Source: an uncultured Ignavibacteriota bacterium
Lineage (GTDB): Bacteria > Bacteroidota > Ignavibacteria > UBA10030 > UBA8401
Direction: 5' to 3'
NCBI GenBank assembly: GCA_903958625.1
Contig: CAJBTU010000093.1
Coordinates: 1-36,331, forward strand
DNA length: 36,331 nt
The notes under the pieces are model-generated. The model searched no databases and was not told the DNA's origin. It was given only the letters and a program-made list of their open reading frames with translations. The position numbers were made by a program, and so were the translations under genes. Position 1 is the first letter of the stretch. Each line of letters starts with the position of its first letter. This document shows positions 1-36,331 of this stretch, piece after piece.

Positions 1-66
1 CAGGAAATCACTATTTTTGTTCATGATCTGAATGAAATACAAAAGCAGTTGAAAACCCATGAATAA
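1..66 (+). CDS. C-terminal end of a PAS-like sensor protein (partial)
   Basis: Frame 1 is open from the first base to a TAA at 64-66 and gives 21 residues ending IQKQLKTHE. The segment ITIFVHDLNEIQKQL resembles the last strand and exit helix of a PAS domain (compare the usual 'xxFxDITEIKxLE' ending). It does not resemble the end of a histidine-kinase ATPase domain. The last 8 bases overlap the start of the NtrC-type regulator, so the two are probably translationally coupled. If the protein really ends in PAS, it is a sensor without a C-terminal kinase core. Only the tail is visible, so the family call is weak, but the reading frame is clear. Confidence 0.5.
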   Translation, partial: QEITIFVHDLNEIQKQLKTHE

Positions 67-1420
67 CCTACTTGTTTTAATCGTTGACGATGAAGCATCA
101 CAGCGTGAAGTATTATCCGGCTATTTAAAAAAGAAAAAACATTCCGTCCATCAGGCATCATCGGTCCAGGAAGCCATTGTAAAGGTCCGTTCCCAGCACT
201 TTGATCTTGTCCTGACCGATTATAAGATGCCCGGCAAAACTGGATTTGATCTTTTGCAGGAGATCAAAAAGATCGATACGGAAGCGGTTGTTGTATTAAT
301 GACTGCATTTGGAACGATCGAGGGGGCCGTGGAGGCGATGCGGGCCGGTGCGTATGATTATCTGGGCAAACCGATCGAGCTTGATGAAATCGACCTGCTC
401 ATTCAGCGGTTACAGGAACGACGGCAGCTGATCTCTGAGAACAGATCGCTGCGTCAGCAACTTGTTGAAAAATTTGCGTTCACAGAAATAGTCTCTCAAT
501 CGGCACAGATGCAGGAAGTGCTGTCCACGGCATCGCGCGTAGCTCAAACCAATGCTCCCGTTCTTATCCGCGGTGAAAGCGGTACTGGTAAGGAATTGAT
601 CGCACGCGCCATTCATTTTAACAGTGCGCGCAGCGGTAAACCGTTCATTGCCGTAAATTGCGCCGCTCTCAACGACAATCTTCTGGAAAGCGAATTGTTC
701 GGTCACGAGAAGGGGGCATTTACCGGTGCGGAGAAACAACGCCGCGGAAGATTCGAACTTGCCGATGGCGGAACGATATTTCTGGATGAGATCGGCGACA
801 TATCGCCGGCGACACAGGTGCGGCTGCTGCGTGTGCTGCAGGAGCAGCAATTTGAACGAGTCGGAGGATCTGAGACGATTTCTGTTGATGTCCGCGTCGT
901 TGCTGCGACGAATAAAAATCTTGAAACTGCGATTGCAGAAGGAAAATTTCGGGAAGATCTCTTCTACCGGCTGAATGTTGTTTCGGTTGAAATCCCCGGA
1001 CTCCGGTACCGGCGGGAAGACATTTCCCTTTTACTGGATCATTTTCTTTTACGCTTTGCAAAAGAACACAAGCGGAAAAAACTTACGTATTCCAAAGAGG
1101 CATGGGAGCAGCTCATCCGGTATGACTTTCCGGGAAATGTGCGTGAATTAGAGAATATCGTTCAGCGATCTGTAATCTTTTCCAGAGGAGAGATGATCAC
1201 CACGGATGATCTTCCGGTAGTCGTTCGCGGAGCGTCTCAAGAGAACAGACAAAAAAAAGAGGATACGGGTTCATTTCCGGAACAGATAGAGAAACTGGAA
1301 AAGGATCTTATCTTTGAAGCACTCCGCGTCAATGGAAACAACCAATCGAAAGCCGCAGAACTGCTCGGATTATCAGAACGCAATTTGCGGTACCGCTTGA
1401 AAAAATGGGGAGTTAAGTAA
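59..1420 (+). CDS. NtrC-family sigma-54-dependent response regulator
   Basis: This cytoplasmic transcription activator uses ATP hydrolysis to open sigma-54 RNA polymerase promoters. The receiver domain (about residues 5-115) has acidic D10/D11, phospho-acceptor D54 in LTDYKMP, T82 and K104. The AAA+ domain (about 143-385) has Walker A GESGTGKE (172-179), an intact sigma-54-contacting GAFTGA loop (219-224) and Walker B FLDE (241-244). The C-terminus has a Fis-type helix-turn-helix (about 425-451, NNQSKAAELLGLSERNLRYR). At 453 aa it has the normal family length and all key residues. Its start overlaps the preceding gene by 8 bp and has no clear Shine-Dalgarno. A sigma-54 promoter with paired palindromes lies just downstream, so that operon is its likely target. 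The histidine kinase at 4419-6440 is a candidate partner; the pairing is inference. Confidence 0.95.
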   Translation: MNNLLVLIVDDEASQREVLSGYLKKKKHSVHQASSVQEAIVKVRSQHFDLVLTDYKMPGKTGFDLLQEIKKIDTEAVVVLMTAFGTIEGAVEAMRAGAYDYLGKPIELDEIDLLIQRLQERRQLISENRSLRQQLVEKFAFTEIVSQSAQMQEVLSTASRVAQTNAPVLIRGESGTGKELIARAIHFNSARSGKPFIAVNCAALNDNLLESELFGHEKGAFTGAEKQRRGRFELADGGTIFLDEIGDISPATQVRLLRVLQEQQFERVGGSETISVDVRVVAATNKNLETAIAEGKFREDLFYRLNVVSVEIPGLRYRREDISLLLDHFLLRFAKEHKRKKLTYSKEAWEQLIRYDFPGNVRELENIVQRSVIFSRGEMITTDDLPVVVRGASQENRQKKEDTGSFPEQIEKLEKDLIFEALRVNGNNQSKAAELLGLSERNLRYRLKKWGVK

Positions 1421-1546
1421 CAGCTCTTCCCGTATATCTTGTTGCACCGTTCACTTCCGTATCAAACACAGTATTCCATCCATCGTTCTAACATACCCAT
1501 CTGCACAATAATCCTGTGCCGCTTCACTTATTACCGCTCGACGTTA

Positions 1547-1575
1547 TTGTCGGACAAAGTCGACAAAATTGTCGA
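1547..1575. promoter_or_regulatory. Paired palindromes, candidate activator-binding (UAS) site
   Basis: Two inverted repeats built from the same TTGTC/GACAA half-site lie side by side. They are TTGTC-G-GACAA at 1547-1557 and TCGACAA-AA-TTGTCGA at 1560-1575. The block can also be read as TTGTCG-N8-CGACAA over 1547-1566, close to the roughly 17-20 bp dyads bound by NtrC-type activators. It sits about 60-90 bp upstream of the -24 element of the sigma-54 promoter at 1635-1650, which is a usual enhancer distance. The regulator encoded immediately upstream is the obvious candidate ligand. The palindromes are directly visible; binding is inferred. Confidence 0.6.
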
Positions 1576-1634
1576 ATTCTTTCTGCCAAAATCATTTCAG
1601 TGTAAATATCTGAGCAAATTTACAAAAAGAAACC

Positions 1635-1650
1635 TGGCACGGCGGTTGTA
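1635..1650 (+). promoter_or_regulatory. Sigma-54 (-24/-12) promoter
   Basis: TGGCACG-GCGG-TTGTA matches the sigma-54 consensus TGGCACG-N4-TTGCW at all fixed positions except one (T for C in the -12 GC). The spacing is exact: GG at 1636-1637, ten bases, then G at 1648. The predicted transcript start is near 1660, leaving a leader of about 57 bases before the ATG at 1718, which has a strong CAGGAGG ribosome site at 1707-1713. An NtrC-type activator gene lies directly upstream, with a candidate enhancer between them. Confidence 0.75.
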
Positions 1651-1717
1651 ATACTATAACCAGAACGCAACAAGTTCACAACAATTCATCACTCAACATA
1701 CACCAACAGGAGGTTCT

Positions 1718-2077
1718 ATGAAACACATCATCAACACAGCACTTACGCTCGCAGTCGTTCTCGCACTCGGCGTTATGTTCACCAATTCAGTCTATGCACA
1801 GCAAAAAGGGACCGGCACACCTAAAGGTCAGGGTCAATATTTTGTGGATCAGGATGGCGATGGGATCTGTGATAATGTCGGCACGCACCAGGGACAAAAG
1901 ATGGGAAAAGGAAAAGGGTATGGACCGAAAGACGGTACAGGCAATAAGGGTCAGGGACCGAAAGACGGAACAGGCTTTGGATCAGGCAATTGCACCGGAA
2001 CAGGCACTGGCACAGGTACAGGGGTTTGTGACGGAACAGGTCCAAAAGGAAGTATGAATCGCGGCGGTAAGAGGTAA
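1718..2077 (+). CDS. Small exported Gly-rich protein with calcium-loop-like DxDGDGICD motif
   Basis: This is a 119-aa exported protein. It has a signal peptide of about 27 residues ending VYA-QQ. A loop FVDQDGDGICD follows (D44, D46, D48, D52), resembling an EF-hand or thrombospondin-3 calcium loop with a cysteine. A Gly/Thr/Lys-rich tail carries an 11-residue repeat (GPKDGTG twice) and a GTGTGTGTG run, and Cys occurs at 51, 92 and 104. It is first in the sigma-54-driven unit and has the strongest Shine-Dalgarno of that unit (CAGGAGG, 5 bases before ATG). The protein at 2890-3210 shares the loop and basic Gly-rich style, so the two look like distant paralogues. Metal binding is plausible from the loop. 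No biochemical role is known to me. Confidence 0.85.
   Translation: MKHIINTALTLAVVLALGVMFTNSVYAQQKGTGTPKGQGQYFVDQDGDGICDNVGTHQGQKMGKGKGYGPKDGTGNKGQGPKDGTGFGSGNCTGTGTGTGTGVCDGTGPKGSMNRGGKR
1922..1975 (+). repeat. Two 21-bp direct repeats, 33-bp period
   Basis: GGACCGAAAGACGG begins at 1922 and again at 1955. The 21-base units 1922-1942 and 1955-1975 differ at one base. They encode the GPKDGTG units of the small Gly-rich protein with an 11-codon period, so the frame is preserved. This looks like a recent in-frame tandem duplication that could vary in copy number between strains. Confidence 0.8.
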
Positions 2078-2088
2078 TAGTGTTCCCA

Positions 2089-2118
2089 GCGTGCGGAGAG
2101 TGTGAATTCTCCGCACGC
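2089..2118 (+). other. Perfect 10-bp stem-loop between first and second genes of the operon
   Basis: GCGTGCGGAG (2089-2098) and CTCCGCACGC (2109-2118) are perfect inverted repeats around a 10-base loop, and one more A-T pair is possible at the loop base. The hairpin lies 11 bases after the stop codon of the small Gly-rich gene and 44 bases before the DUF2202 gene. No T-run follows, so it is not a classical intrinsic terminator. An mRNA-stabilising or partial-attenuation element is more likely. It separates a gene with a strong ribosome site from one with none visible, which suggests unequal expression within the operon. Confidence 0.7.
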
Positions 2119-2162
2119 ACAAATCAACGATGCACGTTTAACCATTAATTGAAAGTATAAAA

Positions 2163-2873
2163 ATGAAAACCATATCCTTCACGTTACTACTGACAACAAC
2201 AATGATGATCAGCGCAATCGGCTGCGAACAATCAAGTTCGGGTCCATCGAATAATGAGATGTCCGCACAGAACATTACCATCCCGGAAGAAAACTTTGCA
2301 ATGATGCATGCAGTTGTTGATACGATCGCCGCTGATTCACTTTCGGTTGAAGAGGAACAAGGTTTGACCGTTATGCGCGAGGAGGAAAAATTAGCGCGTG
2401 ATGTATATTCCGCACTGTATGAAGTGTGGAAATTACGGCCATTTTCAAATATTACACGAAGTGAGCAAATCCATACGACATCGGTCCTGACATTATTGAA
2501 CCGGTATTCTGTAACGGATCCCGTGGGAGCAAATGGTCCCGGAGTATTCATCGACCCGGTATTGCAGAAACTCTATAATGATCTGATGGTTCAGGGGAAC
2601 ATCAGTGCGATTGATGCGTTGACGGTCGGTGCGATCATTGAAGAAGTTGATATCGCAGACCTGCAGCACCACATAAAGGCAAGCGACAATGCGGACATCC
2701 TCTATGTGTATGCCAATCTTATGCGCGGCTCGAGGAATCATCTCCGTGCATTTGTCGGGAATCTTCGGGTTCGGGGAATCACCTACGCACCGCAGTATTT
2801 AACAAAAACAGAATTCGATGAGATCATTGCCGGCAGCATGGAACGCGGATGCGGAACAAACGGATCAAACTAA
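2163..2873 (+). CDS. DUF2202 ferritin-like lipoprotein
   Basis: This 236-aa protein has a lipoprotein signal: a hydrophobic start, lipobox SAIG-C with C21 as the lipidated residue, then a Ser-rich linker. It should be anchored in the envelope. Residues from about 60 to 230 match the DUF2202 family, a predicted ferritin-like helical bundle. Candidate metal ligands are seen as EEEKLARDVY (73-82), SEQIH (E101, H104), IEEVD (E160, E161) and RNH (H193). No clear Shine-Dalgarno precedes the ATG, unlike the first gene of the unit. The neighbours are two small proteins with calcium-loop-like motifs and a barrel protein. The family's biochemical role is not established; metal or redox handling in the periplasm is inference. 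Confidence 0.88.
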   Translation: MKTISFTLLLTTTMMISAIGCEQSSSGPSNNEMSAQNITIPEENFAMMHAVVDTIAADSLSVEEEQGLTVMREEEKLARDVYSALYEVWKLRPFSNITRSEQIHTTSVLTLLNRYSVTDPVGANGPGVFIDPVLQKLYNDLMVQGNISAIDALTVGAIIEEVDIADLQHHIKASDNADILYVYANLMRGSRNHLRAFVGNLRVRGITYAPQYLTKTEFDEIIAGSMERGCGTNGSN

Positions 2874-2889
2874 TTTTAGGAAAGACAGA

Positions 2890-3210
2890 ATGAAAAAAAT
2901 GATCTATACTGCCAGTCTTGCATTCGCTATCTCGCTATTGGCTGCTCAAACACCGCAACCCGCAGAGAAGAAAATCGATCAGGAGAAAAAAGGGATCTCC
3001 ATTGTCAAGGATCTTGATGCGAACGGCATCGACGACGCAAAGGAGAAGAATCAGGGTAAGGGAAAACAAGGGATGAGATCGAATGATCAATTCATCGATG
3101 CGAATGGCGACGGGATCTGTGACAGCCGTGAACAGGGGCTTGGATTTCGCCGCGGTAAAGGACAATCAACAACTCAAACAGGAAAACGACAACAAGGAAG
3201 ACAAAAATGA
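2890..3210 (+). CDS. Small exported protein with two calcium-loop-like motifs
   Basis: The ATG at 2890 is preferred over an upstream start at 2818, which would overlap the DUF2202 gene. It begins a clear signal peptide (MKKMIYTASLAFAISLLAAQ) and follows AGGAAAG. The 106-aa product has two acidic loops: DLDANGIDD (41-49) and DANGDGICD (70-78). A basic, Gln/Lys/Gly-rich tail follows. The second loop is nearly the same as that of the 119-aa protein at 1718, which points to a shared ancestor or shared ligand. It lies 16 bp after the DUF2202 gene, and its stop overlaps the next gene's start by 4 bp. No family name is recognised. Confidence 0.8.
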   Translation: MKKMIYTASLAFAISLLAAQTPQPAEKKIDQEKKGISIVKDLDANGIDDAKEKNQGKGKQGMRSNDQFIDANGDGICDSREQGLGFRRGKGQSTTQTGKRQQGRQK

Positions 3211-4325
3211 AAACAATATCCGGTATTATATTCATCACACTTACAATAGCAACTCAAAGTGTATTCGGTCAGTTCAATGCACAAACAACGATCAGTTCCA
3301 TGTATGATGACAACGTGAATAACAATACGCTTCAATTGAAAAGCAATGTTACCACCATGAACCTGAACGGCGGATACAGCTGGGAGGGGGAACGCTTTCT
3401 TTCAAATATGAACTACGACGGGACATTCAGCTATTATGAATCTCTTCTCGAGCGGACCAATCAATTCCATTCCGTCAATGGTGAGTTTACGCAGTTGTAT
3501 GGAAGTGACGATCAAAACGCATTCACTCTTGGCGGAATGGCCGGTGCCAGCGTGAACAGGGATGCCTATGTGATCTTCGATCATTCGCAATATTCGGCAT
3601 TCGTCAACTATAAATATTTTGTGACCGATTGGATGATCAATAAAGGGGGATACACAATGCGCAGAATATCATTCTCCTCGTTGGGCGATTTCAGTTACAC
3701 GGAACATGCCCTGTTCGCCCATGCCGCATTTGCCGTTACACCGGCAACAACGGCAATAATCCAGACGGATCTCGGAACCAAATTCTATTCAACAACGCCG
3801 GCAAGTGCCAATTCCTCGATGCGGAGAGGGGTCATGTCGTCTTTGCTGCCGAGCGTTACGCAGCTGACCGGCACGGTGAAAATTGGTCAGCGCATTAGCG
3901 ATGACATAGGGCTCAGTATCACCGGACGGTACCAATGGAACATCCAAAAACAGACGCGGTATCTAAGTTCTGAATATGGATTCATTTCTGACGACGAACT
4001 GTTTGATGATCACTATGGATATGAAGGGCTGCATACGAGTGCGACCATCACATCGATCCTTTCAGAATCAATGACGATGAAAGTGTCCGGCGGAATACAG
4101 AATAAGGTCTATTCATCCTTATCCGCCTATGATCTGAGCGGTAACTTTGTCGCCGATCAGCGGACCGATGCGCGCACCTATGTCAATATCGGCCTTCAGA
4201 GAAACTTTGATGATCTTGGAATATCGCTGAAAGGGGCCATTGATTTCATCCAAAATTCGTCGAACGATTCATTTTACAGCTACAAAAATAACGCATTCAC
4301 TTTGGAACTGGGTGTCCCTTTTTAA
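3207..4325 (+). CDS. Predicted outer-membrane beta-barrel protein
   Basis: This 372-aa protein has a signal peptide of about 21 residues ending VFG-Q. After that it is dominated by alternating hydrophobic/polar strands rich in Tyr, Ser, Asn and Gly, and it ends in the aromatic residue of LELGVPF. These are the usual marks of an outer-membrane barrel. The start overlaps the preceding stop by 4 bp (ATGA), so it is coupled to the upstream small protein. No conserved family could be named. By position it is the outer-membrane component of the sigma-54-controlled envelope unit, either a channel or a surface anchor; the sequence does not decide which. Confidence 0.8.
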   Translation: MKTISGIIFITLTIATQSVFGQFNAQTTISSMYDDNVNNNTLQLKSNVTTMNLNGGYSWEGERFLSNMNYDGTFSYYESLLERTNQFHSVNGEFTQLYGSDDQNAFTLGGMAGASVNRDAYVIFDHSQYSAFVNYKYFVTDWMINKGGYTMRRISFSSLGDFSYTEHALFAHAAFAVTPATTAIIQTDLGTKFYSTTPASANSSMRRGVMSSLLPSVTQLTGTVKIGQRISDDIGLSITGRYQWNIQKQTRYLSSEYGFISDDELFDDHYGYEGLHTSATITSILSESMTMKVSGGIQNKVYSSLSAYDLSGNFVADQRTDARTYVNIGLQRNFDDLGISLKGAIDFIQNSSNDSFYSYKNNAFTLELGVPF

Positions 4326-4348
4326 GGGGATACCTTGTTCCATTCCCC
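4326..4348 (+). other. Weak hairpin after the barrel gene
   Basis: GGGGA (4326-4330) and TCCCC (4344-4348) can pair around a 13-base loop directly after the stop codon. The stem is only 5 bp and is followed by C and A runs rather than T, so it may not end transcription. The downstream kinase gene could therefore be read through from the operon. Confidence 0.25.
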
Positions 4349-4418
4349 CCAAAAAATCTGTATACTAAAGAATCGAAAGTGCCATAGTCTCAATTGTACC
4401 GACAAACCATAGGTTCCT

Positions 4419-6440
4419 TTGATTCGTTTTATTACCATCATTAAGCCCCGGTATATCATTGCAATAACGCTTGGTGTTGCACTTCTGATGTTCACCTCTG
4501 CGTTCATTGAGCTGCGTCAAAGCCGCGAAGAACTCTTCCACGTATTGCAGGAACACTCTCTTTCGCTTGCCGAAACGATCACCAACAGCAGCACGAATAT
4601 TGTTCTTTCAACGGACCGCATCGAAGATCAATTGAGCCGGCGATTGCTGAACAATGCACATTTTATCGCCACACTGGACAGTATCGGCGTTCTGAACAAA
4701 AAAATGCTGAGGGAGATCGCCATTCGTAATGATATTTACCGGATCAATATCTTCAACCGGCGCGGCGAGCGGATCCTTTCGAGTCACACGCATGAAAAAC
4801 ACGCAGGACAGATGCGGGAGAAGAATTCACCGGCAATCGTGCTGAAGCCAATCCTCAGCGGAAAAGCAGATGAGATTGTTATTGGAATAAAGGAAGCCAG
4901 GTTCGAAGAAGGGCAGCGGTATGCCGTAGCCGTGAAACGTACCGGTAAAGCCGGCGGCGCCATCGTTCTTAATCTTGATGCGGCAACATTCATCGAATTC
5001 CGAAAACAGATCGGCATCGGCAAATTAGTTTCAGACCTCGGTAACAATACCGGGATCGAATATGTTGTTATCCAGGACAGGGACGGAATACTTGCCGCCA
5101 CCAAAGATGTGAAAGAGATGACGACGGTCGAGAACGACCCCTCTCTTCTCGCTGTGTTGGAACGCGATACAACGGTCAGCCGTGAGATGCTTTTTCATCA
5201 ACGGGCAACATTCGAAATATTAAAGCGGTTTTCCATCGATGGTGCGGCTGTCGGGGTGCTCCGTATCGGACTTTCATTGGACGAACTGCGTGCGATCGAC
5301 GAGCGGATGCAGCGCAGAATGCTGACGATGACAGTCGTGTTCATCTTTCTCGGAGTGATCATTGTCTCATTTATTGTTGCATCGCAGAATATCAAATTGA
5401 TCTCCGGCAAATACGCATCCATCCAGACGCTCACCGGTAATATCCTTGAACATATGAATGATGCAGTCGTGTCGATCGATCATTCCGGAAAGATCACGAT
5501 ATTCAACCGGCAGGCCGAAACACTATTCGGCCTCGGTGCCGCAGAGGTCATCGGGCATTCTATCGATCAGCTTCCCGGGAAGGTCAGGGAGTGTTTACAT
5601 TCAATGACGGAACAGAAGGAAGAACAAACGGAGCGGACGCTGCTCTGTGCAAAGGACGAAGAACGGATCGTTTCGATCTCGACCTCAACGACAACGGATC
5701 CGCACGGCGGTATGGAATCGCGGACGATGGTGATCAAAGATCTCACTGATGCGAAACGGTTAGAGAAGGAAGTGCAGCGGAAAGAGAAAATGACGGCAAT
5801 GGGAGAATTGGCGGCCGGGGTAGCCCATGAGATCAGAAATCCGCTCAACGCAATATCGATGATCGCTCAGCGGTATGAAAAAGAGTTTTCCCCGAAAAAA
5901 GGTGTGCGGGAATACAAAGGGCTTACCGCCGTATTGAAAAGCGAATCGATCCGCATCAATGGGATCGTTCAGCAATTTTTGAAATATGCACGCCCCAAAA
6001 CGATCAAAGTGGAGAGCGTATCGTCGCAGGCATTCATCGGTCATGTTGCGACACTGTTTCAGGCTCAGGCAAGTGCAAAGAAGATCCATTTTACATTCGA
6101 GTCCGATGACGCCGCATTTTCCATTGATCACGATCAGATGACGCAAGCGATTTTGAATCTTTTGCAGAACGCACTGGATGCAACGCCGAAACAGGGATCG
6201 ATCACATTGACATTGAAAGCGGGGAATAAGGAAGTTATTATAGAAGTCGCCGATACGGGTTCGGGCGTACCGGCGGAACTGCAGGAAAAGATCTTCAATC
6301 TCTACTTCACAACAAAAACCACAGGGACGGGGATGGGTCTTGCGATAACACAGCAAATAATATCGCAGCATAATGGATCGCTCTTTATCAGTGCTAACCG
6401 GCCGACCGGTTCCATATTCACCATTATATTGCCGGTATAG
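4419..6440 (+). CDS. Membrane-bound PAS sensor histidine kinase (NtrB/ZraS-like)
   Basis: This 673-aa protein contains one transmembrane helix (about 11-30), a periplasmic sensor region (about 31-298, Cache-like in size), a second helix (about 301-321) and a PAS domain (about 335-447). A HisKA domain follows, with H470 in GVAHEIRNPLN, then an HATPase domain with N584, DTGSG (612-616) and TGTGMG (635-640). The start is TTG at 4419, chosen because the next in-frame ATG would cut into the first helix. The HEIRNPL motif class is the type that partners NtrC-family regulators. The gene follows the sigma-54 unit and could sense the envelope state that the NtrC-type protein at 59-1420 responds to. 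That pairing is inferred from proximity. Confidence 0.92.
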   Translation: MIRFITIIKPRYIIAITLGVALLMFTSAFIELRQSREELFHVLQEHSLSLAETITNSSTNIVLSTDRIEDQLSRRLLNNAHFIATLDSIGVLNKKMLREIAIRNDIYRINIFNRRGERILSSHTHEKHAGQMREKNSPAIVLKPILSGKADEIVIGIKEARFEEGQRYAVAVKRTGKAGGAIVLNLDAATFIEFRKQIGIGKLVSDLGNNTGIEYVVIQDRDGILAATKDVKEMTTVENDPSLLAVLERDTTVSREMLFHQRATFEILKRFSIDGAAVGVLRIGLSLDELRAIDERMQRRMLTMTVVFIFLGVIIVSFIVASQNIKLISGKYASIQTLTGNILEHMNDAVVSIDHSGKITIFNRQAETLFGLGAAEVIGHSIDQLPGKVRECLHSMTEQKEEQTERTLLCAKDEERIVSISTSTTTDPHGGMESRTMVIKDLTDAKRLEKEVQRKEKMTAMGELAAGVAHEIRNPLNAISMIAQRYEKEFSPKKGVREYKGLTAVLKSESIRINGIVQQFLKYARPKTIKVESVSSQAFIGHVATLFQAQASAKKIHFTFESDDAAFSIDHDQMTQAILNLLQNALDATPKQGSITLTLKAGNKEVIIEVADTGSGVPAELQEKIFNLYFTTKTTGTGMGLAITQQIISQHNGSLFISANRPTGSIFTIILPV

Positions 6441-6493
6441 ATAGTTGCTGATTCACAAAAATTTCAGCTTCTACGTTATCGTTCGAACCGGTC

Positions 6494-7126
6494 TTATACA
6501 TATCCCTTTTTAATCGCCTTTGCCACCGCTTCCGCTTGAGAGTGGACGTGCAGTTTTTTGTAGATCTTTTTGATGTGAAAACGGACGGTATCTTTGCTGA
6601 TATTCAACGTCATAGCGATGGAATAATAGGTCTTCCCTTTGATCAATTCCTTCAGTATTTCCAATTCGCGATCGGTGAGGAGCGTAGCATTTTCCGCAAG
6701 CGTTTTCTTATTTTGAAAAAAGAGGGTCACCTTGCGGGCGATATGGGAACTCATCGGAGCTCCCCCTTCGTACGCCTCCTGGATCGCTTCCAGCAGCCGT
6801 TCGGGGTGAGTTTTTTTCACAAGATAACCGCACGCACCGGCACACAGTGCGTCGAAGATCAGGTCGTTCTCTTCGTGGATGGTCAGCATCAGAATATTCA
6901 AGTCGGGCAATATTCCTTTTACGATCTTCACGCCGTCGATTCCGTTCATTCCCGGCAATTTGATGTCCATCAGAAGAATATCCGGTTTCAGATCCTTCAC
7001 TTTCTTCAGCATGCTTTCGCAATCAAGGAAAGAACCGGCGCAGGAGAATCCTTCCGCTCTGTTGATCAGTAATGAGAGGGATTCGTTGATTATTTTGTTG
7101 TCTTCTACGATAACGACTTTGATCAT
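6494..7126 (-). CDS. NarL/FixJ-type response regulator
   Basis: This 210-aa regulator has an N-terminal receiver with acidic E8/D9, phospho-acceptor D54 in LLMDIKLPG and K104. A LuxR-type helix-turn-helix occupies about 148-205 (LTDRELEILKELIKGK...ISKDTVRFHIKKIYKKL). It is complete. It starts 19 bp after the stop of the Reg_prop sensor kinase on the same strand, so the two form a two-gene operon and almost certainly a phosphorelay pair. Its DNA targets cannot be read from the sequence; the adjacent glycan cluster is one possibility. Confidence 0.93.
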   Translation of the reverse strand: MIKVVIVEDNKIINESLSLLINRAEGFSCAGSFLDCESMLKKVKDLKPDILLMDIKLPGMNGIDGVKIVKGILPDLNILMLTIHEENDLIFDALCAGACGYLVKKTHPERLLEAIQEAYEGGAPMSSHIARKVTLFFQNKKTLAENATLLTDRELEILKELIKGKTYYSIAMTLNISKDTVRFHIKKIYKKLHVHSQAEAVAKAIKKGYV

Positions 7127-7145
7127 TGTGCGGATACTGCTTTCC

Positions 7146-10100
7146 TTATATCTTTCCAGAAAATTTTATCATCGATCCATTACCGGCGCTTGATTGTATG
7201 CGCAGCGAGCCGCCGACGGCAGCAGCGCGGTTCCGCATGTTCTCCAATCCGTTCCCGTTGCTTCGCTCATTGGCATCAAAACCTTTTCCATTATCGTACA
7301 TTGTAATGGTGAGGTATTTGCCGTCGATCTCCGTATTGATGGAGATTTCCGAACAGCCGCTGTGCTTTATGGAATTGTTGATCGCTTCTTTGAAAATAAG
7401 ATACACATTCTTCCTGTATTCCATCGGCAAAAAGAATTTTTCCATGAAGTTGAGATTGTTGATATGGAGAAGGATCTTTTTATAGGAAAGTATCTCTTCG
7501 TATCCATCCTTCAGTTTCAGGAACAATTCATACAGCGAATCCCGTTTTGGGTTGATCAGCCAGACGATATCGCTCATATTTTCGATGAGTGCACGCGCGA
7601 TGCCGCCGATGTTCCTGACGGAATCCTTAAAAGTTTTGGGATCATCCGTTTCGCCGTGATAGACCATGTCGCTGAGAAGGGAAATTTCGGTCAGCCGCGT
7701 ACCGATATCGTCGTGAAGATCGGATGCAATCTTCAAACGCAAGCGCTCGATCGCCAGCAGATGCCGGATCTGGAAATAGACAATCGAAACGATGATGGAG
7801 AGGATAACGATCATCAGAAAGGAGATGAACCACCAAGTCCGCCAGAAGGGGGGAGAGATGATGATGTCGATGGTCGCGCCGTTCCGGTTCCAGACACCAT
7901 CGTTGTTCGACCCGATGACCTTAAAGACATATCTTCCCGGATCGAGATTGGTATAAGTGACAAAACGCCGCGTTCCCGAAGAGATCCAATTTTTATCGAA
8001 TCCCTCCATTTTATAAGCATACGTGTTTGATTGGGGCGAAGAAAAATGCAAGGCTGCAAACTCGATGGAAAATACATTCTGACTATGCGCCAGCGTTATG
8101 GAACGTGTAGCGGTGATGGAGTGTGAAAGCGGAGAATTGCCCCCCACACCGACGGATTGATTGAAGATCTGAAAATCCGTGAGCACGATCGGAGGAATAT
8201 GGGGGTTATCTCTGATACTGTCCGGATAGAACATATTGAAGCCATTGATACCGCCGAAATACATATATCCGCGGGAATCCTTGAAATGATCGTTTCCGCC
8301 GAACTGATTGCTCTGCAATCCGTCGCTGGCTGAATAGTTTCTGATCTTTCCGGTTCCCGGTTGGAAGCAGGAAAGTCCTTTATTCGAACTCAACCAGAGA
8401 TTTCCCTTACCGTCCTCAAGGATGCCATAGATGACATTGTTCACCAGACCACTGTTCTCATCATAATGCGTGAAACTGTTTTTCGTTCTGTCGAATTTAT
8501 TCAATCCGTTATTCGTGCCGATCCACATGGACCCGTTCCTGTCTTCGTGAATGCACCAGACGTTATTGTTGCTGAGACTTGTTGTATCGGAGGGATCTTC
8601 AAGAAAATGTGTAAATGTTCCGGTCACCCGGTCGAATTTATTCAGGCCGCCGCCAAGGGTTCCGATCCACAGCGTTTTGTCCTTTGTCTCATACGTTGTA
8701 TAGACGTAATCATGACTCAAGCTTTTAGGATCGTTTTGTTCCTTCACATAGAATTTTACTTTTCCTGTGGACGGATCGAATTGGTTCAAACCGGCAAGGG
8801 TGGCAAGCCAAAGCGAGCCGTCGTCATCCTCGTGGATGTTAATAATATCATTGCTGCTGATCCCTGTGGTGATGTTGCCGTTCCGCATATTGTGGAAAAT
8901 ATTTTTCGACCGGATAAACTTGTTTAAACCGCCGCCGTTCGTTCCGATCCATAAAGTTCCCTGTCGGTCTTCATTGATCGACCGGATATAATTATTACTG
9001 ATGCTGAAAAGATTCCGCGGATCGTGCTTGTAATGAATGAACCGATCATTTTTTTCATCGAACCTATTCAAGCCGGAGCGCGTGCCGATCCACAGCACGC
9101 CCGAATGGTCGCGGTATATTGCCGTGATCTCATTATTGCTGAGGCTGAACGGATCGTGCGGTTCGCTTTTATAATGTAAAAATTTTGCCGCGTTCGGATC
9201 CAGCTTATTCAATCCGACATCCGTTCCGAGCCAGATGATGCCGGTACGGTCTTCATAGATGGACCAGACGAAATTGTGGCTTATGCTGTACGGGTCAGCA
9301 GCATCGTGGACGTAATTAATGAATGAATAGTCTGTTCCGTTGGTTACCTGCACAATTTTATTCAAACCACCGTCGAGCGTGCCGGCATAGACGGTTCCAC
9401 TGTGGTCTTTAAGAAGTGTCCACACATTATTCCCGCTGATGCTCTGTCTGTTCTGCGGATCATGAAGAAAACGGAGCGACGTATGCTTCTTCTTGTCGAA
9501 AAGATTCAATCCGTTATTGGTGCCGATCCAAAGATGACTGCTATCGCCATCGATGATCGACCAGATATAATTATTGCTGAGGCTTTTTTTATCGGCAGGA
9601 TCATTCGTGTAGACGGAAAAAAATCCCTTTCCTGTTTCGAATCGGTTCAATCCATTGTATGTACCGATCCAGAGAATTCCCGGTTCATACGTTGATTCAA
9701 AGATCGACCAAATAACGTTATTGCTTATGCTGTTACCGGATGAATCTGAGTGAGTATATCGAATAAAACTGTCATTACGGGAATCATATCTGTTCAGTCC
9801 ATTGTTGGTACCGATCCAAAGTTGACCGGCAGCATCCTGAAATATCGAGCGGACATTATCGTTGCTGATGCTTTTTTCATCCTTCGGATCATTACGGTAC
9901 CGGGTGAACTGTTCCGTACTTTCATCGAATTTGTTCAACCCGCCGCCGAGCGTGCCGATCCATAAAAAACCCTGTTTGTCTTCAAAGATTCTGACGATGG
10001 TATTGTTGCTCAGTGTGTTTGGATTTCGCGGATCGGATTTGAAGACTGTAAAAGTATATCCGTCATACTTATTCAGTCCATCCAGCGTGCCGAACCAGAG

Positions 10101-10271
10101 GAATCCTTTGCTGTCCTGCATCATGGAGAACACAGAACTTTGGGAAAGTCCCTGTTCAATGGAGATGCGGTCAAATTTTACTTTTTTGGTCTGACCAAAC
10201 GTTAACGAAATAACCAAGAGGATCAGCATTCCGGCGGATATTATTCTGCAGAGATTCGGAAATATTTTCAT
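7146..10271 (-). CDS. Reg_prop / Y_Y_Y sensor histidine kinase (HisKA_3 type)
   Basis: This 1041-aa sensor begins with a signal peptide ending TFG-Q. Fourteen repeats of the 'LWIGTxxGLNxFD' kind follow to about residue 700, enough for two seven-bladed periplasmic propellers. A Y_Y_Y immunoglobulin-like domain (about 735-805) and one transmembrane helix (about 813-834) come next. The kinase core is of the HisKA_3 class, with H853 in DLHDDIG, N965 in EAINN and DNGKGFD from D993. In Bacteroidetes, sensors of this build often sit in hybrid proteins that detect released oligosaccharides. Here the regulator is a separate LuxR-type protein encoded just downstream. The ligand is unknown; a glycan is inference. 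Confidence 0.94.
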   Translation of the reverse strand: MKIFPNLCRIISAGMLILLVISLTFGQTKKVKFDRISIEQGLSQSSVFSMMQDSKGFLWFGTLDGLNKYDGYTFTVFKSDPRNPNTLSNNTIVRIFEDKQGFLWIGTLGGGLNKFDESTEQFTRYRNDPKDEKSISNDNVRSIFQDAAGQLWIGTNNGLNRYDSRNDSFIRYTHSDSSGNSISNNVIWSIFESTYEPGILWIGTYNGLNRFETGKGFFSVYTNDPADKKSLSNNYIWSIIDGDSSHLWIGTNNGLNLFDKKKHTSLRFLHDPQNRQSISGNNVWTLLKDHSGTVYAGTLDGGLNKIVQVTNGTDYSFINYVHDAADPYSISHNFVWSIYEDRTGIIWLGTDVGLNKLDPNAAKFLHYKSEPHDPFSLSNNEITAIYRDHSGVLWIGTRSGLNRFDEKNDRFIHYKHDPRNLFSISNNYIRSINEDRQGTLWIGTNGGGLNKFIRSKNIFHNMRNGNITTGISSNDIINIHEDDDGSLWLATLAGLNQFDPSTGKVKFYVKEQNDPKSLSHDYVYTTYETKDKTLWIGTLGGGLNKFDRVTGTFTHFLEDPSDTTSLSNNNVWCIHEDRNGSMWIGTNNGLNKFDRTKNSFTHYDENSGLVNNVIYGILEDGKGNLWLSSNKGLSCFQPGTGKIRNYSASDGLQSNQFGGNDHFKDSRGYMYFGGINGFNMFYPDSIRDNPHIPPIVLTDFQIFNQSVGVGGNSPLSHSITATRSITLAHSQNVFSIEFAALHFSSPQSNTYAYKMEGFDKNWISSGTRRFVTYTNLDPGRYVFKVIGSNNDGVWNRNGATIDIIISPPFWRTWWFISFLMIVILSIIVSIVYFQIRHLLAIERLRLKIASDLHDDIGTRLTEISLLSDMVYHGETDDPKTFKDSVRNIGGIARALIENMSDIVWLINPKRDSLYELFLKLKDGYEEILSYKKILLHINNLNFMEKFFLPMEYRKNVYLIFKEAINNSIKHSGCSEISINTEIDGKYLTITMYDNGKGFDANERSNGNGLENMRNRAAAVGGSLRIQSSAGNGSMIKFSGKI

Positions 10272-10509
10272 ACTTTACATAATCATAGCGGCACTGTGTT
10301 GATTGAATAAAAACAAACGACACATCCTTGAGATTTCAAATGATAACGATCAATTTTCAATCGGCGGTTATGCACTGCGAGCCGCAACATCAATGAATAT
10401 TATTTTAGAATTCCGATGAAAGTTAGCCTTTTATTGCAGAATGGTAAAGAAAAAACTATATGAATATTGTTAGGTCAAACGTAAATACCCGTTGTAGAGG
10501 AGACATTCG

Positions 10510-11028
10510 ATGAAAAAATCAGTTGTAATGATCGGTGATTCGATAACTGCCGGTTTTGATACGAAGCGATATTTCCTGGAGGATATCATCATTAATTATG
10601 GTGTTTCCGGAGACAGCACTGTTGAGTGTCTTGAAAGAATCAACAAAGAATGGTTCAACACTCAGCCGGAGGCCATATTTCTGTGCATCGGAACCAACGA
10701 TCTGGCCAGAGAGCGAACGGACGATTTCATTCTTGCGAACATTCAGAATATTGTCGGATCGATCCGCCATTTTGCAGGAGGATCAACAATCTATATCACT
10801 TCGATCTTCCCGACGAGAGAAAATGAACCGCGGCCCAACGAACGCATCAATAAATTGAACAATAAAATTGAGCAACAGTCGGTTGAACTTGGCTGCACAT
10901 TCTTCAATCTTCATGAACATTTTACCGATGCTCTGGGAATGTTAAGAAAAGAATTTACCGACGACGGACTGCACCTTACTGACGAGGGGTATTCACAGTG
11001 GAGCAACGTTCTTACGAAATTGATGTAA
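10510..11028 (+). CDS. SGNH/GDSL-family hydrolase
   Basis: This 172-aa hydrolase carries the family's blocks: GDSIT with nucleophile S11, a Gly in block II (YGVSGDS, about 31-36), block III GTND (61-64, oxyanion Asn N63), and block V DDGLHLTxxGY with D152 and H155 completing the catalytic triad. There is no signal peptide, so it is probably cytoplasmic. Members are esterases, lipases or carbohydrate deacetylases, and the sequence does not choose between them. A good ribosome site (GAGGAG) precedes the ATG. The 238-bp divergent region before it (10272-10509) must hold promoters for this gene and the sensor kinase, but no clear element was identified. The gene converges with the glycan operon 62 bp further on. 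Confidence 0.9.
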   Translation: MKKSVVMIGDSITAGFDTKRYFLEDIIINYGVSGDSTVECLERINKEWFNTQPEAIFLCIGTNDLARERTDDFILANIQNIVGSIRHFAGGSTIYITSIFPTRENEPRPNERINKLNNKIEQQSVELGCTFFNLHEHFTDALGMLRKEFTDDGLHLTDEGYSQWSNVLTKLM

Positions 11029-11090
11029 AAAAATGCATTGTCCATCGTCCCGCTGCTGCTTGACTCATCTCCTGTAAAAACCAAGATCCA

Positions 11091-12740
11091 TTATTTGATG
11101 AAGAGCATACTTTTTGTTTTGCTCTGCTCTGAAGTTTGTATCCGGTAGAAATACACCCCCGCTGAAAGATCCAACGCATTAAAACGAATGTGATACTCTC
11201 CCGGAGTCTGGCGTTCATTCAGCAGATGCTTTATTTCGGATCCCAGGGCATTGAAGATCGTTATGGAGACGTTCGTTTCTTTCGACAACGAATAACGTAT
11301 GACCGTTGAAGGATTGAACGGGTTTGGGAAATTCTGGAACAATTCGAACGAGAGATCTGATTTTCCTGATGCACGGCGGTTTACCGACGTCACCACTTTT
11401 GGATCGAACGATTCGAATTTGACCGCGTCGGCAACAACATACGAATTTGTCTTTGCCGCATCGGAGACCGTTATTCTGTCTGCCGATGTACCGCTGAACT
11501 CATATGTTCCGATCCGTTTCCACGACGACCCGTTCACTGTCTGGTCAACACGAACGGTATCAGTCCCGCCATTACGGGTAATGATGAAGGGGGTATCTGT
11601 GCTTCTGTTCGAACTGGAAACCCACCAGCCGTAAAGATCATAAACAGCTTTTGCGGGAAGATGCGCTCTGAATTCAAATGACGTGCTTCCGGTGCCGATG
11701 CCGTGCAGCATCGATTTTGTTGTTCCCCAGTATCCGGGATTGGCGCTTTCGAACCAGCCTCCGCCGATCGCCGTGGCGCTTGTATCACCGGTATCGATGA
11801 TCTTTTGAAAGAGCGGATCTTTGGGAAGGTTCAGCGAATCGGTGCTGACGATTGCAAAGATCGACGGCACCGCCCGTTGTTCGGAAGGGGAATTGATATA
11901 CTGATTCTGTACTGCCATCTGTGTTGAACCGCCGCCGTCAAGGTTGATCGCGCCGACACAACCCAATCCTTTCATGATCTCCGCAAGTTCCGTTAATCCC
12001 ACTCCGGCGCTTCCTGTCTGTCGTCCGTCAGCCGTCATTACAATCACATGTTTGTCCGCAGTAAAACCAACAGCAGTCCTTGGATCGCCGTTCGTCTCGC
12101 CGACGCCGGAGCCCCACATCAGTTCCTGATTGTATGTGACGTTAATGGTATTATCTTTGATCAGCATCGGACCGCCGCCGATCCCGACGAGCAGATCGGA
12201 ATAGACCGTTCCAGCACTTTTGAGCGGGGCTGACCGCGGCGAAGGATCGTTGCTGATATACGGCAGCGGCTGAGCATACGTATAGATATCAGTCATCGCA
12301 TTTCCGAACTGATAGATCCAATCGACACTCAGCGATCTATCTTTTTTCATCCCGAAGAAACTGCGGACGACGGGGTAGGATAAGGAGTTTCTCGTTACGG
12401 ATTGCACGTTTGAGGCTTTTACCTCGTTCGGATAGATCACCGCTGAATACGGCACTCCGCCGCCGAAGTATCCGCCGTTGACGGCTGCATACGCGCCAAC
12501 CGATGCAGTGAACGAGGGAAGTGTCATGCTTGTGCCGGAAACATACGGCCGTACCGCAAGTTTGGAATTATTGAGATCGGCATCCAGATACCAAATGCTG
12601 AGAATGGGAGATGTTCTGCTGCCGTGGAAAACTTTTATCCCCTGCGGAAGTGTGTAGTTCGCCGTAATATCCTGCCAGGTGACCGTTTGCGGAAATACGA
12701 ATTGGGAAGATAAAAAGAGTAACACGAGAAATTTTTTCAT
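11091..12740 (-). CDS. Secreted phosphodiester glycosidase (NAGPA domain) with golvesin-like and T9SS sorting domains
   Basis: The start at 12740 is preferred because it gives a signal peptide (MKKFLVLLFLSSQFVFPQ) and follows the previous stop by 7 bp; a longer form from 12791 would overlap it. The 549-aa product has three parts. First is a NAGPA/DUF2233 phosphodiester-glycosidase domain (about 80-300) with AVNGGYF, RTAVGFTADKHVIVMTADGR and NLDGGGSTQM. Next is a golvesin-like beta-sandwich (about 312-450, WWVSSSNRSTDTPF, VDQTVNGSSWKRIGTY, VVADAVKF). Last is a T9SS type-A sorting domain (about 465-549, NFPNPFNPST). NAGPA-family enzymes cleave sugar-1-phosphodiester bonds. It is the only clearly secreted product of the ten-gene run and the last gene in it, so it may release substrate outside the cell. 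Confidence 0.88.
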   Translation of the reverse strand: MKKFLVLLFLSSQFVFPQTVTWQDITANYTLPQGIKVFHGSRTSPILSIWYLDADLNNSKLAVRPYVSGTSMTLPSFTASVGAYAAVNGGYFGGGVPYSAVIYPNEVKASNVQSVTRNSLSYPVVRSFFGMKKDRSLSVDWIYQFGNAMTDIYTYAQPLPYISNDPSPRSAPLKSAGTVYSDLLVGIGGGPMLIKDNTINVTYNQELMWGSGVGETNGDPRTAVGFTADKHVIVMTADGRQTGSAGVGLTELAEIMKGLGCVGAINLDGGGSTQMAVQNQYINSPSEQRAVPSIFAIVSTDSLNLPKDPLFQKIIDTGDTSATAIGGGWFESANPGYWGTTKSMLHGIGTGSTSFEFRAHLPAKAVYDLYGWWVSSSNRSTDTPFIITRNGGTDTVRVDQTVNGSSWKRIGTYEFSGTSADRITVSDAAKTNSYVVADAVKFESFDPKVVTSVNRRASGKSDLSFELFQNFPNPFNPSTVIRYSLSKETNVSITIFNALGSEIKHLLNERQTPGEYHIRFNALDLSAGVYFYRIQTSEQSKTKSMLFIK

Positions 12741-12747
12741 AGAAATA

Positions 12748-15159
12748 TTATTTATGTCCGAGAATAATTTCAACAGTAATATTTGTCTCATTCACCAACG
12801 AGACATCAATAAACGCCGATTGAACTTCTTTACCATTAACCTTAATAGATTTGATCGCGGAATTCACGCCGTCGGGATTTGTAACGGTCAGCAGGAAACG
12901 CTTGCCTCTGAATGACCGTTCGGCCTTAAAGGATTTCCAGTGCGACGGAATATTCGGTGCGAATGTGATCCCGCGAAGACTGGTTCTGAAACCAATGATA
13001 TAGTCCAATGCAATGCGGTACATCCAAACTGCTGTTCCGGTCAGCCATGAGTGACTTGCCTGATTCTCTGTTTCGTGGTCTGGACTGGTAAGATATTCCG
13101 CAAAGACGTACGGTTCGGTCTCATAGCGGTCGATATTTGCGGACGAATTGAACGGAAGCATTTTCGTATAAATATCATAAGCGGATTCGACATCGCCGTT
13201 GATGATCGATGCGAGGATGAACCAGGACGATGCGTGATTGAACACTGCGCCGTTCTCTTTTTTCCCGGGAACGCAGCGGCTGATCAATCCGATGGTATCC
13301 TCAACTTCGGTGTATGAAGGCCAGACGATCTGAATACCGTACGGAGTGCCGAGATGCTTTTTCGTTGATGCGAGCGCCTTGTCGGCCCGTTCCTTCGGTG
13401 CAAGTCCGGAAATGACAGACCATGTCTGAGCGTTGATGAAGATCTTTCCCTGTTTGTATTTATGGGAACCAACCGATTCACCATTGTCGCGGAACGCGCG
13501 CAAATACCATTCACCGTCCCAGCAGACATCGTTGATCACTTTTTCCAGTTTAGTATAGAACTGTTCCCACCGCTGACGGGTCGCGGTATCTTTGCGAAGA
13601 TCGAGCAATTCGAAAGTCTTTTTCAGCATGTAGCCGAGAAAAAAACCTCCCCAAACCGTTTCCCCTTTTCCAAGCGGACCGATATGATCCAGCGTGTCGT
13701 TCCAATCGCCGTTCATAATCTTTGGAAGTCCGCGTTCTGTTGTTGCCGAGATTGCAAAATCCAAAGCTTTCACCAGATGTTCGTACGCTGTGCCCGAACC
13801 CTCGTCGTAAAATGTGACGACTTCATCCAGAATGGAATAATCGGCAGTTTCGTTGAGATATTCGATCAGGCCGAACGGGATCCACAACGGCGTATCGGAG
13901 TGATTGGTTTTTTCTCCGCTGTCGGTCATCTTAAAGAAATTGTGCAGTGTTGAACCATTCTTGAATTGAAACCGCAATGCGTTCAGCAACCGTGCCCGTA
14001 CACGTTCGGGGTTTGCAATTACCATTCCGAGAATATCCTGGAACTGATCGCGCATTCCTGTGCCGAATAACAGTCCGCCGTGATAATAGCCGGAATTCCG
14101 CGCCATATCGAATGTGACAGCGCATTGATACTGATTCCAGACGTTCATCATTGCATTCATTTTTTCGTCCGGCGTCTCCACAATAACATGTCCAAGATAC
14201 GTATCCCACTTTTGTTTCACCTGTTGTAATTTTTTATGGATCGTATCGATCTTTTTCAATTCATTCCATTTCACGAACTCGAATGGTTTTTCTTCACTTT
14301 TTGGGACGATCGCCAGAATGGCGGCAAAATCAACGGATGCATTTGCTTTCAATTCGATCTTCGACTGAAGAGCGGCGACAGGATCGCCAGCCGTGATCTC
14401 GGTGTTGCCCATTGCACCTGTTTCAATAGCGACAGGATTTGATTCCGATCTCCACCGGCCGATGAATGTATCCAGACTGCCGTCAAATCCTGTAACAGGC
14501 AGCGTACTGGTGAAATAGAGTTTATATTTCCAATCGATGTTCGGTTGCACGACAGAGACTTTTTTATTCAGCACCCAATACCGGCGCGTTGAAACCAGTG
14601 TCTCATGTTCTTTATCAAAATGGATATCGGTGAAATGCTTGTCGTTCGGCTGATTGATGATGTCGTTCAACGCATTTCCCATCATCAATTCGGTAAACGA
14701 ATAGACCTCTAATGATCGTTGAGCGCCGGTAAGATCTGTCAGACGCACGCTCCATATTTCCGCGTTCACATCCGTCGGAACAAAGTAAGTGATCTCACCG
14801 CGGATTCCGTTGATCTCGGTGGTGATCTTCGTGTATCCCTGACCATGCCGGCATTCGTACTTGTCATATTTGAGATCGATCGTCGGCGCCCAGCTTAATG
14901 ACCAGTATTTTCCCGACACGGTGTCTTTTACCATAACGTAGCGCCCCGGACGATCCCACGGCAGACAATTATAACGCATGCGTGTAATACGGTTGTCGCG
15001 CGGGCAGTCAAGAAAGCTGAATCCGCCGCCGGTGTGCGAGATCAATCCGCCGTAATGTTCATTCCACATATAATTGAACCATGGACGGGGAGTGCGGGGA
15101 TCGGTGATGACATATTCTCTGTTATTTTCGGTCAGGTGACCGTATTTATTATTGATCAT
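12748..15159 (-). CDS. GH94-family glycoside phosphorylase (cellobiose/chitobiose phosphorylase-like)
   Basis: This 803-aa protein has the GH94 layout. The N-terminal beta-sandwich begins NNREYVITDPRTPRPWFNY and contains SHTGGGFSFL. A helical barrel follows with GTGMRDQFQDILG (about 366-378) and MNGDWNDTLDHIG (482-494). D488 in GDWND matches the family's general-acid Asp. Enzymes of this family split beta-linked disaccharides with phosphate to give an alpha-sugar-1-phosphate and a free sugar. The substrate (cellobiose, chitobiose or other) cannot be fixed here. NanE and a phosphohexomutase in the same run suggest that sugar phosphates are processed further. No signal peptide is present, so it is cytoplasmic. 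It starts 16 bp after the GH38-like gene. Confidence 0.9.
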   Translation of the reverse strand: MINNKYGHLTENNREYVITDPRTPRPWFNYMWNEHYGGLISHTGGGFSFLDCPRDNRITRMRYNCLPWDRPGRYVMVKDTVSGKYWSLSWAPTIDLKYDKYECRHGQGYTKITTEINGIRGEITYFVPTDVNAEIWSVRLTDLTGAQRSLEVYSFTELMMGNALNDIINQPNDKHFTDIHFDKEHETLVSTRRYWVLNKKVSVVQPNIDWKYKLYFTSTLPVTGFDGSLDTFIGRWRSESNPVAIETGAMGNTEITAGDPVAALQSKIELKANASVDFAAILAIVPKSEEKPFEFVKWNELKKIDTIHKKLQQVKQKWDTYLGHVIVETPDEKMNAMMNVWNQYQCAVTFDMARNSGYYHGGLLFGTGMRDQFQDILGMVIANPERVRARLLNALRFQFKNGSTLHNFFKMTDSGEKTNHSDTPLWIPFGLIEYLNETADYSILDEVVTFYDEGSGTAYEHLVKALDFAISATTERGLPKIMNGDWNDTLDHIGPLGKGETVWGGFFLGYMLKKTFELLDLRKDTATRQRWEQFYTKLEKVINDVCWDGEWYLRAFRDNGESVGSHKYKQGKIFINAQTWSVISGLAPKERADKALASTKKHLGTPYGIQIVWPSYTEVEDTIGLISRCVPGKKENGAVFNHASSWFILASIINGDVESAYDIYTKMLPFNSSANIDRYETEPYVFAEYLTSPDHETENQASHSWLTGTAVWMYRIALDYIIGFRTSLRGITFAPNIPSHWKSFKAERSFRGKRFLLTVTNPDGVNSAIKSIKVNGKEVQSAFIDVSLVNETNITVEIILGHK

Positions 15160-15175
15160 TGGACTGTCTGGAAAA

Positions 15176-17962
15176 TTATGAATGAAATTGAATTTGTATT
15201 GTTTGTATTTTTTTTGATTCTACGGTAATATCGAATGTGTGATGAGCGCGCACGTCGATGGATGAAATGAACTTCTCTTCCAGCGTCAATAATGATGCTT
15301 TATCCATTGCGAACAAAGTTCGAATGCAGCCCGACAATCTGTTTTCGGTTGGATTGTAGATCCGGAGCACATACACATTCTTTTCATTGGCAGCGTTGTT
15401 TTTTATTGCGCTGAAGATCAATTGATCCGGTTCTATTTGAATGAATGATGTAGAAGAAGGAACCGTTCCGGAAGTTCGTCCGGTCTGGACCAGACGGAGC
15501 GCATTGTTGAAATTCAATGCTTCTTTATAGACATTCCCTTTATCCCAATCATGTTGATGCGGGAAGAAAGAAAGTTCGAATGTTTGTTTGCCAAGACATT
15601 GCGATCCTTTTTGATATGTGTAATCCTGGCGGGAACTCGGGGCGATGATGAATTCAAATCCCCGGAGCAGCGTGATGGCCAACGTTTTCTTTTTATCATT
15701 CAGCACTTCGTATTCCTTCAATCCGTTCACCAATACAGCCGCGCCGCGTGTTCCATCGGTAATATCCACAAACTGATGCATCGGGAAATCGTACATCGGC
15801 TGTTCGATCCACTCTTTCGTATTCGGCCGTTCGAGTGAGCGCTTCACAACATCAAATTGTCCTTCGCCGTAGGAGAATTGTGCGTTCAGCGACGTGGGGA
15901 ACATCATGCGCAGGCGATGACTCTCCGCCGTATTGTTGACATTCACCTTAAGATCGACCCGCTGCGAGCTTTTTGTCAGCGTTACGAACAGTTCAATTTC
16001 CACAGTGCTGAATTGCTTCGACTTTGAGCGTCGGGCTTTAAGATCGACCGGAATTTTTAGTTTGTGAAGGATCCTGCATGTTGCGCTGAGGGGTCCGTTT
16101 TCGACGATCGTGATCTTCGGTTTTGATTTCAGTGTATCCGCGAACGGTTTCACCGCTTCGTGCACCCAGGCGTGTCCTGCCTCTCCTTCATCGAAGAAAT
16201 ATCCGATCTCTTTGAATGCAGATTTGTTGATCTTATCCTGTACGGTGAATGTTCCGTTTGAATGTATCTTGACTGAAATAGATCCATTCTCCAGAATCGG
16301 CAGTTTATTTCTGAGCGCAGCGATGGCAGAGATATTCTTTTTCGATGATGTTCCTGAGGGAATGATCTTTACGGTTGAGTAACCAAAGGGAGGAATATCC
16401 TTCAGATGTAAGAGAGATTTATACCGTCTCATATTGAAATACATCGGACGGTCGATCATCTGTTCCAGCACCGGTTGGAAATCGAAATTACCGGTGTGCT
16501 GGATCTCAACAAGATTTCCTTTCTCATCAACGAGATCAAAATCTCCCTTATCGAATTCTTTTGGAATATCGATGACCGACTCGATGATCTCGCTACGCTG
16601 ATAATTGTTCGGGTTGAACGCGACGAGGAACAATTCAGTATTTGCTGCAATATTATTCTTTTTGAAACCGGACATATCAATATTTTTGACGATATGTTTG
16701 ACCGACCGCTCAAAGACTCCTTTTGAAATTTCGATAGATTGTTTGTAGCGATGCATCATATCATCGTGGATCTCATCGAGACTGCAGCCGCCGATGGAAT
16801 CATGGGCGGAATTCTGCAGGAGCAATTCCCACGCAATATCGATATAGGAATCATTGATGTCCCTGCCGAGCATGCCGGAGAACATCGTGAACGGTTCGGC
16901 GTAGAACTGCAGCCAGCGTTCGGCATCGAAGTTCTTCTGTTTCAGGAACATCCGTGCCGATGTCGTGTATCCGTACAGGTTTCCGCTGCGCCGGTCGAAC
17001 TGAGCGCTCCGGCGCTCTCCGGTAACGATCTTTAATTTGTTTGTATCGACACTTTCTATCAATCCCTTTGCATATTCGTTTAATGTGCTGTGAACGACAT
17101 CGATGTGAGGCATCCTCTTTTTGATCTCCTGCAGAATGCGCGCCGTTTTATGATTCGGTCCGCTTGAATCGTGTCCTTCCATCCAGATGACGTGTTTCGT
17201 TGTAAAATCACCCGCCTGGTCTTTGATGATCGCATTCACCTGCGGTTCGATCAGCTCGGGATGATAGAGATCCAGCGGCTGAATGATAAAAAAATCCTCG
17301 TCATGCTGCTGAACATCGGCGAAATGGAATGGAACGCCACCGCGCGACCATTGGTATTCCACATCCGCGAATCCTTCGTTGTGAATGACCGGACGATAAA
17401 TGTAAAAATAAAAATTATAGCGGGGCATGGTGGAGAAGCGCGACGTGACTGACCGGGTGCCGTCCGCACCTTCCCACAGGAATTCCGCTTTGGGACTGTC
17501 TATCGAATTAACACCTCGGTAGAACATGATCAGATCGATGCCGAACTCTTTATATATTTGCGGCAACTGGGAGATCTGTCCCCATGAAAACGGGGAATAG
17601 CCGACCTTTGAAACGCCGCCGTGCGCCGCACTTATTTTGTGTCCGAGCAAAAGATTACGGATGAGATTCTCTCCGCCGACAAGGAATTCGTCCGGCAGAA
17701 TGTACCACGGTCCGATCAACAGCCTGTCATCCTTCACAAGTTTAATAAAACGTTCCTTCATGTGAGGCTTTGCTTCCAGATAATCCATGACAACAATGGA
17801 CTGGCTGTCCAGATGGAAGGCCCGGTAGGCAGGATCCTTCTCCAAGATGGAGATCACTTCGTCGATCATTTCCACAAGCATTTGCCGGTTACGCTGGAAA
17901 GGGAAACGCCATTCGCGGTCCCAATGCGTATTTGAAATAACATGAAATATTTTTTTATCCAT
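15176..17962 (-). CDS. GH38-like alpha-mannosidase homologue with altered active site
   Basis: The start at 17962 (MDKKIFHVIS) is preferred over 18043, which overlaps the previous gene. The 928-aa protein shows GH38 landmarks: THWDREW with zinc ligands H13 and D15, GPWYILPDEFLVGGENLIRNL, the QLPQIY anchor (132-137), EGHDSSGPN (262-270) and HDSIGG with H387. The family motif '(V/C)(P/C)DxFGHxxQLPQI' carries the nucleophile, which is also a zinc ligand, at its Asp. Here the segment reads GYSPFSWGQISQLPQI, with F125 in that place and Gln for the usual His. It may be inactive, use another residue, or act on a different bond. No signal peptide is present, so it is cytoplasmic. It lies between the GH94 and HAD genes. 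Confidence 0.87.
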   Translation of the reverse strand: MDKKIFHVISNTHWDREWRFPFQRNRQMLVEMIDEVISILEKDPAYRAFHLDSQSIVVMDYLEAKPHMKERFIKLVKDDRLLIGPWYILPDEFLVGGENLIRNLLLGHKISAAHGGVSKVGYSPFSWGQISQLPQIYKEFGIDLIMFYRGVNSIDSPKAEFLWEGADGTRSVTSRFSTMPRYNFYFYIYRPVIHNEGFADVEYQWSRGGVPFHFADVQQHDEDFFIIQPLDLYHPELIEPQVNAIIKDQAGDFTTKHVIWMEGHDSSGPNHKTARILQEIKKRMPHIDVVHSTLNEYAKGLIESVDTNKLKIVTGERRSAQFDRRSGNLYGYTTSARMFLKQKNFDAERWLQFYAEPFTMFSGMLGRDINDSYIDIAWELLLQNSAHDSIGGCSLDEIHDDMMHRYKQSIEISKGVFERSVKHIVKNIDMSGFKKNNIAANTELFLVAFNPNNYQRSEIIESVIDIPKEFDKGDFDLVDEKGNLVEIQHTGNFDFQPVLEQMIDRPMYFNMRRYKSLLHLKDIPPFGYSTVKIIPSGTSSKKNISAIAALRNKLPILENGSISVKIHSNGTFTVQDKINKSAFKEIGYFFDEGEAGHAWVHEAVKPFADTLKSKPKITIVENGPLSATCRILHKLKIPVDLKARRSKSKQFSTVEIELFVTLTKSSQRVDLKVNVNNTAESHRLRMMFPTSLNAQFSYGEGQFDVVKRSLERPNTKEWIEQPMYDFPMHQFVDITDGTRGAAVLVNGLKEYEVLNDKKKTLAITLLRGFEFIIAPSSRQDYTYQKGSQCLGKQTFELSFFPHQHDWDKGNVYKEALNFNNALRLVQTGRTSGTVPSSTSFIQIEPDQLIFSAIKNNAANEKNVYVLRIYNPTENRLSGCIRTLFAMDKASLLTLEEKFISSIDVRAHHTFDITVESKKIQTIQIQFHS

Positions 17963-17985
17963 AGTTCTTACTATATCCGGAGAAG

Positions 17986-19356
17986 TTACGATTTGAAAAA
18001 AAGATTGTATGTAAGGACGATCTCGGGAACGCCTCCTGTGCAAACGACTGCAGCCGCATCAAAATTATGTCCCGTCGTTTGAGCAAAAGGAACGGCAACG
18101 CACCGGCCGATACCGGCGGCGCGGATGGCAATCGTTCCGCTTTCGCTGTCCTCGAAGCCGATCACGTTCTTAAAGTCCGAAGCGGGAACATTCAATTGAT
18201 GAAGGGCAATGCAGTAAAGATCACGGTGCGGTTTCAGGCGGATCTCGGTAGAGTCGCTTGCCGTAATAAACGCGTCATAGACATTCCTGTAACCGGACAG
18301 TTTTTGCCGTATCAGTTCTTTTCGTGCGGAAGAGATCGTGAGATCGTCCAGTTGCGATGTTAAAACATTGAAGACCTCACCCATGACGATATCCGCCTCA
18401 TAAAAGATCGACGATGTGACGATGGCAATTTTCGCCGGATGTTTCTCGAAGTAAAGGCTTAATGCTTTCACTCTCTTTTTTATTTCGGCCGGATCGGTGA
18501 CATCAAATATCTTTCCGGATTTAACGCGGTATTCTTCAATGAGTCTGTCGGTTAGATTATCCGCTTCGTTTCCGAGCCATCCTTTCAAAAGACAGAGAAG
18601 AAATAATACACCCGGCATCGGCTGGATCAATCGTTTGTTTGGATCGTTGAAGAGTTCGATGGAAATATTCTTGCTTTCACCCCGTTTGATGCGCTGCAAT
18701 ATTTCGTGATACCTTTGGTAGTAAATATCGATAGCAATCTTAACAAGGTCTGTTTTGGACAACGAAGGGAATCTATCGGAAAAGCGCTGCAGAAAATATT
18801 CCGATATTTCATGTTCCATACCTGCAAGGGAAGTATTCTTAGCCGAGAGATCCTTATAAAAACCATCACCGAAGATGCCGGAAAGATTGAAATTATTGAG
18901 ATTGACGGTGACTTCTTCTTTCCGTTTGCTGTCGTTGCCGGCAAGTAGAGTCCATAGTGCCGCGTAGAAATACGATCCTTTAATATTCTCATCAATAAAG
19001 AGAGAATGATACTTGGTGATCAGATATTCCACATGTTTCGTAGTACTGTTGCCGATGATATGCGGGTAATCAAGATTGTGATCAAGGCCCTTCCATGACT
19101 CTGTTGTCATCTTCCCGGACATCTTTCTTATCATAAACTCGAGGGAATGGATGCAGAGTTCTTCCGTTGTCGTCGTTGTACCGTCCATATCCATTACCGC
19201 TGCCGCGAGAGACTCCAGCGGGGAGGTCAATTTCGGCGCGAGGGGATAGAGTTCGAATTCGGGATGAATGTATTCCGGATTTTTTACGACGGCAAATTCG
19301 TCGGAGAGATTCTTTAAGAGTTCAGCGGCGTTATGTTTATCGATTATCTTCTTCAT
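17986..19356 (-). CDS. HAD-superfamily hydrolase (beta-phosphoglucomutase-like)
   Basis: This 456-aa protein carries HAD motif I DMDGT (D56, D58), motif II IVTSS, motif III Lys in KPHRDLY, and motif IV GFEDSESG. The late part resembles beta-phosphoglucomutase-type phosphatases. A long insert (about 60-290) forms an unusually large helical cap, and 50 residues precede motif I; most relatives are about 220 aa. It may be a sugar-phosphate phosphatase or mutase. It starts 9 bp after the phosphohexomutase gene and precedes the GH38-like gene by 23 bp. The substrate is unknown. Confidence 0.85.
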   Translation of the reverse strand: MKKIIDKHNAAELLKNLSDEFAVVKNPEYIHPEFELYPLAPKLTSPLESLAAAVMDMDGTTTTTEELCIHSLEFMIRKMSGKMTTESWKGLDHNLDYPHIIGNSTTKHVEYLITKYHSLFIDENIKGSYFYAALWTLLAGNDSKRKEEVTVNLNNFNLSGIFGDGFYKDLSAKNTSLAGMEHEISEYFLQRFSDRFPSLSKTDLVKIAIDIYYQRYHEILQRIKRGESKNISIELFNDPNKRLIQPMPGVLFLLCLLKGWLGNEADNLTDRLIEEYRVKSGKIFDVTDPAEIKKRVKALSLYFEKHPAKIAIVTSSIFYEADIVMGEVFNVLTSQLDDLTISSARKELIRQKLSGYRNVYDAFITASDSTEIRLKPHRDLYCIALHQLNVPASDFKNVIGFEDSESGTIAIRAAGIGRCVAVPFAQTTGHNFDAAAVVCTGGVPEIVLTYNLFFKS

Positions 19357-19365
19357 TGTCCCTGT

Positions 19366-20775
19366 TTAATTAGCTATAAGTGCAATTCCTGATTTGAGGA
19401 TTTGTTGAACTTCTTTTTCCGATTCGCCTTCTGCATAAACCCGTATCAGCGGTTCCGTTTCGGATGAACGCAACAGCAGCCATCGGGTTTTTCCTTCGAG
19501 ATTGAACTTTAATCCATTGACAATTCCACGGCTGCTGTAGAATTTGAGAATATTCTTCACTGAAAATTGTGCAATCTCCGCAGGAGGATCATTAATCATT
19601 GCGGGTAATTTATCATTCCGATCGTCATGATGATACGGGTGATCTACCCTGTCATAGAAAATCCTGCCAAACTGTTTCCTTTTGACCTCAACGTAATCGC
19701 TCAGCCGTTTATGCGGGGAGGAGGCAAGCATCTCAATAAATAACAGTGCGGAGAGAATGCCGTCCCGTTCCGGGATGTGTCCTTTAAAACCATATCCGCC
19801 GCTTTCTTCCGCACCGAAAGCTGCATCCGTTTCCATCATCTTTTCGCAGATATATTTGAATCCAACCTGCACATCGTGAACCGTGCAATCAGCGGAACCA
19901 AAATGTTTCTGAAGAAGGTTCGTCACCGAAGAGGTCTTGATGATGTCGCCGGAGAAATGTTTGCCGTTCTTAAGAAAATCCGCAAGCAGGAGAATCGTTT
20001 CCTGACTGCTGAGCCACTCTCCCGTATCCAGCAAAACGCCCAGCCTGTCGGCATCTCCGTCTGTAGCAACGCCGAAAGAATAACTATTTCTCTGTAATTC
20101 CTGCTGCAAGGGGATCAGATTCTTCTCTATCGGTTCAGCTAATCTGCCGGAAAACGTATCATTCGGTATTTCAAAAATAGTTTTTGCCTTAGACCCATAG
20201 TCAGATAAAAGATCCTCAATGATGGTTCCGCCGGCTCCGCTCATGGAATCGATCAACGCCGTAATATTGCCTTCTGCGATCGTCTCGAAATCAACGATCT
20301 TCCGGAGATGTTCCTTATAAAGAGTGAGAAGATCGTGAGTAACCAGTTGACGTGCGGATCGCTGTACCGGTGAACGGCCAATCAGCGCTTCGACCTTGTG
20401 TGTTTCATCCGTGAAGAACGGTCCGCCATACGCCGCTTTGAATTTGATACCGTTGTATTCCGGCGGATTATGCGATGCGGTCAGCATTACGCCGAAGTCC
20501 AGCGACTGTGCTTTTACGAAATACGAGACAACCGGAGTGGGGATCACTGTCTCCGATAAAAAATATCTGATAGAATTACCATCGAGGATTGAAGCAAAAA
20601 GATGGGCAAATTCTTTCGACCGCCGTCTTCCGTCATATCCGATGACGATGGATGGCGACGATGAACGGATCTTAGCGTAATCGGAGAATGCCTGAGCAAC
20701 AAGCGAGACCGAGTGTTCATTCACTTCGCTCTCAAGCAAACCGCGCCATCCATCAGTGCCGAATATTATATTCAT
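19366..20775 (-). CDS. Alpha-D-phosphohexomutase (phosphoglucomutase/phosphomannomutase family)
   Basis: This 469-aa enzyme has all four family signatures: FGTDGWRG near the start, catalytic S101 in TASHNP, the metal loop DGDADR (D239, D241, D243) and the sugar loop GAEESGGYGF (321-330). A phosphate-binding RSSETEPLIRVYAEG lies near the C-terminus. It interconverts hexose-1- and hexose-6-phosphates. In this operon it would convert the sugar-1-phosphate released by the GH94 phosphorylase to the 6-phosphate. Whether it prefers glucose, mannose or N-acetylglucosamine phosphate is not evident from the motifs. It is cytoplasmic, complete, and lies 12 bp after the FAD oxidoreductase gene. Confidence 0.93.
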   Translation of the reverse strand: MNIIFGTDGWRGLLESEVNEHSVSLVAQAFSDYAKIRSSSPSIVIGYDGRRRSKEFAHLFASILDGNSIRYFLSETVIPTPVVSYFVKAQSLDFGVMLTASHNPPEYNGIKFKAAYGGPFFTDETHKVEALIGRSPVQRSARQLVTHDLLTLYKEHLRKIVDFETIAEGNITALIDSMSGAGGTIIEDLLSDYGSKAKTIFEIPNDTFSGRLAEPIEKNLIPLQQELQRNSYSFGVATDGDADRLGVLLDTGEWLSSQETILLLADFLKNGKHFSGDIIKTSSVTNLLQKHFGSADCTVHDVQVGFKYICEKMMETDAAFGAEESGGYGFKGHIPERDGILSALLFIEMLASSPHKRLSDYVEVKRKQFGRIFYDRVDHPYHHDDRNDKLPAMINDPPAEIAQFSVKNILKFYSSRGIVNGLKFNLEGKTRWLLLRSSETEPLIRVYAEGESEKEVQQILKSGIALIAN

Positions 20776-20787
20776 TAACGATAAAAT

Positions 20788-22098
20788 TTACTTTTTGGAA
20801 ATATTGTGTGAAATGAGATCCCGAACTGTGTTGTATTCGATCTCTCTGACCGTTCTTTGCGATTTCACCGATAGCGCCGCTAACGCACCGCATGCCTCTC
20901 CGGTTGCAGAAGATGTCGGTTGAATTCTTAATGCGCTGTGTCCTTCGCGTGTGGAAGAGATGCATCTTCCTGCTGCGAGCACATTGGTTGAACCTTTTAC
21001 CAGTAAGGCCCTCAGAGGAATTTCGTAAAAATCCCCTTCGGCAAGATGCTCCATCCGGCTGCTCTCATCTTTCTGTCCATGAATATCAATGCCGTAACAT
21101 CCCCGCGCGACCGCATCATCGAATTTACTTCCGCGCTTAATGTCTTCGCCGGTGACGGCATACTCGCCAACAGCACGGCGTGTTTCACGGATTCCCACCT
21201 GCGGTGCCGTTTCGATCAGATACGAATTCTCGAATCCCGGTATCTCATTCTTCAGCAGTGTGACCACCTGATGCACTTGTTTCCTTCCGGCCAGTTCCGC
21301 TTTCGTCAGATCGATGGATGATGAACCGTCCAGTTCAAGAATGTTTGATGTATTGAACGATCCTTCCCCTGATTCCGGAAGGGTGGTAAAGAAGATATAC
21401 TGAACTTCGGGAGAAAGACGCTGTTCCTGAATCGCTTTTTTCACGGAGCTGAAATATCCGGCAACAGAAATGATCCTGGACAGATCGAAATTGTAATCCA
21501 TCCAATCGAAAAATTCATTCTTATTGTTCTTCGCATATTCAGTCACTTTCACAAGATCGATATTGCCCATGCGGAAAAACAACGTCAATGCCTGGAGCAA
21601 TCCTGTTTTTTCATCACCTTTCACCCACGGCAAATTGCCAAGAAATAAAAGTTGCGCATCTCCGGATGTGTCTATGAAGACCTTTCCTTTGATAGTTATT
21701 TCCCGGCCGGATGTGAAGATGGAAATAGATTCGATCGTTCCATCATTTTTCGTAACGCCGGAGATGATACTGTGAAGTAAAATGGTGCATCCGGCTTCTT
21801 TCAAGAGATGAAACGAGGCCGATCTGAATGAATTGGCAAAAAAACCATTATCGATCATACCGTGCTGTTGCCGCATTTCCCGTTCAATATCTTCAAACAC
21901 GCCACGAACTAGCACTTCACCCTGAACCTGATGTTTCATGAACGGAGAGACCATTCCTGCTGTGGACATGCCTCCGACAAAACCGTACTGTTCGACGAGC
22001 AGAACAGAAACGCCCGAGCGTCCGGCTTTCACGGCAGCAGCGATGCCGGCGATTCCTGCACCGACAACGATCACATCATATTCTGAAAGTAATGCCAT
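20788..22098 (-). CDS. FAD-dependent oxidoreductase (FAD_oxidored family)
   Basis: This 436-aa flavoprotein begins with a Rossmann motif GAGIAG (13-18), followed by the family signature LLVEQYGFVGGMSTAGMVSPF. The C-terminal second FAD segment includes NVLAAGRCISSTREGHSALRIQPTSSATGEACG. These match the PF12831-type family, often annotated 'FAD-dependent oxidoreductase' or, misleadingly, 'xanthan lyase' when fused to a golvesin-like domain. Here the golvesin-like domain is on a separate secreted protein of the same gene run. No signal peptide was seen, so it is cytoplasmic. The substrate is unknown; sugar or sugar-derivative oxidation is inferred from context. It lies 6 bp after nanE. Confidence 0.9.
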   Translation of the reverse strand: MALLSEYDVIVVGAGIAGIAAAVKAGRSGVSVLLVEQYGFVGGMSTAGMVSPFMKHQVQGEVLVRGVFEDIEREMRQQHGMIDNGFFANSFRSASFHLLKEAGCTILLHSIISGVTKNDGTIESISIFTSGREITIKGKVFIDTSGDAQLLFLGNLPWVKGDEKTGLLQALTLFFRMGNIDLVKVTEYAKNNKNEFFDWMDYNFDLSRIISVAGYFSSVKKAIQEQRLSPEVQYIFFTTLPESGEGSFNTSNILELDGSSSIDLTKAELAGRKQVHQVVTLLKNEIPGFENSYLIETAPQVGIRETRRAVGEYAVTGEDIKRGSKFDDAVARGCYGIDIHGQKDESSRMEHLAEGDFYEIPLRALLVKGSTNVLAAGRCISSTREGHSALRIQPTSSATGEACGALAALSVKSQRTVREIEYNTVRDLISHNISKK

Positions 22099-22104
22099 GC
22101 GGTA

Positions 22105-22788
22105 TTAACCGTTCTTTAAGGATTGAACGAACCATTTCGTGATCTCCGACGGCCGTGTTATGGCAGAACCGACAACAATGCTCCATGCACCATGTGCTTT
22201 CATTTTTGCCGCCATTTCGGGCGTATTGATTCTTCCTTCTGCGATAACAGGAACAGTCAATTTTTTTGTCAATGCAGAAAGAAGCTGAATATCGGGATAT
22301 TGATCTTTGTTTTTGGTCTCCGGTGTGTATCCGCTGAGAGTTGTTGAGACGCAGTCTGCGCCGGCCGCAGCACATGCGATCGCTTCCTGTTCGCCGTCAA
22401 TATCGGCCATGATAATACAATTATAACGCTGTTTAACATTCGCTATGAAATCAGGTCCGGAAAGATTTTCGCGTTTCCGGAACGTACCGTCGATGGCGAT
22501 GATCGTTGAGCCGATGGAAAGGAGGTCTTCAACATCGGCAAATGATCCGGTGATACGGACGTATCCATCATCGAATGAGGATTTTATCAAACCGATCACT
22601 GGTAGTTTAACCGACTTGATGATCATCTTTGTTTTTTCAATTCCTTCGGAACGAATGCCGGCCGCACCCCCCTGAACCGCTGCCTGAGCAAATAGTGTTA
22701 CACCTTCCGGCGTATTGAAAGGGGAGTTCCCTTCCGCCTGACAAGAGACGATCAGTCCGTTCTTTAATTTTTGAAAAACATCATTCAT
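22105..22788 (-). CDS. nanE: N-acetylmannosamine-6-phosphate 2-epimerase
   Basis: This 227-aa TIM-barrel enzyme has the NanE opening GLIVSCQAEGNSPF, AAVQGGAAGIRSEG, the catalytic-lysine region VIGLIKSS (K69), MADIDGEQEAIACAAAGADCVSTTLSGYT, and VIAEGRINTPE (E184). The K69-E184 spacing fits the known catalytic pair of the family. It converts ManNAc-6-phosphate to GlcNAc-6-phosphate in sialic-acid or ManNAc breakdown. No NanA lyase, NanK kinase, NagA or NagB is present in the window, so the source of ManNAc-6-P is not explained locally. It is the best substrate clue for the ten-gene run: an N-acetylated amino sugar. Confidence 0.93.
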   Translation of the reverse strand: MNDVFQKLKNGLIVSCQAEGNSPFNTPEGVTLFAQAAVQGGAAGIRSEGIEKTKMIIKSVKLPVIGLIKSSFDDGYVRITGSFADVEDLLSIGSTIIAIDGTFRKRENLSGPDFIANVKQRYNCIIMADIDGEQEAIACAAAGADCVSTTLSGYTPETKNKDQYPDIQLLSALTKKLTVPVIAEGRINTPEMAAKMKAHGAWSIVVGSAITRPSEITKWFVQSLKNG

Positions 22789-22844
22789 AGTTGTTTTCGC
22801 CGTTATACGATATTTACAGTGTTTCCAAAAAGTATCAAGATTTT

Positions 22845-22872
22845 GTCATGCCGAGCGGAGTCGAGGCAGGAC
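22845..22872. repeat. REP/MITE-like palindromic repeat between nanE and the short FAD gene
   Basis: GTCATGCC (22845-22852) and GGCAGGAC (22865-22872) form a stem with 7 of 8 pairs around GAGCGGAGTCGA. From memory, dispersed repeats of the form 'GTCAT...GAGCGgAGtCGA...' are scattered through intergenic regions of many Bacteroidota-like genomes. Only one copy is seen in this window. It lies inside the only long gap (184 bp) of the ten-gene run. No promoter or gene was seen in the rest of the gap. Confidence 0.5.
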
Positions 22873-22972
22873 TCTTTTGAATTATCACACTTCTTCTTCC
22901 GCCAAAAATATTGCGGATTTGCGGTCGTTCCGTGTAACAATTTCACTAAAAATGTTTTTGAAATCGCTTCTA

Positions 22973-23806
22973 CTAAAACTTATTAAGGGCCGATTCTAAC
23001 ATCGATCCTTTTTGAAATTGTTCGGACGGTTTCATTGAAGAGCCGAGAATATCATCAATAGTTGAAAATGATTTTTTAAAATCATCTCCTTGTTCCAATC
23101 CGTAGACCGTCTGAGCGCCGAGAGGGAGCACTTGAATCCTGCTGTGTGAATCTTCCAGAACTGTTCGAAATGTATCCAGCAGATCGTGTGTTTCATTCTC
23201 CGCAAAAAGGTCATCCTGTGAATTCAGCTTCAGCGTGATCCAATACCTTCCGTCGGAAAGCTTCACTGCTTTCGCGATCTTTTCAAATGACAAAAATTTA
23301 TCGTTCAATGGACGCGAAATGAAAAGGTTGACACATCGTTTTTGTATTGTCCGTTTTCTGTTTAGCAGCACGGCTCCATAGAAATCTTCGGATGCATCGA
23401 CGATTTTTTTTCCTGTTACGGTCGCACTGCCTTCTTTTGCTAGAAGGGAAACTTCAAATATTCCGGCGCCATTCATTCCGATCTTTTTCGGCGTAACATG
23501 AAAGTAAAGATGGACAGGTAAAATTTCCAATATTTGCTGAAGAACGAATTTTACCGTCTCAGGATTGACGATTGTTCGATCAAAATTATCGGGTGCAATG
23601 GAACGATAGATCTCTTTTGCCAACCCCTGTAACTGAGTTTCGTCGGCATTCTGGTAACAGTTCAACTGTTCGGTAACACTGCCGCCGGGGAAACCGAACA
23701 TATTCGTCAGTAGAACGGAATGTCCGGCGAGAGATTTTTTAACCGCAAAAATGATCCCCGGAAGAGTGGCTCCAAAAACGATATAATCATAAGTCTTATT
23801 GTTCAT
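22973..23806 (-). CDS. Short, divergent FAD-oxidoreductase-like protein
   Basis: This 277-aa protein resembles the start of the 436-aa FAD oxidoreductase in the same run. YDYIVFGATLPGIIFAVKKSLAGHSVLLTNMFGFPGGSVTE parallels the Rossmann and YGFVGGMST region. Its dinucleotide motif is GATLPG instead of GxGxxG, and the C-terminal FAD segment (AAGRCISSTREGHSA...) is absent. Translation of the following bases did not reveal the missing part. It may be a degenerate paralogue, a non-catalytic partner subunit or a specialised short form. The frame is intact over 277 codons and gene spacing to hyuA is 14 bp, so it is probably expressed. Confidence 0.75.
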   Translation of the reverse strand: MNNKTYDYIVFGATLPGIIFAVKKSLAGHSVLLTNMFGFPGGSVTEQLNCYQNADETQLQGLAKEIYRSIAPDNFDRTIVNPETVKFVLQQILEILPVHLYFHVTPKKIGMNGAGIFEVSLLAKEGSATVTGKKIVDASEDFYGAVLLNRKRTIQKRCVNLFISRPLNDKFLSFEKIAKAVKLSDGRYWITLKLNSQDDLFAENETHDLLDTFRTVLEDSHSRIQVLPLGAQTVYGLEQGDDFKKSFSTIDDILGSSMKPSEQFQKGSMLESALNKF

Positions 23807-23820
23807 TACGCTGCGGTCTC

Positions 23821-25977
23821 TTATTTTTTTGGCGCTGCAATCACCACGATCTCGTCGTCGGGCATTGCTTTTGAAATTTCCAGATCAACCAGAGCCATGA
23901 TCTGTGATTCTTTGATCAGGCCGGTCAGATCGACGACTTTTGCCGAGGTCAGCAGATAGATGTTCGGTACCAATGCACCGGCGTCGCCGAACGTCGTGAG
24001 CGTTTCGATCATCTCTTTGATTTTCGATTTTACGGCTCCGTGCTGCACGGAATCGACGATGCAGTCCTTGAGCTGCAGCTTTATCGTTCCTTCCTTATCG
24101 ATCACACGTAATTGCTGGCTTTGTTCGTTCAGCAAACCGAAGAATTTCTTCCGGATATCTGTGGAAACAACCGCGTAGAGGAACGATGTCCGCCCGGCGA
24201 TCGATACGTTGTCCTTGCCCGTCCGAAGGGAAGCGGCGCAGATCGTGATCAGTTTGTCTTCGCTCAACTTCTGGATATCAATGTCCTTCGTCCGCAACTC
24301 GCTCGTTCCCATCGCCGAAGCAATCACTTTTTTGTTCTTGCTGTCTATTTCAATGCTCACTTCAATGGAATCCGGAACGGCTCCCATTCCGATCACGGAA
24401 TTCACCGCTTCCTGCCGCAGCGAAACAATTTCGGATTCGGTCGGATTAATGATATTCTTTTCGACGGAATCCCGGATCATTCCGAGCGCCGCACCGATGG
24501 CGGAGATCACTTCCGAATTATCGGCGATCATATGGGGAACATTCATGGAATTTGCCGTGAACGGAACAATTGCCGATGCGCCACCGCCGCCGCCGACGAA
24601 CTGCATCATGTCCATATCGAGTTTATATTCCCTCGTCAGCTGATGAATGACCGGCTTGATCTTATCGGCGGCAATGGTCAGTATCTGTTCGGCAATTTCC
24701 TTTGGCTGTTTATGGATCATCCGTGAGAATGATCCGAAGAATTCCTCGATGGCACGGGAATTCGCTTTCCCATGTCCGTCAACTTTCACAAGTCCTAAAT
24801 AGTTTGAAGCTTCCGTCGGTGTCAGCGCGAATTTATCGCGATGCCCATTAAGCGATACAGCAAGATAATCATCAGGATCATCGCTTACTGGTTGTATTTT
24901 TTCGATGCCAGCATTATGGAAATCGAGATTTGAAGTGAAGGCAATGTAGTGCAGTTTTGCAATATGCGCGCTTCTCGGACCGACATCGACGATCGTATTA
25001 TCGTTGAAACGGACCAATGATCCGCCGGCGATCCCTAATGTGCGTACATCAAGCGTGTGAACATACAAGCGGTTGCCGCCGATCTGCGCACTCTTGATCT
25101 GCGGTTTTCCGTTCTTGATGATGGAGATATCCGTTGATGTTCCGCCGACCTCAAGAAAAACGCCGTCTGAAACTTTTGCATACATCATGGCGGCAGTAAC
25201 GCCGGCCGCAGGTCCTGACAGCATTGTGAGGATCGGGCGCTTATGCATTTCTTTGATATCCATGATGCCGCCGTCGGAACGCATCACCATCAGCGGAGCG
25301 TTGATGCCGCTCTTCCGTACAGCTTCCTCGGTCATGATTGCGGTCTCCAGCATTTTGGGAAGCATGCTTGCATTGATAACGGCGGTTCTTGTTCTTACGC
25401 GCAGACCGTACAGTTTTGAGATCGAACTTGCCGCGGTCGCCTTGAACCCCATCGATTCCGCAACGCGAACGACAAACTCTTCGTTCGCCGTATTGTCAAC
25501 GCCGAATGCTTCGGATGCGACGATCACGGTTGCGCCGGAAGTGGTTACTTTCTGCACCGCTTCGGTTACCATCGCTTCGGTAATCTTCTCTCCTGTGTCG
25601 ATGAAATGAAAATGTGTATGGAGAAGTTTTCCCGGAGCAAGTTCGATGTTCCGCAAATTGGTCTCGCTTTTTGCCCGGCGTCCTTCAAGACCTTTCCCCA
25701 TGCCGATGATTCCGACCGTTGCAACATCTCCTTCGAGCAAGGCATTGGTTGCCTGAGTGGTGGAATGTGCGATCAGTATGACCTCGCCGGGATCGATCGC
25801 CGAAGCTTCAAGAAGCTGATGCATCGATTCGACGACCCCTTTTGCAACGCCTTCCTGAGCCTGATGAGTGGTAAGCACGCACGCCTTGCCGATGATCGCG
25901 AAATCAGCGATATCGATCGCGACAGCGTGTGTGAACGTGCCGCCGACATCAATGCCTATCTTAATTTTTCGTTTCAT
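23821..25977 (-). CDS. Hydantoinase/oxoprolinase family protein (HyuA-type)
   Basis: This 718-aa protein begins with the ATPase-like phosphate loop [13 protein letters not shown]. It contains [48 protein letters not shown] and, around residue 460, [13 protein letters not shown], all hallmarks of the HyuA subunit of ATP-dependent hydantoinases and 5-oxoprolinases. The usual HyuB partner is not in the window. It is followed 14 bp later by the short FAD-like gene and preceded 15 bp upstream by the permease. In this setting it may open a lactam or cyclic-amide product, or carry out an ATP-driven step on a carboxylated sugar derivative; both are guesses. Length is normal for HyuA. Confidence 0.9.
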
Positions 25978-25992
25978 TCTTTTCCGGTGAAA

Positions 25993-27468
25993 TTACATGA
26001 ACATGATGGCAGAACAGGTCAAACCTAACAGAGCAAGGATCCATGTATAGGGAATTGTATTCCAAAGAATTTTTTGCACATCAATTCTCATTTCGTTGGC
26101 GAGCCAGACATTCTGCGTGTTCGTCGGATCGCTGACACCCTGGATATGACCGACGCCGAGCAACAGTCCCATCACTGCGCCGGGATTCAAACCGCTTGCC
26201 AGAAAGACCGCCGCTAATCCGTATCCCATGCCCCAAACATTTAAAGGTCCTCTATATAATGCCAGCGGAGCGGCAAGAGTAAAAATAAAAACATATTCGA
26301 AAGGATTTGACGGAACGATCTTCATCATCAGCGGTTTCAGGATCAGCAGAACCGGCCAGCCGTCCGGATATGCCGCTACGGGAATGCCGGGTCCCATGAT
26401 GGCAACAAGAAGCATACCGATGCCGAACATCAGTGCAACGGCCGGCATCACGACGGCGCCTCCTTCGAACATCGATTGGATGAATACGTTCAATCTTCCT
26501 TTTTTATATGTAGCGATATAGGTGAAGATAAGACCGACCACGAATGAAGCGATAAAATCCATATTGTAAAGAAGAATCAGGAGCAAAGGAATTGCAGGGG
26601 AGAATATCGTTATCCAATGCACTTCCTGAGAATGTTCATTTTTTTTCAGCAGCAAACGTACGAACGCTGCGGCAAAAAGCAGAAAAATTCCTGCGCTGAT
26701 CATCCACGTAAGAATACTGCCGATGCTGGAGAGTGATGCATTGATCATGATTCGAGCATCGTCGTTCAACAGCATGTTGTACAAATACAGAATGACTCCT
26801 GCTAATGCCAAAAACAGAACACTCCGGATAATTATTTTTTTTATATCCAAATTATTCCCATCTCGGTACAATTGTATGGTGATGTAGACCAGCGCGGCGG
26901 CGAATGAAATGCAGAACATCACCAATGCGAACGGACGGATCTGATCGACCGTTAAGCCCATCACCGAAATATAGACGGCCCAGTTACCGACATTCAAAAT
27001 TCCGCCGATGCTCAATCCGAACAAAAATATCCCGACCGTTGTCAGCGGTCCGATCCCGACAGACGACATAATAGGAAGTACGATCGTTGCCACCATGATG
27101 ATCGCGCCCAGTCCGCCGAGCGTGCTAAAAAGAACGATGATGAGAGAAAGCATCACAACGGCAATGATCCACGGATTATCGCCGGAAAGTTCCGCCCCCT
27201 TTTTTATGAAATTTTCCGCAACCCCTGTCTTCTGCAGCAGAACGCTCAGCATGCTTCCGAAGATGGAGATGGTATAGGCCGTTGAAAGTTTCACCGAACC
27301 AGTTCCAATCACGTACCGTATCGTATCGGAGAGGGAAATACCTCCCGTCAATGCAATGAGCACCGCCATTATGGGCAACGCGATGATTGCGGGAAGTTTC
27401 CGCAGAAACATCAACACAGCCATGATCAGGAAGAATGCAATCAATAATGTTACCTGGATCATTTCCAT
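25993..27468 (-). CDS. Multi-pass permease, ion-transporter superfamily-like
   Basis: This 491-aa integral membrane protein has roughly twelve hydrophobic helices. Two internal Gly-rich segments in equivalent positions (STLGGLGAIIMVATIVLPIMSSVGIGP and a later LGVGHIQGVSDPTNTQN) suggest the inverted two-half layout of the CitMHS/DcuC/GntP-like ion-transporter superfamily. Members carry organic anions with sodium or protons. It is the first gene of the ten-gene run, so it probably imports the pathway's substrate, likely an acidic small molecule. The substrate cannot be read from the sequence. It is transcribed divergently from the T9SS protein at 27682. Confidence 0.75.
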   Translation of the reverse strand: MEMIQVTLLIAFFLIMAVLMFLRKLPAIIALPIMAVLIALTGGISLSDTIRYVIGTGSVKLSTAYTISIFGSMLSVLLQKTGVAENFIKKGAELSGDNPWIIAVVMLSLIIVLFSTLGGLGAIIMVATIVLPIMSSVGIGPLTTVGIFLFGLSIGGILNVGNWAVYISVMGLTVDQIRPFALVMFCISFAAALVYITIQLYRDGNNLDIKKIIIRSVLFLALAGVILYLYNMLLNDDARIMINASLSSIGSILTWMISAGIFLLFAAAFVRLLLKKNEHSQEVHWITIFSPAIPLLLILLYNMDFIASFVVGLIFTYIATYKKGRLNVFIQSMFEGGAVVMPAVALMFGIGMLLVAIMGPGIPVAAYPDGWPVLLILKPLMMKIVPSNPFEYVFIFTLAAPLALYRGPLNVWGMGYGLAAVFLASGLNPGAVMGLLLGVGHIQGVSDPTNTQNVWLANEMRIDVQKILWNTIPYTWILALLGLTCSAIMFM

Positions 27469-27524
27469 TCAGTCATACCTTACAAATAGTAGGTTCAAAA
27501 TAAACAATTAGGGGTATAAAGAAA

Positions 27525-27542
27525 ACTACACCATGATGTAGT
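27525..27542. promoter_or_regulatory. Inverted repeat in the divergent promoter region
   Basis: ACTACA (27525-27530) and TGTAGT (27537-27542) form a perfect 6-bp inverted repeat with a 6-base spacer. It lies in the 213-bp region (27469-27681) between the permease gene on the - strand and the T9SS protein gene on the + strand, 57 bp from the permease start. It could be an operator for the ten-gene run. No confident -7/-33 boxes were identified. The repeat is short enough to occur by chance. Confidence 0.35.
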
Positions 27543-27681
27543 TGAACTTCTGAAGTATATTCGACAGTTTTAAAGCGTTATCTGACAAAAAAGGGGTCAG
27601 TTGTACGTTAAAATGACTCTTCACGAACAATCGATAAATTTATTATTTTTCTACAATCAGTAACTATAACCGGAGCATCGT

Positions 27682-29103
27682 ATGACCAAACAATTACCCA
27701 TTTTTATCATCATGATCACTTTGATGATTATTTCTGTGACGGGTGTGCAGGCTCAGAACAATAATTGGAGTTATCTCAATGCCATTAAGTTTCCGGTGAA
27801 AGATAGCATTGCTGCCAAGCCGTATCTTATTACCGTCGATCAAAACGGGCGCGTGTATGTCATCTCTTCAAAAGTTGATGATTCGAAAGCTCATAATGCA
27901 GTATACTATGCCAACAAAGCAGATACGGTTTTTAAATTATTCATCGATTATGATGACAATGGCGATTCCGATACATCGAAGGGAAATATTGGCGCATTAA
28001 GGGGTATAACAATTTTGGGTAACGATGTGATTGTAATAGCTTCACAACCGTACCCCAAAACAAAACCTAATACGCTCGCAGCACTCTATTATTACCCCGG
28101 CGCGGATACATCAAAAGTCGAACGGTTTGGTTTTAATATTGCTGGTTCGGGTTATGGTACATTTTTGAATGGGATAGATGTTTCAAAAGATTCCGTTGTC
28201 TTTACCGGAGTTGATTTTGGGACATCATTCCGGTTATACAATTTCGGATATAATTCAAAAGGTGCGAGCAGAGGTTCATATATTCCGCCGGCAAATAATG
28301 GTGTAGAACCGGGCGGGCCACAGACGAATGGATTGGATCTGATCAGGGATATTTCATTGGTCCCGGGTGTAAATTATTATGATTCATCCAAAAGTATTTT
28401 CTATACTTCCCGTAATTCGATCTCGAGTTCACAACAAACAGGAGGGATTGCAGTGTGGCAGAACGGGACACAAATTCTACCGGTAAATTTTGTCGGGAAT
28501 CGCGTAACAGATTTTAGTGGTTATTTAGCATTTATGAATTCCTTCCCTTATGGCATCACCGTTGACGGAAAAGGCATTTTATGGGTGGCCGGTGTTGATT
28601 CAACGCGCCGATGGGTGAAAGGATTCAAAGTGGACGGCGTGAATGCCGAAGCACTCTATGACCTGCCGAGTAAAAATAGTACGGATGTTGCCGATCCGAA
28701 CGGTGCGCCAATGACCGGGCCGAGTGATGTGGCATTGAATAAAGAAATGAGTCTTGCGTATGTTGCAGACCGGTATGTACGTGCCGTCTTCAGGTTCAAA
28801 AGTTTGACGGTCGGCGTCAACGAGTCGAACGGAAGGGTGTACAATTTTGAATTGGGCCAGAATTATCCCAATCCGTTCAATCCGTCCACGTTGATCTCTT
28901 ACACGCTCTCTAAACCATCGTATGTGAAACTGGTTGTATCGGACCTTCTCGGAAGGGAAGTAACAGTGTTATCCGAAGGATATTCCGGTGCCGGAAAACA
29001 CGTTGAGGTGTTTAATGGTGCGCATAATCCCAGCGGAATTTATTTCTACACGATCATTACTCCGGAATCGAAGATCACAAAGAAAATGTTGATGCTAAAG
29101 TAA
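27682..29103 (+). CDS. T9SS-secreted beta-propeller-like protein
   Basis: This 473-aa protein has a signal peptide of about 24 residues (ending VQA-Q). Its strand-rich body has propeller-like phrases (YLITVDQNGRVYVIS, YGITVDGKGILWVAG, GPSDVALNKEMSLAYVADR). A C-terminal T9SS type-A sorting domain (about 390-473, NYPNPFNPSTLISYTLS) follows. It also has a DYDDNGDSD acidic loop that could bind calcium. A GGAG site lies before the ATG. It is exported across both membranes and attached or released at the surface. No enzyme motif was found, so binding or adhesion is possible. It may be co-regulated with the divergent ten-gene run. Confidence 0.82.
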   Translation: MTKQLPIFIIMITLMIISVTGVQAQNNNWSYLNAIKFPVKDSIAAKPYLITVDQNGRVYVISSKVDDSKAHNAVYYANKADTVFKLFIDYDDNGDSDTSKGNIGALRGITILGNDVIVIASQPYPKTKPNTLAALYYYPGADTSKVERFGFNIAGSGYGTFLNGIDVSKDSVVFTGVDFGTSFRLYNFGYNSKGASRGSYIPPANNGVEPGGPQTNGLDLIRDISLVPGVNYYDSSKSIFYTSRNSISSSQQTGGIAVWQNGTQILPVNFVGNRVTDFSGYLAFMNSFPYGITVDGKGILWVAGVDSTRRWVKGFKVDGVNAEALYDLPSKNSTDVADPNGAPMTGPSDVALNKEMSLAYVADRYVRAVFRFKSLTVGVNESNGRVYNFELGQNYPNPFNPSTLISYTLSKPSYVKLVVSDLLGREVTVLSEGYSGAGKHVEVFNGAHNPSGIYFYTIITPESKITKKMLMLK

Positions 29104-29216
29104 CTATTTCACTTGAGCGGAAATCCCAATGTTGTTTAGGGGAAGGATACACCAATAATTTGTTCGCTGCATGCCGTGATTTTTTTTTGCAGATGATTGT
29201 CATGTTCTTGTTTTGT

Positions 29217-29240
29217 CCGGCTATTCCGAGCAATAGCCGG
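29217..29240 (+). other. Perfect 9-bp stem-loop just upstream of the TonB receptor gene
   Basis: CCGGCTATT (29217-29225) and AATAGCCGG (29232-29240) pair perfectly around CCGAGC. The hairpin ends 20 bases before the ATG at 29261. No T-run follows, so it is not a standard terminator. It could be a leader element that affects translation or transcript stability of the receptor, or part of the boundary with the preceding gene. No known riboswitch class was recognised. Confidence 0.6.
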
Positions 29241-29260
29241 CATCATACCTAATAACCGCA

Positions 29261-32200
29261 ATGAATAGAGTTAGATCTTATACTCGTCTCATTTTTGCTC
29301 TTTTCCTCTCGGCGCAATTTATTGTATTGGCGCAGACCAGCAAACTTGTCGGCAATATTACCGATGGTGCGACAAAAGAACCGCTGATCGGCGTGAATGT
29401 GATCATTGTCGGAACGAACATCGGCACGGTGACGGACGTGAACGGACGCTATTCCATTTTGAACATTTCACCGGGGCGGTATCATGTTAAAGCTAGTATG
29501 CTCGGTTATGCTACGGTGCTGCAGCAGAATGTCGATATATTTATTGACCGCACCACGACGGCTGATTTTCAACTGAGCGATGCAACAATAGAACTGAATC
29601 AGGTGATCATCGTTGCTTCTAAACCGCAGGTGATCCGGGACCGCACGGCAACGGCAACGACCATTGAAAGTTCGCAGATCAATTCTGCGCCGATCGAAGA
29701 GCTTCGCGGCGCGATGGACCTGTATGCCGGTTTCCAGAAAAGCGCATCGGGCGAATACTCCGTTCGCGGATCCGGTTCGTACGAATTGAATTTTCAGATC
29801 AACGGCGTAGATCAGGTCACTTCGAACACCAGCGCGCCGGGAGAATTCGGCGCAGACAAAGCCAATAATTCCTGGAAGTTCGACGTGAACCCGCTTGGAG
29901 TGCAGCAGATGGAATTGATCACCGGAGGTTTCTCTGCGGAATATGGAAATGCTCAGGCCGGCGTGGTAAAAGTGGCGATGAAGGAAGGGGCTCCGAAATT
30001 AACGGGCGAATTCCGCGTTGAATACCGTCCGCCGGGACAATACCACTACGGCAAGTATCTATACGATCATTCCAACTATGAATGGCAGAAATGGGGAACG
30101 CTTGATAAGTGGATGGCGAACAGGGACAATATTGCGGTGGAGTTAGGGTTTATACCGAACGGCCGCTACGACTATCTGCTGAAGAATAAAACAGCAGCCG
30201 ACTCTGCTCTCTATAATCAGATCGTCGACAATGAAATTGCGTGGGCGCATCAAACATGGGTAAAGAACCATGAACCGGGAGACGACAATGTTCTCGGCGT
30301 GTATGACTACCGGAAATATGCATATCAGCGGTATATGTTCGGTTTCGGCGGTCCGCTTGGCAGTGATCCCAATCTTCTGAAGTTCTATTTTTCGGGCGAG
30401 TACAAACGCAATCCAACGCGGCTTCCTTCGCCGGAAAAAGTGCAGACGATGCAGAATTATGTTCTCAGCGTTACATATCAGCCGATCCAGAACAACAAAA
30501 TAAAATTGATGGGAAGTTATCAGAACTTTCTCGGCGGACTGTGGGATGGATCCGATGATATCCGCTGGTCGGGGCTGAATGGTTCACCGCCGAATCCATC
30601 CAGAAAATACGATATCAATTTCGATCCGGTGCGCAGCGAACAGACCATTGCACAGTCGATCAATTGGGTGCACACGATCAATGCGCAGTCTTTTCTGGAT
30701 ATCATGGTTGCCCATCAGCAGGAACGCTACGAACTTCCGTACATCTATCTTCCAAGTTACTCGCAGATCGTTGACCGCCTGGACAGCGCCGGTGATGTGA
30801 ACGGATCGGTTCTCCGTAACGGCACGTGGTGGGAATCAAAATATTTTACTGTGCTCGAACGTGTCAGTACGAATTGGTATCAGGACAGCCGCACGGAAAC
30901 CTACAGCTTCAAAACAGATTATGCCAATCAGATTACTCAGACTAATCTCTTAAAGACTGGTATAGCGGCTCATTACTACGATATGCGGAACACCGGAGTG
31001 TACGGAAGTTATCAGGCAAATTCCTATGTTGCCCGAAACGGTTTTGCAGAATATTACCGCGCGTATCCCGTTGATATTGCCGCCTATGTGCAGGACAAGA
31101 TGGAATATTCCGGTATGATCGCAAATATCGGACTCCGCGCAGAGGTCTATAATTTTCAGTCCCGGGTTCCAAAAGATAAATTCTATTTCCTCTATCCCGG
31201 TACGGACGGTCCGACAAAATCAGGTAATCCGGAAACAATGGACTCGGAAACAAAATTTGTACTTCAGCCGCGGCTTGGCGTTTCATTTCCGGTTGGTGTG
31301 GGAACGGCGCTTCGTATCCAGTACGGACATTTCGCTTCAATGCCGACATTCAGCCAGGCACTATCAAACATGACGTATCAGGGGTGGAACGGAATCGGTA
31401 ATCCGGATCTGGAACCGAAGAAGACCATCAATTACGAGATCGGACTTCAGCAGGCGATCGGCGATGAATACCGGTCCGACTTTGTTCTCTATTATAACGA
31501 CCGGACCTCGCAGATCGGTTCGCAGACTGTTGCCGCCTTTACCGGTTCGCGCCAGCATTTTGTCGGATTTACGAATTCCAATGAAATGCTCAATTCCTAT
31601 TCCACATATTCCAATAACGGATTTGGTTCAACGATCGGATTTGAAGCGACTTTTGAAACCATGGGTATTGATCGCTGGTCGTACCGGCTGAGCTACAGTC
31701 TCTCGCAGACCACCTCGGGAAACTTCGGTGCGAATATGATCTATCCGGACAACTCGAGAAATTATTCGACGCGCAATTATACAGGAGAATTTCTGGCGTC
31801 GTGGGACCGGACACATAACTTCAGAAGTTTGGTCCAGTACCGCTGGGCTTCCGGCGAAGGTCCGCGGATCTTTGGTGCGGACATTCTTCAGAATGCAGTG
31901 GCCAGCATGACCTATACGGCGCAGTCGGGAACGCCGTACACGTACATCACGGATTTTTCTCTTAAAGATGCCGTCTATAATCGGCGATATCCGATTGAAA
32001 CGAACGTGGATCTGAATTTCTCAAAGAATATTGTCGTTGGATCTGTCAATTTCGTTATGGGCATCAGAGTGATGAATCTGTTCGAGAACAAAATACTGAC
32101 GCCGCCGGCGAACAGTACCGCATTGTACGATTGGGTTCAGCGCGGCGTTACCATTGCGGATGCAGGTTCGGATCCTTCAAGGGTCGATCATATTGTTGCT

Positions 32201-32266
32201 TCATATGCAGCATACAGAAATATTCCGCGCCAGGTGTTCTTTACGCTTGGTGCCGGTTTTAATTGA
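29261..32266 (+). CDS. TonB-dependent receptor with carboxypeptidase-regulatory-like domain
   Basis: This 1001-aa outer-membrane receptor has a signal peptide to about residue 25. A carboxypeptidase-regulatory-like domain follows (about 28-110, LVGNITDGATKEPLIGVNVIIVGTNIGTVTDVNGRYSI). The plug domain (about 115-240) contains YSVRGSGSYELNFQINGVDQV and FSAEYGNAQAGVVKVAMKEG. The rest is a long beta-barrel. The N-terminal layout resembles SusC-type receptors, but no SusD-like lipoprotein follows. Instead come a secreted protein with a sorting-like domain, a PorV-like protein and a barrel. The transported substrate is unknown. It starts the + strand envelope run at the right end of the window. Confidence 0.93.
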   Translation: MNRVRSYTRLIFALFLSAQFIVLAQTSKLVGNITDGATKEPLIGVNVIIVGTNIGTVTDVNGRYSILNISPGRYHVKASMLGYATVLQQNVDIFIDRTTTADFQLSDATIELNQVIIVASKPQVIRDRTATATTIESSQINSAPIEELRGAMDLYAGFQKSASGEYSVRGSGSYELNFQINGVDQVTSNTSAPGEFGADKANNSWKFDVNPLGVQQMELITGGFSAEYGNAQAGVVKVAMKEGAPKLTGEFRVEYRPPGQYHYGKYLYDHSNYEWQKWGTLDKWMANRDNIAVELGFIPNGRYDYLLKNKTAADSALYNQIVDNEIAWAHQTWVKNHEPGDDNVLGVYDYRKYAYQRYMFGFGGPLGSDPNLLKFYFSGEYKRNPTRLPSPEKVQTMQNYVLSVTYQPIQNNKIKLMGSYQNFLGGLWDGSDDIRWSGLNGSPPNPSRKYDINFDPVRSEQTIAQSINWVHTINAQSFLDIMVAHQQERYELPYIYLPSYSQIVDRLDSAGDVNGSVLRNGTWWESKYFTVLERVSTNWYQDSRTETYSFKTDYANQITQTNLLKTGIAAHYYDMRNTGVYGSYQANSYVARNGFAEYYRAYPVDIAAYVQDKMEYSGMIANIGLRAEVYNFQSRVPKDKFYFLYPGTDGPTKSGNPETMDSETKFVLQPRLGVSFPVGVGTALRIQYGHFASMPTFSQALSNMTYQGWNGIGNPDLEPKKTINYEIGLQQAIGDEYRSDFVLYYNDRTSQIGSQTVAAFTGSRQHFVGFTNSNEMLNSYSTYSNNGFGSTIGFEATFETMGIDRWSYRLSYSLSQTTSGNFGANMIYPDNSRNYSTRNYTGEFLASWDRTHNFRSLVQYRWASGEGPRIFGADILQNAVASMTYTAQSGTPYTYITDFSLKDAVYNRRYPIETNVDLNFSKNIVVGSVNFVMGIRVMNLFENKILTPPANSTALYDWVQRGVTIADAGSDPSRVDHIVASYAAYRNIPRQVFFTLGAGFN

Positions 32267-32293
32267 TTGTGGTTTATTGTGTGTAATGATTCT

Positions 32294-34363
32294 ATGAAAA
32301 AAAGAAATATCATACCAAAGGTGTTCGTTCTTCTGATCGTGATTCTGTTTGCGGCGGATGAACTTGTCGGTCAGGTTCAGTCGTCTCCGTTAATGGTGCT
32401 GAACCGAGGGAAACTCTGGCAGACATACTCCTATGGGAAATCCGGACCGCCGTTCGGTGATTGGGCAAAGAAAGGGATCGGACTTGACTGGCCCGGATTC
32501 GATCCGACACTGATCAATGAGAATCTCGGCGGATCGGCATCATATCTTTCTACGGGCGGCATGTATGTCGGCGCAAAGTGGAGCAAAGACAGCGTGATAA
32601 CGGTTGACGATTGGGCGATGTATGCCGGTTCAATTGCGGACGGTGCCAATTCAAAATATGTGGTAACGGCAAATACGGAGATCTACCCCGGCGGAGAAAA
32701 TTATTGGGTGCAGAAAGATGCTCATGCCGGCGAGCAGGTGTTTAAGACAGTGTGGGAATACAATAAGAACTACACCGATAAGAATGAAGAGGCATACAAA
32801 CATATCCTGCCTGTCCGCGTAACAAGAACCGTTCATCAGTGGAGCGGATCGATGGCGGACGAAAATTATGTTATCGTCGATTATGTCATCAAGAATATCT
32901 CTCCGGAACTTCGCACTGCATTGCCGTCCGGCCGATTTGTTGCCGATACACTCTTTGAGTTCACCTCCATGCTGTCGTACGGGATACATTGTAATTCGCG
33001 TGAATGGTCGGTGCTGTTTCCGGCACTGACACCCGGGGCGCGCAACACGCAATTTCTTTATACGTCTTCGTCGAAAACACTGTACGGTTACGCTGTGGAT
33101 GACCCGACAACGCTTGGCACGGTGAAAGAAGATTTTGGTTTTGCTGCATCAATGGGACCTCTGATTTTGAAGGATACAGTAAACAATAAATATGCTCCCA
33201 GCGGAGAATATCTTGCTCCGGCATGCGCCGGCTTCTCGCTGTTATATGCAACAAAGAATAAATCCGGCGCGACAACAGCGGTTACGCAATACGGATGGTC
33301 GGCTGCCGATCCTACACGGGATCTGGGACCGTTCACAAATACGCCGTCACTGCCGGAACCGATGTATGCGGTGTTGAAGGATATCAGCAAGACCTACCAT
33401 TTTGTTTCCAGTCCGCTCGACACACTGTACATGAAACGATCGCGAATGTGGTCGCTCATGTCCGTTGGTCCCTGGGATATATTGCCGGGGGATTCAATAA
33501 GAATTGTTGTTGCCGAAGTGGCTGACGGGATCGATTACAGCCGCGCAGTTGCATATCCGCAGGTCGCATCCAACGTCGTCAATGCAGAGAGCAAGAAGGC
33601 CTTCAATGCATCCGTTGCACGGGCAAAATTGACTTTCGATAATCTGTATGCTCATCCTAATCCTCCTGCAGCGCCGAAGATTACCGTTGACTATAACCGC
33701 GGCAGCCGAAGGATCGCCAATGTTATTCGCTGGACGAATGATGCAGAAAATATTCCTGATGCCTATGACGGATCGAAAAATCTTGCGGGATATCTTGTTT
33801 ACCGTTCTGCGTATCTGCCGATCGGTCCCTGGAAATTGATCGACACCGTAAAAAAGAACGATACACGATACTATTCCGGCGGCCGTTATTCCTATATGGA
33901 TTCTTCTGTCACCATCGGGGCAGGATATTACTACGCGTTGACGGCATTCAATGCGGCCCGCGCTACATGGACCGGCGTACAAACGCTGACGAATGTTCCG
34001 CCCATGGAAACTTCCATTTTTGCCAACCGCACATCAACGCCGTTTGTTGCAACACTGCCGCCGACACAATCGGTGGACAACGTGCTCGTGGTGCCGAATC
34101 CGTTTGTGATCGGTTCAGGCAGATCACAGCCCGGAGCCGGCGACAACCTGCAGTTCGTCAATATCCCTAATCCGTGCACGATCCGAATTTATACCGTGCG
34201 CGGAGATCTGGTAAAAACGATCAATGTCGGCAATGATGTCGGAGCAATTGTGCCGTGGGATCAGGTCTCTGAATACGGACAGTTCGTGAAAAGCGGCATT
34301 TACATTTTTCACCTTGAATCATCGTTAGGCACGAAAATCGGCAAGTTCGCGATAGTACGATAG
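32294..34363 (+). CDS. Large secreted protein with C-terminal sorting-like domain
   Basis: The ATG at 32294 is preferred because it starts a signal peptide (MKKRNIIPKVFVLLIVILFA) and leaves 27 bp after the receptor's stop; a TTG at 32267 is less likely. The 689-aa protein is rich in Tyr, Trp and Gly. It has a fibronectin-III-like stretch near residues 460-570 and ends in a domain with VVPNPF, IRIYTVRGDLVKTI and GIYIFHLESSLGTKIGKFAIVR. This resembles the T9SS type-A sorting domain but has VPNPFV rather than NPFNPST. No catalytic motif was recognised. Position between the receptor and the PorV-like gene suggests a surface protein working with them. Confidence 0.75.
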   Translation: MKKRNIIPKVFVLLIVILFAADELVGQVQSSPLMVLNRGKLWQTYSYGKSGPPFGDWAKKGIGLDWPGFDPTLINENLGGSASYLSTGGMYVGAKWSKDSVITVDDWAMYAGSIADGANSKYVVTANTEIYPGGENYWVQKDAHAGEQVFKTVWEYNKNYTDKNEEAYKHILPVRVTRTVHQWSGSMADENYVIVDYVIKNISPELRTALPSGRFVADTLFEFTSMLSYGIHCNSREWSVLFPALTPGARNTQFLYTSSSKTLYGYAVDDPTTLGTVKEDFGFAASMGPLILKDTVNNKYAPSGEYLAPACAGFSLLYATKNKSGATTAVTQYGWSAADPTRDLGPFTNTPSLPEPMYAVLKDISKTYHFVSSPLDTLYMKRSRMWSLMSVGPWDILPGDSIRIVVAEVADGIDYSRAVAYPQVASNVVNAESKKAFNASVARAKLTFDNLYAHPNPPAAPKITVDYNRGSRRIANVIRWTNDAENIPDAYDGSKNLAGYLVYRSAYLPIGPWKLIDTVKKNDTRYYSGGRYSYMDSSVTIGAGYYYALTAFNAARATWTGVQTLTNVPPMETSIFANRTSTPFVATLPPTQSVDNVLVVPNPFVIGSGRSQPGAGDNLQFVNIPNPCTIRIYTVRGDLVKTINVGNDVGAIVPWDQVSEYGQFVKSGIYIFHLESSLGTKIGKFAIVR

Positions 34364-34428
34364 ATCGATAGTCCAATGTTGAAATTATGATTTCATTAAT
34401 TAACATCTTGCATCTGGAACAACGTAGT

Positions 34429-35376
34429 ATGTGGCGTCCTTTTACATTGGCATTAGTGCTCTTCCTGCTAAGTACTATGTGTGTGCCGGCACAGGAATTT
34501 AAGAAAACTGCGACGGCTGGTTTTGTTTTTCTTGAGGTTCCTGCAACATCGCGGCAGGCTTCTCTGGGGGAATCCGGTCTTGCGCTGGCCGATGAAAATT
34601 CTTCGGCGGTTTTTAATAATCCAGCCTCTTTGGGATTCAGCGAACTCCAACATTCTTTTACTGCATCCTATGCTCCGTGGATCGCGGATATTAAAAATTA
34701 TGCCTCAAGCTATGCGGTAAAAACCGATGCCGGTATGTTCGCTGTCGGTCTTGTGCTTTTTGATTACGGATCCATGCCGCGGACAGTGGTCGCTCAGGAC
34801 AAACAAGTTTTCGACGTTATTGGCACATTCGAGGCAAAGTCTCTGGCGGCCGGTGTTACATATTCCAAAATGCTGACGGATCAATTTTCTTTCGGCACTA
34901 CGCTCAAATATGTGCAGGAACGGATCGATAGTTACTCCGCAAGTAATGTTGTTCTTGATGCGGGCGTGCTCTATTACACCGGACTTGGATCATTAAGAAT
35001 GGCCGCTGCCATGCAGAACTTCGGTGCCAATGCAAAGTTCATCAATGATGAATTCAAAATGCCGGCGGTGTTTAAGTTAGGCCTGGCGGGCGAACTGATC
35101 GGCGATGCTGTTTCGGAACACCGGTTGACACTGTCCGTTGAAGCCCGTCATCCAAACGACGGAAATGAAAAAGTGAATGTCGGCGCCGAGTATTCCTGGA
35201 ACAATACTATTGCACTGCGGGGCGGTTATAAGTTCTTCTATGATGAAGAGTCCTACAGCGTTGGTATCGGTATTAATCCGCAATTACCTATGCCGGTGAT
35301 TGTTGATATTGCCTATGCCGATTACGGTAGACTTGGCAACATTCTTCGTATGACATTACTCGTTGGAATGAAATAA
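34429..35376 (+). CDS. PorV/PorQ-like outer-membrane protein
   Basis: The start at 34429 gives a standard signal peptide (MWRPFTLALVLFLLSTMCVPAQ); an ATG at 34387 would add 14 residues and cannot be excluded. The 315-aa product shows the family opening: AGFVFLEVPATSRQASLGESGLALADENSSAVFNNPASLG. Barrel strands follow. PorV is the T9SS outer-membrane shuttle that hands cargo to the attachment complex, and PorQ-like relatives are related barrels. Several T9SS-sorted proteins lie in this window. Which subtype it is, and whether it serves the neighbours or the whole cell, is not resolved. Confidence 0.85.
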   Translation: MWRPFTLALVLFLLSTMCVPAQEFKKTATAGFVFLEVPATSRQASLGESGLALADENSSAVFNNPASLGFSELQHSFTASYAPWIADIKNYASSYAVKTDAGMFAVGLVLFDYGSMPRTVVAQDKQVFDVIGTFEAKSLAAGVTYSKMLTDQFSFGTTLKYVQERIDSYSASNVVLDAGVLYYTGLGSLRMAAAMQNFGANAKFINDEFKMPAVFKLGLAGELIGDAVSEHRLTLSVEARHPNDGNEKVNVGAEYSWNNTIALRGGYKFFYDEESYSVGIGINPQLPMPVIVDIAYADYGRLGNILRMTLLVGMK

Positions 35377-35390
35377 AAATAAATAGTTCA

Positions 35391-36140
35391 ATGAATCTTT
35401 TACAAAAAATATTAATCCGCCGTACATTCATCCCGGTATTCTTAGGCATGTTTTTATTTCCATTGATCATGCAGGCACAATTGCAGTCCATCACGGCGTT
35501 TTCAGAATATTCTACAACATTATCAAAACGGCTTGATGTGAAGAATGCCGATGCTGTCGGCGGCGGTGTGGATGTTGTCTATTCTGTTGCTGAGAATGTG
35601 ACGATTGGTCTTCGTGCAGGGTACTATCTTTATTCGGTCAGCCAGACCGATCAGCTCAACCGCTGGGGCTGGAGATTCTGGAACGACAGATACTTGAACA
35701 AGATCCAGGCGGATATGAGGGCGGATCCTTCGCTTTCAGCAATGATCGGTTCCGTGCAGAAAATGGATCTTATACCGGTTATGCTGCATTGTGATTATAC
35801 TTTTACCGTAGCCGATAATCTTACAATGGTGCCGACACTCGGAGCAGGCATGGCATTCTATCAGCGCCGGTTGTTTGCCGATGAAACGTGGACGAAGGTT
35901 TTCCCGGCGGCAGAGTATTCCTTTACCTACAGTTTCAGAAATTTTGCGCCGGCTAAGAAGGGGAATCCTATTTTTGGCACCGCCGGTGTCACTGTTCGGT
36001 ACAAACTGTTCTCCAGCGTGGGGATTACCTCTTCACTTCATTACACGCAATATCTTGAAACGAAGGACAGGTTCGGTTACAACGAATTTATTTTTACGAA
36101 TGAATCCGGCTTCAGGCTCGGATTGGAATTCTTTTATTGA
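35391..36140 (+). CDS. Small predicted outer-membrane beta-barrel protein
   Basis: This 249-aa protein has a signal peptide with a long basic start (MNLLQKILIRRTFIPVFLGMFLF...MQAQ). Amphipathic strands follow (AVGGGVDVVYSV, VTIGLRAGYYLYSV, MVPTLGAGMAFYQRRLF, GNPIFGTAGVTVRYKLF), and the protein ends in the aromatic pair FY of RLGLEFFY. The size fits an 8-10 strand barrel of the OmpA/OmpW-like kind, but no family was pinned down. It lies 14 bp after the PorV-like gene, in the same transcription unit. Confidence 0.8.
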   Translation: MNLLQKILIRRTFIPVFLGMFLFPLIMQAQLQSITAFSEYSTTLSKRLDVKNADAVGGGVDVVYSVAENVTIGLRAGYYLYSVSQTDQLNRWGWRFWNDRYLNKIQADMRADPSLSAMIGSVQKMDLIPVMLHCDYTFTVADNLTMVPTLGAGMAFYQRRLFADETWTKVFPAAEYSFTYSFRNFAPAKKGNPIFGTAGVTVRYKLFSSVGITSSLHYTQYLETKDRFGYNEFIFTNESGFRLGLEFFY

Positions 36141-36145
36141 AGAAT

Positions 36146-36331
36146 ATGATCATACCGTCATCAAAGTTAGCATTAAGGAATAGTCCTTCCAGTGAGCGGA
36201 AATCGCTCCGGACCAAAACGAGTTCCATTATACGCAGAATATTACCGGTGATTTGCTGTGTAAGCATCGGAGCATTCACCGTATCGGCTCAGGAGCATGC
36301 AACGGTTATCGGTGCAGGAGCAGCGTACGAA
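36146..36331 (+). CDS. Start of an exported protein (partial, cut by the window edge)
   Basis: An ATG at 36146 opens a frame that stays open for 62 codons to the last base. It encodes an unusually long basic N-region (about 35 residues) and then a signal-peptide core (ILPVICCVSIGAFTVSAQ), so the mature part would begin EHATVIGAGAAYE. It lies 5 bp after the preceding barrel gene on the same strand, so it is probably the next gene of the run. A start further downstream cannot be excluded, and the product is unknown from this fragment. Confidence 0.65.
   Translation, partial: MIIPSSKLALRNSPSSERKSLRTKTSSIIRRILPVICCVSIGAFTVSAQEHATVIGAGAAYE

Follow-up and report, generated by a model that had tools for sequence, protein, structure and literature searches.

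The window analysed here, a 36,331-nucleotide stretch of DNA that makes up an entire contig in the 3.99-Mb draft genome of an uncultured Ignavibacteriota bacterium, carries a short run of exported and envelope proteins between an NtrC-type response regulator and a sensor kinase. It raises the question of whether these genes form one regulated system and what such a system would do at the cell surface. Our preferred answer, to which we give a probability of roughly 70%, is that they constitute a small two-component sigma-54 envelope regulon whose effectors serve as inducible outer-surface reinforcement or export. The regulatory half of this model is well supported by the comparison of related loci; the effector half, in which surface reinforcement or export would work through divalent-ion loops, is put forward as a hypothesis. 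As read from the open reading frames and Pfam, all six genes lie on the plus strand, each with a good ribosome-binding site, in the order response regulator (RR, 59-1420), small protein SP1 (1718-2077), DUF2202 lipoprotein (2163-2873), small protein SP2 (2890-3210), outer-membrane barrel (3207-4325) and sensor histidine kinase (HK, 4419-6440). The start of SP2 is most likely the ATG at 2890, with AGGAAAG upstream, given that the first ATG of the reading frame, at 2818, falls within the DUF2202 gene. The stop codon of SP2 overlaps the start of the barrel as ATGA, an arrangement also found in several relatives, which bears out the coupling of the two that was claimed in the original prediction. 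No terminator-like site was found in the gap between barrel and kinase, and the kinase may therefore share the transcript.

Both flanking genes are parts of the module. The RR has the domain composition of an NtrC-type activator (Pfam Response_reg, Sigma54_activat and HTH_8), that is, a REC domain, an AAA+ sigma-54 interaction domain and a Fis-type helix-turn-helix, with the GAFTGA motif at residue 219 and the phospho-acceptor motif LTDYKMPG at residue 52. Orthologs adjoining the module are 57-83% identical, and the RR is presumed to be its activator. The HK reads in Pfam as sensor-PAS-HisKA-HATPase, with hydrophobic segments near residues 12-32 and 300-320. When modelled (pLDDT 79), its sensor forms two PAS-like periplasmic subdomains between two transmembrane helices, and Foldseek matched it to DctB, rpHK1S and PctA (E about 1e-7). 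Because the TM-scores of these matches are low, the assignment stops at the fold class, a predicted double Cache domain. Double Cache folds usually bind small molecules. An HK ortholog adjoins the barrel or, sometimes, the RR instead in most loci, and on this adjacency we infer that HK and RR are a pair. The regulator and PAS kinase originally placed on either side of the effector genes are thus both present by their Pfam domains and, for the regulator, its GAFTGA motif.

The promoter expected of such a regulator lies on the plus strand at 1635-1649 (TGGCACGGCGGTTGT, TGGCAC-N5-TTGT), 68 nt before SP1, and matches the consensus at 9 of 10 positions. Taken by itself, the bare sigma-54 pattern is uninformative, because with two mismatches it gave 20 matches in the window compared with 28.6 expected. 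The site at 1635-1649 is credible because its position is conserved in relatives and because a double palindrome lies nearby. A sigma-54 site was found 21-85 nt before SP1 in all 31 scorable loci of the order, with scores of 8/10 or better in 30 of them and of 9/10 or better in 23. Sites of at least 9/10 were rare before the other genes of the module (RR, 0/23; HK, 1/27; barrel, 1/31).

Upstream of the promoter, TCGACN6GTCGA occurs twice, 22 bp apart, forming a putative tandem enhancer that in the window occupies 1538-1575 (TCGACGTTATTGTCGG-N6-TCGACAAAATTGTCGA; 19/20 match, as defined by comparative genomics). The exact 22-bp spacing recurs in 30 of the 31 orthologous loci, both palindromes score at least 8/10 in 28 of them, and only 1 of 3,100 shuffled regions reproduced the tandem spacing. 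The gap between the second palindrome and the promoter is in most cases close to 60, 72, 80, 93 or 108, values that follow one another in steps of about one helical turn. Allowing up to three mismatches, the tandem site is present in a single copy in the 3.99-Mb genome of the window, at 1538-1575; across the order, nearly all matches with up to two mismatches stand before SP1 or DUF2202. By comparative genomics, the module therefore shows the arrangement typical of NtrC-type targets, namely paired upstream predicted sites and a -24/-12 promoter, and the sigma-54 control originally proposed is strengthened, as predicted from sequence, by a promoter in every scorable locus together with a conserved enhancer. 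So exact a DNA signature predicts further regulon members in any genome of the group. The double palindrome at 1538-1575 did not figure in the original prediction.

The original prediction hinged on linkage being conserved in related genomes, and so it proved: gene maps of about 30 loci showed that the core RR-SP1-SP2-barrel-HK recurs in about 31 of the 98 genomes of the order. The SP1 family occurs in 31 of these genomes and the barrel gives about 31 strong matches, the two being co-located, with some modules lacking a recognised RR or HK on the contig examined. In a sample of 395 genomes of the phylum, SP1 was found in 35, mostly accompanied by RR, HK and barrel.

The DUF2202 protein was identified with confidence (PF09968, E 1.6e-55, 187.7 bits compared with a cut-off of 22). 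It belongs to a ferritin-like helix-bundle family with conserved E/H residues, and a Gly-Cys that is invariant across the family follows the signal peptide and supplies the lipobox Cys, so that a DUF2202 lipoprotein does lie between the small proteins, as had been claimed. The structures of MJ0754 (3q4n, 3q4o, 3q4q and 3q4r) match it over 178 residues (E 1e-54); unlike MJ0754, the protein studied here is a predicted lipoprotein in a sigma-54 regulon. The original view of a four-gene unit held for the linked regulation, as DUF2202 shares the switch, and failed for DUF2202 as a core operon gene or obligate partner, which was rejected because it is found in 10 of the 98 genomes of the order compared with 31 for SP1. 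Only in the genus of the window does it lie within the SP1 operon; it is divergent from SP1 in three loci and located elsewhere in three. All six DUF2202 genes of the order that lie outside the SP1 transcript have palindromes of their own (16-20/20) and, 46-85 nt before the start, a sigma-54 site of 9-10/10. Similarly, in the phylum sample, DUF2202 was preceded by a palindrome (at least 8/10) and, about 64 or 86 nt on, a sigma-54-like site (7-9/10) in all 8 genomes that have SP1 and in none of the 11 that lack it. SP1 and DUF2202 co-occurred in 9 genomes compared with 2.4 expected (p 1.8e-4), counts that are not fully independent because the genomes are related by descent. Descent from a single locus is insufficient to account for this, since DUF2202 occupies different positions, each time with a site to itself. 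DUF2202 is, on these comparisons, a predicted member of the same regulon wherever it is located, yet an optional passenger. Sigma-54 control of DUF2202 in general was rejected, because homologues in Chromatiaceae, Chloroflexi and others outside the phylum carry no such site. In Chromatiaceae, DUF2202 has another NtrC pair close by, and neither SP nor barrel accompanies it. Members of the family are distributed over archaea and many bacteria; the literature searched describes no role for them and yielded no paper that names DUF2202 or MJ0754.

The same DNA signature led to further candidate members. In one genome (G004, locus L198), the tandem site is followed by genes for a TonB-dependent receptor, an ABC ATPase, an FtsX/MacB permease, a LolA-like protein and a second outer-membrane protein, which form an operon (identities from Pfam matches of homologues). 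The same set follows the enhancer-bearing DUF2202 in another (G053, L050), and ABC, permease, LolA-like and outer-membrane protein genes lie between barrel and kinase in two more (G094 and G091). These genes suggest that the regulon is concerned with the traffic of lipoproteins or lipids at the outer membrane. The LolCDE-like ABC operon was rejected as a core part of the module because the genome of the window has no close copy of it.

Turning to the effectors, SP1 is an exported Gly-rich protein of 119 aa with the loop DQDGDGICD and the C-terminal tag CDGTGPKG, its signal peptide and motif being read directly. SP2, an exported protein of 106 aa (direct reading and alignment), has a degenerate loop, DLDANGIDD, a second loop, DANGDGICDSRE, and the conserved tail GLGFRRGK. 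Codons spelling the pattern D-x-[DN]-G-D-G-[IV]-C-D are present at just two sites of the 3.99-Mb genome, one in SP1 (1847) and one in SP2 (3097). Because the pattern is confined to these two genes, the shared GDGICD loop goes beyond chance, and the two small exported proteins that were predicted to carry it are real. Relatives have one to four DxDGDGxxD-type loops in both SP1 and SP2; their SP1 proteins mostly end in CDGTGPKG plus basic residues, and the SP2 tails of the order are of the GLGFRRGK type. The loop Cys is missing in many relatives. In DANGDGICDSRE, acidic residues stand at positions 1, 5, 9 and 12, as in an EF-hand, and the SP1 loop lacks the acid at position 12. Neither protein has a Pfam or NCBIfam match, and SP1 matched only Gly-rich linkers among solved structures. 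The loops resemble the DxDGDGIxD calcium loops of EF-hand and thrombospondin type 3 proteins, including their repetition in many relatives, and differ from these in that SP1 and SP2 are Gly-rich proteins of about 100-130 aa with one or two short loops. "Calcium-loop" is thus a fair reading of the motif. Because no Pfam EF-hand match reaches the cut-off for SP1 or SP2 (10.9-12.2 in relatives, compared with 25.9), the predicted binding of Ca2+ is offered as a hypothesis.

The original prediction was of a response perhaps to metal or redox stress. In a defence against metal or oxidative stress, DUF2202 would be a di-metal enzyme or store and SP1 and SP2 would be metal binders. The conserved E/H residues of DUF2202, its solved homologue MJ0754 and the Cys in the SP loops would fit such a role. 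So would the redox-type genes (pyridine-nucleotide-disulphide oxidoreductase, rhodanese and DsbH/thioredoxin) that lie upstream of the RR in three near relatives, which are only suggestive as a hint of a redox stimulus. However, about two thirds of the modules of the order have no DUF2202, the Cys is lost in many relatives, and the redox neighbours are confined to near relatives. We consider stress defence a possible but improbable account of the module as a whole.

The barrel (372 aa) was modelled with AlphaFold2 at a pLDDT of 89.6, with 16 long predicted strands directly after the signal peptide. The best matches in a structure search, at Z 18-23, were to TpsB exporters and to trimeric porins, a generic 16-strand fold that did not point to any one function. 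A SlipAM domain (PF04575) matches the C-terminal strands in 21 of 30 members of the barrel family and exceeds the cut-off in four (L119, L123, L125 and L212; 22.5-31.0), a likeness shared with the Slam/SlipAM (DUF560) type 11 barrels. Slams are defined by an N-terminal TPR domain and a barrel of 14 predicted strands, and a 2017 survey, which mapped them in Proteobacteria, reported no DUF560-only proteins (PMC5449769). The barrel studied here lacks that architecture, having 16 predicted strands, no TPR domain, no eight-stranded cargo barrel and no TbpB-like cargo.

It is against this background that the barrel might be a dedicated exporter, distantly Slam/type 11-like, which would carry both small proteins, and perhaps DUF2202 as well, to the cell surface, with Ca2+ folding the loops there. 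In addition to the SlipAM matches, SP1 and SP2 adjoin the barrel, SP2 overlapping it by ATGA, and their conserved C-terminal tags, CDGTGPKG and GLGFRRGK, might serve for recognition. The best structural scores are those of the TpsB exporters CdiB and FhaC (Z 21-23); ordinary porins score nearly as well (Z 19-20), too close for structure to distinguish exporter from porin. As the barrel of the window itself scores under the SlipAM cut-off (18.2 compared with 22), and departs from Slams in strand number, TPR domain and cargo (PMC5449769), we judge a dedicated exporter unlikely. A wider version of the same idea, speculative and more doubtful still, envisages an undescribed, phylum-wide sigma-54 regulon of surface proteins. 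Its 16-stranded barrel, related to SlipAM but lacking a TPR domain, would export the two calcium-loop proteins, which would fold once outside, and DUF2202 would be optional cargo. If true, this would represent a new kind of small system for outer-membrane export and surface coating, controlled by a two-component pair of its own.

The outer loops of barrels are normally their least conserved parts, and the termini are usually periplasmic. Taking the termini as periplasmic and inferring the outer face from loop lengths, we found that outer loops 6, 8 and 1 (conservation 0.71, 0.71 and 0.63, respectively) are the most conserved parts of the barrel, exceeding the strands (0.54), and that loops 1, 6 and 8 carry the acidic conserved motifs DDN, DDELFDDH and SND. 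From this pattern it is reasonable to suppose that the barrel has a site for a metal or a partner on its outer face. Such conservation is unusual for porins and argues against a reading in which the Cache kinase senses a nutrient and the barrel is an ordinary porin induced for its uptake, with SP1 and SP2 as structural or accessory proteins and DUF2202 incidental. The 16-stranded model is porin-like; amino acids, carboxylates and other nutrients are frequent ligands of double Cache sensors; and AtoS/AtoC are the best models for kinase and regulator, though below cut-off. However, across the 31 loci the core module shows no recurrent genes for catabolism or inner-membrane uptake, and the link of DUF2202 to the switch is found at independent locations, which makes the porin reading rather improbable. 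That unrelated genes and a chance sigma-54-like site merely happen to be neighbours, as the frequency of the mismatched bare pattern in the window might suggest, has next to no probability left, being refuted by the single-copy tandem site, the separate switches of DUF2202, the shuffles, and the conservation of synteny, spacing and enhancer over many genera.

Returning to the preferred reading of an inducible envelope regulon, the kinase would sense a periplasmic ligand or state through its double Cache domain, as the fold suggests, and would phosphorylate the regulator, as the gene pairing suggests. The regulator would then bind the two palindromes, which lie two helical turns apart and are defined by comparative genomics, and drive sigma-54 RNA polymerase at TGGCAC-N5-TTGY. 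The resulting transcript would comprise SP1, DUF2202, SP2 and the barrel and, judging from gene order and spacing, would probably continue into the HK gene; other genomes would use this switch for free-standing DUF2202 and for the TonB-receptor/ABC/FtsX/LolA-like/outer-membrane protein operon as well. Once exported, SP1 and SP2 may use their DxNGDG loops to bind Ca2+ or an ion like it and may work at the outer membrane together with the barrel and its unusually conserved acidic outer loops, and DUF2202 may add a metal-dependent lipoprotein, probably for redox or metal protection. Together, the four would provide inducible outer-surface reinforcement or export in a ZraPSR-like manner with different effectors.

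The control logic is, by analogy, that of ZraPSR (HydHG) of enterobacteria and of other NtrC-type systems. Like the module, ZraPSR combines an NtrC-type regulator with a membrane kinase and a very small regulon, and a sigma-54 promoter precedes a small exported protein; ZraR targets only zraP, zraSR and possibly mgtA (PMC7657598). The ZraR and ZraS models match strongly yet under their equivalog cut-offs (440 compared with 760 and 211 compared with 479, respectively). In contrast to ZraPSR, the effectors of the module are unrelated to the ZraP chaperone and include a barrel and DUF2202, the kinase has a double Cache plus PAS architecture, and the enhancer is the 22-bp tandem of TCGACN6GTCGA. 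Sigma-54 has been linked generally to the bacterial exterior (PMC3162934). Searches combining sigma-54, Chlorobi, regulon and enhancer found nothing in the literature, and no paper on this module was found for Chlorobaculum tepidum; as far as the literature searched shows, effectors and enhancer are undescribed. Comparative genomics thus upholds the original idea of a sensed system of exported and envelope proteins with undescribed effectors, and SP1, SP2, the barrel and DUF2202, families without described function, gain one regulatory home.

The module also extends to other families of the class and to green sulfur bacteria, and it appears from sequence comparison to occur in many bacteria of the Bacteroidota group. 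The FMO protein, absent from the genome of the window, was found in all seven tested genomes of one module-bearing family, which identifies that family as green sulfur bacteria; some of these are culturable, so that signal and function become testable there.

A tandem enhancer of the module type was also found at position 8031 in locus L198 (genome G004, contig C47), where it is followed by an operon of the order TonB receptor-ABC-FtsX-LolA_like-OMP, and a sigma-54 site (9/10) likewise lies 5' of this operon. The L198 operon widens the regulon towards what is probably lipoprotein or lipid traffic.

Five loci (L119, L121, L123, L125, and L133) encode, in the SP1-SP2 interval, an additional exported protein of ∼146 aa (KVNHPYATLKDESGREYEIHLGPYWYW) that gave no Pfam match, and in some of them DUF4382 or DUF4405 genes lie next to the module. 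Upstream of the regulator, pyridine-nucleotide-disulphide oxidoreductase and rhodanese genes are present in loci L042, L043, and L044, together with DsbH/thioredoxin genes in L042 and L043; the corresponding stretch falls beyond the end of the window's contig. At three Chromatiaceae loci (L013, L017, and L026), DUF2202 is accompanied by two unknown exported proteins, with a different NtrC-type regulator and kinase nearby, and SP1, SP2, the barrel, and a clear sigma-54 site are absent there.

Within the window, the minus strand at 6494-10271, convergent with the module kinase, encodes a histidine kinase of the Reg_prop/Y_Y_Y propeller type as well as a LuxR-type response regulator. Beyond these two genes lies a sugar-related locus (10510-28000) containing genes for a GDSL lipase, an NAGPA phosphodiester glycosidase that also carries Golvesin_C and Por_Secre_tail domains, large glycosidase-like proteins, a phosphosugar mutase-like protein, and a permease, and a SusC-like receptor is encoded at 29261.
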